In this document: in pieces, positions 1 through 51,586 of the stretch
How positions within the stretch are numbered: position 1 is the first letter of the stretch
How the letters are laid out: the number at the start of each line of letters is the position of its first letter
Program-made: the position numbers and the translations under genes
Notes under the pieces: generated by a model
The model's database searches: none
Told to the model about the DNA's origin: nothing
What the model saw: the letters and a program-made list of their open reading frames with translations, nothing else
Source: Luminiphilus sp.
GTDB lineage: Bacteria; Pseudomonadota; Gammaproteobacteria; Pseudomonadales; Halieaceae
DNA length: 51,586 nt
NCBI GenBank assembly: GCA_016779445.1
Contig: JADHNP010000007.1
Location: 1-51,586, forward strand
Direction of reading: 5' to 3'

Positions 1-2
1 GC

Positions 3-395
3 CCGATACAGGAGGGGGGCCTTGAGGTCGCGCTCCGTGGTTTGGAGCGCGACGGGCTGCTAAGTGATGAGCGGTACGCGGCCTCCAGAGCCAGACAGTT
101 GGCCGGCAGAGGTTACGGCCCGAATCGAATAAGAGAGCAACTGCGCAAACAGGGGGTCGAGGATCAAGCTGAGAGCGCGTTAGCAGGTGCTTGCGACGGG
201 TCCGCTGGTTGGTCGACTCATGCTGTCGCCGTGTACAAAAAGAAATACCAAGGTAGGCCTATTGTTGGTGATTTCCAAAGCCGCCAAAAAGAAAAAGCTA
301 AGCGGCTGCGATTTTTACAGTACCGGGGTTTTAGCGTGGAACTGAGTCAGGCGTTGGTGAGCGCTGACGAAAGAGATAGCGACCCCAGCGAGTAA
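3..395 (+). CDS. recX: RecX regulatory protein, C-terminal part (5' end outside window)
   Basis: This is the distal part of RecX, a small cytoplasmic protein that binds RecA and limits filament growth. The open frame runs in from the left edge, so the true start lies upstream; the TTG at 42 is only an internal codon. The visible repeats carry the family pattern of paired basic helices: LLSDERYAASRARQ, then GRGYGPNRIREQLRKQGV, then a third unit with KRLRFLQYRGF near the end. In most gammaproteobacteria recX follows recA, which would lie just left of the window; that is expectation, not seen. The gene converges on the DUF3014 gene across 18 bases with no clear terminator hairpin. Confidence 0.88.
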   Translation, partial: PIQEGGLEVALRGLERDGLLSDERYAASRARQLAGRGYGPNRIREQLRKQGVEDQAESALAGACDGSAGWSTHAVAVYKKKYQGRPIVGDFQSRQKEKAKRLRFLQYRGFSVELSQALVSADERDSDPSE

Positions 396-413
396 ATACA
401 GGCTGCGGACCCC

Positions 414-1325
414 TTAATTCGCAGCACCGAGCCAGATGCTGCGAGCCTGTCCCGCGATGGCTTTGACGACCAATGCGTTGTCAGGGCCCATGCGCAATAT
501 CTGTTTCTGTAGTGGCGAGAGCGCCTCGATGGCGGGGTCTTCGTAAATCCACACTGCTTCTTTGCGAATCAGGCGCGCCTCAGTGAGGTCTACCTCTGGC
601 GTTGCAATAATTGAATCGAGGGTGTTTATTATGGCTCCATCAAAGGCGTCAGGGGTCTCACCATAGAAGCTCCAAGCCTCTCTAAACAGTGGGATCAGCC
701 ACTCAAGCGCCTCGAAGATCGCCGTCACATCGATTTGCCGTAACCAATTGCTCAAAGAGTCATATCGCGCGAAACCCAGTGGATCCGCTGAGACCCAAAG
801 ACCATTGTCGCTAATTGGAAAAGGGGTTGTTGGTCGTGCAATAGGTATCATCTTGTAGGGCACATCTCCTTGCGCCATGAGGTAGAGGGCGCTACTGGTG
901 CGCTCAACAATGTTGCTGGAAAGTAGGTATTGCTGGCCCGGCGTTCCGAGCGGTATCGCCGCAAGCGCGTCGCGGACCACATTATCGCTCTCATCCAGAG
1001 TAGGCAGTGCCGGCGACATCGGTTCACTTGGCAATGGCTCAGGCGACTCCAAGAGTGTCTCTTCTGCGGGTGCTTGAGGCTCTGCTGTTATGGCGGGCTC
1101 AAGTAATGCTGCTGGCGTGTCTGTTGCCGTAGCGGGCTCGGCCACCTCTTCTGCGTCTTGCGCTGGTCCAAAGCCGAGGAAATAGGCAGCCCCCGCGACC
1201 ATCAGAATTAGACTGATTATTAATGCCAAATGGAGAGCCGTAAACGCTCCGGACTGTGCTCTCGAAAGCCTTGGTTGCGCACTCCCTTGGGGTTTACCGT
1301 TTTTCATCGAATTGCACTCGTTCAA
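414..1325 (-). CDS. DUF3014 domain membrane-anchored protein
   Basis: A protein of about 300 residues of the DUF3014 family, whose function is unknown. A single hydrophobic segment lies at about residues 30-50 (LHLALIISLILMVAGAAYFL). It is followed by a linker of about 60 residues rich in Ala, Pro and Glu, then the conserved domain starting LPTLDESDNVVRDALAA. The layout fits an inner-membrane anchor with the domain in the periplasm. The start is uncertain. The TTG at 1325 has an upstream TAAGG that could serve as ribosome site; the ATG at 1307 would shorten the protein by six residues. It may share transcription with pepF upstream, with 95 bases between them. Confidence 0.8.
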   Translation of the reverse strand: MNECNSMKNGKPQGSAQPRLSRAQSGAFTALHLALIISLILMVAGAAYFLGFGPAQDAEEVAEPATATDTPAALLEPAITAEPQAPAEETLLESPEPLPSEPMSPALPTLDESDNVVRDALAAIPLGTPGQQYLLSSNIVERTSSALYLMAQGDVPYKMIPIARPTTPFPISDNGLWVSADPLGFARYDSLSNWLRQIDVTAIFEALEWLIPLFREAWSFYGETPDAFDGAIINTLDSIIATPEVDLTEARLIRKEAVWIYEDPAIEALSPLQKQILRMGPDNALVVKAIAGQARSIWLGAAN

Positions 1326-1420
1326 TTTTTTCTTACCTTAGTTTAGATGGCCAGAGCGTCAATTGGTTCAATATTGCGATTGTAAAAGTTTGGCAGTCTC
1401 CGGCTGTCGACGCTTGCGAG

Positions 1421-3328
1421 TCATCTACCGGCAAGGGCTGTACCCTCCATCTCTTCTAGGGCCCGTTCGAGTTGATCAACGAGATCATCGAATGCGGCAA
1501 TGGTTGCCTCAATTGGTGCGGCGGTGGTCATGTCGATGCCAGCCTTTTTTAAAAGTTCGATAGGATAATCATTTGAGCCCGACTTGAGCATGGTCAGATA
1601 GCGTTCTCTCGCTGGCTCACCTTCTTCGAGGATTTGCTTTGCCAGTGCGGTGGCGGCAACAAACGATGTCGAATACTGATAAACGTAAAAATTGTCGCTA
1701 CGCAGGAAATGAGGAATACGACTCCACTCGATTTGGTTGAGCTCATCTGCATGAACGGCGTCGCCATAATAGGTCGTGAACACTTCAGCATAGATGCCGT
1801 TCAGTACTTCCGCGGTCAGTGCCGCGCCTGACTCAACTCGTTCATGCGCTCTAGCTTCGAAGTCTGCAAATGACGCTTGCCGGTAAAACCCACCCCGAAA
1901 TTCGTCTAGATAGGAGCTGAGTAGGTAGGCACGCTCGACGGCGGAATCTGCCTCTTTCAGCATTTTTTGCATGAGAATCGCCTCGTTAGTCATCGATGCG
2001 ATCTCGGCAATGAAAGTTCGGTAGTCGCCATACACCTGCGGCTGGGTTTGTCGCGTGAGATAACTGTGAATCGAATGTCCGTATTCGTGGGCAAGCGTCG
2101 ATACATTATTCAGCGTGCCTTGATAGTTCATCGAAAGGTAAGGTTTAGATGTATAAGTTCCCCAGCTATAGGCCCCACCGCGTTTACCCCGGTTTGCCAT
2201 CGCATCGACCCAGCCTTCATCGAAACCCTTCCAGTAAACATCGATGTATTCTTGTCCCAGAGGGGTAAGCGCGTCAGCGACGATCTGCTTGGCTTCTTCA
2301 AAATCAATATCTTTTAGTGTAGGAGGGACTATGGGTGCATACATGTCCCATATCTCCAGTCGCTCGACCCCCAGCATTTTTTGACGCAAGCGCAAGTAGC
2401 GTTGCAGCGGCGCGCTCCCTTTTCGAGCCGTGGCAATCAGATTTTCGAAAACCTCTATCGGGATGGCGTTACTGTAAGTGGCATGCTGCAGACGAGACTC
2501 GAAACCTCTAGCGCGAGCGAAAAAAACTCTACTCTTTACATGACCCTCGTAATTAGCCGCAAGGGTATGGTTGAGTGCCATATAGCCATTAAATAATCCT
2601 TTCCAGGCTTCTTCGCGCACACGTCTGTCGGTTGAATGCAGAAAGGCGCCGTAGCGAGAGCTGGTCAACTCCACTTCATTACCTTGCTCGTCACGGACCG
2701 TGCCAAACCTCAAGTCGGAGCTATCTATAGCAGTGAACACGCTATCGAATTTATCCAAGGGGTCTGACGCCATTGCCAACAACTTTTCTTCTTTTTCTGA
2801 CAGGGTATAGGGGCGCATGCGTGCCATTTCATCCAAATAGTGCGCATATATTTTCAGGCCCGGCGTTGTCTCGATGAATTGACTCAGTGTGCTTGTGGGG
2901 ATCGCCAATAGCTCGGGAGAGAAATAAGACAACGCCTGCTGGTATTGAGAATAAAGGCCTTGCGCTTCTGATAGGCGCGCGCCATTTGCAGAGATACGGG
3001 TGTCCTCGTAGCTCTTTAAGCCGGCATAGACATACAGGTTGCTGATAACGGCTTCGACAGCCTGTATCTCTTCGATCGCCTCGAGTAGATGACTCCCGCT
3101 CTCGCCCAATTTGCCTTTAAAACGCGCTACGCCGGGCAGCATTTCGAGGAAGCGTGTTTTATCCGCTTGCCATCCGTTGGCGTCTTCATACATATTGCTC
3201 AAATCCCATTTATATTCTGTGGGGATGGCCGCACGCTCAGGCACCTCCTCGGCGATTGCAGCGATAGAAATAGGGTTGAGTATTAGTGCTGCCATGGCGG
3301 TTAGCAGACGTTGGTATCGGCGATTCAT
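1421..3328 (-). CDS. pepF: Oligoendopeptidase F, M3 family, exported
   Basis: A zinc metallopeptidase of the M3B (PepF) family, which cleaves short peptides. The active-site HEYGH lies near residue 413 of the 635-residue protein, inside TLAHEYGHSIHSYL. Downstream acidic residues in the following helix (EIASMTNEAI) supply the third zinc ligand. I start at the ATG at 3328 because it has AAGGA 8 bases upstream and opens a signal peptide (MNRRYQRLLTAMAALILNPI, then SIAAIAEE). An in-frame extension to 3418 would bury that signal. Export to the periplasm is unusual for classic cytoplasmic PepF but common in marine gammaproteobacterial members. The peptide-degrading role is from the family; localisation is inferred from the signal. 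Confidence 0.92.
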   Translation of the reverse strand: MNRRYQRLLTAMAALILNPISIAAIAEEVPERAAIPTEYKWDLSNMYEDANGWQADKTRFLEMLPGVARFKGKLGESGSHLLEAIEEIQAVEAVISNLYVYAGLKSYEDTRISANGARLSEAQGLYSQYQQALSYFSPELLAIPTSTLSQFIETTPGLKIYAHYLDEMARMRPYTLSEKEEKLLAMASDPLDKFDSVFTAIDSSDLRFGTVRDEQGNEVELTSSRYGAFLHSTDRRVREEAWKGLFNGYMALNHTLAANYEGHVKSRVFFARARGFESRLQHATYSNAIPIEVFENLIATARKGSAPLQRYLRLRQKMLGVERLEIWDMYAPIVPPTLKDIDFEEAKQIVADALTPLGQEYIDVYWKGFDEGWVDAMANRGKRGGAYSWGTYTSKPYLSMNYQGTLNNVSTLAHEYGHSIHSYLTRQTQPQVYGDYRTFIAEIASMTNEAILMQKMLKEADSAVERAYLLSSYLDEFRGGFYRQASFADFEARAHERVESGAALTAEVLNGIYAEVFTTYYGDAVHADELNQIEWSRIPHFLRSDNFYVYQYSTSFVAATALAKQILEEGEPARERYLTMLKSGSNDYPIELLKKAGIDMTTAAPIEATIAAFDDLVDQLERALEEMEGTALAGR

Positions 3329-3441
3329 CGGAAAAATCCTTAAGTTGGCGGCACTATTTTGAAGTCCGCCGTGTCGATCGAGATCGTCAGTGTGGCGGTA
3401 GCCTAGCTTAAGCGCCAATCCGTTGCGAGTCCTTGGGCGAC

Positions 3442-4113
3442 TTAGAGACGCTGCGGTGCCACGTCGATCTTGGCGGCGGCGAATCGCTGGCTGGTCGCGG
3501 GGAGTAGGTAGGTATCAAGTCCCGAGATTGTGACAACGCCCATATGCGTGAGATCTAGGCTGCCGTCACTTCGCTGTGCCTCTTGAGGAAAGCTCAGGTG
3601 GGTGATTTCGCCTATCAGCAGGTGAGTGCCGTTTATGTCCATAGGATGATGTTCGCGAAATTCACAGCCAACCTGAAGTGCAGCGCCAGCAGCAAACGGA
3701 GAGGTAACACCTTCTTTCCATTCGACTGAAAAGCCACAGGTATTAAATTCCGATTCATCTCGCGGGTAAGGAGCGGATGTTTGATGCGCCATTGCGGACT
3801 CTGTCAGGGTAAAACTATTTAATGTCCAACTCCCGTTCTCAAGAATATTAGCGAGAGTGTGGCGTTCACTGCGGCCCGATGAGGGCCGCAAAATCAGAGC
3901 GAGAAGCGGGGGGTTCGAGCCAAGATGGAGGTGTGAGGTGATGATCGCCAGATTGGTAAGCCGCTCGCTGTTGCAAGTGCCAACCAGCATCGCGGGCTTG
4001 TATCCGGGCAGACTATTTATGAGCATGGCACGAGGTGTTCGCTCCATCGCTGAGAGGTCACTAGGTGACAGCACGCTTCTCGTCTCTACTGAGCTGTTTT
4101 CGCGATCATTCAC
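3442..4113 (-). CDS. Flavin reductase-like, FMN-binding split-barrel protein
   Basis: A member of the flavin reductase-like family, which binds FMN in a split beta-barrel and often supplies reduced flavin to monooxygenases. The FMN-binding region shows RAMLINSLPGYKPAMLVGT followed by NLAIITSHLHLGSNPPLLAL, as in the family. The start is a choice. The GTG at 4113 overlaps the end of the DCC gene by 8 bases and leaves about 22 residues before the conserved MERTPRAMLINS block, which matches relatives. A TTG at 4134 would overlap by 29 bases. No partner monooxygenase is beside it, so the substrate is unknown. It is probably co-transcribed with the DCC protein. Confidence 0.8.
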   Translation of the reverse strand: MNDRENSSVETRSVLSPSDLSAMERTPRAMLINSLPGYKPAMLVGTCNSERLTNLAIITSHLHLGSNPPLLALILRPSSGRSERHTLANILENGSWTLNSFTLTESAMAHQTSAPYPRDESEFNTCGFSVEWKEGVTSPFAAGAALQVGCEFREHHPMDINGTHLLIGEITHLSFPQEAQRSDGSLDLTHMGVVTISGLDTYLLPATSQRFAAAKIDVAPQRL

Positions 4114-4453
4114 TAGTCGGATATCTTTTTGCAAAGCGCCGCTGTGCCCACTGCTGATAAAGCCAGCTGGCCGCCGGTTTTACAATGGGCCATGACAGCC
4201 AGCGCCAAAAGACGCCAATCCGTGTATGTTGCCAAGCGGCGATATTGGCGTCCAGGCCAACCGTCCAGGCACCGCCGCGCCGAAGGTGCAGTGACTTTAG
4301 CAGAGACTCCCGGCTTGGAATATCGGCTGCAGGCTCGAGGTCATGGATATTCTGCAAAACCAGTTGATCGGATTTTAGCCGCGCAAGGTGGGCCATTTCG
4401 CGCTGGCATAACGCGCAGTCGCCATCGTAGTAAAGAATATCGGGTTCAGTCAT
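4106..4453 (-). CDS. DCC family thiol-disulfide oxidoreductase-like protein (DUF393)
   Basis: A small protein of 115 residues of the DUF393 or DCC family, named for its conserved motif, here YDGDCALC at residues 9-16, with two cysteines spaced CxxC. The fold is predicted to be thioredoxin-like, and members are thought to be thiol-disulfide oxidoreductases, though few are tested. The C-terminal half is Trp-rich (FWRWLSWPIVKPAASWLYQQW), typical of the family and possibly membrane-associating. It starts at the ATG at 4453 and is followed by the flavin reductase-like gene with overlap, suggesting one transcript. Confidence 0.85.
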   Translation of the reverse strand: MTEPDILYYDGDCALCQREMAHLARLKSDQLVLQNIHDLEPAADIPSRESLLKSLHLRRGGAWTVGLDANIAAWQHTRIGVFWRWLSWPIVKPAASWLYQQWAQRRFAKRYPTSE

Positions 4454-4538
4454 ACGCTTAATACGTTACTGATGAGGCAACGGATGGCTGCTTACTCTGT
4501 TGAAGGGGCAGCTGTTGAAGTGCCAGCAACTGCGCTCC

Positions 4539-5108
4539 CTAGGACTCCGAAATCAGAGCTGCGATGCTTTGTTTGAGGAGCACTTCGTCTCCCTTACGGA
4601 AACCAACATGAATCTCGCGAATCAGGCCTGCTCGATCGATCAGATATCCAGAAGGCATGCCGGCCACCGCAAAGGCTCTTCCTAGGTCACCGCTTGTATC
4701 GATGGCGACTGGATAGTCGACGCTGTAGCGGTCAAGAAAGTCGAGTGCGTCCTCATCGACATAGTCCACGCTGATAGCAATAACCCTGAAATCGGCGTTA
4801 TCGAAGCCTTTGCTGAGTTGATTTAAAGCGGGTAGCGAGAGGCGGCAGGGACCGCACCAGCTGGCCCAAAAGTCAATATAGGTGACCTTGCCGAGGTGCG
4901 TTGTGCTTGAGATGGAGCCAGTGCCATTGGCGATGAGAGGCAGTACCCAGTGTGGTTGAGGTAACGGTGTATCGAGGACAACATGGCCTCTTCTCTCAGC
5001 CATACCGCTAGGGGCTGCAAATACCAGGCACAGCGACCCGCAAATCCATAGCCGACGGACAAGAAGGGCTAAACATCGCAGTGACGGTTTCACGAAATAG
5101 CGCTTCAT
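4539..5108 (-). CDS. TlpA-like periplasmic thioredoxin
   Basis: An exported thioredoxin-fold protein of 189 residues. The redox motif WCGPC lies near residue 82 in FWASWCGPCRLSLP, and the cis-proline region is VAGMPSGYLIDRAG. The N-terminus is basic then hydrophobic (MKRYFVKPSLRCLALLVRRL then WICGSLCLVFA), a signal peptide or anchor. I use the ATG at 5108, four bases after the HMG-CoA reductase stop, instead of the in-frame upstream start that would extend into that gene. TlpA/ResA-type proteins reduce disulfides in the periplasm, often for cytochrome maturation; no cytochrome gene is nearby, so the target is unknown. Confidence 0.87.
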   Translation of the reverse strand: MKRYFVKPSLRCLALLVRRLWICGSLCLVFAAPSGMAERRGHVVLDTPLPQPHWVLPLIANGTGSISSTTHLGKVTYIDFWASWCGPCRLSLPALNQLSKGFDNADFRVIAISVDYVDEDALDFLDRYSVDYPVAIDTSGDLGRAFAVAGMPSGYLIDRAGLIREIHVGFRKGDEVLLKQSIAALISES

Positions 5109-5112
5109 AGTG

Positions 5113-6303
5113 CTACCGATTTCTTCCCAGTCTTTCGTGGGCGTCAACCCATTCGTTGACACGGGTGGTTTTGTCTACGCGTGCTGCTCCAGAGAGTGAT
5201 AGCTCGCCTGCGACGACTAGCGCTGCGGCAATCTCACATAGCTTGAGCGCTTTTCCCTGGCCTTCGCAGCCGAGCATCCGAAGACACTCACGCTGTGTTG
5301 GGAGCGAGGTGCCGCCTCCGTAGGTGGCCATAATGAGGGCGGGAAGTGTTATGGAGAAATAAAAATCACCTTGACGAGTTGCTCGCTGATAAGTCGTACA
5401 CTGATTCGACTCGCCAATGTTGGCCACGTCTTGCCCCGTAGCTAAGTAGAGTGCCGCTAAAGCATTGGCTGGATGATTGGCGTTGTTAGATGAGTTAGTC
5501 AGGATCGCGGAGAGTGTTGATATTTGTTGGCCGTAGGCAATCTGCTCCGGTGCGACGCGGAGATGCTTCATTAATATTTCGCGCGGTACCGTAATTTCGG
5601 CAGTGACGCGGCGTCCTCGCGTTTTAAGAAGGTTAACCGAAGAGGTTTTTTTCTCCGTATCGAAGTTACCGGATAGCATATAGTGCAGCATTTCTGGGCG
5701 TTGCTGATTGATCCACTCGCACGCAGCGAAAGTGGCGCGACTGACCATATTTTGACCAGCGGCATCACCAGTTGAATAATCGAAGCGAGTAAACACCATG
5801 CTGTGAGCGTGATAGCTCTCTATTTCATGAAGCTTGCCAACCGAAGTTGTCGTTTCTGCTTTTTCCTTAATTGTCTCGAAGTTCTCTTTGAGCCAAAGCT
5901 GGAAGTCGCGGGCTTGGCGAGAGTTTCTAAAAATAAAGCAGGGAGATCGTTGCATGGATTCTTGAGAGACGGTGGTGAGTACGCCTCCCGCCTCTTTAAT
6001 GACTTTCATGCCACGGTTGTAGGAGGCCAGCATCGTGCCCTCGACAGTGGCCATTGGGACATAGAATTCGCCCTGAGCATGCTCGCCATTAACCAGCAAA
6101 GGACCCGCGACACCGATGGGTATTTGCGCGACACCCCAAAAGTTTTCAATGTTGCTTTCCATTTCGTGAGGGTCGAAGGAGAACCGTTTTGTGTGATCCA
6201 ATGAGGCGCCGGTATGTTCTTCGATGAACAGCTGCCGCTGCTCGATAATCGCGGTGCTGTAATCGTCGTCGCGACTCCGGGGGATTCGATTTGCGTCACT
6301 CAT
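5113..6303 (-). CDS. Hydroxymethylglutaryl-CoA reductase, class I-like
   Basis: A 396-residue HMG-CoA reductase, which interconverts HMG-CoA and mevalonate. The pattern resembles class I enzymes. IPIGVAGPLL precedes the catalytic Glu in ATVEGT (about residue 88). The cofactor motif is GDAAGQN (about 179-185), the catalytic Lys region is DTEKKTSS (about 225-232), the catalytic Asp is in GQDVAN (about 292), and a GGGTSLPTQ block follows. The tail differs. The usual HLVKSH segment carrying the catalytic His is absent at its normal spacing; His389 near the C-terminus is the only candidate. No other mevalonate-pathway gene is in the window. It is translationally coupled to the upstream nitronate monooxygenase through an ATGA overlap and followed four bases later by the thioredoxin gene. 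Confidence 0.9.
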   Translation of the reverse strand: MSDANRIPRSRDDDYSTAIIEQRQLFIEEHTGASLDHTKRFSFDPHEMESNIENFWGVAQIPIGVAGPLLVNGEHAQGEFYVPMATVEGTMLASYNRGMKVIKEAGGVLTTVSQESMQRSPCFIFRNSRQARDFQLWLKENFETIKEKAETTTSVGKLHEIESYHAHSMVFTRFDYSTGDAAGQNMVSRATFAACEWINQQRPEMLHYMLSGNFDTEKKTSSVNLLKTRGRRVTAEITVPREILMKHLRVAPEQIAYGQQISTLSAILTNSSNNANHPANALAALYLATGQDVANIGESNQCTTYQRATRQGDFYFSITLPALIMATYGGGTSLPTQRECLRMLGCEGQGKALKLCEIAAALVVAGELSLSGAARVDKTTRVNEWVDAHERLGRNR

Positions 6304-7265
6304 AAGGCATTGATCCGTGCTTTCGCGCTGTCATATTCATGGCGAAGTTTAGCCACATAGTCGGCAGTTGAACCGAGTGTTTTGATTGCGCCGATGCCCT
6401 GTCCGCAGCCCCAGATGTTTTTCCAAGCTTTGGCGTCGGTATCACCGCCCGAGCCGAAGTTCATTTTGCTCGGATCGCTTTCGGGAAGGTTGTTTGGATC
6501 AAGTCCGGCCGCCTCAATGGACGGCTTGAGATAATTACCGTGAACACCCGTAAATAAGTTGCTATAGACGATGTCGTCTGCGCAGTAGTCGACAATGGCT
6601 TGCTTGTAGGCATGCTCTGCGTCTGCTTCCTCGGTCGCGATAAATGCAGAGCCGATATATCCGAGGTCTGCGCCCATGGCCTGCGCGGCGAGAACTGCGT
6701 CGCCCGTTGCAATGGCACCCGATAGCAGCAGCGGGCCATCAAACCACTCACGTATTTCTTGAATGAGTGCAATGGGTGATGTCGTACCCGCGTGTCCTCC
6801 AGCGCCAGAAGCCACAGCGATGAGCCCGTCAGCCCCCTTTTCTATTGCCTTTTTCGCAAATCGATTATTGATGACATCGTGGAAGACAATGCCGCCATAA
6901 CTGTGGACCATTTCATTAACCCATTCTTTTGCGCCGAGAGAAGTGATGACAATGGGTGCTTGGTATTTCACACACATGTCCATGTCGTGCTTGAGCCGGG
7001 AATTAGATCCATGGACGATCTGATTAACGGCGAATGGCGCGGCCGGGGCTTCTGGGTGTTCGGCGTCATGCGCCGCAAGCTCTGAAGTGATGCGCTGTAA
7101 CCACTCTTCCAAGACTGGTTCCGGACGTGCGTTGAGTGCCGGAAAAGAGCCGACTACGCCGGCTTTACACTGTGCAATGACGAGATCGGGATTGGAAATG
7201 ATAAAGAGTGGTGCTCCCACAACCGGTAGTTGCAGAGCGCCCTGAAGTTTGGGCGGCAAGGCCAT
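6300..7265 (-). CDS. Nitronate monooxygenase family flavoprotein
   Basis: A 321-residue FMN-dependent TIM-barrel enzyme of the nitronate monooxygenase (2-nitropropane dioxygenase) family. Visible marks are the N-terminal PVVGAPLFIISNPDLV, the GAGGHAGTTSPIALI loop holding the conserved active-site His, and SGAIATGDAVLAAQAMGAD with the phosphate-binding glycines. The ATG at 7265 has a good GAGGAG ribosome site. It is the first gene of the nitronate monooxygenase, HMG-CoA reductase, thioredoxin set, and its stop overlaps the reductase start by four bases. Many family members act on unknown substrates instead of nitronates, so the specific activity is open. Confidence 0.88.
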   Translation of the reverse strand: MALPPKLQGALQLPVVGAPLFIISNPDLVIAQCKAGVVGSFPALNARPEPVLEEWLQRITSELAAHDAEHPEAPAAPFAVNQIVHGSNSRLKHDMDMCVKYQAPIVITSLGAKEWVNEMVHSYGGIVFHDVINNRFAKKAIEKGADGLIAVASGAGGHAGTTSPIALIQEIREWFDGPLLLSGAIATGDAVLAAQAMGADLGYIGSAFIATEEADAEHAYKQAIVDYCADDIVYSNLFTGVHGNYLKPSIEAAGLDPNNLPESDPSKMNFGSGGDTDAKAWKNIWGCGQGIGAIKTLGSTADYVAKLRHEYDSAKARINAL

Positions 7266-7344
7266 GAAGTCTTTCTCCTCATTACAAAAAAAATTTAAGT
7301 ACGCGTAATCTTTGTGTACATCGTTATGGGTTCTGGTAGTGGGG

Positions 7345-7396
7345 CCCCTGGCTCACTGCGCGCTATTCGATGCCACTGTGCAGTGAGCCTGTTGGG
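7345..7396. repeat. Long imperfect inverted repeat upstream of exeA
   Basis: The sequence GGCTCACTG at 7350-7358 is repeated as its exact reverse complement CAGTGAGCC at 7381-7389, 22 bases apart. Beyond a short bulge the arms continue as CCCC at 7345-7348 and GGGG at 7393-7396. It lies between the divergent nitronate monooxygenase and exeA genes, just upstream of the likely exeA promoter. No T-run follows on either strand, so it is not a standard terminator. It could be an operator or a hairpin in a longer leader. Confidence 0.6.
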
Positions 7397-7409
7397 GCGC
7401 ATACTAACG

Positions 7410-7437
7410 TTCGCACCACGGCATTACGACATATTAT
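7410..7437 (+). promoter_or_regulatory. Candidate sigma-70 promoter for exeA-gspB
   Basis: TTCGCA at 7410-7415 as -35 and TATTAT at 7432-7437 as -10 are separated by 16 bases. The -10 matches five of six consensus bases. Transcription would begin near 7444, about 44 bases before the exeA ATG at 7488. This is a pattern match only. Confidence 0.4.
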
Positions 7438-7487
7438 ATGCCAACATATCGTGGCGTATCCAAACGCAGCAGGACGAGTCCATTTGC

Positions 7488-9140
7488 ATGTACCACAAAT
7501 ACTTCGGTCTCGCTGAACCTCCTTTCTCTATCGCGGTCAATCCCCGATATCTGTTCATGAGTGGGCAGCATCGGGACGCCCTCGCTCACCTGTTATACGG
7601 TGTTGGAGGTAGCGGCGGATTTATTCTGCTAACTGGAGAAGTCGGGACAGGAAAAACCACGCTCAATCGATGCCTGCTCGAGCAGCTGCCTAAAGATACC
7701 GATATCGCGATTGTTTTGAATCCTGCTCTAAGCGCAGTCGAATTACTCGCCACGGTGTGTGATGAATTGGCAATCGAATATCCCAAGAGCACCGCTAGCC
7801 TGAAGGTGCTGACCGATGCGCTGCATCAATTTCTTCTGAGCAATTATTCGGCTGACAGAAGGACGGTGCTGATGATCGATGAGGCTCAGCATCTTAATTT
7901 TGATGTTTTGGAACAAATTAGATTGCTCACCAATCTTGAGACTGACGAGCGAAAGTTGTTACAAATTATTCTGATTGGTCAACCGGAGTTGGCCGCGATG
8001 TTGGCACGGCCGGAGCTTAGACAACTGAACCAAAGAATAACCGCGCGATTTAACCTTACAGCGCTGAATTTCGATGAGACGGTAGTTTATATTCGCCACA
8101 GGCTGCAGATCGCGGGTCTCAGAGACAATCGATCGGTATTTAGTGATGCGGCGTTGCGCGAAGTGTATCGATTGACCGAGGGAATCCCCCGTTTGATCAA
8201 TTTGGTCTGTGACCGGGCGATGACGGGTGCTTACGGAAGAGCGCAAGCGACGGTTTCGAAAGCCTTGGTGCGGGATGCGGCGCGGGAAGCTCTTGGCGTG
8301 GGCGACGAAACGAATCGACGAGCGCGAGGTTTCTGGCAGGGTATTGTGATCGCACTGTTTTTGGTCTGCATCGTGTTAGCCAGTGTTTCCGCGTACATTT
8401 TCCCTGAACAACTTGCCGTGCTCGATGATGCGAATCCTATCGCGTCAGCGCCACAGGAGCCGAACGATGCGGCGAGTGATGCCACACTGCCGGTCGCCGC
8501 GCCGCCGTCCTTAACACTCCGGGAATGGCAGTTGGATCCAGCGCAAGCCGATGATGCGTTCTGGCGACTGCGCTTTGATGAGCCTCTCATGGGGAGTTTA
8601 TGTGCGGCGGCGGTATCAACGGGCTGGCAATGCGAGCTCGTGCAATCCGATGTCTGGGATGAGGTGGTGGCAATGCAGCGTCCTGTTTTATTGGAGCTTC
8701 GTAAGCCCGATGGCTTTGCTGCGGCGACTGTCTTGCTGCGGATTAAAGGAGACGTCGCGCTTATTTGGAACGGAGTGTCTGCATGCGAGGTTCCACTCTC
8801 AGCCCTGACAGAGAGTTGGCTGCATCGATTTCGTTATCTTTGGCGGAGTCCCGATGGCTGGACTGGGCCACTCGTTCTTGGTGACGAGGGTTCGGTTGTG
8901 CGCCAAATTGTGGAGGCCTTCGCCATATTGGATAATCTGCCTGCGCCGCCGCTTGACGTGTTCACTCTTGCACTGCAGCAACGCGTGATGGCCTTTCAGG
9001 CTGCCGCAGGTCTGGAGGTGGATGGAGTTATTGGAGTGAGAACCTTGCAGGCCTTGAACGATGAGTTGGGGCGAGGCTGGTCGGCTTCATCTGCGACCGA
9101 GCAGATCAATAGTCGAATAGGCGCCGAGCCATGTCGCTGA
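7488..9140 (+). CDS. exeA: ExeA/GspA-type AAA ATPase with peptidoglycan-binding domain
   Basis: The ATPase half of the ExeA-ExeB complex, which helps the type II secretion secretin assemble through the peptidoglycan. The 550-residue protein starts MYHKYFGLAEPPFSIAVNP, typical of the family. Walker A is GEVGTGKT at about 50-57 and Walker B is LMIDEAQHL at about 128-136. One membrane span lies at about 282-304 (FWQGIVIALFLVCIVLASV). A periplasmic part ends in a peptidoglycan-binding domain at about 480-535 (MAFQAAAGLEVDGVIGVRTL). The frame extends upstream to 7314, but the ATG at 7488 matches the family start exactly. The last 10 bases overlap gspB. Confidence 0.93.
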   Translation: MYHKYFGLAEPPFSIAVNPRYLFMSGQHRDALAHLLYGVGGSGGFILLTGEVGTGKTTLNRCLLEQLPKDTDIAIVLNPALSAVELLATVCDELAIEYPKSTASLKVLTDALHQFLLSNYSADRRTVLMIDEAQHLNFDVLEQIRLLTNLETDERKLLQIILIGQPELAAMLARPELRQLNQRITARFNLTALNFDETVVYIRHRLQIAGLRDNRSVFSDAALREVYRLTEGIPRLINLVCDRAMTGAYGRAQATVSKALVRDAAREALGVGDETNRRARGFWQGIVIALFLVCIVLASVSAYIFPEQLAVLDDANPIASAPQEPNDAASDATLPVAAPPSLTLREWQLDPAQADDAFWRLRFDEPLMGSLCAAAVSTGWQCELVQSDVWDEVVAMQRPVLLELRKPDGFAAATVLLRIKGDVALIWNGVSACEVPLSALTESWLHRFRYLWRSPDGWTGPLVLGDEGSVVRQIVEAFAILDNLPAPPLDVFTLALQQRVMAFQAAAGLEVDGVIGVRTLQALNDELGRGWSASSATEQINSRIGAEPCR

Positions 9141-10015
9141 TACTCGACGCGCTGAAGCGTTCTGAAACCGAGCAAAAGATGACACCCCAGATCTCGGTGG
9201 TGGATGAACCGTCGATCGATCGAAAGCGATTTCCCATGGGGCTTATCGGATGGGTTGCGTGTCTGGCGGCAGCAGTGCTGATCGGACTTGGGTATGGATG
9301 GTTTGAGTCTGGAGCGGCCACTGAAAAGAGTTATCCTCTTGCAGAGGTAGCCGTAGATAGGCCTGTGATGCATGAGCCGGGTGTTCAGTTGACCGCCGAT
9401 CGAGCCCAATCACGAGGTGAGCACCAGAGCGAGATGCGATCAAAAAGCGGCCGACTGCCCGAAACTGGCGGTACTAATGCATCTCAAAGTGAAGCGTTGC
9501 GCCGACCGCCGGGCCTCAGTTCTGAAGAGCTGACCGCACTGAACCGAGCGATGTGGGTCGACGCTGGAGAGTCTGAACCTCAGGCAGCTGATCAACGAGG
9601 TGAGGCGGATGTCGAACGGGCCGTCGGGCTGTTGCCAGATCAGGGCGAAGTGGCCCCTAAGCGCTCCTCGGTCACGGCAATAGAGCCACTTGCTGCGCCT
9701 GCGGCGTTAGATCTTCAAAAGGTAATGGAGCGGTTGGCTCTGGAGACCGGTGATGCGGGGCTCTCTCCGCACGTGGTACCGTTACTCGAAAATTTGACAC
9801 AGCAGCAAAAGGACATGGTGCCCACGATCGTTTATAGCATGCACCAATATCTCGGCGATGATGCGACCTTCGTGGAGCTCAACGGCAGTCGGTTGAGGGC
9901 AGGGGAGAGCAGTGATGCGATCCGGGTCATTGAAATCCTTGCGGATAGCGTCATTTTAAGTGCGGCGGGAACAGAGTTTCGTCTGAAGGCGCTCAATTCC
10001 TGGATTAATCTTTGA
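9131..10015 (+). CDS. gspB: General secretion pathway protein B (GspB/ExeB)
   Basis: Partner of ExeA. The first residues MSLILDALKRSETEQK are the family hallmark. A membrane span follows at about 36-57 (MGLIGWVACLAAAVLIGLGY), then about 170 low-complexity residues. A C-terminal GspB domain at about 230-294 includes YSMHQYLGDDATFVELNGS and LSAAGTEFRLKALNSWINL. The C-terminal domain is known in relatives to contact the secretin. It overlaps exeA by 10 bases, and its last 11 bases overlap the convergent phosphatase gene. No other type II secretion gene lies in the window. Confidence 0.93.
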   Translation: MSLILDALKRSETEQKMTPQISVVDEPSIDRKRFPMGLIGWVACLAAAVLIGLGYGWFESGAATEKSYPLAEVAVDRPVMHEPGVQLTADRAQSRGEHQSEMRSKSGRLPETGGTNASQSEALRRPPGLSSEELTALNRAMWVDAGESEPQAADQRGEADVERAVGLLPDQGEVAPKRSSVTAIEPLAAPAALDLQKVMERLALETGDAGLSPHVVPLLENLTQQQKDMVPTIVYSMHQYLGDDATFVELNGSRLRAGESSDAIRVIEILADSVILSAAGTEFRLKALNSWINL

Positions 10016-11417
10016 CCGGTCCACTAGCGCCTTCGTCAAACAGGAAAGCCGCTATCACGTCGTGCAGGTCTCTCTGCCTTAAAAATGGCGTCAGTAATTT
10101 CTGATCTGTCCGGTTTGCGAACAGCGGTACATTTGCGCCTGTGTGCTCTTCACTGAATCCGTTATTCGTCGCGTAATTGATGCGCATAACGCTACCCTCA
10201 CGCGTTCTCAGTCGCGCGGTGTGTCCGGGAGAATAAATGGGAATCGGATATTCTGAATAATGGCTGGGCTCCGGCAGGATCTGGGCGGACTGTGCATGGT
10301 CCGCAGTAACAATAATCAAGGTATTGCTGTGCTGACGGGCAAATTCAAGAGACAACGCAAGTGCCTCCTCGAGTTGCGCGACTTCACCGATTGAGCCACA
10401 CGGATTGCGCTTGTGGCTTTGCTTATCGATTGACGCAGATTCCACCATCAGGAAAAAACCTTGTGGATTATTGGTAGATAGGCGGCGCAAAGCGGTATGG
10501 GTCATGAATGCGAGTTCGGGAGTGGCCTCAAATTCTGGGTTGGGTTCGCAAGCCATTAATTCGGGTTCTTTTGCCTCGCCGAGATAATCTGAAAGTTGGT
10601 GGAGCCAACTGGTTTCGGTGAGCGCCGCGCGTCGTCCGTCTGTACCACGCCATCTCACTTCAAGATTTTCACTGTCAAAAAGACCCATTACCGCTTGGTC
10701 AATCCGCAGATTCTCGAGTTCGCCTGGCTCGGTCAGTACGCGCAAGCCATGGCGCTCTGCCAGAGAGCGCACTGATTCACCCCTAGCCGTTATCTGGCCC
10801 AGAAATTTCTCGCCACCACCGAAAAGTACGTGCGCACCGCTGACGGCCAACTGTTCGATGATAGAGCCCGGTCCATTATTTTGCAGGGCATCCTGTGGGC
10901 AAGTTGGTTGAGGAACCCCGTAATAGGTGCTCCCCAGAATCTCTTCTGGGCCCTCGCAGCTCCTTGAAGAAACATGGGTGAGAAAGGAGGCTGGGGTGGC
11001 GTCTGTTATTGAGGAGGTGGTGACCAGCCCTACACGCAGTCCCGACGCGATCGCCTGCTCTGCAATAGTAGGGAGGTCCCTGTCTTGAATGTCTGTTCCT
11101 ACTCTACCGATACTGGTGATTGCGCCAGTAGCGATTGCGGTGGCGGTGTTCGCAGAGTCGGCGACATACACTGGCTGACCAGCGGCGGAGAAAGTTTCAA
11201 CCTGCACCGCGCCACGAAACGGCAGCTTGTCGAGAGTAAGCATCCCGCTCATGCCGGCCAGATAGTTGCGCCCCATCGTTACATGTTGGTCGTCGAATCC
11301 GTCACCGATGATCAAGATGACATTTTTTGATGCACCAGTATCGGCTAATGCAATAGCGCTAAAAAGCAACGAGATAAAGCAGATGAGCAAACGACGCTGA
11401 GGGGGATGAGCGGTCAT
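10005..11417 (-). CDS. Alkaline phosphatase, exported
   Basis: A 470-residue alkaline phosphatase of the PhoA superfamily, releasing phosphate from monoesters in the periplasm. The nucleophile Ser is in VADSANTATA at about residue 88. The first metal-site Asp is in ILIIGDG (about 39). Later ligands appear as ESASIDKQSH, TADHAQS and EEHTGANVP. A signal peptide opens the protein (MTAHPPQRRLLICFISLLFS then AIALA). I use the ATG at 11417; a GTG at 11432 would add five residues. Neither has a strong ribosome site. It is divergent from the ammonium transporter; I saw no clear Pho box between them. Confidence 0.92.
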   Translation of the reverse strand: MTAHPPQRRLLICFISLLFSAIALADTGASKNVILIIGDGFDDQHVTMGRNYLAGMSGMLTLDKLPFRGAVQVETFSAAGQPVYVADSANTATAIATGAITSIGRVGTDIQDRDLPTIAEQAIASGLRVGLVTTSSITDATPASFLTHVSSRSCEGPEEILGSTYYGVPQPTCPQDALQNNGPGSIIEQLAVSGAHVLFGGGEKFLGQITARGESVRSLAERHGLRVLTEPGELENLRIDQAVMGLFDSENLEVRWRGTDGRRAALTETSWLHQLSDYLGEAKEPELMACEPNPEFEATPELAFMTHTALRRLSTNNPQGFFLMVESASIDKQSHKRNPCGSIGEVAQLEEALALSLEFARQHSNTLIIVTADHAQSAQILPEPSHYSEYPIPIYSPGHTARLRTREGSVMRINYATNNGFSEEHTGANVPLFANRTDQKLLTPFLRQRDLHDVIAAFLFDEGASGPVKD

Positions 11418-11500
11418 ACATAGGGCATCCACAGAAAGCGACGATAGAATAGTGGAGGCTTACCCGATTCACAATCGGCACGCATTTCCCGTTTCTCGTT

Positions 11501-11516
11501 TGGTATTTGGGGTGCA
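11501..11516 (+). promoter_or_regulatory. Candidate sigma-54 promoter for the ammonium transporter
   Basis: TGGTATTTGGGGTGCA has the invariant GG at -24 and GC at -12, ten bases apart, and matches most other positions of the consensus TGGCAYR-N4-TTGCW. Transcription would begin near 11527, about 38 bases before the ATG at 11566. Sigma-54 and NtrC control of ammonium transporters is well known, which raises the prior. I did not find a clear NtrC site upstream. Confidence 0.5.
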
Positions 11517-11565
11517 CGCGCTCCTTATGGCACACTACATCGGCGATTTTTTGAGGTCCTTATCC

Positions 11566-12885
11566 ATGTCTGCACTTTTCAGTCGATCTGACGCTTTATT
11601 TTCCGCCGGGCTGCTCGCCGTCGTTGTGTCACCCATGGCTTCGGCTGAGACAATTTCGGGCGCCGATACTGCTTGGATGCTAACGTCTACGGCTCTCGTA
11701 CTTTTCATGACGATTCCCGGGTTGTCACTATTTTACGCGGGTTTGGTGCGAGTAAAGAACGTGCTCTCTGTTCTGATGCAGTGCTTTGCGCTGACAGCGC
11801 TAATGTCGGTGTTGTGGTTTGTTGTGGGCTACACCCTTGCCTTCGGCTCTGCGGGTGTTGAGCAGGGCCCTTGGGTGGGTGATTTGGGTAATCTGTTTCT
11901 GGCGAAAGTGTCGATGGAAAGCGTAAGCGGGTCGATCCCTGAGACCCTGTTTGTCATGTTTCAACTGACTTTCGCGGTTATTACCCCCGCGCTAATCGTG
12001 GGTGGTTTCGCTGAGCGTATGCGGTTCTCGGCCATGCTGTTATTCAGCTCGCTGTGGTTGATAGTGGTCTACGCCCCGGTGTGTCACTGGGTTTGGGGTG
12101 GTGGCTGGTTGGGTGAGATGGGTCTCCAGGATTTTGCAGGGGGCGCCGTGGTGCATATCACAGCGGGGGTAGCGGCTCTGGTAGCCGCACTATCTCTGGG
12201 GGGACGACGAGGCTTTGGTCAAACAGCGATGCCGCCACATAACCTGACCATGACAGTGACGGGCGCGGGGATGCTGTGGGTTGGATGGTTCGGTTTTAAC
12301 GCCGGATCTGCGGTAGCGGCTGACAGCAGCGCGGCGATGGCGATGCTCGTCACGCATTTGTCGGCTGCCTGTGGCTCCCTCGCCTGGATGGGCATGGAGT
12401 GGATCCGCCACGGTAAGCCCTCTGTGTTGGGGATTGTTACTGGCATGGTTGCAGGTTTAGGCACAATCACACCCGCTTCCGGCTCTGTTGGTCCAGCGGG
12501 TGCCGTTGTCATTGGCCTCTCGGCGGGCGTGATTTGCTATTTCGCGACGATTACTCTGAAGAATCGGCTCGGTATTGATGACAGCTTGGATGTGTTCCCG
12601 GTGCACGGAGTCGGAGGAATGCTGGGGTTGGTGATGGCCGGTATTTTCTGCTCCCCGTCTTTGGGGTTATTCAGTGGTAATGGTTTCTCCGATGGCGTCG
12701 AGACTATTACTGGGCAACTGGCGATACAGCTCACGGGTATTGGCGCGACGTTTGCCTACACCGCGCTGATGAGTTGGATATTACTCCGAGTTGTGAACGC
12801 TATGGTAACCGTGAGGGTCGATCAGGACGATGAAACGGCCGGGTTGGATATCGTGCTGCATGACGAGAGGGGCTACGACCTATAG
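11566..12885 (+). CDS. amt: Ammonium transporter, Amt family
   Basis: A 439-residue inner-membrane ammonium channel with about eleven membrane spans. The start at 11566 has GAGGT upstream and gives an N-terminal cleavable segment (MSALFSRSDALFSAGLLAVV) ending SPMASA. Family marks are GLSLFYAGLVRVKNVLSVL, the twin pore histidines in GGAVVHITAGVAAL and VFPVHGVGGMLG, and NAGSAVAADSSAAMAM. The C-terminal cytoplasmic tail is short. A glnK gene, which often sits beside amt, is absent here. A sigma-54-like promoter precedes it. Confidence 0.95.
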   Translation: MSALFSRSDALFSAGLLAVVVSPMASAETISGADTAWMLTSTALVLFMTIPGLSLFYAGLVRVKNVLSVLMQCFALTALMSVLWFVVGYTLAFGSAGVEQGPWVGDLGNLFLAKVSMESVSGSIPETLFVMFQLTFAVITPALIVGGFAERMRFSAMLLFSSLWLIVVYAPVCHWVWGGGWLGEMGLQDFAGGAVVHITAGVAALVAALSLGGRRGFGQTAMPPHNLTMTVTGAGMLWVGWFGFNAGSAVAADSSAAMAMLVTHLSAACGSLAWMGMEWIRHGKPSVLGIVTGMVAGLGTITPASGSVGPAGAVVIGLSAGVICYFATITLKNRLGIDDSLDVFPVHGVGGMLGLVMAGIFCSPSLGLFSGNGFSDGVETITGQLAIQLTGIGATFAYTALMSWILLRVVNAMVTVRVDQDDETAGLDIVLHDERGYDL

Positions 12886-12897
12886 CGCTGCGCTATT

Positions 12898-14406
12898 CTA
12901 GGTGAGGGCGCTGAGGGAGACTGTGATGCCTAGTTTCTCGAAAGACGGTTTACTCTGCTGTATTTCCCAAATTGTCAGTGGGTGGGCTTCGCCCCAATCT
13001 TGAGGATAGGTCAGGGTAAGCGTTTCACCGCTCGCGCATACTGAGAGGTCAGGAATGTCTTCCATTTCCTCAACGTGCTTCAGAGTGACCGCCAGTCTCA
13101 GCAAGATCATCATCCGCACCACATTAGCCCTTTTCCGACTGGGAATAGAGTCCAGAATCTCCGAGCGAACCTTTCCCCTTAGTCCAGAGATGAGCGCGGC
13201 CATGACCTCTTGGTCCTGTTGAGCGAACCCCGGTAAATCGCTATTGAGGACAAGATAGGCTGAGTGCTGAGAGTAGTTTTTCTGAGACACGGCAGCGCCG
13301 ACTTCATGCATGGCTGCTGCCCATATCAAAAGATCCACCTCGCTACCCAGCAGACGCCACTCCGATAAGGTCGCCGATGCTAATGTCTCCACGCGGCGGC
13401 AGACCAGATCAGCAATATGTTGATCAACTTTGTAGCGTTGTTGCATAGCTGAGACGGTACGAGTGCGCACGTCTTCATGACCGAACCTGCCGATCAGATC
13501 GTAAATGACGCCCTCTCGGAGAGCGCCCGGCGAGGTGCGCATCTCCTCTATTTGTAAGCCATCGAAGATGCCAAGAGTGATGGCTAATCCTGCGGTGACA
13601 ACGCCTTTTCGCGTATCGTTGAGGCCGTCTAGACTGATCTCTTCAACATGCTTGAAAGCAAGCAGTACCCGCTTCAGCTTTTCTAGGGAATCCCGATCAA
13701 TCCCGCTATCTCGCCAACCAGCCGTTGATATCAGTGTCTCTATGGCGCGAAGAGTGCCGGAGGATCCGACCGCCTCTTGCCACTCTTTGCTGTGGTAGCC
13801 GCGTCGAATATGCGACACCTCAATGCGTGCCCTTTGGTAGGCGGCCTCAAAACCTTCACGATGAATAAAGCCATCTGGCAAATATCGTCGGCCATAGGAT
13901 ACACATCCCATCTGGAGACTCTCGAGTCTTTTTGGCTCAAAGCGCTCACCTAAAATAAATTCTGTACTGCCTCCGCCAATATCCAAGACCAATCTGACGT
14001 TTGCGTCATCGGAGAGGGTGTGTGCCACCCCCAAATAAATCAGCCGAGCCTCCTCGCGTCCATATATAACGTCAATAGGGGCATCCATTATTTGCTCGGC
14101 CGGATCTATAAAAGCTTGTCGATTTTTTGCGCGCCGCAGTGCGTTGGTGCCCACAATACGTATTTTCTCGGGCGAAGTGCTGTCTATGAGTTGCTTAAAA
14201 CGTTCGAGACAAGTCAGGCCTCGGGTAATCGCAGAGGGAGTGAGCATGCCCGCGTCATCGGTTTCGCCTAGTTGAACTTTCTCCGCTAGAGCGTGAACGG
14301 GTCTCAGCTCGCCAAATTGGGACTTAGCGATCATCAGATGGAATGAGTTACTTCCCAGATCAATCGCCGCTAAGGTCTCGTCTGTTTTTTGGCTGTTATC
14401 AGTCAT
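12898..14406 (-). CDS. ppx: Exopolyphosphatase / Ppx-GppA phosphatase
   Basis: A 502-residue member of the Ppx/GppA family, which removes phosphate from polyphosphate or converts pppGpp to ppGpp. The ASKHA-fold motifs are present: AAIDLGSNSFHLMIA near the N-terminus and LVLDIGGGSTEFILG at about residue 140-154. The C-terminal HD-like domain keeps AAMHEVGA and YSQHSAYLVLNSDLPGF. Domain length favours Ppx over the shorter GppA-only forms. The start is uncertain: ATG at 14406 (used), ATG at 14430 or TTG at 14442. It lies 69 bases after alr on the same strand and may be read through from that operon. Confidence 0.9.
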   Translation of the reverse strand: MTDNSQKTDETLAAIDLGSNSFHLMIAKSQFGELRPVHALAEKVQLGETDDAGMLTPSAITRGLTCLERFKQLIDSTSPEKIRIVGTNALRRAKNRQAFIDPAEQIMDAPIDVIYGREEARLIYLGVAHTLSDDANVRLVLDIGGGSTEFILGERFEPKRLESLQMGCVSYGRRYLPDGFIHREGFEAAYQRARIEVSHIRRGYHSKEWQEAVGSSGTLRAIETLISTAGWRDSGIDRDSLEKLKRVLLAFKHVEEISLDGLNDTRKGVVTAGLAITLGIFDGLQIEEMRTSPGALREGVIYDLIGRFGHEDVRTRTVSAMQQRYKVDQHIADLVCRRVETLASATLSEWRLLGSEVDLLIWAAAMHEVGAAVSQKNYSQHSAYLVLNSDLPGFAQQDQEVMAALISGLRGKVRSEILDSIPSRKRANVVRMMILLRLAVTLKHVEEMEDIPDLSVCASGETLTLTYPQDWGEAHPLTIWEIQQSKPSFEKLGITVSLSALT

Positions 14407-14475
14407 TAATGTGGGTTGTGACGTTTCCATAGGTGAGGGCAACGTGGGTTGAAATGTGGTCCTGCAAGTGGGAGG

Positions 14476-15546
14476 TCATTTTTCGTAGCATCGTTTAGCT
14501 CTCCCCGTCATTCGCGTCATCAGTTCGTAGCCAATGGTGCCACTGGCTGCTGCCACCTCGTCTACACCTGGGTTGTGTCCCCAGAGGATTGCTCGCGTCC
14601 CGATTTCCACGTCATCACAGTCTGTTACGTCAACGGTTAACATGTCCATCGATACTCGCCCGACAAGAGGGGCGAGGGAGCCGTTAATTTCTATCGGCGT
14701 GCCGTTCTGTGCGGCCCAGGGATAGCCGTCTCCGTAGCCCACAGGCAGGGTAGCAATCAGGCTGCCTCGCCTAGCGATCCAATGACCGCCGTACCCGACA
14801 GCCTCGCCGGCAGCTATCCGCCGGACCGCCAATACCGCAGTTTCAAAACGCATGGCCGGCTTGAGTTCTGAGTTGCTGGATAAATCTTTCACCAGGCCGC
14901 CATACATTGCATAGCCGACTCTTGCCCAGTCGTTTTTGGTGGCAAGGCCCAGACGGCTTGCTGCCGAGTTACATAGGCTTACGTCGCTTGGCCAATCAGA
15001 GACAATTTGTCGCCACAGATTGAGTTGTTGTGTGGTAATTGAGCTGTCAGGGAACTCGGCGGATGCCAAATGCGACATCAAGGTTAAACGACGACAGCCC
15101 GCCCCTTCTAACGACTGCTGAACGCTGTGAAGTTGCTCAGGGGCGAACCCAAGACGATGCATTCCAGTATCGATTTTGATCCAAATATGGGAAAGCGGAC
15201 GCTGATGAGCTCTGCACCATTCAATTTGGCGGAGATCGTGTACGGCGGGCCACAAGTCCTGTTTTGCAGCAATGGCCACGTCATTTTCCGAGTGTGGGCC
15301 CTCCAGTATTAGGATCGGTTTGCTGATTCCTGCGGTGCGTAGCTCAACAGCTTCTTCGGTGAATGCGACGGCGTAAGCGTCAACCATTTTCTCAATATGT
15401 CGAGCGACAGCGACTGCGCCGTGCCCGTATGCATCTGCCTTGACGACTGCCATAAAGCGGCTCTCCTCGAGGGAGCGCTTAAGCGCGGAGATGTTATCGC
15501 CAATGGCCGCGAGATCAATGAAAACAGAGGTGGATCTGGTCATCAT
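14476..15546 (-). CDS. alr: Alanine racemase
   Basis: A PLP-dependent alanine racemase of 356 residues, interconverting L- and D-alanine. The PLP lysine lies in MAVVKADAYGHGAVAVARHI near residue 35. The C-terminal domain has VGRVSMDMLTVDVTD, whose tyrosine-partner region completes the active site, and AVGYGG and LPVGYGDGYPW flank it. The start at 15546 gives an ATGA overlap with the aminotransferase stop, so the two are translationally coupled. It closes the D-amino-acid operon. Its position beside a D-amino-acid transaminase suggests catabolic or salvage use as well as cell-wall supply. Confidence 0.93.
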   Translation of the reverse strand: MMTRSTSVFIDLAAIGDNISALKRSLEESRFMAVVKADAYGHGAVAVARHIEKMVDAYAVAFTEEAVELRTAGISKPILILEGPHSENDVAIAAKQDLWPAVHDLRQIEWCRAHQRPLSHIWIKIDTGMHRLGFAPEQLHSVQQSLEGAGCRRLTLMSHLASAEFPDSSITTQQLNLWRQIVSDWPSDVSLCNSAASRLGLATKNDWARVGYAMYGGLVKDLSSNSELKPAMRFETAVLAVRRIAAGEAVGYGGHWIARRGSLIATLPVGYGDGYPWAAQNGTPIEINGSLAPLVGRVSMDMLTVDVTDCDDVEIGTRAILWGHNPGVDEVAAASGTIGYELMTRMTGRAKRCYEK

Positions 15547-16403
15547 TTTATGTCGAATCGATGAAGGTGAAAAAGCCGCTGTGCCGCAGACCAATAGCTC
15601 CCGGGTCTGCCATCTGCCACTGGTTTACCATCGATGGCAATTACGGGTGCCAGCTCTTTGGTCGATGAGCTCAACCAGACCTCCTCAGCCGACATGACTG
15701 CTTCGCGACTGACGGGTCCCACCCGCACCTGCCAATCCGTATATTTTTCGAGTAGTTCGAGACAGAGGCGGCGGGTCACGCCGGGTAGCTTTTGATGATC
15801 CAGCTCGGGGGTGAGAACTTGGCCGTCTTTTACGATAAAAACATTGCATGCCGCAGCCTCGGTGAGTAAGTCTTGCTCATTAAACAACAAAACTTCCTCT
15901 GCTCCTTCGTTTACCGCCTCCATCATGTGAAGCACGTTGCCCAGCAGGGCGGTGGACTTGATATGACATCGGGCCCATCTCGTGTCCGCGCGGGTCACCG
16001 TGGTAAAACAGGTCGCATTATCTGCTGCGCCATTCGATGGAGGGTCGATGGGAAAGGTGTAAGCAAACACGGTTGGCGAAGCGCGCTCGGGGAAGGCGTG
16101 TTGCCGCTTCTCGACCACGCCACGAGTGATCTGCAGATAGATGCCCACATTGCCGTTACCATTTCGAATGATCAGTTCCTTTAGGATAGCTTCCAGATCC
16201 GAATCTGATGGCGCGATGGGGAGTTGGATTTCGTGAAGCGAGTGCCTGAGGCGATCCATGTGGTACTGCAGTGCCACTGTTTTCCCGACGTAACAAGGTA
16301 TTACCTCATAAACGCCGTCTCCAAAGAGGAACCCCCGATCCATAGGCGATATTTTTGCCTCATGAAGCGGTAAAAACTCGCCGTTCAGATATGCCATGGT
16401 CAT
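15543..16403 (-). CDS. dat: D-amino-acid transaminase (class IV aminotransferase)
   Basis: A fold-type IV PLP aminotransferase of 286 residues. It fits D-amino-acid transaminase better than branched-chain enzymes. KRQHAFPE keeps the Arg-x-His pair that binds the substrate carboxylate in the Bacillus enzyme, and the PLP lysine is in RWARCHIKSTALLGNVL, nearly the Bacillus RCDIKSLNLLG. Other marks are DRGFLFGDGVYEVIP and LLTEAAACNVFIVKDG. The reaction, known for the family, is D-alanine plus 2-oxoglutarate giving pyruvate plus D-glutamate. The start at 16403 overlaps the DUF4392 stop by four bases; an ATG at 16397 is the alternative. It is coupled to alr downstream. Confidence 0.9.
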   Translation of the reverse strand: MTMAYLNGEFLPLHEAKISPMDRGFLFGDGVYEVIPCYVGKTVALQYHMDRLRHSLHEIQLPIAPSDSDLEAILKELIIRNGNGNVGIYLQITRGVVEKRQHAFPERASPTVFAYTFPIDPPSNGAADNATCFTTVTRADTRWARCHIKSTALLGNVLHMMEAVNEGAEEVLLFNEQDLLTEAAACNVFIVKDGQVLTPELDHQKLPGVTRRLCLELLEKYTDWQVRVGPVSREAVMSAEEVWLSSSTKELAPVIAIDGKPVADGRPGSYWSAAQRLFHLHRFDIK

Positions 16404-17242
16404 AGTGTGCACTCTTGATAAAGCAAAGTGATGATGTGGTCGATGAGTACGTTACCAGCGCCCTCAGCAAACCCATCTTCAGTAGCGGTAGGCTTACCGG
16501 TAACGCCATCCACTGCGCCAGACTTCACCAAAAAAGCGAGGTCATTACGAATATCGGCGCCTAAGTCGGGTATGGCCCCGCTTTGAGCGTAAGCCAGTGC
16601 GCAAATTGCATAGGCCGCCCAATTAGAAACGTCAGCCACTAACAATTCGTCGCAGATGCTCATGGCGGGATGTATGTCCAGACCCTTCAGCGCCTCTATG
16701 GCTTTACCCATACCGAGTTCATTGCCACCATCACCAATCGCGATGGTCGGGCAAGCTGCAAGCTCAAAGTAGGGCTCAGCGGGCGCGCACTCAGACGTAA
16801 TATCAGTACCGGACATGTTGTAATACTTTCCATCCATAGCGGCGCCCGGCCTTTCAATGCTCATTAATAAAGCAGGAGGTGCGCTTTGGTAAAGATCCTG
16901 AACAGACTGGCGGATGTGTTCTGTTGTGCCTGTGGCCAACTCCTTGGTGCGGTAGGTCGGACTGAGACAGTGGGTAACAGCAGGATCCGATAAGATTGTG
17001 GGTCTCAGGTGGTTTCGCTCACAAAGCCGGTACAGCGCCATTGCGCCCGCGGGCCCATCCGTCTCAAACGAGCCAGCCACCGGAAATCCAGTCACGATAT
17101 AGGCCGTCCCCCGTTTCGTTCTCAGTAGCTCAGCGGCCCTTCCAAGATAGCCTGGATTTAATGCTTGCCGGATGCGGCTCATGCCTCTGTGATCATTTTG
17201 TATGAGCAGCATTTCAACGGCTTCAATGGTTTCCTTGGCCAT
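16400..17242 (-). CDS. DUF4392 protein, homologous to the C-terminal half of D-glutamate cyclase
   Basis: A 280-residue DUF4392 protein, the domain forming the C-terminal half of vertebrate DGLUCY, which turns D-glutamate into 5-oxo-D-proline. Family blocks seen here are TAYIVTGFPVAGSFETDGP near the N-terminus, a middle IAIGDGGNELGMGKA, and DELLVADVSNWAAYAICAL. The start at 17242 (ATG) lies 8 bases after the pxpC stop; a TTG at 17290 would overlap pxpC by 40 bases and is less likely. It lies between pxpC and the D-amino-acid transaminase. Cyclase activity is inferred from homology and neighbours. Confidence 0.85.
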   Translation of the reverse strand: MAKETIEAVEMLLIQNDHRGMSRIRQALNPGYLGRAAELLRTKRGTAYIVTGFPVAGSFETDGPAGAMALYRLCERNHLRPTILSDPAVTHCLSPTYRTKELATGTTEHIRQSVQDLYQSAPPALLMSIERPGAAMDGKYYNMSGTDITSECAPAEPYFELAACPTIAIGDGGNELGMGKAIEALKGLDIHPAMSICDELLVADVSNWAAYAICALAYAQSGAIPDLGADIRNDLAFLVKSGAVDGVTGKPTATEDGFAEGAGNVLIDHIITLLYQECTL

Positions 17243-17250
17243 ATGGTGCG

Positions 17251-18177
17251 TCACGATAATTTGGTCTCGAGGTAATGATGCTCGAGCCAAGCAACTCGAT
17301 CCGCCTCTTGGGGCGTAATGGCGACAAATCGCACACGTTGACCGGGGCGAGATTGAACCAAGCGATGGCAGTCACCGCTGATAACGGCCCCTGCTTTGGG
17401 GTAGCCGCCGACCGTTTGGCGATCATTGAGTAAAACAATTGGATCGCCATCTGGTGGTATTTGTATGGCACCGTAACAGGTGGCTTCAGAGAGTAACGCC
17501 TGTATGCCCGTGTCGACAGGATCCCCACTAAGCGCGATACCCATTCGGTTTGCTCGGGGGGTGACAGAGAAAACCTGTGAAATCAGCTTCTGTCGCGTTG
17601 TCTCAGAGAACTGATCGAATTGGAATCCGGGGATAAACCTGAGAGACAGTGTGTCGCGATGACGGTTGCTTGGCATTATTGAATCTAATGGCTTGTAATC
17701 TTTGCTCTCTGGCCCCAAAGGCAAGATATCTCCGTCACGCAGGTATCTTCCTTCGAGGCCCCCAATGCGCTCTCGGGGAGAAGTACTTCGGCTCCCCAAA
17801 CAGGTTGGTATGGCAATTCCCCCAGCAACGTGGAGGTAGTTATAGACGCCGTGTCCGCTTGTCTGGATGTTGACCATTTGGTTTGCTTCAGTGTGTTCCA
17901 ACGAGCCGCTGTGGTGGGCTGCGTCGCCAATCGTAATGAGTGCGGGCGCACCGGTCACAACAAAATGACAAGGATGCGATGTTTTAAAAGCCAAATCTCC
18001 ATAGGCAAACTCTAATGCGGCTTCATTATTGCGATGCCCAAGGTGACGTTGTCCCATCAGCATGGCAAATTTGTCCATGGCGCCACTCGGTGGGATGCCG
18101 ATCTGCTGATGCCCCGATCGACCTGTGTCCTGAATGGTAGTAGCGATGCCAGAACGAATGAGGGCGAGCGTTCTCAT
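17251..18177 (-). CDS. pxpC: 5-oxoprolinase subunit C (PxpC/KipA)
   Basis: A 308-residue biotin-dependent-carboxyltransferase-like protein, one of three subunits of bacterial ATP-dependent 5-oxoprolinase (5-oxoproline plus ATP and water gives glutamate). Marks are TIQDTGRSGHQQIGIPPSGA near the N-terminus, NYLHVAGGIAIPTCLGSRST in the middle, and IQIPPDGDPIVLLNDRQTVG with GYPKAGAVISGDCHRLVQ late. Its ATG overlaps the pxpB stop by four bases, indicating coupled translation. The neighbours pxpA and pxpB complete the enzyme. Confidence 0.93.
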   Translation of the reverse strand: MRTLALIRSGIATTIQDTGRSGHQQIGIPPSGAMDKFAMLMGQRHLGHRNNEAALEFAYGDLAFKTSHPCHFVVTGAPALITIGDAAHHSGSLEHTEANQMVNIQTSGHGVYNYLHVAGGIAIPTCLGSRSTSPRERIGGLEGRYLRDGDILPLGPESKDYKPLDSIMPSNRHRDTLSLRFIPGFQFDQFSETTRQKLISQVFSVTPRANRMGIALSGDPVDTGIQALLSEATCYGAIQIPPDGDPIVLLNDRQTVGGYPKAGAVISGDCHRLVQSRPGQRVRFVAITPQEADRVAWLEHHYLETKLS

Positions 18178-18875
18178 TGTTTGGCCTGAGTATCTTGCAC
18201 CGCTCGGAAGTCAGCCATTGAAATCGGCTCAAACTTGACGGTGTCGCCGACGCAGAGCAACGCAGCTGGGTCTGAATTCAAGTCAAATAGACGTGTCGGG
18301 CAAGTGCCAATGACCCGCCAACCCCCGGGTGATGAGCATGGATAGACCGCTGTCTGCTGATCGGCTATGGCCACAGAGCCCGGCGGGACGTTTGCTCTGG
18401 GTGTAACTAAGCGGGGTGTTGCCAGGCGCTCATCTACCGTGCCGAGATAGCAGAACCCCGGCGCAAAGCCCGTTGCGTAAGCGAAGTAATCCTTCCTGCT
18501 GTGCAGCTCGATAATATCGTCGATACCCATATTTTGTTTTTCAGCGAGCCACTCAAGATCCTGAGCAACGCTGGGGTGATACAACACCGGGAGCGTAACA
18601 GTCTTTCGCTCAGTGTCCGCCCTGCCTGGTGAATCGCACGCAGCCTGAGCCTGGTCCTCTAGCCAGCGCTGCGCGCGTTCTCGGTCAAGAGTCAGCGGAT
18701 TGAAGAACAAGGTCAATGTGGTGTAACCCACGATACTATCAATCAGAGCGTCCGAGAATTGCCGTCTGGCGGCGCTTTGCAGCGCCAGTAAGCTATAGGT
18801 GAGCGACGGCTTGGGTGATTGCGAAAACGCAAGGCGCAATCCCAGGTCTCCCGCGGGGCCCACGTCAAATTTCAT
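18174..18875 (-). CDS. pxpB: 5-oxoprolinase subunit B (PxpB/KipI)
   Basis: A 233-residue PxpB, related to Bacillus KipI, forming the B subunit with PxpC. Conserved blocks are VTLPVLYHPSVAQDLEWLA, FAYATGFAPGFCYLGTVDE, then RLATPRLVTPRANVPPGSVA and YPCSSPGGWRVIGTCPTRLF. The start ATG directly follows the pxpA stop (TGAATG) and its own stop overlaps pxpC. The alternative Bacillus role as a sporulation-kinase inhibitor is unlikely here because the full PxpABC set is present. Confidence 0.93.
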   Translation of the reverse strand: MKFDVGPAGDLGLRLAFSQSPKPSLTYSLLALQSAARRQFSDALIDSIVGYTTLTLFFNPLTLDRERAQRWLEDQAQAACDSPGRADTERKTVTLPVLYHPSVAQDLEWLAEKQNMGIDDIIELHSRKDYFAYATGFAPGFCYLGTVDERLATPRLVTPRANVPPGSVAIADQQTAVYPCSSPGGWRVIGTCPTRLFDLNSDPAALLCVGDTVKFEPISMADFRAVQDTQAKQ

Positions 18876-19616
18876 TCACTTTTTGTCCAATGCGCTGCGA
18901 ATGGCTCTGATCATCTTGACGGCGCCAGGGGTATCGCCATGAACGCAAAGCGTGTCGGCACTGACAGGAATACGCTTCCCCTTAGGTGTGCGAAGATTAT
19001 TCTGAGCAATAGCCAGGGACTGCTCGGTTGCCTCTTCCAGTGTCAGCAAAGCACCCGGCTTGTCGCGGGGAATGAGGAGGCCGCGGCTTGTATAGCCGCG
19101 ATCGGCAAAGGCCTCATACTGCAGTGTCAATCCGTGTTGGACTGCTAATTCAACTGTTTTTCTATCACGGGGAGTGGCCAGCACCACGAGTGATAAGTCA
19201 GCGTGCCAGCCCGCAACTGCCCTCATCACGTCACTGAGAACCAAGGAGTCTGACTGCATCGCATGATAAAGAGCTCCATGGGGCTTTACGAAGCTCACCC
19301 GAGTCCCATGAGTTCTAGCTATGCCATCTAGTGCACCGATTTGGTAATGAATCAAATCAATTAACTCCGGGCCTCGAATGTCCATCGCTCTTCGGCCAAA
19401 GCCCTGAAGGTCCGGGTAGGACACATGGGCTCCCACCTCTGTCCCGTGGCGGCGGGCGAGTGTTACACAGTGCCGCATAGTCCCCGGGTCACCGGCATGT
19501 CCGCCGCAGGCAATATTAGCGGCGTCAATCAACGGCATGATTGCCGCATCATCGCCGATAGTCCAAGCGCCGTAGCTTTCCCCCATATCGCAGTTGAGGA
19601 TTAGTCGTTGTGTCAT
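18876..19616 (-). CDS. pxpA: 5-oxoprolinase subunit A (PxpA, LamB/YcsF family)
   Basis: A 246-residue LamB/YcsF family protein, the hydrolytic subunit of 5-oxoprolinase. The N-terminus LNCDMGESYGAWTIGDD, then DAANIACGGHAGDP and VGAHVSYPDLQGFGRR, are family signatures with likely metal or catalytic Asp, Glu and His residues. VSFVKPHGALYHAMQ and AFADRGYTSRGLLIPR follow. The ATG at 19616 shares one base with the DUF1445 stop (TGATG); a TTG one codon earlier is less likely. It is tightly coupled with pxpB downstream. Confidence 0.94.
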   Translation of the reverse strand: MTQRLILNCDMGESYGAWTIGDDAAIMPLIDAANIACGGHAGDPGTMRHCVTLARRHGTEVGAHVSYPDLQGFGRRAMDIRGPELIDLIHYQIGALDGIARTHGTRVSFVKPHGALYHAMQSDSLVLSDVMRAVAGWHADLSLVVLATPRDRKTVELAVQHGLTLQYEAFADRGYTSRGLLIPRDKPGALLTLEEATEQSLAIAQNNLRTPKGKRIPVSADTLCVHGDTPGAVKMIRAIRSALDKK

Positions 19617-20413
19617 CAAAAAATCGCCAGCTCAGTATTCTTTAAATCAGTTACGAGCATGTGCCCGGGTTCGTGTGTCACCGCAAGTGGGAGTTTTGCC
19701 GCCTGCAGGGCGACTTGTGGGGTAACGCCACAAGCCCAAAACAGTGGTATTTCCGAGGGCGCCACAGCAACTGCAGTTCCAAAGTCTGGTTTGTTCAGGT
19801 CGGCTATACCAATTTGTGCGGGATCGCCCAGGTGGATGGGCGCGCCGTGCACCGACGGAAAGCGAGAGCAAATCTGAATGGCTCGGATGGCATTAGAGGC
19901 GGACATCGGCCGCATACTTACGACCATGTTTCCAGAGAAAGGCCCTGAGCTCGCACACGGCATGTTGGTTACGTACATCGGGACGTTAACCCCTTCAGTA
20001 ATATTACGTATCTCAACACCTGCGTCCATCAACGCTTCCTCAAAAGAAAAAGAGCAACCTAATGCAAATGCGGTCCAATCGGTCTGCCAGAGTTGACGGA
20101 TATCGGTAATTTGCTCTGCCAAAACGCCATCTCGCCACACTCGGTATTTTGGCAGATCGATACGAATGTCGATATCGTTGCCCACCTCAGGCAAGGCTGG
20201 GTCGCCGGGGGATGGGCTCATGGCCAATAGCGGACAGGGGCGGGGGTTACGTTGGCAGAAAGTCTGAAAGTCGGAGGCCCCGTCCGAGGGGAGTATTACG
20301 ATATTGGCTTGCACATATCCGGGCGCCAGTCCCGACGTTTGGGAGCTGAAGCTACCGTCTCTGCATTGTGCCCTGACACTTCGCCCTGTTTCAGCGAGCT
20401 CACCCGCTACCAT
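19616..20413 (-). CDS. DUF1445 protein, homologous to the N-terminal half of D-glutamate cyclase
   Basis: A 265-residue DUF1445 protein (often labelled putative hydro-lyase), the domain forming the N-terminal half of vertebrate D-glutamate cyclase. Conserved blocks are [65 protein letters not shown] and [11 protein letters not shown]. It is the first gene of the operon, starting at the ATG at 20413, 55 bases from the divergent acyl-CoA synthetase. In Bacillus the homologue ycsI also sits with pxpA (ycsF), kipI and kipA, so linkage with 5-oxoprolinase is old. Its biochemical role alone is unsettled. Confidence 0.88.
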
Positions 20414-20468
20414 CTCATTCTCGAAAATGTATAGTGTTTGCGTATCATAATATTAAAAGAGGCCTGTC
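20414..20468. promoter_or_regulatory. AT-rich divergent promoter region between the 5-oxoprolinase operon and an acyl-CoA synthetase
   Basis: This 55-base gap must hold the start signals for both directions. On the plus strand CATAAT at 20446-20451 is a good -10, and AGAGG at 20458-20462 is the ribosome site. On the minus strand TATACA (complement of 20428-20433) could be a -10. Neither has a convincing -35, so an activator is likely. Confidence 0.4.
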
Positions 20469-21998
20469 ATGCCGCATTTTTCCGCCTACGCAAGTGAGAC
20501 CCCGGATCGGCCAGCCTACATTATGGCTAATTCTGGTGAGACGGTGACGTATCGCGTGCTCGATCAGCGTTCAAATCAAATAGCACATCTTCTGCGGAAT
20601 TCAGGCATTCATCGCGGCGATCATATTGCAATGATGATGAAAAATTGCGCTGAGTTTTTACAGGTTGCCCAGGCAGCGATCCGAGCGGGGGTCATCTTTA
20701 CGCCCATCAGCACGCACCTCAAGCAGGATGAGACGGCTTATATCATTACCAATTGCAAGGCAAAGTTATTCATTGCGTCGGCGAGCTTGGCTTCAGTGGC
20801 TATCGAGGCGGCAGCAGCTTCTGAGGGGCTTGGTATCTGTCTGTCGGTTGGCGGAGAGATTGCCGGTTTTGAGTCCCTTGAGCAGCATATTGAGGGCCTG
20901 CCTGACAGCCCGATCGCAGACGAATGCCTCGGTGCCCCCATGCTCTATTCATCAGGTACAACGGGTAAGCCAAAGGGCGTGTATTGGAAGCCCCATGCCG
21001 AGAGTATTCATGCGGATCATCCGATGTCCGGAAGTGTTGGTGCGTTTTTTGGATTTGGGTTAGACACGATTTATCTGTCTCCCGCGCCGCTCTATCACGC
21101 CGCGCCTCTGCACTATAACTTGATGGTACTGGGTCTAGGGGGAACCTCCGTCATCATGGAGCAATTTGATCCTGCGCAGTCCCTGGCGCTGATCGATCAA
21201 TACAAAGTGACGCATAGCCAGTGGGTGCCCATTATGTTTGTTCGTATGCTGAAGCTCCCCGAAAGGGACCGTCATCGATATGATCTCAGCTCCATGAAGT
21301 GCGCAATTCACGCGGCAGCGCCCTGCCCAATCGATGTCAAAGAGGCCATGATTGATTGGTGGGGTCCTGTGATCGTCGAGTATTACTCCGGCAGTGAGGG
21401 TAATGGTTTCACCATTATCGATTCGGCAAACTGGCTGACTCATAGGGGGTCCGTGGGGCAGGCCATCATTGGCGAACCGCGAATCCTTGGTGAGAATGGT
21501 GAGGTTTTGGCCACAGGTGAGATTGGTGATGTTTATTTCGCAAATAGCCGGCCATTTGAGTATTTTGAGGAACCCGAGAAGACGCGAGAAGCCTTTAATG
21601 AGCAGGGCTGGAGTACCATGGGAGATGTAGGCTACCTCGATGAAGAGGGCTTTTTGTACCTAACCGACCGCAAAAACTTCACCATCATATCGGGTGGCGT
21701 CAATGTTTACCCCGCAGAAATAGAAGGCCTGTTAATTACGCATGACAAGGTTGCCGACGTGGCAGTTTTCGGTGTGCCTCACCCGGAGTTTGGAGAAGAG
21801 GTGGTTGCGGTGGTGCAACCTATGGAGTGGAGCGAGGCAACAGGGGAAACCGCTGAGGAGCTGACTCAGTGGATGCGGGAGCGGCTATCAGGCGTGAAAG
21901 TGCCGAGAAAAATCGATTTTCTGGAACAATTGCCTCGAATGGACAATGGCAAACTGTATAAACGGCATTTACAAGACGCGTATCGAGCAGCAACATGA
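20469..21998 (+). CDS. Acyl-CoA synthetase (AMP-forming)
   Basis: A 509-residue member of the acyl-adenylate-forming family, activating a carboxylic acid to its CoA thioester with ATP. The phosphate-binding loop is YSSGTTGKPKG near residue 160, the adenine motif is YYSGSEGNG, and the C-terminal hinge and lysine appear in LTDRKNFTIISGGVNVYPAE and MDNGKLYKRHL. The substrate is not readable; the family includes medium- and long-chain fatty acid and aromatic acid ligases. An AGAGG ribosome site precedes the ATG. The patatin-like lipase follows 94 bases later, which would supply free fatty acids. Confidence 0.9.
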   Translation: MPHFSAYASETPDRPAYIMANSGETVTYRVLDQRSNQIAHLLRNSGIHRGDHIAMMMKNCAEFLQVAQAAIRAGVIFTPISTHLKQDETAYIITNCKAKLFIASASLASVAIEAAAASEGLGICLSVGGEIAGFESLEQHIEGLPDSPIADECLGAPMLYSSGTTGKPKGVYWKPHAESIHADHPMSGSVGAFFGFGLDTIYLSPAPLYHAAPLHYNLMVLGLGGTSVIMEQFDPAQSLALIDQYKVTHSQWVPIMFVRMLKLPERDRHRYDLSSMKCAIHAAAPCPIDVKEAMIDWWGPVIVEYYSGSEGNGFTIIDSANWLTHRGSVGQAIIGEPRILGENGEVLATGEIGDVYFANSRPFEYFEEPEKTREAFNEQGWSTMGDVGYLDEEGFLYLTDRKNFTIISGGVNVYPAEIEGLLITHDKVADVAVFGVPHPEFGEEVVAVVQPMEWSEATGETAEELTQWMRERLSGVKVPRKIDFLEQLPRMDNGKLYKRHLQDAYRAAT

Positions 21999-22092
21999 AT
22001 TAACAGCATGTCAAGCTGGTTCAAGCCGCGATGAGGCTCTATGCTTGGTGTCGAGTATTCGTTAGCGGACTTCAATGGCGAGGTGGCGGTAG

Positions 22093-23721
22093 TTGACGGC
22101 TAAATCGGAGTTACGGCAGCACGAGCGAGACATGGATCTCGCGGAATCTTACGAAGAGTGGCTTTCGGCCGCGCAGGCACATGATGCGGTGAGTGACATG
22201 GCCACGTGGCGGAAAGAAGAGCCCTCTGATCTTTATGATCATGCACAAATACGATATCGGCTGGACCGATTGCGCAAATACCGGAAGCAAAAGGATTGGT
22301 CCGGCTTGCTCTATGCGCTCAATGAAGGCATTCACGGCAACATGGGCGGCATGGGGAAAAGCGTCCTTTATCGACAGGCAAAGTCCGGCACCAAAACCCT
22401 GATCGAACAGTATATTCAGGAAATTGACGATGCGCTCCGGTTGCTGGCGGAACTCCCTGATGAGGTCATCCCGATTCAGCAAAAACTGGATTTTTTCTAC
22501 CGCAGTAATGTTTGTTACGGGCGTTCAGCGCTAATGTTGAGTGGTGGGGGCGTGTTGGGATTTTTGCATCTCGGGGTCGTCACAGAGTTGCTCAGGCACG
22601 ATTTGCTGCCTCGAGTCATATCAGGTTCGAGTGCGGGGTCCATTGTCGCCGCAGCGCTGGGCTGCTACAACGATGAGGAGTTGCAGCGTCTCGATTTCAT
22701 CGCCTTGCTTGAATCCGCCGGAAACGACACGTCTGGGCTGATCCGAGGGTGGTTAACCGGCGCTGGAGTTCGCTTTACTGCCGAAAACACTGAGCAGCTT
22801 ATAACGGCCACTATTCCTGACCTTACCTTTGCAGAAGCCTATGCTAAGACGGGTAGACAGGTCAGCATTACTGTTGCCCCCAATGAGCCCCATCAGCGCT
22901 CTCGTCTACTGAATGCAGTATCGTCGCCCAATGTCTACTTGCGCTCTGCGGTTATGGCCTCGTGTGCTATTCCGGGCGTTTTTCCCCCTGTAATGCTTAA
23001 GGCAAAAAACGAGAAAGGAGAGCCGCAGCCTTATCTTCCTGCGCGGCGTTGGGTGGATGGCTCGGTGGCCGACGACCTCCCAGCAAAAAGGCTTTCACGA
23101 CTATTTTCGACTAACCATTACATCGTCAGCATGGTCAATCCCATCGCTCGCGCCTTTTTGCCCCGAGATGAGCGCGCGCGTCCTGTGCGTCGTGCGGCGT
23201 CATCACTGGGGATCGGTATTGGCCGAGAAATGCTTAATTTTTACCGAGGGATCGGCAAGAGGTATGGCGATAACTGGCCTAAATTCAACATGATGCTGCA
23301 TAGTGTTCATGCCTTGCTGGATCAAGAGTATTCTGGAGATATCAATATTGTTCCCAAGTTTCGGTTCCAGAATCCTCTCAAGCTCATTAGTCAGCCCAGT
23401 TCTGAGGAGTTGCGCTCTCTGGTTCTGGAAGGTCAGCGTGCCGTCTTCAGTCGCGTAGAGTCTGTGCGACGGTGCACCCAAATTTCCAGAACACTAGAAG
23501 AGATTTTGCATCGCTTTGAGTACGGCGATCTCAGACCCGCTCCCGGAACCTATCGACGACCCAAAAGCTCCCGGAGACGGCCACCTCCGACCTCGGCTCA
23601 AATGAAGTCGCTGCGAGCAGGCTCAGAGAGAAGGCCGACCAGCACTCGAGTCAAATCCGTCTCGAAAGGGCAGCGTAAGACGTCCGGAGTTCGCGCTCGC
23701 GCAAAAAGCACCGCCGCCTGA
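22093..23721 (+). CDS. Patatin-like phospholipase with DUF3336 N-terminus
   Basis: A 542-residue protein with a DUF3336 domain (about residues 1-135) and a patatin lipase domain. The oxyanion loop is LSGGGVLGFLHLG near residue 150. The nucleophile elbow is ISGSSAGSIVAA near 178. The catalytic Asp is in VDGSVADDLP near 321. Eukaryotic homologues are triacylglycerol lipases. The start is a TTG at 22093 just after an in-frame stop, with AGGTGG upstream; the ATG at 22132 is an alternative. The last 50 or so residues are strikingly basic (KSSRRRPPP, RVKSVSKGQRK, RARAKS) and probably disordered; they may bind membrane phosphate or nucleic acid. Confidence 0.88.
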   Translation: MTAKSELRQHERDMDLAESYEEWLSAAQAHDAVSDMATWRKEEPSDLYDHAQIRYRLDRLRKYRKQKDWSGLLYALNEGIHGNMGGMGKSVLYRQAKSGTKTLIEQYIQEIDDALRLLAELPDEVIPIQQKLDFFYRSNVCYGRSALMLSGGGVLGFLHLGVVTELLRHDLLPRVISGSSAGSIVAAALGCYNDEELQRLDFIALLESAGNDTSGLIRGWLTGAGVRFTAENTEQLITATIPDLTFAEAYAKTGRQVSITVAPNEPHQRSRLLNAVSSPNVYLRSAVMASCAIPGVFPPVMLKAKNEKGEPQPYLPARRWVDGSVADDLPAKRLSRLFSTNHYIVSMVNPIARAFLPRDERARPVRRAASSLGIGIGREMLNFYRGIGKRYGDNWPKFNMMLHSVHALLDQEYSGDINIVPKFRFQNPLKLISQPSSEELRSLVLEGQRAVFSRVESVRRCTQISRTLEEILHRFEYGDLRPAPGTYRRPKSSRRRPPPTSAQMKSLRAGSERRPTSTRVKSVSKGQRKTSGVRARAKSTAA

Positions 23722-23737
23722 TTTGCTGAAGAGGACA

Positions 23738-24754
23738 TCAGGGAATGCAAGCGGCCCCTAATGCAGCTAGCGGGCCGACCATAATGGCGCGGCTATCAGC
23801 CTCTGCGCTTGAGGCCGTACCGATTTGCGCGCGCTTTTTAATGCCTTGCAGAATGGCCGCAATTCTAAAAAAGCAAAACGCCATGTAGAAAGGCCAATTA
23901 TCGATGCCATCACGGCCTGTTCGATGGCAGTAGGCGGCGATGTAGTCTTCATCTGAAGGCAATCCCAGCGACGACCGGTCTAGGCCTTCCAGACCGGAAA
24001 TACCTCCCTCTCGGGGGAATCGCCAGGCCATCAGTTGGTAGGCGAGGTCTGCTAGGGGGTCACCAAGCGTGGACAGCTCCCAGTCTAGAATGCCAATGAT
24101 CCGGGGCTCGCGGGGATGAAAGATCATATTGTCGAGTCGATAGTCACCGTGGACCAATGCGACCGTCTCATCACCCTCAGGTATATGATTCGGGAGCCAA
24201 TCGATAAGCGCTTCCATTTCCGCGACGGCCTCGGTCTCTGACGCCCGGTACTGTTTGGTCCAGCGACCAATCTGACGCGCATAGTAGTTACCAGGTTTGC
24301 CGTAGTCAGTGAGGCCGACTGTATCCACATTCACTCGGTGGAGTGCCGCCAGCACGCGGTTCATTTCGTCATAAATGGCGGTTCGCTCTTCATTATTCAC
24401 TTCGGGTACCGCTGGGTCCCAAAAAATGCGGCCTTCCAGATGTTCCATAAGGTAGAACATCGAGCCAATGACGCTATCGTCCGTGCACAGTGCAATGGCG
24501 TTCGGGACTGGTACGTCCGTATCGCGCAGCGCATCGAGCACCCTGAATTCGCGGTCAACTGCGTGAGCGGAAGCCAGCAGTTCGCCAGGCGGTTTGCGCC
24601 GCAGGACATAGTGGGTATCGCCCGCTGAGAGTTTGAAAGTGGGATTGGACTGACCGCCGGCAAACTTCTCCACGCTTAGCGCGGCATCTAAACTCGGAAT
24701 TTGCTCTCGGAGCCAGGGCTCCAAACGAGCCAAGTCAAGGTCTTGTGCGCTCAT
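23738..24754 (-). CDS. ACAD10/11-type acyl phosphotransferase (APH family)
   Basis: A 338-residue kinase-fold protein annotated in most genomes as aminoglycoside phosphotransferase, but matching the kinase domain of mammalian ACAD10/ACAD11. It has YVLRRKPPGELLASAHAVDR, GKPGNYYARQIGRWTKQYRA, the catalytic loop VHGDYRLDNMIFHP (about residue 199) and the metal-binding ILDWELSTLGDPLADLAYQL. Its relatives, including LvaA of Pseudomonas levulinate catabolism, phosphorylate 4-hydroxyacyl-CoA so that it can enter beta-oxidation. It is divergent from an acyl-CoA synthetase, dehydrogenase, racemase and hydratase cluster, which fits. Antibiotic resistance is unlikely. Confidence 0.88.
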   Translation of the reverse strand: MSAQDLDLARLEPWLREQIPSLDAALSVEKFAGGQSNPTFKLSAGDTHYVLRRKPPGELLASAHAVDREFRVLDALRDTDVPVPNAIALCTDDSVIGSMFYLMEHLEGRIFWDPAVPEVNNEERTAIYDEMNRVLAALHRVNVDTVGLTDYGKPGNYYARQIGRWTKQYRASETEAVAEMEALIDWLPNHIPEGDETVALVHGDYRLDNMIFHPREPRIIGILDWELSTLGDPLADLAYQLMAWRFPREGGISGLEGLDRSSLGLPSDEDYIAAYCHRTGRDGIDNWPFYMAFCFFRIAAILQGIKKRAQIGTASSAEADSRAIMVGPLAALGAACIP

Positions 24755-24857
24755 TTTAATCCTCGTGCTGCAGTTAGGCCGTCATTCGCGAGAGCTTCGG
24801 CAGGTGACTTGTCAGGGATTTGGTTTTGAGCCAGATAGGTTGGAATACCTGCACTGC

Positions 24858-24880
24858 TATTGGCATTATACCTGCCAATA
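24858..24880. promoter_or_regulatory. Perfect inverted repeat overlapping a TATAAT, likely operator
   Basis: TATTGGCA at 24858-24865 and TGCCAATA at 24873-24880 form an exact 8-bp inverted repeat with a 7-base spacer. On the minus strand the sequence at 24870-24865 reads TATAAT, a perfect -10, so a bound regulator would block transcription of the phosphotransferase gene. A possible -35 TTGCCG lies 19 bases upstream on that strand, a long spacing. The site lies in the divergent gap, so it could control both sides. The regulator is unknown; none is encoded next to it. Confidence 0.55.
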
Positions 24881-24992
24881 CCCACGTCCCGGCAACTGGT
24901 TGTTGTAACGACGTTAGGGTATCTTGCGCAGGCTTTTGGGTTCAATCTCAGAGAGGAGCCCAACTATAAAAAATCTAAGAGGCAAACCGAAT

Positions 24993-26705
24993 ATGGGTGG
25001 TGACCAGATCATGGATTATTACCGTCAGGCTGTGGACATGGTGACGGCGCCGGGCGCATTTCTCGAAGTGACAAATATCAAACGCGACGGGTATGAGTTG
25101 AAGGTCTATAAGAACGCACCGGGGAGTCTGCGAGACTTCTGGTTGCTGGGCCAAAGTTATGGCGATCAGGAATACATCGTTTATGGCGACGAGCGATGGA
25201 CATATGCTGAAGCCGGGCGAATCGTAGCGAATTTTTCTGCTTGGCTGACCGCTCAGGGAGTGGGTTCCGGCGATCGTGTTGCCGTCGCGATGCGGAATTA
25301 CCCGGAATGGATCTTTGCCTATTGGGGCATCATCGCTGTGGGCGGTGTCGCTGTCGGCATGAACGCCTGGTGGGTGGCCGACGAGATGGCTTACGCTCTG
25401 ACAGACTCTGAGCCAAAATGGCTCATTGCTGATGATCGCCGATTGGCTACCTTTGCCGAGATCCTGAGTGATTTCCCTGGTATCGGCATTGTGGCAGTGC
25501 GCGATTCTGATTCAGCGGTGCCCGCCGTTCAGTGGGCCGATGCAGTTAAAGAGGAAGGCGAGCTCGCTAGCACCGCAATCGACCCTGATGACGACGCCTG
25601 TATTTTTTACACCTCAGGTACGACTGGGCGTCCAAAGGGGGCTCAGTTGACGCATCGTGGTTGCGTACATAATGTGATGAATGTGGCAGCGATGGGGCAG
25701 ATCTTCGCCACCACGCAAGTAATGAATCGTGGCGAAGCGCCCGATGCGCCCGTATCTGTGCCAGCGCCGACGTCTTTGGTTGCAACCCCGCTTTTTCATG
25801 TAACCGCAAACAATTGTGTAATGCAGGGTGGCACCGTGGGCGGCGGAAAACTTGTCCTGATGTACAAGTGGGACACGCTAGAGGCCTTGAAATTGATTGA
25901 GCAAGAAAAGGTCAATACCCTCAGCGCCGTTCCCATGATGGCGCGGGAGCTGCTGGCACATCCGGATTTTCAGGATTTCGACACCTCTAGTCTTAATTCT
26001 CTGGGTGGAGGGGGTGCAGCTATGCATCCGGACTTGCCAGCTAAGGTGGTCGAGACAACCAAGCGAGCAAAGCCATCACAAGGTTATGGCATGACAGAGG
26101 TGTGTGGCATCAGCACTTACACCACAGGAGACTTGTTCGTGGCGCGACCTCAAAGCTGTGGACCACTGGTTCCAACCCTCGAAGGAAAGGTGGTCAATGC
26201 GGAGGGTGCGGCACTTCCCGTGGGAGAGGCGGGTGAGCTTTTGGTTAAGGGCGCACCGGTTATCAAGGGCTATTTGAATCGACCGGAGGCAACAGCCGAA
26301 ACCATTGTCGACGGGTGGTTGCATACGGGCGATATTGGATACTTCGATGAAGACGGCTTCTTGTACTTGGTTGATCGTGCGAAAGACATGATTTTGCGAG
26401 GTGGTGAAAACATTTATTGTGCCGAGGTTGAAAGTGCGCTCTACACTCATCCGGCGGTGTTGGAAACGGTTGCGTTTGCTGTGCCTGATGACCGGCTGGG
26501 TGAAGAGGTGGGTGTTGCCGTGCATCTGAAACCCGATGCGATGCTTGACGCCCCGGGGCTTCGTGAGCACATGGGGTCACGGTTAGCAGGCTTCAAGGTG
26601 CCCAAGTACATCTGGTTTCTTTCTGAGCCTCTTCCGCGCAACGCGAATGGCAAGTTTCTTAAACGCGAGTTACGCGAGGTCTTGGATCCCGCTTCGGCAG
26701 ATTAG
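24993..26705 (+). CDS. Acyl-CoA synthetase (AMP-forming), second copy
   Basis: A 570-residue acyl-adenylate-forming ligase, distinct from the one at 20.5 kb. The phosphate loop is FYTSGTTGRPKGAQLTH near residue 205, the acid-binding part has SQGYGMTEVCG, and the C-terminal section has HTGDIGYFDEDGFLYLVDRA and MILRGGENIYCAEVE, then NANGKFLKREL with the catalytic lysine. I start at the ATG at 24993, which has AAGAGG 10 bases upstream; the frame continues up to 24924. It begins the plus-strand catabolic cluster and is divergent from the phosphotransferase. The substrate is unknown. Confidence 0.9.
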   Translation: MGGDQIMDYYRQAVDMVTAPGAFLEVTNIKRDGYELKVYKNAPGSLRDFWLLGQSYGDQEYIVYGDERWTYAEAGRIVANFSAWLTAQGVGSGDRVAVAMRNYPEWIFAYWGIIAVGGVAVGMNAWWVADEMAYALTDSEPKWLIADDRRLATFAEILSDFPGIGIVAVRDSDSAVPAVQWADAVKEEGELASTAIDPDDDACIFYTSGTTGRPKGAQLTHRGCVHNVMNVAAMGQIFATTQVMNRGEAPDAPVSVPAPTSLVATPLFHVTANNCVMQGGTVGGGKLVLMYKWDTLEALKLIEQEKVNTLSAVPMMARELLAHPDFQDFDTSSLNSLGGGGAAMHPDLPAKVVETTKRAKPSQGYGMTEVCGISTYTTGDLFVARPQSCGPLVPTLEGKVVNAEGAALPVGEAGELLVKGAPVIKGYLNRPEATAETIVDGWLHTGDIGYFDEDGFLYLVDRAKDMILRGGENIYCAEVESALYTHPAVLETVAFAVPDDRLGEEVGVAVHLKPDAMLDAPGLREHMGSRLAGFKVPKYIWFLSEPLPRNANGKFLKRELREVLDPASAD

Positions 26706-26927
26706 TATCCGAGCCGGTTCGTTTTGTGTCGATAATCGTATCCGCGAAGTCTGTTGATGGCGCTGGCGCATCAGGTTGAAAAGGCAGAGCGGTCGAGACA
26801 ATGCTGAACAGATTTTAAGCGTTCCTATTTAATGGCGGACTCACCGGGCAGGGCGTGGCGGGTGATTGATATGGGCAGCGTCAACCGCAGTCCACGGATT
26901 TGTGAGAGATAAAGAGAGGAGGGTGGC

Positions 26928-28103
26928 ATGCTCACCAGACAATTTACTGACGAGCAGACGATGTTCCGCGAAGCCTACCGGCGATTTTTAGCCGAAGAGG
27001 TTGTCCCTGATATGGAAAGATTCCGCGAGCAAGGCGTGGTCGATCGAGACGTCTTTAAAAAAGCGGGTAACAAGGGATTCCTTATGGTGTGGCCGGAGGA
27101 GCGCTTCGGCGGCATGGATGATTATGATATTCGCTGGGAGCAGGTCATTATTGAAGAATTGGCGTACGCCCGTTGCAGTGACTGGTTTGGTTCGCTGCAC
27201 AGCCGCATCGTGGCACCATACATCACCCGCTTCGGTACTGAGGCGCAGATTGAGCGCTATATCCCTGGCGCCGTGTCGGGAGACATTATTCTCGCGGTTG
27301 CGATGACCGAGCCAGACGCGGGAAGTAACTTGGCCGGGATGCGGACTCACGCGGTTGAGCACGACGACCACTGGCAACTGAGCGGCCAAAAAACCTATAT
27401 TTCGAACGGCATTAACTGTGATTTAGTGGTGGTAGCGGCGAAAACCGATCCGCAAAACAACCCTCATGCCATGACCTTGTTTTTGGTGGAATCCGAGTGG
27501 GAAGGATTTGAACGTGGACGGAATCTGAAGAAGCTTGGTTTGAAAGCGCAGGATACCGCCGAACTGTTTTTCAATGACGTCAAAGTTCCCAAGCAAAATG
27601 TATTGGGGGAGGCCCATAAGGGGTTTTATTACCTGATGGAGGGTCTGGCTGAAGAGCGCCTATTGGGTGCCATGGGCTACCTCGCTGCGGCGCAGCTTTC
27701 TTGGGACCTCACGGCAAGCTTTGTCCGTGAGCGAGAGGTTTTCGGCAAGCCGCTCGCCACCATGCAAAATACTCAGTTCAAAATGGCAGAATTGCGCGCA
27801 GAGCTCGATATTGCGCAATGCTACGTTGATCAAGCAGCGCTGGCATTCAACGCTGGTACTTTATCGGCCGAAGACGCTGCTATCGCAAAATTAAAAACAT
27901 CAGAACTACAGCAATGCGTAGCTGACGAGGGTTTACAACTGCACGGTGGTGCCGGTTTCATGGATGAGTACCCTATTAGTCGTCAGTCGGCCGACGCAAA
28001 AATTGCGACGATTTATGCGGGGAGTTCAGAGATCATGAAGTTGATTATTGGCCGGCATTGTCTTGGCGACCATTACGACGCCTTTAATCAGCGTAATTTT
28101 TGA
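26928..28103 (+). CDS. Acyl-CoA dehydrogenase, long-chain-like
   Basis: A 391-residue FAD acyl-CoA dehydrogenase, catalysing the alpha,beta-desaturation of acyl-CoA. The FAD and substrate loops are ILAVAMTEPDAGSNLAGMRT and SGQKTYISNG. The position that carries the catalytic Glu in medium-chain enzymes reads IYAGSSEIMK, with Ala instead of Glu. The alternative helix-G Glu of the long-chain and isovaleryl type is present in LAEERLLGAMG, so the enzyme should be active and of that subgroup. GAGGAGGGTGGC precedes the ATG. The racemase gene starts 10 bases after its stop. Confidence 0.92.
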   Translation: MLTRQFTDEQTMFREAYRRFLAEEVVPDMERFREQGVVDRDVFKKAGNKGFLMVWPEERFGGMDDYDIRWEQVIIEELAYARCSDWFGSLHSRIVAPYITRFGTEAQIERYIPGAVSGDIILAVAMTEPDAGSNLAGMRTHAVEHDDHWQLSGQKTYISNGINCDLVVVAAKTDPQNNPHAMTLFLVESEWEGFERGRNLKKLGLKAQDTAELFFNDVKVPKQNVLGEAHKGFYYLMEGLAEERLLGAMGYLAAAQLSWDLTASFVREREVFGKPLATMQNTQFKMAELRAELDIAQCYVDQAALAFNAGTLSAEDAAIAKLKTSELQQCVADEGLQLHGGAGFMDEYPISRQSADAKIATIYAGSSEIMKLIIGRHCLGDHYDAFNQRNF

Positions 28104-28113
28104 GGGTGGTGAA

Positions 28114-29256
28114 ATGGGATCTCTGAGAGGTTACACCGTAATAGAGCTTGCGGGCATCGGTCCTGCACCGATGGGAGGTATGATTCTCGCTGATATGGGG
28201 GCGGATTTAATTCGCATTGAGCGCCCGGGAGCGGCAGACCCAAAAATGACTGAGCCCGTCAGCGGGCGAAATAAGAAATCCGTGGTGCTCGATCTCAAGC
28301 AGCCCGGAGGTTTCGCTGCATTAATGAAGCTGATTGAGCACGCAGATGCGCTTATTGATCCTTACCGGCCGGGGGTCTGCGAAAAACTGGGTTTTGGGCC
28401 TGACGAGTGCCTGCGCAGGAATCCACGATTGGTATTTGCTCGAATGACCGGCTGGGGGCAAACCGGGCCTCTTGCGCAAGCTGCTGGCCATGACCTCAAC
28501 TACATTGCAATCACGGGTGCGCTGCACGCGATAGGGCGTCGAGGTGAGCGTCCTGTGGTGCCTCTAAACCTTGTGGGCGACTTTGGTGGCGGGGGGATGC
28601 TGCTGGTAACCGGTATTCTCGCCGCGCTCCTCGAAGCGTCAAAGTCTGGTCAAGGACAGGTGGTGGACGTTGCGATGGTGGACGGCACGGCCCAACTAAT
28701 GTGGATGATGCAGGGCTTCCAGCAAATTGGTGCTTGGAATGCGGAGGCGCGTGAGGCTAACCTTCTTGACGGCGCCGCGCATTTTTACGATACCTATGAG
28801 TGCGCGGATGGTAAGTATGTTGCTGTTGGTGCTATCGAGCCTCAGTTTTATGCAGAGTTACTTTCCCGCGCGGAGATCAGCGACCCCCAGTTTCAGGCGC
28901 AGCATGACAGTGCGCAGTGGCCTGAAATGAAGGAAAAACTAGCAGCCGTGCTGAAAACGAAAACACGTGATGAGTGGGATACGGTTATGGCGGGAAGTGA
29001 TGCCTGCTTTGCACCCGTGTTAACGATGATCGAGGCGCCGCAATATGCGGCTAATAGCGAGCGCTCTGTGTATACGAATGTGGATGGGATGATTCATCCC
29101 AGTCCGGCGCCGCGATTTGCCAGGACACCCTCTGACATTCGCCACGGCACGCGGTCACTCGGCACCGATACCGTGTCGGTTTTAGAGGGGGTCGGCCTTT
29201 CTGAATCGGAAGTGGCTGATTTGTTGAGCTCGGGTGCAGCAGTGCAGAAAGAGTAG
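28114..29256 (+). CDS. CaiB/BaiF family, alpha-methylacyl-CoA racemase-like
   Basis: A 380-residue class III CoA-transferase-fold enzyme most like alpha-methylacyl-CoA racemase. GHDLNY gives His126 and GDFGGGG gives Asp156, the two catalytic residues with the same numbers in the mycobacterial racemase MCR. Other marks are ELAGIGPAPMGGMILADMGA and GRNKKSVVLDLK. I start at the ATG at 28114 after GAGGGTGG; the frame overlaps the dehydrogenase if extended to 28048. The enzyme would convert R- to S-2-methylacyl-CoA for the dehydrogenase, pointing to branched acids. A true CoA-transferase role cannot be excluded. Confidence 0.88.
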   Translation: MGSLRGYTVIELAGIGPAPMGGMILADMGADLIRIERPGAADPKMTEPVSGRNKKSVVLDLKQPGGFAALMKLIEHADALIDPYRPGVCEKLGFGPDECLRRNPRLVFARMTGWGQTGPLAQAAGHDLNYIAITGALHAIGRRGERPVVPLNLVGDFGGGGMLLVTGILAALLEASKSGQGQVVDVAMVDGTAQLMWMMQGFQQIGAWNAEAREANLLDGAAHFYDTYECADGKYVAVGAIEPQFYAELLSRAEISDPQFQAQHDSAQWPEMKEKLAAVLKTKTRDEWDTVMAGSDACFAPVLTMIEAPQYAANSERSVYTNVDGMIHPSPAPRFARTPSDIRHGTRSLGTDTVSVLEGVGLSESEVADLLSSGAAVQKE

Positions 29257-29274
29257 CTTTTTTTGGAGGAAACT

Positions 29275-30069
29275 ATGAGTGATTACGAAACCATACTAAT
29301 CGAGCGTGAAGGTCGCGTTGCGAGAGTCTCTTTTAACCGACCAGACAAGCTCAATAGCTTCAATGGCACTCAGCGTCGGGAATTCCTGCGTGCCGCGCAG
29401 GAGGTCAACGCTGATAACGATATCTGGGTTGTCATCTTAACTGGTGCGGGGCGGGCATTCGGTGCAGGTGCCGATCTCTCGGACACCTCAGAGCCGATGC
29501 CAAATGGAGGCGAAGGAGTCGAAGATCAACTTAATGCCGAATACAAGCCAGGTGTGCTGGCCATACATCATGCCCGAAAACCTTGGATCGCCGCCATTAA
29601 CGGGCCCTGTGCGGGTATTTCTTATTCTTTTGCGATGGCTTGTGATCTGGTTGTGATGGCGGAGAGCAGTTTCCTTTATCAACCTTTCTTAGGTATCGGC
29701 TTGGTTCCTGACGGAGGTGCTACTTGGCTGCTGCCTAATTTGGTCGGGGCCAAGCGTGCTTATGAATTGATGGCGTTTGGCGAGAAGCTGACAGCTGAGA
29801 AGGCCGTTGACTGGGGATTGGCGAATCGGATTCTGCCCGATGAGGATTTTACGGCGCATGCGATGGCGTATGGACAAGAGTTAGCAAACCGTTCGCCATT
29901 AGCGTTGCGTTACACAAAGGAGGCAATGGCTTTTTCGGCATCGCATAATCTCTCTGATACGATCTCCAAAGAAGCGGCATTACAGGCTTTCTGTATTGAC
30001 AGCGAGGACTCGAGAGAAGCTATCAAGGCGTTTTTTCAGAAGCGTCAGCCAAATTGGCAGGGTAAGTAG
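29275..30069 (+). CDS. Enoyl-CoA hydratase/isomerase family protein
   Basis: A 264-residue crotonase-fold protein. The oxyanion-hole segments are GAGRAFGAGADLSD and NGPCAGISYSFAMACD. The usual second catalytic Glu position reads GLVPDGGATWLLPNLVGAKR, with Asp instead of Glu. This is the pattern of isomerase-type members such as PaaG, so double-bond isomerisation is as likely as hydration. A strong GGAGGA lies before the ATG at 29275, 18 bases after the racemase stop. It completes the synthetase, dehydrogenase, racemase, hydratase set. Confidence 0.88.
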   Translation: MSDYETILIEREGRVARVSFNRPDKLNSFNGTQRREFLRAAQEVNADNDIWVVILTGAGRAFGAGADLSDTSEPMPNGGEGVEDQLNAEYKPGVLAIHHARKPWIAAINGPCAGISYSFAMACDLVVMAESSFLYQPFLGIGLVPDGGATWLLPNLVGAKRAYELMAFGEKLTAEKAVDWGLANRILPDEDFTAHAMAYGQELANRSPLALRYTKEAMAFSASHNLSDTISKEAALQAFCIDSEDSREAIKAFFQKRQPNWQGK

Positions 30070-30138
30070 AGGGCTTCTCTGTGCTGTCTGCCCGCAGCAA
30101 TTTCCGAGCCTAAGCGACACGTCGGTGGAGGGATAACC

Positions 30139-32097
30139 ATGCTCAGGGATCACGAAAGGTATAGCAGTCTTGGCTCAACCCGCAGTGTTGGCGTTTGGGT
30201 GGGGCGATATAGTGCAGTAGCGTTCTTGGCTTTTGTGTGGACTGTATTTATTCCCGTTGCGGTTAGCAGCGCAGAGGACATAAAGGCCGATCAGAAACGG
30301 CTTTTATGGGGTGATACGCACCTGCACACCACATATTCTTCCGACGCCTTCATCAACGGCAATCTTACCGCGACGCCGGATACCGCTTATCGTTATGCAA
30401 AAGGGATTCCGGTGGAGCATCCCGGGCACAAGGCGCGAGTGCAGATTGGCACGCCTCTCGACTTTTTGGTGGTATCCGACCACGCCGAGTATCTTGGTGT
30501 AATTCGAAGTCTCTATCTCAACCCCATGGTGACAGAGGGTCTGGGTTGGCGTGATATCTTTTGGACACGCTTTGTGCAGTATTTGCTTCGCGATGCGATT
30601 GATGACCAATCAGGCCGGAAACTCTTTACCTCTATTCTGCCCAAGCCATCGCCTGACGCGGTGACGGCAATGGCCGGGTGGGAGGATGACCGAACTGCAG
30701 GTCTTATTCCTAGACAACCGACGGTTGAGATCGATACGTGGAGGACGATCACTGATGCGGCTGACCGACACAACCAGCCCGGCGCCTTTACTGCGCTGAT
30801 TGGCTGGGAGTACTCGCTTATTCCGGGTGGCGCTAACCTGCACCGTATCGTGATGTCTGATATTGGCGCGGCAGAGGCGCAAACCTTTGCGCCCTTTGGT
30901 TTTGATGACAGCTCATTTCCCAGTGATTTGTGGGCGTGGTTGGAGCGCACTAGTGCGTCTACGGGGGGCAATTTTATTGCGATTCCTCACAACTCAAATA
31001 TATCCAAGGGCTCCATGTTCGATATCCGCGATATACGTGGTAACGAGATTGACAAAGACTATGCGCAAATTCGCCGGTACTGGGAGCCAGTTGTTGAGAT
31101 TACGCAAATAAAAGGAGATTCAGAGACGCATCCGGTTCTCTCGCCGGAAGATTCTTTCAGTGATTTCGAGACCTACCCCTACTATATCCAGCGAGAGTGG
31201 ACAGACTATGTGCCAAAAGAAGGAGACTACATTCGCAGTGCTTTGCGGACCGGTCTCAGCATACAGTCTTCGGTAGGGGTGAACCCTTTCCAATTCGGAG
31301 TGATTGGCTCGACGGACGCACATACGGCATTACCCTCGGCGGAAGAGGATAATTTTCACGGTAAGATGGCGACAGACTCTGTGCCTTCACGCAAATCGGG
31401 AGGATGGTCAGACGAGGCGCGTGGCACATTTGGTTGGGGCATGAGTGCCTCGGGGTTGGCGGCCGTTTGGGCGACTGAAAATACCCGTGAGGCAATTCTC
31501 GCAGCGATGCGGCGACGTGAGGTATACGCTACCACCGGCCCGAGAATCGCTGTGCGCGTATTCGGTGGATGGAACTTGGCAGAGGAGGTGATGGCTGAAG
31601 CCACTTACCCGACCAGCCTTACACCGCAAGCCGTACCCATGGGAGGTGAGATTGTGGGCGCGGCTGAAGGAGATCAATTTAGTTTATTGATCGAGGCGCA
31701 AGCTGACCCTAAAGGCGCGTATCTTGATCGGGTACAGGTCATTAAGGGTTCAATCGATGCCTCTGGAATGACACGAGAGCAGGTATACGACGTGGCATGG
31801 GCTGGAGAGGATCGAGTGGCCGAGGATGGTTCCTTAACGCCCGTGGGCTCAAGCGTTGATGTGCAAACCGGCTTAACGGCAAATTCGATTGGGGCGTCGA
31901 GTTTGACCGTGGCATGGAAGGACCCCGACTTTGACCCACAGCGAGCGGCGTTTTATTACGTGCGGGTCTTGCAAATACCCACCGCGCGCCACTCGTTACT
32001 CGACAGGCTGGCGCTGGCGGATTCCGAGATAGATACGAGGCGCCCCGACACAATTCAGGAGCGTGCTTATACCTCTGCCATTTGGTATCGGCCCTGA
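30139..32097 (+). CDS. Exported DUF3604 protein, PHP-like metal site
   Basis: A 652-residue DUF3604 protein of unknown function. The hydrophobic segment AVAFLAFVWTVFIPVAVSSA at about residues 26-45 is a signal peptide or anchor. The mature start LLWGDTHLHTTYSSDA, then FLVVSDHAEY, AIPHNSN and GSTDAHT, matches the spacing of metal ligands in the PHP phosphoesterase superfamily: HxH, DH, H and DxH. That suggests a metal-dependent hydrolase in the periplasm, which is my inference. GGAGGG precedes the ATG. It follows the acyl-CoA cluster by 69 bases and may be co-transcribed, but no link in substrate is evident. Confidence 0.85.
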   Translation: MLRDHERYSSLGSTRSVGVWVGRYSAVAFLAFVWTVFIPVAVSSAEDIKADQKRLLWGDTHLHTTYSSDAFINGNLTATPDTAYRYAKGIPVEHPGHKARVQIGTPLDFLVVSDHAEYLGVIRSLYLNPMVTEGLGWRDIFWTRFVQYLLRDAIDDQSGRKLFTSILPKPSPDAVTAMAGWEDDRTAGLIPRQPTVEIDTWRTITDAADRHNQPGAFTALIGWEYSLIPGGANLHRIVMSDIGAAEAQTFAPFGFDDSSFPSDLWAWLERTSASTGGNFIAIPHNSNISKGSMFDIRDIRGNEIDKDYAQIRRYWEPVVEITQIKGDSETHPVLSPEDSFSDFETYPYYIQREWTDYVPKEGDYIRSALRTGLSIQSSVGVNPFQFGVIGSTDAHTALPSAEEDNFHGKMATDSVPSRKSGGWSDEARGTFGWGMSASGLAAVWATENTREAILAAMRRREVYATTGPRIAVRVFGGWNLAEEVMAEATYPTSLTPQAVPMGGEIVGAAEGDQFSLLIEAQADPKGAYLDRVQVIKGSIDASGMTREQVYDVAWAGEDRVAEDGSLTPVGSSVDVQTGLTANSIGASSLTVAWKDPDFDPQRAAFYYVRVLQIPTARHSLLDRLALADSEIDTRRPDTIQERAYTSAIWYRP

Positions 32098-32106
32098 AAG
32101 TTTGGC

Positions 32107-34857
32107 TCACACTGCGACGCAAACACGTAAGCCCTCTAGTACAGATGTGGTTTGTTTAAGCGCGGCGATGCATGCTGATTCTTCCGCAGCGAGCGCTTCG
32201 AGCTCCTGCTCTGTAATGCCTGGGTTAATGGTTCGCAGGTAGATGAGCCGGCTACTTTCACTTTCATAAAAGCCGTTCGCGCGGTCGACCGCGGTAGCGA
32301 GCCGGTGGCTAATAATGTCGCTCGCGCGCTGATCCAAGATGCTGAATAGAGACTCCAAGATAGTCCGTAATTTGCTGAGAGCCGCTGCGCTTGTGGCACT
32401 GGGAACAGATTGGAGCGCTTCTTCCAGATAAGCGGCTGATAATTTGTCACCTACTTCCCGGCCGTCTTTGGTCACTAACATTCGTAACGGTGTGTAGTCC
32501 AGGAATTGCCCGGCTTCAAGGTAACGGGGCGCTAAGCACTCGACACGAAAAACCGCTTCCAACAGAAACGTGCCCGCAGGCACGCCCTTGCGCGAGAATG
32601 TGCCAAAACTGGCCTTGCCAACGTCGCTGCCCAAAAGCACTGACATTGATTCCATAATAATGGGGTGTTCCCAAGTGAGAAATAGCACGTCCTCTCGAGA
32701 CAGCGCAGTGGCACGATCATATGTTGCCGTTAAGCCTTCCTCATGAAGACCGGGTAATTGCCCGGTAACCAGATTTTCAGTGGGCCTGATGACTGACAGA
32801 TTCTCCTCCAGATACTCTTGATCGATCCCTAATCGGTCGAAGAGATGTTCGGTGAAATCGTGCAGCGCAGTGGCTGACTCCCGCGTTTCCAGGCTGCGAA
32901 TAATCTGGTTTCCAATCTCGCTGTTATGGGAGTGTCTTTCAAGTAAGCGATCCCTTCCTTGCTCGGTCTCAATAGCAAGTTGCTCTCGTCGCTCGCGAGT
33001 CGCGGCAATGAGCGGCTTCAGGTCTTCGTCGCCCTGCATGACCGAGTCCAGGGTTGATTCGAATTCACTGAAAATTTGATGTCCGAACGAGCAGGTTGAT
33101 TGGAATGCACCGAGACCGTCTTGTAACCAGAAAAACAAAGCCTCTTGTGCGGTGCCAAGGAGATACGGTACGTGAACGTGTATATCTGCCTTTTGTCCGA
33201 TTCTGTCTAGTCGACCGATTCTCTGCTCCAAAAGGTCTGGATGGGCAGGTAAGTCGAAGCAGATTAAATGATGAGCGAATTGAAAATTTCGCCCTTCGCT
33301 GCCAATCTCTGAGCAGATAAGCGCCTGAGCTCCCCCTAACTCGTCTGCGAAATACGCCGCTGCCCTGTCACGTTCAATGAGGCTGAGTGCCTCATGAAAT
33401 GCGGCACACCGGACGCCTACCTTGAAATGCAGGTGATGCTCCAAAGCCAGCGCCGTTTCCTTGTGAGCACAAATGACCAGCACCTTTTCCGGTCGCAGCG
33501 CTCTGAGTGTCTCCCGCAGCCACTCTACTCTGGGGTCCTCATCGATCCAATCTGCTTCCGAGTATGTGAGCTCTGGGTGAAGAGAGCAGGAACTCCCCGC
33601 ATACAGGCTGGGCGCTGTCAGCGGGTAGGGATGGAGATGTCTCTGAGGGAATCCTGCCACGGCGCGTCGAGAGTTTCGGTACAGCACCCTTCCGGTCCCA
33701 TATCGATCCAACATCTGTTGAATTTGTCCTTCAGGATCGTCGGTTGCATTGACTCCGTCGGGGAGTTCTGGGTGTAAGCCAGCCTCGATTTGCTCGATGA
33801 TCTGGTTCCAGTGCGAGAATTGCGCTTGCTCCTGCATGAATTTATCGAAATCGGGAAATCGAGATGGGTCGATGAGTTGCAGCCTTTCAAAGTGACTTTC
33901 TGGGCCTGCTTGCTCGGGAGTGGCTGTCAACAGCAGCAAGCCTCTTGAACGACGCGCTAACTGCGCAACAAACGCACCCAGGTCAGTTTGGGGCTCGCGT
34001 AATCCTGCAATGTGATGCGCCTCGTCAACAATCACCATATCCCAGTGCAATCTTGAGACGATTCGCTGGAGCTCGCTATTGCCGGAAAAAAGGGTGAGAG
34101 GAGATATGACCAACGGGTTATCGGAAAACTCTTCTTCCTGGTCGCCGTCCTCGAGTCTCGCCTCGTTCAGCAGCGAAAATGACAGGTGGAAGCGCCGTTG
34201 CATTTCAACCAACCATTGATGTGTCAACGATTCTGGAGTGAGCACCAGAACCCGAGAAACTCGCTGCCGCAGTAGCTGCTGGCTCAGAATCAATCCTGCC
34301 TCAATTGTTTTTCCAAGACCTACTTCATCCGCCAGGAGCACGCGGGGAGCTGACTGTTTCCCAATGCTGGATGCGACATAGAGTTGGTGCGATAGCAGGG
34401 ATGTGCGAGGCCCCAGTAAGCCTTGCAAGCCGAATCCCTCGCCGGCAGCGCTGTGCTCAAGTGTGATTCGCCGTAAATCAAAATCGCCGGTCTTTCCCAA
34501 TTGATTGTTCAATAGGCGTTCAACCGGTGTGTTGAGCTCTACATGGGCATCCAGTTCGGCCTCATTTACTGTCTGACGTAGGCCCGCATCATCTTCGGTC
34601 TCGTACGTGGCCAGCCCGTTTTGCTGCGCGACAGACAGTACGGTAAAGACCAGACCATCCATCCGCACAAGTCGATCACCGCTCTTAAGCAAAAGCCGTG
34701 TCAGAGGCGCGCGGTCGGTAGCGTATACCCGCTCCTCTTCAACCGCTGGAAAATGCAAAGTCACCCGTCGGTCATCAACTTGAGTAACGATACCCAATCC
34801 GAGAGAGCCATCGGCGTGACTGACCCAGCGCTGGCCTGGCGAAAAAAGCCTCGTCAT
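32107..34857 (-). CDS. rapA: RNA polymerase-associated ATPase RapA
   Basis: A 916-residue SWI2/SNF2-type ATPase that recycles RNA polymerase after transcription. The N-terminal Tudor-like part starts MTRLFSPGQRWVSHADG. Walker A is LADEVGLGKT near residue 178, the Walker B box is IVDEAHHIAG near 276, and the helicase C motif is EQRIGRLDRIGQKADIHVHV. It is slightly shorter than the E. coli protein (968 residues). Its ATG overlaps the tatD stop by four bases, so tatD-rapA is one transcript. It converges on the DUF3604 gene across nine bases. Confidence 0.95.
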   Translation of the reverse strand: MTRLFSPGQRWVSHADGSLGLGIVTQVDDRRVTLHFPAVEEERVYATDRAPLTRLLLKSGDRLVRMDGLVFTVLSVAQQNGLATYETEDDAGLRQTVNEAELDAHVELNTPVERLLNNQLGKTGDFDLRRITLEHSAAGEGFGLQGLLGPRTSLLSHQLYVASSIGKQSAPRVLLADEVGLGKTIEAGLILSQQLLRQRVSRVLVLTPESLTHQWLVEMQRRFHLSFSLLNEARLEDGDQEEEFSDNPLVISPLTLFSGNSELQRIVSRLHWDMVIVDEAHHIAGLREPQTDLGAFVAQLARRSRGLLLLTATPEQAGPESHFERLQLIDPSRFPDFDKFMQEQAQFSHWNQIIEQIEAGLHPELPDGVNATDDPEGQIQQMLDRYGTGRVLYRNSRRAVAGFPQRHLHPYPLTAPSLYAGSSCSLHPELTYSEADWIDEDPRVEWLRETLRALRPEKVLVICAHKETALALEHHLHFKVGVRCAAFHEALSLIERDRAAAYFADELGGAQALICSEIGSEGRNFQFAHHLICFDLPAHPDLLEQRIGRLDRIGQKADIHVHVPYLLGTAQEALFFWLQDGLGAFQSTCSFGHQIFSEFESTLDSVMQGDEDLKPLIAATRERREQLAIETEQGRDRLLERHSHNSEIGNQIIRSLETRESATALHDFTEHLFDRLGIDQEYLEENLSVIRPTENLVTGQLPGLHEEGLTATYDRATALSREDVLFLTWEHPIIMESMSVLLGSDVGKASFGTFSRKGVPAGTFLLEAVFRVECLAPRYLEAGQFLDYTPLRMLVTKDGREVGDKLSAAYLEEALQSVPSATSAAALSKLRTILESLFSILDQRASDIISHRLATAVDRANGFYESESSRLIYLRTINPGITEQELEALAAEESACIAALKQTTSVLEGLRVCVAV

Positions 34858-35663
34858 TGCTTAAAAAAGAGCTGATAGCTCGTCTTGCGCGTCAAATTCA
34901 GGAAGTGCTCGATCTGAAGGCCCTTAAGGTCGGCGAGTTTTTCGGCGATCAGGGGCAGGTAATGGGGCGCGTTAGGTTTTCCGCGAAATGGTACTGGTGT
35001 GAGGTAGGGCGCATCAGTTTCTAAAACAATCGACTCGGCGGGGGTGGCACGAACAACAGCACGGACATTCTCGGCATTTTTAAAAGTTGTAATGCCGTTA
35101 AAGCCCAACACGAAACCCTCTGCGAGACAAAATTCTGCTAACGCCAGTGAACTAGTGAAGCTATGAATAACCCCTTTTTTAGTCAAATTTCGGCTATGGT
35201 TTGACAAGATGGCACGCGTATCGTCATCGGCGTCTCGGGTGTGAATGACCACCGGCAAGTTTTGCTGCGCTGCAATATGCAGTTGTTCATCAAGCGCTCT
35301 TGCTTGTGCCGTCCGATTACTATGATCATAGTGATAGTCGAGACCGATCTCGCCGACTGCGACCGTACGCGCCTCATCACAACCCGCAATGACCCTGTCC
35401 GCAACATCTTGATTCCAAGCACTCGCTTCGTGCGGATGAATACCTTGAGTACACCATACCTGTTGGTTCTGCGCGGCCAGGTTTCGAACGGTCTCGAGAT
35501 TGTCGGGAGATACGGCAATCGTAACAATTCGCTCGATGCCGTAGTCTGCCGCTGCGTCTAGCGTAGCCCGGAGCGATTCTGGGTCGAGATAATCTAGGTG
35601 GCAGTGTGTTTCCACGATCGGCGTCATAAAACGCGGGATCGTCTTGTTGGAAGTTGAGTTCAT
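34854..35663 (-). CDS. tatD: TatD family metal-dependent hydrolase
   Basis: A 269-residue TIM-barrel metallohydrolase of the TatD family, a 3'-5' exonuclease or general hydrolase. Metal ligands are seen in VETHCHLDYLD near residue 20, GEIGLDYHYD, PVVIHTRDADDD, and LETDAPYLTPVPFRGKPN. The start may be the ATG at 35663 or the internal ATG at 35627, which begins closer to the conserved HCH motif; neither has a clear ribosome site. It is translationally coupled to rapA downstream. Confidence 0.92.
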   Translation of the reverse strand: MNSTSNKTIPRFMTPIVETHCHLDYLDPESLRATLDAAADYGIERIVTIAVSPDNLETVRNLAAQNQQVWCTQGIHPHEASAWNQDVADRVIAGCDEARTVAVGEIGLDYHYDHSNRTAQARALDEQLHIAAQQNLPVVIHTRDADDDTRAILSNHSRNLTKKGVIHSFTSSLALAEFCLAEGFVLGFNGITTFKNAENVRAVVRATPAESIVLETDAPYLTPVPFRGKPNAPHYLPLIAEKLADLKGLQIEHFLNLTRKTSYQLFFKQ

Positions 35664-35733
35664 TTAGGGAGCTACTGCTGGAAGGCGTGTAGTATCGCAT
35701 ATTTCGGCGATAAGGGCGTAACAGCTGCGCGTT

Positions 35734-36675
35734 TTATCCCCTGTGAACAGTCCTGAAACGCAACGAGTGCACCGTTTCGATAATTTCATGCCACAGCCAT
35801 TGATGGACTGGTGAGTGGTCAGTGCGCTTATGAGCAATCAAGGAGTACTGAACGCTGAAAGTGAGGTCGAGTGGTAAGGTCAGAGCCACGATATTGCGAG
35901 TTGCGCCTTCGTTTCGAGCAAGATAGGCGGGACAGATAAGTAGGTAGTCTGTCTCCCTCAGTACCTCGAAGGCGGTAAGCAAATGGGAGGTTTCCAAGGT
36001 GCCCCTGTCGCTCTCGAAAAGACCGCGCGCCAGTACTTCACCGCCGATCAGCTCCTCTCGATCAGCTATATAAAGTGCAACCTGCGGATATTGGCGCACC
36101 AAATCGCTGGTCAGGGTTTGCTCCACGAGGGGATGCTCCTGCCGAACAAATATTGCCAGCGGTGAGGCTGCGAGTGGTGTGACATTGTATTCGGGAGGGT
36201 ATTCTTCGCGATGTATCTGGATAGCAAAGTCCAGCTCGCCTCTCGCGAGCTGGTCCAACTGCCGCTCGGCTCGAGTGATGGTTCTCAGTCGCAGTCGTGG
36301 TGCACTGGACTGCAGTCGAGCGGAGAGCGGTGGCAATAGAGTGAAGCCGACGTACTCCGAGATGGCCAGCGTAATTTCTCCGCGGTAAGCTTCGGGGGAA
36401 AAGTCGCCCGCATCAAGAAGGCCATCGATTTGAGTTAATACGCTCTTCAAGTCTGCGATCAGGCTCAGCGCCCTGGGTGTGGGCTGTATGCCTCTTTTAC
36501 TGCGCACAAAAAGTGGGTCGTCAAAGGTTTCTCTCAATCGTCCTAATGTTTTGGACATGGCAGGCTGGGTGATTGAAAGTCGCTCTGCTGCCCTTGAGAC
36601 ACTACCTTCTTCTAGCAATACATCTAATGAAACCAATAGGTTAAGATCTATTCTTGCGAGTCTGTTTAAGTTCAT
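35734..36675 (-). CDS. LysR family transcriptional regulator
   Basis: A 313-residue LysR-type regulator. The helix-turn-helix is at about residues 22-45 (GSVSRAAERLSITQPAMSK), followed by the linker LGRLRETFDDPLFVRSKRG and a periplasmic-binding-like effector domain with EITLAISEYVGFTLLPPL. Such regulators usually control a divergently transcribed neighbour. Here the neighbour is a short structured-RNA candidate and then the TonB-C-like gene. The ATG at 36675 is close behind a TATAAA and the leader is probably short. Confidence 0.92.
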   Translation of the reverse strand: MNLNRLARIDLNLLVSLDVLLEEGSVSRAAERLSITQPAMSKTLGRLRETFDDPLFVRSKRGIQPTPRALSLIADLKSVLTQIDGLLDAGDFSPEAYRGEITLAISEYVGFTLLPPLSARLQSSAPRLRLRTITRAERQLDQLARGELDFAIQIHREEYPPEYNVTPLAASPLAIFVRQEHPLVEQTLTSDLVRQYPQVALYIADREELIGGEVLARGLFESDRGTLETSHLLTAFEVLRETDYLLICPAYLARNEGATRNIVALTLPLDLTFSVQYSLIAHKRTDHSPVHQWLWHEIIETVHSLRFRTVHRG

Positions 36676-36683
36676 TTTATACC

Positions 36684-36737
36684 GCCTATAACAAGCACGA
36701 CTGAATGTGATGCGGCAAATACATTAGGCGTATAGGC
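36684..36737. promoter_or_regulatory. Paired inverted 7-mers upstream of the LysR gene
   Basis: GCCTATA at 36684-36690 and its reverse complement TATAGGC at 36731-36737 lie 40 bases apart between the LysR gene and the structured-RNA candidate. A centre spacing of about 47 bases would place the arms on nearly the same face of the helix. They may be LysR binding sites, but short repeats of this size can arise by chance. Confidence 0.3.
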
Positions 36738-36761
36738 CGAGGTTATGAATAATAGCAGATA

Positions 36762-36857
36762 GGTTCCCTGCCGGCAGATGGCGCTTATCCCTTCAAGCGC
36801 TCGCTCATAGGGGAGCCATTACACTCTTTGCCCGCCTCTCCGAGGCGGGTTTTTTTT
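36762..36857 (+). ncRNA. Candidate structured small RNA or leader RNA
   Basis: A plus-strand segment with no protein frame that folds neatly. GGTTCCC at 36762-36768 pairs with GGGAGCC at 36811-36817. Inside, GCGCTT at 36781-36786 pairs with AAGCGC at 36795-36800 around an eight-base loop. It ends in the strong terminator at 36831-36857. Upstream, TATGAATAAT at 36744-36753 could be the -10 region, giving a transcript of roughly 100 bases. The LysR gene points away, so the terminator serves no known gene. It could be an independent small RNA or an attenuator for the gene at 36896. I do not recognise a known family. Confidence 0.45.
36831..36857 (+). terminator. Strong Rho-independent terminator
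   Basis: CCCGCCTC at 36831-36838 pairs perfectly with GAGGCGGG at 36842-36849 around a three-base loop, followed by eight T at 36850-36857. On the minus strand no T-run follows, so it acts on plus-strand transcripts. No annotated plus-strand gene lies upstream of it before the LysR gene on the opposite strand. Confidence 0.9.
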
Positions 36858-36895
36858 GCGGTATATTATGACTTCTGACATGACACGGTGCTGAT

Positions 36896-38092
36896 GTGAC
36901 CAGATTTCTCTGCGCGCTTGGGTGTTTTAGCAGCGTGGTATTGGCAGACACGCCGCTACCCTTTGGTCTGGATATTCAAACCCACGAATGGTTCGAATCA
37001 GACACCGTACTCGTTCAAGCCGCTGCCGTTGATTTGGTTAATCTGAATCAAGCGGTTGACGCATTGAACGCTCAGCAGATGGCATTGGGCCCCTATCATT
37101 CTGATCTGGTGGCACCCACCGTTGCTGCTGCGAAGCTGGCAACTGAGACCGGCGCCTTAACGAGAGCAGAGGAGCTCTTTGACAGGGCGCTGCATACGAT
37201 TCGGGTTAACGATGGCCTATACGGAGATCAGCAGTTACCTATTTTGCGAGGTTTGCTCGATCTATATTTGGCTTCCGGAGACCGAGAGGGATTTGAAAAA
37301 CGAGCGGAGTATCAGTTCAGGTTGCTGGGTTCCGGTCTACCGCCATTCAATGCAGCTGAGCTCAAAGCGGCAGGGGAGTTTTTTGACGTAACCTTGGACG
37401 CGCTGATGGATGGGTCGTGGGAGGGTATGTCGAGAGAGTTGCTGCGTTTTCATGATCGATTTGAAACCTTGACTGACTCGGTGTGTGCGGAGCCGGATGT
37501 GCGTGCAGAGTGGTGTCGGTATTTTTCGTTCCGTCTTGCACGCTTTTACTACCTGCTCGAGTACAAGCTAGATGTATTTGTTGATGATCCGCGATTCGAA
37601 TCCCGCATTGCAGACTCGGATTGGCAATCATTGGAGCGAGATCCTCGAATGGAAGCGTTGCAACGTCGCCTTTTTCAGCAAGGAGAGCGGGTATTTGATC
37701 GACTGTTGGAAGTTGAGCCTGGGGATCACGATGCGATATCGGCCTTGGCAGATTGGCATTGGTTTTATAGTAAGCGGACGGCTGCCATTCGGCTCTATCG
37801 CGACGCTTGCCAACTGGAGCCGGATCGTTTCAGTCGAGCCGCTCCGTTACCGGAGTATCCAGCACTCAGTCGTTACCGGTCCTTTCATGGCGTTGGCACA
37901 TTGGTGGATGTGACGTTGGAGATCAATGAGCGAGGTGTGCCGTCAGATATAGCGGTGTCGCCTGTCGGCGACATCTCGTCAATCAGCGTCAAGCGAAAGC
38001 TGCGCGATACCCGTTACCGACCTGCGTTTGACCAGTGTGAAACGCCGAGAGACATTAGCCTGATTAATGCCCAATTCGTATTTCTAGATTAG
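36896..38092 (+). CDS. Exported helical-repeat protein with TonB C-terminal-like domain
   Basis: A 398-residue protein I do not recognise by name. It starts at a GTG and has a short signal peptide (MTRFLCALGCFSSVVLA). The middle shows helical repeats of the TPR type (AKLATETGALTRAEELFDRA, then DALADW-like units near residue 280). The last 80 residues resemble the TonB C-terminal fold: VDVTLEINERGVPSDIAV, SVKRKLRDTRYRPAFD and ISLINAQFVFLD. Proteins with this plan occur in gammaproteobacteria without known function. A periplasmic scaffold role is a guess. It lies 38 bases after a strong terminator, so it needs its own promoter or anti-termination; TATATT at 36862 is a possible -10. Confidence 0.75.
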   Translation: MTRFLCALGCFSSVVLADTPLPFGLDIQTHEWFESDTVLVQAAAVDLVNLNQAVDALNAQQMALGPYHSDLVAPTVAAAKLATETGALTRAEELFDRALHTIRVNDGLYGDQQLPILRGLLDLYLASGDREGFEKRAEYQFRLLGSGLPPFNAAELKAAGEFFDVTLDALMDGSWEGMSRELLRFHDRFETLTDSVCAEPDVRAEWCRYFSFRLARFYYLLEYKLDVFVDDPRFESRIADSDWQSLERDPRMEALQRRLFQQGERVFDRLLEVEPGDHDAISALADWHWFYSKRTAAIRLYRDACQLEPDRFSRAAPLPEYPALSRYRSFHGVGTLVDVTLEINERGVPSDIAVSPVGDISSISVKRKLRDTRYRPAFDQCETPRDISLINAQFVFLD

Positions 38093-38770
38093 TTAGTCGT
38101 TATGTATGACGAGGAGGGCGCCAGTGGCCTTCACTGTTCCGCTTAAACGCCAGTCCAACAGTTGGCCGCCGTGCTTCTCTATCGCCCGCTCAGCCATCTC
38201 GTGGAACGTGGGCCTCTCTGGATCGCCAATTACAATGGTGCCAACGCCAGCGGCAATGGCGCGATCAATCATTTTTCCGACAGGTTTTACCAACTCGTCC
38301 CAGAAGCAAATGTCGCCACCGACTAGGACATCGATATCCTTCAGATCTTTTTGAGTCACTTTTTCAAATCGACTGACCCAAGATTGTGTTGTGACCCCGT
38401 TTAGCGCAGCGACTGCGTTGAGGTAAGGGAAAACTGCGGGGTCGGCGTCCATTGAAAGAGTCTCAGCCCCCCACTGTTTGGCGCACCATATGCCCGTAAC
38501 GCCCCATCCGCATCCGGCATCCAGAACGCGTCGCGTTCTGGCGGGCGTATTTTTATTGAGATAGTCAATAATCAGACAGCTGGATTTCCACAGCTTGGTT
38601 CCATGAATGCTGGGTTCATGTCCCGCTCGTTTTACCGCCCGGATACTGGCATGGCCAGAATAGGGCATGACTACGCCTCTGAAGCGTCGCACCTTGGTTG
38701 CAGAGGATTGACTCTGCGGCCCTGTCGATTTTTTTGTGGCTGCGCGTTTCTGCGACTTTGGGGTAGGCAT
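38093..38770 (-). CDS. Class I SAM-dependent methyltransferase
   Basis: A 225-residue Rossmann methyltransferase. Motif I is VLDAGCGWGVTGIWCAK, then SMDADPAVFPYLNAVAALNG, and the motif IV region VLVGGDICFWDEL resembles protein-lysine methyltransferases of the METTL/ETFB-KMT group (GDVCYD). The first 30 residues are Lys, Ser and Arg-rich (KSQKRAATKKSTGPQSQSSA) and may be disordered. The substrate is unknown; a protein target is favoured by the motif. It abuts the preceding convergent gene end to end. Confidence 0.87.
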   Translation of the reverse strand: MPTPKSQKRAATKKSTGPQSQSSATKVRRFRGVVMPYSGHASIRAVKRAGHEPSIHGTKLWKSSCLIIDYLNKNTPARTRRVLDAGCGWGVTGIWCAKQWGAETLSMDADPAVFPYLNAVAALNGVTTQSWVSRFEKVTQKDLKDIDVLVGGDICFWDELVKPVGKMIDRAIAAGVGTIVIGDPERPTFHEMAERAIEKHGGQLLDWRLSGTVKATGALLVIHND

Positions 38771-38826
38771 GAGAGTACTCGCTGTTTTGGGGGCGCGAGC
38801 TTAACAAACCTCTTGTATTCTGGGTA

Positions 38827-39039
38827 TCAGCGAGTGGTCACTTCTTCGGCTTGCAGCCCCTTCGGGCCCTCTACCAGAATAAACTCCACTTCTTGCCCCT
38901 CATTGAGGCTGCGATAGCCGTCACCTTGAATTGCTCGAAAGTGAACGAAAATATCGTCTGGCCTGTCAGGCATGGTGATAAAACCGAAGCCCTTGGCGTT
39001 ATTGAACCACTTGACGGTTCCGACATGGCGGTCTGACAT
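38827..39039 (-). CDS. Cold-shock domain protein (CspA family)
   Basis: A 70-residue single cold-shock domain protein. RNP1 is KGFGFIT and RNP2 is DIFVHF, both needed for single-stranded nucleic acid binding; the start [17 protein letters not shown] is standard. CspD-type features are not decisive. GGTGGAG lies before the ATG. It sits between valS and the methyltransferase, on the same strand as both, with gaps of 53 and 56 bases. Whether cold-induced cannot be read here. Confidence 0.95.
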
Positions 39040-39092
39040 GACGAAGACTCCACCGGTTTAGCATTATTATCGCGTATAGTGATATCAGGGCT

Positions 39093-41861
39093 TTAGTCAG
39101 AACGCAACTCCTCAATTTTCTGTCTTTGCTGTCGGAGCACTCTCAGCGAGGTTTCAGCCTGTTCTAACTTCTGGCGCTCTGCTGAGACAATGTCAGCTGG
39201 CGCGCGCTCAATAAAATTGCTGTTGGTCAATTTCCCCTCGAGCCTGACCAGGTCTGCTTGGACCTTATCTATCTCCTTATCCAGTCGAGATAGCTCAGCG
39301 GCGATATCCACTAGGCCCGCCATGGGAACGCGTACCTCCAAATCGCCAAACAACGCCATCAGGCTTGGCGACATTGATTCCCGATCCTCAATCGGCTTAA
39401 TGCCTGAGCTCTTGGCCAGCCTCTGGAGGAAGCCGGCGTTGCGCTGCAGTCGAGCCCGGTCCTGCTCGTCAGTGTTGGCGACTGTAACCTCGAGGAGTTT
39501 TGCAGGGGGTATGTTGGCTTCAGAGCGAATCGTTCTGATGGCGACAATAATGCCTTTCATCCACTCGATCTCTTCTTCCGAATCGGGGTCTTTTTGATCG
39601 GAGTCGGGCGTTGGCCATGGAGCAAGCATAATGCTGTCCGCATGTTGGCCTGTCATGGGGCTCACACTTTGCCAGATCTCCTCGGTGACAAATGGCATGA
39701 ACGGATGCAACATGCGGAGCGATTGCTCCAGAACTTCGGCAAGTGTCTGACGAGTTCCCAGCAACTGAGAGGGCTCTTGCTCTTCCTCCCAAAGCACAGG
39801 CTTAGAAAGTTCAAGGTACCAGTCGCAAAATTCGTTCCAGATGAAATCATATAAGGTTTGCGCGGCCAGATCGAAACGATACGTTGCCACCGAATTATCC
39901 ACCGCTTGAACAGCGGACTGTAGGCGGCTTCTAATCCAGCGGTCTGCCAGCGACAGTGTGCCTCGGTCTGAGGTGAGATCGTGGCCGTCTGTATGGCTGA
40001 GCACGTACCGCGCAGCATTCCATATTTTGTTGCAAAAATTTCGGTAGCCCTCCATACGACCAATGTCGAACTTGATGTCGCGCCCCGTGGAAGCGAGAGA
40101 ATAAAATGTATAGCGGAGTGCATCGGTGCCATATCCAGCAATGCCCTCAGGGAATTGTTTGCGGGTCGCTTTTTCAATTTTTTCTGCCAGTTGCGGCTGC
40201 ATCAGATTGGCCGTGCGCTTGGCTACCAGCGCTTCAAGCTCGATGCCATCGATCAAGTCAATCGGGTCCAACACGTTCCCTTTGGATTTGGACATTTTTT
40301 GTCCCTCACCATCGCGGACGAGTCCATGCACGTATACGGTGTGAAAAGGCACTTCGTTCATGAACTCCAGTGACATCATGATCATTCTGGCCACCCAGAA
40401 GAAAATGATGTCAAAGCCAGTCACCAGTACCGATGCGGGGTGGAAGGTCTTAAGGTCGCGATTTTCTTGAGGCCAACCCAAGGTAGAGAAAGTCCACAGT
40501 GCCGAAGAAAACCAAGTGTCTAGAACATCTTCGTCTTGAGTCAGTGACAGCGTCACCGGCAAATTGTGGTCGCGTCGTATTTGCTCCTCTGATTCTCCCA
40601 CGTAGATTCGGTTGTCCTCGTCGTACCACGCAGGGATTCTGTGTCCCCACCAAAGCTGACGGCTGATACACCAGTCTTGAATGTCGCGCATCCAGGCGAA
40701 ATAGGTGTTCTCCCACTGCTTGGGCACGAATTGAATATCCCCTCGCTCTACAGCATTGATGGCGGGTTCAGCTAGTTTTTTCGCATCGACATACCACTGC
40801 GGCGTGAGCCACGGCTCGATGATGGCGCCGGATCTATCACCCCGGGGTACCTTGAGAACGTGGGGTTCGATTTTATCAAGAAGGCCGAGCGCCTCTAGCT
40901 CCTCTACAACTCTTTTTCGTGCCGCGAACCGGTCTAAGCCGCGGAAACGCTCGGGTACGGCATCATTGAGTGCCGCACTCGCAGTCATAATGTTGATCTT
41001 GGGAAGATTGTGTCTCTCGCCCATTGCGTAGTCGTTAAAGTCATGGGCAGGCGTGATTTTGACACACCCGGATCCAAATTCCGGGTCGACATAGTCATCG
41101 GCAATAATGGGAATGCTCCGATTCGCGAGCGGGAGATCGATCGTTTTGCCGACAAGTTGTTGGTACCGCTCATCCGCTGGATGAACTGCGACAGCCGTAT
41201 CGCCCAGCATGGTTTCTGGGCGCGTTGTCGCAACTACCAGATGTCCCTCGCCGTTGCTCAGTGGGTATCGGAGGTGCCATAGTGAGCCTTGCTCCTCCTC
41301 CTGCACTACCTCGAGATCCGATATTGCGGTGTGGAATTGTGGATCCCAATTCACCAAGCGGTGACCGCGGTAAATCAGACCTTTTTCGAACAGACTGACA
41401 AACACGCGCTGCACAGCGTTAGACAGTCCCGGGTCCATTGTAAATCGTTCTCTTTGCCAATCAGGTGAGGTGCCAAGTCTTCGGAGCTGCTGGGTGATCG
41501 CTCCGCCCGATTTATCTTTCCAGTCCCATACCCGCTCAACGAAAGCGTCGCGGCCTAGCGCCTCGCGCGAGGTCCCTTCCGCTTCAAGTTGTCTTTCAAC
41601 CACCATCTGTGTGGCAATGCCCGCATGATCGGTGCCGACCTGCCACAAGGTGTTGTAACCTCTCATCCGGTGATATCTGACCAATGCATCCATGATGGCT
41701 TGTTGAAAGCCATGGCCCATATGCAGAGTGCCAGTAACATTGGGCGGCGGAATTGGAACGCAGAAAGCCGGTCCATTGCCTGAAGGGGCAAAGTAGCCTG
41801 CCGCTTCCCATTGCTTGTACCACCGAAGTTCAATGTCGGTTGGAGAGAAATTTTTGTCCAT
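39093..41861 (-). CDS. valS: Valyl-tRNA synthetase
   Basis: A class I aminoacyl-tRNA synthetase of 922 residues that charges tRNA-Val. The HIGH-type motif is [14 protein letters not shown] near residue 45 and the KMSKS loop is [14 protein letters not shown] near 523. The editing domain shows [19 protein letters not shown]-terminal coiled coil ends the protein ([20 protein letters not shown]). Length matches the bacterial family. I start at the ATG at 41861; a GTG two codons earlier is possible. It follows holC by 30 bases, a common gammaproteobacterial order pepA-holC-valS. Confidence 0.97.
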
Positions 41862-41891
41862 GGTCACAGATTAAACAGCCTTACTGCCGAT

Positions 41892-42320
41892 TTAAGTTGC
41901 ACTGAGTTCGTGCTTTGCAAGTGGGTAGCCTCGGTCACGATAAAATCGCCAGGCCTCTCTGGATGCCTCAATAGCAAGAGCGTCATGGGTAACAATTTCG
42001 GCCATGCGTTCGAAGCGGGAGAAGTGACCGAGAACCGAATGGGTCAAGTTGATCAGTACGTCGTCGTACTCCATTGGTGGTTCTTCGTGTCCAATGATGA
42101 CTCGCTCGGGGCCACGCTCGGTCGCGAGCGAGTGAGGAAGAAAACTCGACGGCCGAAAAGCCCACAGTGCCTCGTCTAGCTGAAGCGCATCCTGCGAGTC
42201 TTTGGTCTGAATGAATACCTGATGCCCGCGCGCGCTCGCTTTTTCCGCCAATCGTCCAATGGCGACCGCAGTGGGTAAGCTACCGCCCTCGGGGAGGACG
42301 TAAAAATCGATTTTTGTCAT
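41892..42320 (-). CDS. holC: DNA polymerase III chi subunit
   Basis: A 142-residue HolC, the clamp-loader-associated chi subunit that links the replicase to SSB. MTKIDFYVLPEGG at the start, LWAFRPSSFLPHSL and LINLTHSVLGHFSRFERMAE are family features. Its ATG overlaps the pepA stop by four bases, and valS follows. Confidence 0.94.
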   Translation of the reverse strand: MTKIDFYVLPEGGSLPTAVAIGRLAEKASARGHQVFIQTKDSQDALQLDEALWAFRPSSFLPHSLATERGPERVIIGHEEPPMEYDDVLINLTHSVLGHFSRFERMAEIVTHDALAIEASREAWRFYRDRGYPLAKHELSAT

Positions 42321-43816
42321 CGCCGTCCTGCGCGCTCCCTAAGGTAGTCCACGAGCATGGGGACGGGACGGCCGGTGGCGCCCTTGGGCGAGCTTCTGAA
42401 AGCGGTTCCTGCAATATCGAGGTGGGCCCATTTATAGTCCTCGGCGAATTCAGCGAGAAAACAGGCGGCTGTGATGCTGCCCGCTCCACCCGTGCCGATG
42501 TTGGCGAGGTCGGCAAAAGGGCTCTCTAACTGTCGGTGATATTCCTCCCAGATAGGGAATCGCCAGCCGCGGTCATGAGCCCGACTGCCTGCTGCCAGTA
42601 GGCTATCTGCGAGATGATCGTCGTTGGAAAAAATCCCTGTGGCCTCGTGGCCCAGCGCCACGATAATCGCTCCTGTGAGCGTTGCGATATCGATTACCTC
42701 TTCGGGGGAGAATCTCGAAACATAGGTGAGCGCGTCGCACAGTACCAAGCGCCCCTCGGCGTCAGTATTCAAAATCTCAATGGTCTTGCCAGATAGACTG
42801 GTGATCACATCGCCAGGTTTGGTCGCTGTGCCGCTAGGCATATTCTCGGCTGCTGCAACAACCCCTACGATATTGATGGGAAGTTTCAGCAGGGCCGCAG
42901 CATGTATCGCGCCGAAAACAGACGCCGCGCCGCCCATGTCGAATTTCATTTCATCCATTTTTGCACCAGGTTTGAGACTGATGCCGCCGGTATCAAACGT
43001 GATGCCTTTGCCAACAAGGCAGTAGGGACGGGTTTTTGCTGATGCTCCCTGATACTTAAGGGTAATCAATCGAGAGGGTTGCTCCGAACCATTTCCCACT
43101 GATAGCAGTGAGTGCATGCCAAGGTCAGCCATCTTACGTTCGTCTAAAACAGAGACAGACAGGCTTGCATGTTGCTTGGCCAGCTTACGCGCTTCCGCCG
43201 CTAGATAACGGGGAGTACAGATATTACCCGGTAGATTGACCAATTCCCTGGTGAAATTCGCCCCGCGACCGGTGGCGGATCCCGCATCGAGCGCGCGTTT
43301 GGCCGTTGCCGGCGTGCAGAGGTTGGCTGGTGTGACCGAGACGCGCCGAAGCGCGCGAGCAGACTTCTTTCGATGATTGAGAGTTTGACTATATTGGTAA
43401 TGCGAAATGGTAAGATGCAGCGCAATTTGCTCCAGCAGTCGCTCAGGCTGCGCTGCTTTTGGCGACAGTCCTTCAGTCCATACAATTGCGTCTTTTGCGT
43501 TGCTGCTGACTAATGTGCGCGCAAGGGCTTCGGCTATTTTCTTGTCTGAGACAACGGTGCGTTGATTCATACTGCCGCACCCCACTAGCAGTACGCGATG
43601 GATCCCTTGTGTCCCCGGCAGCCAGCAGGTCGAGCCAATTGATGAAAGGAAATCCCCATTAGTTATCGTCCGAGACAGCGTGCCACCCAAATATTTGTCG
43701 AGTTGTTTCAAGCGGGTTGCTAGTGACTTGCGTTCTGGCATGAGTACGACTAGCGCCTGAGTTTTTATCTGATCAAGTGGGGCTGCTACCTTAGCGGTAA
43801 TGTTCAATACTGACAT
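42317..43816 (-). CDS. pepA: Leucyl aminopeptidase PepA
   Basis: A 499-residue M17 metallo-aminopeptidase. The family signature NTDAEGRLVLCDAL lies near residue 352; KGITFDTGGISLKPGAKMDE and DMGGAASVFGAIHAAA carry further metal ligands. I start at the ATG at 43816, which has AGGA 10 bases upstream and the usual MSVLNITAKVAAPL beginning; the open frame upstream to 43966 is not supported. In E. coli the homologue also binds DNA (XerB/CarP); whether this one does is not known. It is divergent from lptF. Confidence 0.96.
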   Translation of the reverse strand: MSVLNITAKVAAPLDQIKTQALVVLMPERKSLATRLKQLDKYLGGTLSRTITNGDFLSSIGSTCWLPGTQGIHRVLLVGCGSMNQRTVVSDKKIAEALARTLVSSNAKDAIVWTEGLSPKAAQPERLLEQIALHLTISHYQYSQTLNHRKKSARALRRVSVTPANLCTPATAKRALDAGSATGRGANFTRELVNLPGNICTPRYLAAEARKLAKQHASLSVSVLDERKMADLGMHSLLSVGNGSEQPSRLITLKYQGASAKTRPYCLVGKGITFDTGGISLKPGAKMDEMKFDMGGAASVFGAIHAAALLKLPINIVGVVAAAENMPSGTATKPGDVITSLSGKTIEILNTDAEGRLVLCDALTYVSRFSPEEVIDIATLTGAIIVALGHEATGIFSNDDHLADSLLAAGSRAHDRGWRFPIWEEYHRQLESPFADLANIGTGGAGSITAACFLAEFAEDYKWAHLDIAGTAFRSSPKGATGRPVPMLVDYLRERAGRR

Positions 43817-43875
43817 GAGCGTTCCTAGTGGCATTAGAGGTCGGAGTGACAGGGCGCTAGTGTATGATGACCGGC

Positions 43876-43893
43876 GGGTTAACGAAATAACCC
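43876..43893. repeat. Small inverted repeat in the pepA-lptF divergent gap
   Basis: GGGTTA at 43876-43881 and TAACCC at 43888-43893 form a perfect 6-bp inverted repeat with a 6-base spacer. It lies 31 bases before the lptF ATG and could be a regulator site, but the arms are short. Confidence 0.3.
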
Positions 43894-43924
43894 TGTTAGA
43901 AATCGAAGCGAGTGGGTTAGTCGC

Positions 43925-45013
43925 ATGCGCATCCTCCGTTATTTGACACGAGATATTCTCACTCACACCCTGGCGGTGAGTTTTGTCCTTTTTTTGGTGG
44001 TATTTGCGGGTCGGTTCATTCGCTACCTAGCTGAGGCTGCTGTGGGTTCGCTTACCGGCGATGTTTTACTGCCTATCATGCTGTTTAAGTTGCCCGGCTT
44101 TCTGGAAATGATTCTCCCCCTTGGTCTGTTCATTGGCATTCTGCTCAGTTTCGGTCGCTTATATGCAGACAGTGAAATGGTTGTGCTGAAAGCGTGTGGA
44201 GTAGGTCCAGGCAGGCTCGCACTCTATGTCATGGTGCCGGCGTTATTGGTGATGTTGGCAGTAGCTGTGTTGGCGCTATACATCGCTCCTGAGGGTTCTG
44301 CGAGAGCGCAAGTGTTGTTAGATAATCCGCGTTCTGCTGAGGGTCTGCACATGCTCAACGAGGGGCGATTCAGAAAACAACGGCGCGGTAGTTACGTTAC
44401 CTATGCAGAGCGCATCGATGAAAGCGGATTGATGCACAATATCTTTGTATTCGAGCGAAGCGAGAAGGATGGAGCTCATGTGGCGACGTTTGCGCGGGAG
44501 GGCGAGATTGTTCTCGACGAACAGTCTGGGCGGCGTTATCTCGAATTACGGGGCGGGAGCCGTTATCGGGGCGCGGCAGGAAAACGGGAGCTAGAGGAGG
44601 TCACGTTTGGGCTCTACGGTGAACTCATTCCAGAATCGAGAAATAGCCTGCGGCGATCCGGAAAGGTCGAGGCGGTGTCGACCGCTGCACTGTTGACCAG
44701 TGACGATCCAAAGTTGCGCGGGGCGCTTTGGTGGCGCTTCTCTTTACCGCTTATGGTGCCGGGGGCTGCGTTAATTGCGTTAGCGCTGAGCAGAACCGAC
44801 GCTCGCAAGGGGCGTTACGCCAAGATTGGGCCCGCGATGCTAGTGTTATTGATGTATTTTTTGGGCCTGACGCAAGGTCGCGCGGTGATTGAATCAGGCA
44901 GTGGGCCGGAGCTCTTGATGGCAGTGCACTGTGCGATGGGTGTTTTGGCTGTGCTGCTGCTGAATGCAGAGCGTTTGAGAAACCTGATTAGGCCGGCACA
45001 TGCGCAAATTTGA
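43925..45013 (+). CDS. lptF: LPS export permease LptF
   Basis: A 362-residue inner-membrane permease of the LptB2FG complex, which extracts lipopolysaccharide and passes it to LptC. It starts MRILRYLTRDILTHTLAVSF, has three N-terminal spans, a periplasmic beta-jellyroll (about residues 130-260) and three C-terminal spans (WWRFSLPLMVPGAALIALAL among them). The last 14 bases overlap lptG, indicating coupled translation. Confidence 0.96.
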   Translation: MRILRYLTRDILTHTLAVSFVLFLVVFAGRFIRYLAEAAVGSLTGDVLLPIMLFKLPGFLEMILPLGLFIGILLSFGRLYADSEMVVLKACGVGPGRLALYVMVPALLVMLAVAVLALYIAPEGSARAQVLLDNPRSAEGLHMLNEGRFRKQRRGSYVTYAERIDESGLMHNIFVFERSEKDGAHVATFAREGEIVLDEQSGRRYLELRGGSRYRGAAGKRELEEVTFGLYGELIPESRNSLRRSGKVEAVSTAALLTSDDPKLRGALWWRFSLPLMVPGAALIALALSRTDARKGRYAKIGPAMLVLLMYFLGLTQGRAVIESGSGPELLMAVHCAMGVLAVLLLNAERLRNLIRPAHAQI

Positions 45014-46061
45014 TTATTACGTTGGTCGTGCGGTTTTGGTGGCAACGCTGGCAGTCCTGTTGCTGCTGACCGGGCTGGATTCGCTGATTTCGATCATTGA
45101 TGAATCCGATGATATTGGAAATGGCTACCAATTTGCTGATGTCTTGGTTTATGTCGGCTATACGGTTCCTCGCAGAATTCATGAGTTCATTCCGTTTGCC
45201 GCATTGATTGGCGCGCTTGTCGCTCTCGGGCGTCTCGCAGCGTCGAGTGAGCTAGTGATAGTCCGAGCGTCCGGTGTTTCACTTGCCGGGATTGCAGTCA
45301 TGGTCTTGAAACCTGCCTTGGTAATGGCGTTGTTCGGGTTCGCGGTGGGGGAGTTCGTCGCACCTCACTCCGAGCAGTTGGCAATGAGTCATCGTGCTCT
45401 GGCGCAGCGCTCAGAATCCGCGGTAGCGGGTCGATTTGGAGCGTGGAACCGCGATGGGAATACGTTTATTCATGTTGACGCCGTTCAGCGAGGTGGCGTT
45501 GCCTACGGGGTGACGCTGTTAACTTTTGATGATGAGTATCGGTTGGTAAGGTCTTTGGTTGCGGAGCGAGGCACCCATGCCGGGGATCACTGGATGCTGG
45601 AGCAAGTGCGTTCCACACACGTTCAAGAGGGGGGTACAGCGATTCAAGCGGATACGCTGTGGCGATGGGATACGGCGATCACACCTCAACTACTGACCCT
45701 CGATGTGGTTGAGCCCGAGACACTGCCCATACTGCAGCTGTGGCCGTATGCGCGCTACCTGCAGAGACAGGGTATGGTATTTGTCGATATTGAGCTGGCG
45801 TTTTGGCGGAAAGTATTCCAACCCTTGGCCACGCTGGCTCTGGTTTTAGTGGCAATGTCCTTTATCTTTGGTCCACTGCGAGAGGGGACCATGGCGGCAC
45901 GTGTTTTCATCGGGATTATTGTCGGAGTGACCTTTAGAATTAGCCAGGATTTTTTTGGTCCCGCCAGTTTGATTTTTGGTTACGACCCGCTTCTGGCCGC
46001 GCTGTCACCTATCGCCGCCTGCGGGTTAGGTGGAATATGGTTACTCTGGCGGCGTGCTTAG
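45000..46061 (+). CDS. lptG: LPS export permease LptG
   Basis: A 353-residue partner of LptF in the LPS transporter. MRKFDYYVGRAVLVATLAVL starts the first span, and VGYTVPRRIHEFIPFAALIG is the conserved second region. The periplasmic domain spans about residues 120-260, and LAFWRKVFQPLATLALVLVA leads the C-terminal spans. Its start lies inside the end of lptF. The RDD protein gene converges nine bases later. Confidence 0.96.
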   Translation: MRKFDYYVGRAVLVATLAVLLLLTGLDSLISIIDESDDIGNGYQFADVLVYVGYTVPRRIHEFIPFAALIGALVALGRLAASSELVIVRASGVSLAGIAVMVLKPALVMALFGFAVGEFVAPHSEQLAMSHRALAQRSESAVAGRFGAWNRDGNTFIHVDAVQRGGVAYGVTLLTFDDEYRLVRSLVAERGTHAGDHWMLEQVRSTHVQEGGTAIQADTLWRWDTAITPQLLTLDVVEPETLPILQLWPYARYLQRQGMVFVDIELAFWRKVFQPLATLALVLVAMSFIFGPLREGTMAARVFIGIIVGVTFRISQDFFGPASLIFGYDPLLAALSPIAACGLGGIWLLWRRA

Positions 46062-46070
46062 CGAGGGATC

Positions 46071-46529
46071 TCACTGCGGCTTCGGGACCAGCACTAACCG
46101 GGTGCTCGATAGCGCATCATGCCAGTATCGATACTCTGGTGGTATGAACTTCCAGAGAAATCCGCCGCCCAAGGCGAGCAGAGAGAGAGACGCCCCCACT
46201 ATGCGCAGCACCACCTGCCGCCAAGTAGGTTGACCCCCATGCTCGGTGATCAGCTTTATTCGCCAGGCTTGCATACCCAGTGTTTGTCCGCCCCTTCGCC
46301 AAAATAGTCCGAAAAACAACAGCAGGATGATGCTCCACGACAACCATTGCAGGGGCGGCGGTACGGCTTGGATTCGCGCATTTTCAGTGGGTCCCCAAAT
46401 AGAGACCCACAGTGCTGTGGCGGCCATGAATAAAGGTATTATCAGCAGGCTGTCGTAGACCATGGCGAATATGTGGCGCCATAGTGGTGGTGCTGTGTTT
46501 TTAACCAGATTGTCTGAGGCTGAGTGCAT
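46071..46529 (-). CDS. RDD family membrane protein
   Basis: A 152-residue RDD family protein with three probable membrane spans. It begins PPLWRHIFAMVYDSLLIIPL, where the usual Arg-Asp pair of the family appears as YD. The conserved RRGGQTLGMQAWRIKLI follows the second span and YWHDALSSTRLVLVPKP ends it. Function is unknown; some relatives act in ion transport. I use the ATG at 46529; one at 46547 would add six residues. It is divergent from bolA. Confidence 0.88.
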   Translation of the reverse strand: MHSASDNLVKNTAPPLWRHIFAMVYDSLLIIPLFMAATALWVSIWGPTENARIQAVPPPLQWLSWSIILLLFFGLFWRRGGQTLGMQAWRIKLITEHGGQPTWRQVVLRIVGASLSLLALGGGFLWKFIPPEYRYWHDALSSTRLVLVPKPQ

Positions 46530-46598
46530 GGAAATCTTTGGGCACATGTTTTGGAAGATTCATCGTAAACTAACACGACATCGTGCCAGATTAGACCC

Positions 46599-46910
46599 AT
46601 GACGATCCAAGAAGAAATCACCGAAGCGCTAACCTCGTCATTCAAGCCCTCTTATCTCAGCGTGGAGAATGAGAGCCATCGCCACAATGTTCCGCCTGGA
46701 TCGGAGAGCCATTTCAAAGTGACCTTGGTTAGCCAGCGTTTCGTGGGGGCAAGAAGTGTGAAGCGTCATCAAGCGGTTTATGGCACGTTGGCCTCATGGT
46801 TAGCGGGGCCGGTCCATGCGTTGGCGCTGCACACCTATACTGCGGAAGAGTGGGCCGCATCAGATGGCGCGCCAGCCTCTCCCGATTGCAGGGGCGGTAC
46901 GGGAAAATGA
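46599..46910 (+). CDS. bolA: BolA family protein
   Basis: A 103-residue BolA-like protein, which binds iron-sulfur clusters with monothiol glutaredoxins and can act as a morphology-related regulator. NESHRHNVPPGSESHFKVTL and GARSVKRHQAVYGTLASWL are the family core, with the conserved His residues. The stop overlaps the trhO start by four bases (ATGA), so they are co-translated. The pairing is frequent in gammaproteobacteria. Confidence 0.93.
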   Translation: MTIQEEITEALTSSFKPSYLSVENESHRHNVPPGSESHFKVTLVSQRFVGARSVKRHQAVYGTLASWLAGPVHALALHTYTAEEWAASDGAPASPDCRGGTGK

Positions 46911-47905
46911 GGGTGGCTGGCAAGTCGGAAGATCGCCTTGTTGTGGCGCTATACCGCTTTGTTGCGCTCGAGGATTTCGAGCAATTGAAGGCGCCCTTGC
47001 TGGGTGTGTGCCAGCAGGCCGGCCTCAAAGGCACTTTGCTACTCGCTCCGGAGGGCATTAACGGCACCATCGCGGGTACGCGTCTGGGTATCCAGCGTGT
47101 TATTGACTGGTTACACGCAGACCCTCGGTTTGAGGGGCTCGACTGGAAAGAGTCATTCCATAACACTGACCCATTCCATCGGATGAAAGTGAAGCTAAAG
47201 CGAGAGATCGTGACGATGGGGGTCGACCATATCGACCCCAGTGTCTGCGTTGGCCACTATGCCAATCCAAGCCAGTGGAATGCGCTCGTTGATGATCCCG
47301 AGTGCCTGGTGATTGATACCCGGAACGACTACGAAGTGGCCATCGGGAGTTTCAGGGGCGCCGTGAACCCGGCCACCAAAAATTTTCGCGATTTCCCGCA
47401 GTGGGTGCGGGATAACTTACGTTCAGACGAACACAAAAGAATAGCCATGTTCTGCACGGGAGGAATCCGCTGTGAGAAATCCACTTCTTTGCTGGTTTCG
47501 GAGGGATTTGGTGAGGTGTGGCATTTAAAGGGAGGCATTCTCAAGTATCTGGAGGAGATCCCCGAATCGGAATCACGTTGGGAGGGAGAGTGTTTTGTTT
47601 TTGATTCTCGCGTGGCGGTTAATCATCGGTTGGCAAAAGGCAGCTTTGATCAGTGCTATGCCTGTAGGCATCCCATTACTGAGCGGGAGAAATCATCTGT
47701 GCATTATCAAAGGGGCGTCTCTTGTCCGCACTGCTATGAACAGTTGACGGATGATAGGAAGGCGCGCTTGAGAGAGCGACAAAAACAGGTAGACCTCGCG
47801 GCAAGTCGAGGTCAACGCCACATTGGTGGGCCACCACCGGCGCGGCAGCTAGGTGAGCGTCCTAGTCAGGGCCGGATTCGTGATAACAGTAAGTCTGCGG
47901 GATAA
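46907..47905 (+). CDS. trhO: tRNA uridine 34 hydroxylase TrhO (rhodanese domain)
   Basis: A 332-residue TrhO (YceA), which makes 5-hydroxyuridine at the tRNA wobble position using oxygen. An N-terminal acylphosphatase-like domain has LLLAPEGINGTIAGT, and the rhodanese domain has VIDTRNDYEVAIGSF and the catalytic Cys in FCTGGIRCEKS at about residue 183. Cys-rich CYACRHPIT and CPHCYEQL near residues 255-285 may bind metal. The ATG at 46907 overlaps bolA by four bases; the frame is open upstream but other starts would sit in bolA. Its end overlaps the convergent protease gene by 40 bases. Confidence 0.93.
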   Translation: MRVAGKSEDRLVVALYRFVALEDFEQLKAPLLGVCQQAGLKGTLLLAPEGINGTIAGTRLGIQRVIDWLHADPRFEGLDWKESFHNTDPFHRMKVKLKREIVTMGVDHIDPSVCVGHYANPSQWNALVDDPECLVIDTRNDYEVAIGSFRGAVNPATKNFRDFPQWVRDNLRSDEHKRIAMFCTGGIRCEKSTSLLVSEGFGEVWHLKGGILKYLEEIPESESRWEGECFVFDSRVAVNHRLAKGSFDQCYACRHPITEREKSSVHYQRGVSCPHCYEQLTDDRKARLRERQKQVDLAASRGQRHIGGPPPARQLGERPSQGRIRDNSKSAG

Positions 47906-48630
47906 AAATAGCTCACACTTTTGCTATCACCGGCAGAAATAACCCCGTAAACGCGAAGGCTGCCGCTTTGAGTTCTTCCTAATATAGCCCCGCCAGAAGC
48001 ACCTTGTTGGATGACGCAGTTTGACGCGATGGGCGGTGAGCTGGCTTCTGTCACACGGCAGTCTGAGTCGATAACCAAGGCACGATCCCGACGGCTCCCA
48101 ATGTCTATAGCGTCGCTCGCAGGTGGTCGGCTGAAACCGGCGGCGCTGACGCGGGACCCCTTCTCTGCTCTATCGCGCGCGATAGGAATCCAGGTGGTGG
48201 GTATCCAATCGGCTTTACTGGTGAGTAAGGCCCAGTCGTGTTGCATTGATCCTCCCGATGCCAGAAGCTCGAGGGGGACAGGGCCATCTTCTGTTAAGGT
48301 TTGTGCCGGAGAAGCCATAGCGTCATAGCCTTCAAAGCAGTGCCATGCGCTAATGAGCAGAGGGTGCGGTCCGGGTGAAATGATTGTAGCGCTGCATCGC
48401 TCTAGAAAATGGCGTGGATAACCTTTAACGCTGCGAACGATCGGTACCTCTATTTTGACAATTGCGCCCTCCCAGGCGGCGTCTGCCTGTGTCGTCAGCT
48501 GGCTGTTATCGGCTCGTGAAATGATCGTAGCGAAGAGTAGCCAGTACACAACAAGAGACATTGCAGCAATAGGGCGCGTCTTGAAAAAGGATATGGTTTC
48601 CAGGATGGTTCGCCGACGCAAATTTTGCAC
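47866..48630 (-). CDS. Trypsin-like serine protease, exported
   Basis: A chymotrypsin-fold (S1 family) protease of up to 254 residues. The catalytic triad is visible: His in LLISAWHCFEG, Asp in SMQHDWALLTS and Ser in QQGASGGAILG. MSLVVYWLLFATIISRADNS is a signal peptide. The start may be the ATG at 48561, which opens the signal directly, or a GTG at 48630 with 23 more residues; I give the longer extent with low trust in its first part. The target is unknown. Its 3' end overlaps trhO by 40 bases. Confidence 0.85.
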   Translation of the reverse strand: MQNLRRRTILETISFFKTRPIAAMSLVVYWLLFATIISRADNSQLTTQADAAWEGAIVKIEVPIVRSVKGYPRHFLERCSATIISPGPHPLLISAWHCFEGYDAMASPAQTLTEDGPVPLELLASGGSMQHDWALLTSKADWIPTTWIPIARDRAEKGSRVSAAGFSRPPASDAIDIGSRRDRALVIDSDCRVTEASSPPIASNCVIQQGASGGAILGRTQSGSLRVYGVISAGDSKSVSYFYPADLLLSRIRP

Positions 48631-48762
48631 GAGACTACTGTGGTTCTTTGCTGTTGAAAAGGTGTGCTTGGGATAGGATAACGCGAAATGTAGGTGACGA
48701 ATGCTGCGCCGATTCGTGATTTATCGAGTGCGAAAAATTTGTGGTAAACGAGAGGAGGGTGA

Positions 48763-49662
48763 GTGGAGTATTCGGCACAGCAGCTCCGTTATGGACTCAC
48801 GCTGGCGATTGTTGCCAATATTATTTGGGGTCTTGCCGCCCTGTTCTGGATCGAGACCAAGCCCGTTGATGCCATTGACGTAGTGGCGCACAGAGCGATT
48901 TGGAGTCTGCCAATCGCTTTGATGATTGTATTGTTGACTGGCCGACTCCGGTCAACTTGGGCTCTTATGAGGGTGCCGAGCACCTTTTTTTGGAGTCTAC
49001 TGGCAGCCGCTTTGCTGAGTATGAATTGGGGGGTCTTTGTTTATGCGGTGACGGTGGGTCGCGCCACTGAGGCAAGTCTCGGATATTTCATGTTGCCATT
49101 GCTCACAATCGCCGTGGGTAGGCTGGTCTTTCATGAAACGCTGGGTACCACCCAACGCCTCGCGATCGCGCTAGCCATTTTTGCGGTGGGGATACAGTTA
49201 TTTTCATACGGCGCGTTGCCTTGGATTAGTCTCGTTGTGTCCATTAGCTTTGCACTGTACGGGGTCATTAGAAAAAAAATCGCTGCAGACACGATTCAGG
49301 GTTTATTTATTGAGACTTTGTGCATGTCTCCATTTGCATTGGCCTGGTTATGGATAACCGGTGGTGGGGGAGTCGGAATTCACGGTTGGCGGGTCGATAC
49401 ATTCCTTTTGCTGGCAGGGGTATACACTACGGCGCCGTTGCTGACCTATATTGCTGCTGCGCGGCTGCTGCCTTTGAGTGTGGTTGGCTATACTTCCTAT
49501 CTGGGGCCTTCTCTGCAGTTGCTGGTTGCCCAAACGGTACTTGGTGAAACGATCGATGTTGTGACCATGGTGTCGTTTTCGTTTGTATGGTTAGGGGTGT
49601 TGTTGGTTTCTGGCGGAGGGCTTGTGCGGATGCGACGACGCGGCAGGGCAATGGATCCATGA
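48763..49662 (+). CDS. rarD: RarD family permease (EamA transporter)
   Basis: A 299-residue ten-span transporter of the drug/metabolite superfamily, RarD subgroup. It starts at GTG after AGAGGAGGG. YGLTLAIVANIIWGLAALF, VVAHRAIWSLPIALM, LLSMNWGVFVYAVTVGRATE and LGYFMLPLLTIAVGRLVFHE are typical RarD segments. The substrate is not established. Its stop overlaps the ung ATG by four bases, so the two are coupled. Confidence 0.92.
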   Translation: MEYSAQQLRYGLTLAIVANIIWGLAALFWIETKPVDAIDVVAHRAIWSLPIALMIVLLTGRLRSTWALMRVPSTFFWSLLAAALLSMNWGVFVYAVTVGRATEASLGYFMLPLLTIAVGRLVFHETLGTTQRLAIALAIFAVGIQLFSYGALPWISLVVSISFALYGVIRKKIAADTIQGLFIETLCMSPFALAWLWITGGGGVGIHGWRVDTFLLLAGVYTTAPLLTYIAAARLLPLSVVGYTSYLGPSLQLLVAQTVLGETIDVVTMVSFSFVWLGVLLVSGGGLVRMRRRGRAMDP

Positions 49663-50360
49663 GTCATCACGGTGACGGGCTTGAAGGTATTCGATTATGT
49701 GGGGAGTGGCTCTCGCTGTTGAAGCCCGAGTTTGAGAGCTCTTACATGGCCGATCTGAAGGTTTTCCTCAAAGCTGAAAAGACGGCGGGTAAGGTGATTT
49801 ACCCGCCCGGTAGAGAGTTCTTTGCAGCGCTTGACGCCACACCGCCATCGCAGGTCCGTGTTGTTTTGATCGGGCAAGACCCTTACCACGGTGCTCATCA
49901 AGCACATGGGTTAAGTTTCTCAGTCAGAAGGGGGCAGGCCATACCGCCGTCACTGCGAAATATTTTTGCCGAATTGCAAGCCGACCTCTCGATCGCTCCT
50001 CCAACTCATGGTGAACTCATCGGGTGGGCGGAGCAGGGCGTTCTGTTGCTCAATAGCGTATTGTCTGTCGAGCATGGTTCTCCAGGGTCCCATCAGGGAA
50101 GGGGCTGGGAAGCCTTTACAGACAAGGTGATATCAGTAATCAACAGTGGCGATCGGCCCGTCGTGTTTTTGCTATGGGGAAAACAGGCTCAGGCAAAAGG
50201 GGCGGTGATAGACCGACAAAAACATTGCGTGCTTTCGGCACCTCATCCCTCGCCCTTGTCGGCACACAGGGGTTTTTTTGGCTGCAAACATTTCAGCCAG
50301 GCAAATCAATTTTTACTGTCAAAGGGGTGTCAGCCTATCGATTGGTCAGCAACCGGATGA
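49659..50360 (+). CDS. ung: Uracil-DNA glycosylase
   Basis: A 233-residue family 1 uracil-DNA glycosylase that removes uracil from DNA. The water-activating loop GQDPYHGAHQAHGLSFSV is at about residues 71-88, and the leucine loop is HPSPLSAHRGFFGCKHFSQA at about 196-215. I start at the ATG at 49659, coupled to rarD; an upstream frame exists but lies inside rarD. The last 31 bases overlap the convergent ygfZ gene. Confidence 0.96.
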   Translation: MSHHGDGLEGIRLCGEWLSLLKPEFESSYMADLKVFLKAEKTAGKVIYPPGREFFAALDATPPSQVRVVLIGQDPYHGAHQAHGLSFSVRRGQAIPPSLRNIFAELQADLSIAPPTHGELIGWAEQGVLLLNSVLSVEHGSPGSHQGRGWEAFTDKVISVINSGDRPVVFLLWGKQAQAKGAVIDRQKHCVLSAPHPSPLSAHRGFFGCKHFSQANQFLLSKGCQPIDWSATG

Positions 50361-51235
50361 CATGCTTCCAGCGATGAGAGGGCCAGACCCTGTTCGCGGG
50401 TAAGCAAAGGGCCATGTGTGCTATCCGGCGTGACTTCGATAAGCACGCCAAGTTGCTCTCCCACAGGAAGCGTATTGACGATACTGCCGACTCGCTGCCC
50501 TTCAGCGTTGCTAATGCCGTCTCCTGGGGTCGGCGTTTCTAAAATATTGGCGATTATGGCGCGGTAGAGGCGACGCTTGGGTGTCCCACGATAGTGGAGG
50601 CGCGCGACAATCTCCTGGCCGGTGTAACAGCCCTTAGTAAAATTTACCGTCTCATTAAGGTCGTAATTAAGATCCTGTGGCAAATAGGCCCCAATAGTAG
50701 ATGACTCTACTCGCGCTCGCGCTGTCTCAAAATCAACGCGGGCGAGGGGAACGACGTCTTCTGGATCAGGCTGGATCACCGATGCGTCTCCCTGCCAGTA
50801 TTCAATGAATCCCTTCCCTCGGTTGATGACAACCGCGGTGACGGCATCATTTTCTTCGATTAATTGAGCGCTAACTGGTTCAGTCTGCAGGCCTGATGAA
50901 GGTCTGCTCCCAACCACGGTCCATTGCGTTGTTGTCAGTGCGGATTTTGAGAAGGCAAGAAAGGGTGTGAGGTGGGCCGACAACGCCTCCATGACGGGCT
51001 TTCGTCCTCTTAGCAAAACAGTATCGTCGGAGATGATGATAGCGAGCGCATCGGCAAGGACTCTTCCCTTTGGATTGCAAAATGCCGTGTACACCGTCGC
51101 GCCGACAGGGGCTTTCTGGAAGTCAGCAGTAGTTTGACCCTGTAGAAAGTGCCTAGCGTCAGGTCCATCTAGTTGCAAAATACACTCATTTGGTGTGCCG
51201 TATGGGTCGGGAAGAGAGGAAGAGGAAGTTGCCAC
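50330..51235 (-). CDS. ygfZ: YgfZ folate-binding, iron-sulfur cluster-related protein
   Basis: A 301-residue YgfZ/GcvT-like protein, which uses folate and supports repair or assembly of some iron-sulfur enzymes. The signature with the conserved Cys is KGCYTGQEIVARLHYRG near residue 203, and the N-terminal FLQGQTTADF is the family start. The start codon is a GTG at 51235 with AGGTG upstream. It is divergent from sdhE, a common pairing in gammaproteobacteria. Confidence 0.93.
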   Translation of the reverse strand: MATSSSSLPDPYGTPNECILQLDGPDARHFLQGQTTADFQKAPVGATVYTAFCNPKGRVLADALAIIISDDTVLLRGRKPVMEALSAHLTPFLAFSKSALTTTQWTVVGSRPSSGLQTEPVSAQLIEENDAVTAVVINRGKGFIEYWQGDASVIQPDPEDVVPLARVDFETARARVESSTIGAYLPQDLNYDLNETVNFTKGCYTGQEIVARLHYRGTPKRRLYRAIIANILETPTPGDGISNAEGQRVGSIVNTLPVGEQLGVLIEVTPDSTHGPLLTREQGLALSSLEACHPVADQSIG

Positions 51236-51301
51236 TTTTTTCTACACCTGTTGTGTGAAGCCCTATACTACAAGATTAGTGAGAGAGTTTAGATCGACAA
51301 T

Positions 51302-51559
51302 ATGGATCAGCGAGAGGAGTGGAACAGAGCGAAGTGGGCAAGCCGTCGAGGTCTTCTCGAGCTGGATCTGTTGCTATCGCCGTTCGTTGAGGAGCGATTT
51401 GTTGAGTTGGAGGCGTCATTACGAAGCCTGTATCGCGAATTGTTGTTCGAGGGTGATCAGGACCTTTTGGAATGGATCATGGGGCGAGCTCGGTTGAAGG
51501 AGCCTCGCTTTTTCCCGATTGTCGACGCTATAAGGGCTTTTCACGAGATCAGCGTTTGA
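51302..51559 (+). CDS. sdhE: FAD assembly factor SdhE
   Basis: An 85-residue SdhE (formerly YgfY/CptB), which helps attach FAD to succinate dehydrogenase and fumarate reductase. The RRGLLELDLLLSPFVEE motif carries the Arg-Gly pair needed for flavinylation, followed by LLFEGDQDLLEWIMGRA. It starts at the ATG at 51302, 66 bases from the divergent ygfZ. The gene ends 27 bases before the right edge. Confidence 0.95.
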   Translation: MDQREEWNRAKWASRRGLLELDLLLSPFVEERFVELEASLRSLYRELLFEGDQDLLEWIMGRARLKEPRFFPIVDAIRAFHEISV

Positions 51560-51586
51560 CTCGTTCCGAAGCGTACTCTGGCTCAA

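Follow-up and report, generated by a model that had tools for sequence, protein, structure and literature searches.

The window, by which we mean the whole 51,586-nucleotide stretch of Luminiphilus sp. DNA that was analysed, carries a seven-gene operon on the minus strand at positions 14476-20413. Pfam profiles and reading of the DNA give the order DUF1445-pxpA-pxpB-pxpC-DUF4392-dat-alr. The operon genes and one gene on either side of them are as follows.

19616..20413, minus strand: DUF1445 (PF07286) gene, 'D14'; PF07286 216 bits (cut-off 25), NF003969 397 bits (cut-off 324)
18876..19616, minus strand: pxpA (LamB/YcsF), 5-oxoprolinase subunit A; PF03746 289 bits, NF003816 305 bits (cut-off 213)
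18174..18875, minus strand: pxpB, 5-oxoprolinase subunit B; PF02682 205 bits, TIGR00370 153 bits (cut-off 146)
17251..18177, minus strand: pxpC, 5-oxoprolinase subunit C; PF02626 252 bits, TIGR00724 239 bits (cut-off 230)
16400..17254, minus strand: DUF4392 (PF14336) gene, 'D43', GTG start (other ATG at 17242); PF14336 190 bits (cut-off 27.9)
15543..16403, minus strand: dat, D-amino-acid transaminase (fold type IV); PF01063 174 bits, best PDB matches D-amino acid aminotransferases
14476..15546, minus strand: alr, alanine racemase; TIGR00492 316 bits (cut-off 168), PF01168/PF00842
12898..14442, minus strand: ppx/gppA-like gene, 33 bases downstream of alr; named from sequence, not from a profile
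20469..21998, plus strand: acyl-CoA ligase-like gene, divergent; named from sequence, not from a profile

The genes are packed as tightly as the preliminary description had stated: DUF1445 and pxpA overlap by 1 base (TGATG), pxpA and pxpB abut without a gap, pxpB and pxpC overlap by 4 bases, and the pxpC/DUF4392 junction, where DUF4392 starts with GTG, and the DUF4392/dat junction are of 4 bases each. At dat/alr the figure is 1 or 4 bases, according to which start is chosen. The ppx/gppA-like gene lies on the same strand as the operon and is syntenic in many relatives, and, judged by synteny, the acyl-CoA ligase-like gene marks where the operon usually stops on its upstream side in the family. 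Promoter-like sites in 12800-20600 are no commoner than chance, with 3 found against 5.4 expected.

The seven genes form a conserved operon, and their order recurs far beyond chance. Conservation had been predicted in the preliminary description, and it holds in relatives: the full seven-gene order is present at 83 of the family's 101 DUF4392 loci (window excluded; 13 of the 18 loci without it are cut by contig ends) and at 12 of the 19 DUF4392 loci outside the family but within the taxonomic order. PxpABC is nevertheless not an inseparable part of the cluster, because pxpB and pxpC are missing from it in several lineages (L142, L153, L157, L201, L203, L282 and L283) and pxpA is missing in one (L229). 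Genome G253 (L193) has a DUF1445-DUF4392-dat cluster with no pxp genes. Vertical descent of the operon gained no support from a FastTree phylogeny of DUF4392, which was built from a chosen subset of loci and did not recover the family as a single clade; the operon may have been transferred laterally.

All seven Pfam families (PF07286, PF03746, PF02682, PF02626, PF14336, PF01063 and PF01168/PF00842) score far over their cut-offs, and they include both domains of D-glutamate cyclase. The DUF1445 protein matches PDB entries 3db9 and 2pif with 313 and 292 bits, and its AF2 model matches 2pif with a Z of 34; judged from its sequence, it is a homologue of one of the two domains in the animal enzyme. 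The DUF4392 protein matches TON_0340 with 94 bits and retains an intact six-acid metal site, the ligands of which (residue list from PMC5132392) are kept in 148/148 aligned rows, window included. By the same kind of comparison it is a homologue of the C-terminal domain of animal D-glutamate cyclase. The label 'cyclase' is not secure for DUF4392, because TON_0340, a solved relative, is reported to be a Mn phosphatase (PMC5132392) and because the model has a DHH-phosphoesterase-like fold (TON_0340 at Z 34, then DHH/RecJ phosphoesterases at Z about 11). A cyclase role for either protein in these bacteria would rest on homology. A racemase fold was considered for both proteins but did not show up in the structural comparisons. 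For the DUF1445 model, members of its own family come first (Z 34 and 31) and an NrpR-like protein follows (Z 9.6, rmsd 4.2, 168 residues), the rest being at 5.5 or less, with no racemase in the list. The DUF4392 list consists of TON_0340 followed by DHH/RecJ proteins, and the absence of racemases from such lists is no proof.

The three PxpABC subunits are all present and adjacent. PxpC passes the domain model TIGR00724 but lies under the cut-off of the equivalog model NF045499 (223 versus 500 bits). The closest PDB matches of Dat are D-amino acid aminotransferases (179 bits). Its R-x-H motif, which we take to be the carboxylate trap, is found in 151/156 aligned rows and its PLP lysine in 150/156, the other rows being gaps in both cases. 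The protein scores 218 bits against a cut-off of 277 for TIGR01121, the NCBIfam model for D-amino-acid transaminase; it probably works like a D-amino-acid transaminase and is not a certified member of that family. Alr has both of its domains, PF01168 and PF00842.

How these bacteria make D-Glu bears directly on the role of dat and alr. MurI, the glutamate racemase, gave no profile match in the genome that carries the operon, which is 86.8% complete; the same profile was positive in 10/14 control genomes. Across the family, MurI is over cut-off in just 1 of 120 genomes. The operon's alr is the single alanine racemase (Alr_C) match in its own, 86.8% complete genome, and 114 of the 120 family genomes have Alr_C, 112 of these with one match. 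Outside the family but within the order, MurI over cut-off is absent from 13 of 19 DUF4392-positive genomes compared with 37 of 168 DUF4392-negative ones (Fisher p 7e-5, kinship ignored). Six genomes of the order have both MurI and DUF4392, and three of these also have dat-alr.

Wall D-Glu could in principle come from MurD2 and MurL, a route that exists in other Gammaproteobacteria without MurI (PMC5808125, PMC8788868) and that would leave dat-alr a catabolic role. We searched 48 genomes for MurD and read the residues deciding between D- and L-Glu (PMC8788868) in 46, leaving out G037 and G265. Both residues, Asp182 and Lys348, are of the D-Glu type in 46/46, comprising the operon's own genome and 45 relatives. 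At a third position, Leu416, 37/46 have Phe, the MurD2 residue, and the operon's own genome has Leu, but this position is reported not to set stereospecificity (PMC8788868). The murD gene of the operon's genome belongs to a wall-gene cluster and is flanked by frames that, on visual reading, look like MraY and FtsW/MurG/MurC. The MurD residue type disfavours MurD2/MurL as the source of D-Glu, and we consider that route highly improbable. With these residues MurD is predicted to take free D-Glu, so that the cell would need a supply of it. Dat together with Alr is the only D-Glu source found, and the operon looks like the cell's only way to make D-Ala and D-Glu for its wall.

The upstream genes are separable from dat-alr. 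Fourteen congeners have no DUF4392 match, and in 14/14 a DUF1445 match is absent as well, yet dat and alr are still adjacent, and in the same place, at 10 of 11 alr loci recovered from these congeners; in the eleventh, the contig starts inside alr. DUF1445-pxpABC-DUF4392 is thus a separable accessory module. The idea that all five genes were lost as one block is partly right, as pxpC is still found in 4/4 module-less congeners checked: L206-L209, the four examined, have a different pxpABC elsewhere in the genome, adjoined by an Nramp transporter in 2/2 tested. Because MurI was not found, only one alr was found and dat-alr persists without the cyclase halves, a more fitting reading of dat-alr is that it provides the lineage with D-Ala and D-Glu. 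This role is the main point missed by the preliminary description, and it displaces the linear route from Ala through D-Ala, D-Glu and 5-oxo-D-proline to Glu that had been drawn there.

Relatives outside the order place the module beside genes of cell-wall catabolism. L227 has the full module with dat next to an RpiR/SIS regulator, NamZ and a BadF-type kinase fused to a GKRP/SIS domain; we take BadF-GKRP to be a kinase plus etherase. L229 has the module without pxpA, with dat, and nearby are GH3, a BadF-GKRP protein, a sodium symporter and an S13 D-Ala-D-Ala carboxypeptidase. In L231, DUF1445-DUF4392 alone accompanies GH3, RpiR/SIS, BadF-GKRP and a symporter. Two Pseudoalteromonas plasmids, the two examined out of five Pseudoalteromonas records, carry GH3-DUF1445-pxpA-DUF4392-Dat. 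These MurNAc-catabolism neighbours support salvage of peptidoglycan-derived D-Glu, and the earlier suggestion of a link to D-amino acids from peptidoglycan thereby gains ground in some relatives outside the order. Within the order, the neighbours scanned of L187, L193, L201, L203 and L204 included no wall-catabolism genes. In the rest of the class five genomes have DUF4392; the scan took in the neighbours of four, the exception being L228, and among those scanned in L230 there were no wall genes. In the four genomes outside the class (L223-L226), no DUF1445, pxp, dat or alr was found near DUF4392. In a survey of plasmids, in which 5 of 37 records were examined, three alphaproteobacterial plasmids carry DUF4392 with threonine/serine dehydratase or arylmalonate decarboxylase.

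The reading that we consider probable is that the operon is a two-part D-glutamate node of cell-wall metabolism, in which dat-alr is the supply and the accessory module recovers D-Glu and 5-oxo-D-proline. Alr would convert L-Ala to D-Ala for peptidoglycan, and Dat would make D-Glu from D-Ala and 2-oxoglutarate, standing in for the lost MurI. DUF1445-pxpABC-DUF4392 would handle D-Glu together with 5-oxo-D-proline, into which D-Glu cyclises, both chiefly derived from peptidoglycan turnover or scavenging. DUF1445 and DUF4392 would jointly be a putative bacterial equivalent, split over two proteins, of animal D-glutamate cyclase, and PxpABC would reopen the ring with ATP, which presupposes that PxpABC accepts the D form. 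A point against this node is that the cyclase closes the ring which 5-oxoprolinase opens, so that a plain loop from D-Glu to 5-oxo-D-proline and back would waste ATP. We think that the net flow most likely goes towards recovery, from 5-oxo-D-proline to D-Glu. The recovered D-Glu may be reused by MurD, or Dat may convert it with pyruvate to 2-oxoglutarate and D-Ala, which Alr would then turn into L-Ala. The stereochemical problem raised in the preliminary description is real only if L-Glu has to be the end product; it eases if D-Glu is the purpose of reopening, because Dat can use D-Glu, and recovery would then meet no dead end.

Three other arrangements of the same genes deserve weighing against this supply-and-recovery node. 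The module might act as an overflow valve, in which Dat makes D-Glu free of MurI feedback control and the excess is drained to 5-oxo-D-proline that is exported or slowly reopened. The animal homologue does run from D-Glu to 5-oxo-D-proline (PMC5339696), and the module is found together with dat and, in statistical terms, with the absence of MurI. Such a valve is evidently not required, however, by the 14 congeners that lack both cyclase halves and show no MurI over cut-off, 10 loci of which show dat-alr kept, and it leaves unexplained both an ATP-driven PxpABC in the operon and the wall-catabolism clusters; we regard it as rather unlikely. A looser arrangement would make pxpABC a general damage-control system for 5-oxo-L-proline that shares a promoter with dat-alr and has no joint D-Glu pathway with it. 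The C. glutamicum PxpABC converts 5-oxo-L-proline to L-Glu (PMC13274462), and the different pxpABC of the module-less congeners, near an Nramp transporter in the two tested, fits such a role. Mere neighbourhood sits poorly with an identical order across many families, with the pxp-free DUF1445-DUF4392-dat cluster of G253 and with the joint absence of DUF1445 and DUF4392 in 14/14 congeners, and we think it unlikely.

Known PxpABC enzymes are L-specific. If that holds here, DUF1445, DUF4392 or PxpA could epimerise the intermediate, giving a path from D-Glu through 5-oxo-D-proline and 5-oxo-L-proline to L-Glu. This would place every gene consecutively in one route, and in B. subtilis DUF1445 is linked with PxpABC without DUF4392; our profile search of the B. 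subtilis controls found DUF1445 and no DUF4392 match. We found no sequence evidence for an epimerase, and several lineages retain PxpA and DUF4392 in clusters that lack PxpB and PxpC, so this inversion seems to us decidedly unlikely. Only marginally less doubtful is a broader form, in which DUF1445, PxpA and DUF4392 make up one system, whether PxpBC takes part or not, that interconverts D-Glu and L-Glu via 5-oxoproline. If true, it would be a racemase-free, partly ATP-driven inversion of glutamate by which bacteria without MurI balance D-Glu, and in the several lineages that have PxpA but no PxpBC, PxpA would be a working subunit and no relic.

The operon bears on the function of bacterial DUF1445 and DUF4392, which are split relatives of a human mitochondrial enzyme, and on why 5-oxoprolinase genes adjoin them. 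It also bears on D-Glu making in a widespread marine family without detectable glutamate racemase, and on what becomes of the D-Glu and 5-oxo-D-proline that peptidoglycan sets free. The supply-and-recovery node predicts that dat is essential in these bacteria, that MurI inhibitors have no effect on them, and that the five-gene module is required for growth on murein peptides or 5-oxo-D-proline. Among the papers searched, we found none on 5-oxoprolinase together with DUF1445 or DUF4392 (one has the two DUFs without it), on DUF1445 with peptidoglycan, or on 5-oxoprolinase with a D-form term, and D-glutamate cyclase occurred with 5-oxoprolinase in one work, a table of which includes the two human proteins.

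Animal DGLUCY (C14orf159/9030617O03Rik) is described as having DUF1445 and DUF4392 domains in one protein (PMC5132392, PMC5339696). The operon encodes the same two domains, but as two separate genes that flank pxpABC and accompany D-amino-acid enzymes. The Tannerella genes of MurNAc and peptidoglycan catabolism include MurK and MurQ (PMC10465942), and some relatives of the module similarly lie beside NamZ, GH3, BadF-GKRP and RpiR/SIS; these neighbours, by contrast, occur in another order, with none inside the operon's own order among those scanned. Among 5-oxoprolinase operons, that of B. subtilis is of the ycsF-ycsI-kipI-kipA type. That of C. glutamicum is pxpTABC (PMC13274462). The present operon shares pxpA, pxpB and pxpC with both and DUF1445 with B. 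subtilis, whereas it has no internal transporter gene and adds DUF4392, a D-amino-acid transaminase and alanine racemase. D-amino-acid transaminase has been named as one of two routes to D-Glu (PMC5808125). The operon resembles such MurI-independent supply in pairing Dat with Alr where MurI was not found; it differs in that it spans a whole gammaproteobacterial family and is embedded with 5-oxoproline genes.

The seven genes DUF1445, pxpA, pxpB, pxpC, DUF4392, dat (D-amino-acid transaminase) and alr (alanine racemase) lie on one strand of the window, and when read on the DNA each abuts its neighbor or overlaps it by at most 4 bases. Pfam and NCBIfam assign the products to DUF1445 (PF07286), PxpA, PxpB, PxpC, DUF4392 (PF14336), a class IV aminotransferase and an alanine racemase. 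The packing reported in the preliminary description is confirmed at the coordinates given, and the observation is stronger than was claimed there.

14476-20413, minus strand: the seven-gene operon
20469, plus strand: divergent gene upstream of the operon, syntenic in many relatives
33 bases downstream of the operon: ppx-like gene, syntenic in many relatives

DUF4392 is rare across the phylum (10 of 398 genomes, that of the window included), and a profile search detects it in 102 of 120 genomes of the window's own family, f1, again counting the window's. We collected the other 101 f1 loci and located genes by means of profiles seeded with the window's proteins. The survey of relatives for this gene arrangement that the preliminary description had proposed finds it in 83 of these 101 loci, 81 in plain form and two in which a frame is split or doubled. 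Thirteen of the 18 exceptions are cut by contig ends, three loci from one genus (L142, L153 and L157) lack pxpB and pxpC in the cluster, and two (L095 and L116) have DUF1445 elsewhere in the genome. A sample of 194 genomes spanning the taxonomic order has DUF4392 above cut-off in 26, and 12 of the 19 loci outside f1 carry all seven genes in the same arrangement. Among the remainder, alr is absent from two loci and a contig end truncates another; the L201 cluster has no pxpB or pxpC, L203 lacks these and DUF1445 (found elsewhere in its genome), L193 consists of DUF1445-DUF4392-dat, and L204 is DUF4392 alone.

Two variations occur. Five loci from other families of the order (L187, L188, L190, L194 and L195) have an additional gene of ∼300 codons separating DUF4392 from dat; in L187 this gene is encoded on the opposite strand. 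One of the five is identified by Pfam as a LysR-type regulator, and the others read as such from their sequence. In addition, pxpA accompanies DUF4392 and dat with pxpB and pxpC missing from the cluster in L142, L153, L157, L201, L203, L282 and L283, representing at least three lineages: one f1 genus, family f4 and Pseudoalteromonas plasmids.

The genes dat and alr probably supply D-Ala and D-Glu. In the window's own assembly (2.47 Mb, 86.8% complete) the glutamate racemase MurI (TIGR00067) gave no match, with the control positive in 10 of 14 genomes, and the one alanine racemase found is that of the operon. Across f1, MurI exceeds the cut-off in one of 120 genomes, G037, an assembly of 420 contigs with 3% contamination, and eight others give weak matches below it. 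Alr_C is found in 114 of the 120, as a single match in 112. MurD was found in all 48 genomes searched, above cut-off in 47, and we read its residues in 46, the window's included. According to PMC8788868, the use of D- rather than L-Glu is decided by Asp182 and Lys348 of Escherichia coli MurD, which are Glu and Arg in MurD2. Because all 46 sequences have Asp and Lys at these positions, these cells very probably need free D-Glu. One of two further positions named in that paper is Ala in 45 of 46, and the Leu416 position has Leu in five (the window's included) and the MurD2 residue Phe in 37; the paper reports that changing these two positions left stereospecificity unaltered. The only route to D-Glu that we found is Dat, using D-Ala from Alr. 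The nearest solved structures to Dat are D-amino-acid aminotransferases, and of 156 rows, 151 have its R-x-H motif and five have gaps there; its score falls below the NCBIfam cut-off for D-amino-acid transaminase.

Outside f1, MurI is missing above cut-off in 13 of 19 DUF4392-positive genomes versus 37 of 168 DUF4392-negative ones (Fisher p = 7e-5, ignoring relatedness), and for operons with dat and alr in 12 of 15 versus 38 of 172 (p = 1e-5, with the same caveat); both tests count fragmentary matches, such as a 56-bit fragment in G291, as missing. Among the genomes listed, families f47, f39 and f38 each contain operon-bearing members without MurI beside operon-less members with it, which suggests repeated events. 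Three genomes (G120, G187 and G195) speak against this link, having MurI alongside a dat-alr operon. Since f1 genomes are without MurI whether or not they carry DUF4392, the association with MurI loss belongs to dat-alr and not to the cyclase halves, DUF1445 and DUF4392.

The window's congeners separate the two parts of the operon. In 14 genomes of the genus (75-100% complete), neither DUF4392 nor DUF1445 gave a match, and none has MurI above cut-off. At 10 of the 11 recovered loci (L046-L051 and L053-L056) dat-alr is kept at the same chromosomal site with the same neighbors; at the eleventh the contig begins inside alr, and no alr was found in the remaining three genomes. Because dat-alr stays in place where both cyclase halves are absent together, it is the retained core. 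All four of the congeners checked that lack the module, i.e. the first five genes (L206-L209), have one pxpC elsewhere, in a pxpABC set that differs from the operon's and scores lower against its profiles; this set adjoins an Nramp-type transporter in both cases tested.

The setting of the module outside the taxonomic order bears on what it acts upon. L227 (family f48, same class) reads dat-DUF4392-pxpC-pxpB-pxpA-DUF1445 beside an RpiR/SIS regulator, the exo-muramidase NamZ and a protein in which a BadF-type kinase is joined to a GKRP/SIS domain, the fold of MurNAc-6P etherase. L229 (f48), the converse of the clusters with pxpA alone, has pxpBC and the rest of the module with dat but lacks pxpA, and adjoins a GH3 enzyme, another BadF-GKRP protein, a sodium symporter and an S13 D-Ala-D-Ala carboxypeptidase. 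L231 (f48), which has neither dat nor pxp genes, combines BadF-GKRP, symporter, GH3 and RpiR/SIS genes with DUF1445, DUF4392 and an FAD/Fe-S oxidase, and two examined of five matching Pseudoalteromonas plasmids carry GH3-DUF1445-PxpA-DUF4392-aminotransferase. The setting of these three loci and two plasmids is peptidoglycan-sugar catabolic. Other loci depart from this pattern: L230, the last of the four from f48 (PLP enzyme, amino-acid kinase, alkaline phosphatase, AceK, M1 peptidase); L228 of another family, where an open frame of 3586 residues carrying two DUF4392 domains (positions 3680-14440 of the locus, minus strand) adjoins one of 441 residues that has a DUF1445 domain; and four genomes outside the class (L223-L226) in which no operon partners were found near DUF4392. 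On three alphaproteobacterial plasmids (L284-L286) DUF4392 lies beside a threonine/serine dehydratase (with RidA in L284) or an arylmalonate decarboxylase, and one has a DUF1445-type gene within a few genes of DUF4392. The family thus probably has other substrates, and not every DUF4392 protein is a D-Glu enzyme. Within the order, no wall-catabolism genes were among the scanned neighbors of L187, L193, L201, L203 and L204.

We favor a recovery direction, in which the module would return 5-oxo-D-proline and wall-derived D-Glu to D-Glu, for use by MurD or for conversion through Dat and Alr to 2-oxoglutarate and alanine. D-Glu would be costly in a cell without MurI, and reopening to D-Glu would then not be futile. 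This reading is weakest where the operon pairs a predicted cyclase with an ATP-driven opener: the two would work against each other unless each serves a separate pool or the cyclase pair has another role, such as helping PxpABC. Of the earlier interpretation, the assignment to D-amino acids stands and the wall link is probably right; the linear pathway from racemase to 5-oxoprolinase is unproven, and the supply role of dat-alr had been missed.

The AF2 model of DUF1445 (window 19616-20413) matches 2pif and 3db9, and outside its own family the best match, at Z 9.6, is the NrpR-like nitrogen repressor MJ0159; NrpR is a sensor of 2-oxoglutarate. For DUF4392, the structure closest to the model is TON_0340 (Z 34), followed by DHH/RecJ phosphoesterases (Z about 11). 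The animal protein with both domains converts D-Glu to 5-oxo-D-proline (PMC5339696), and TON_0340, reported as a Mn-dependent phosphatase with six invariant acids, is a homolog of its DUF4392 half (PMC5132392). These six acids are kept in 148 of 148 DUF4392 rows, some genomes being present twice. The literature searched, which covered few subscription papers, did not contain the combination, the family-wide setting without MurI or the conserved arrangement; the parts of the operon are themselves known families.
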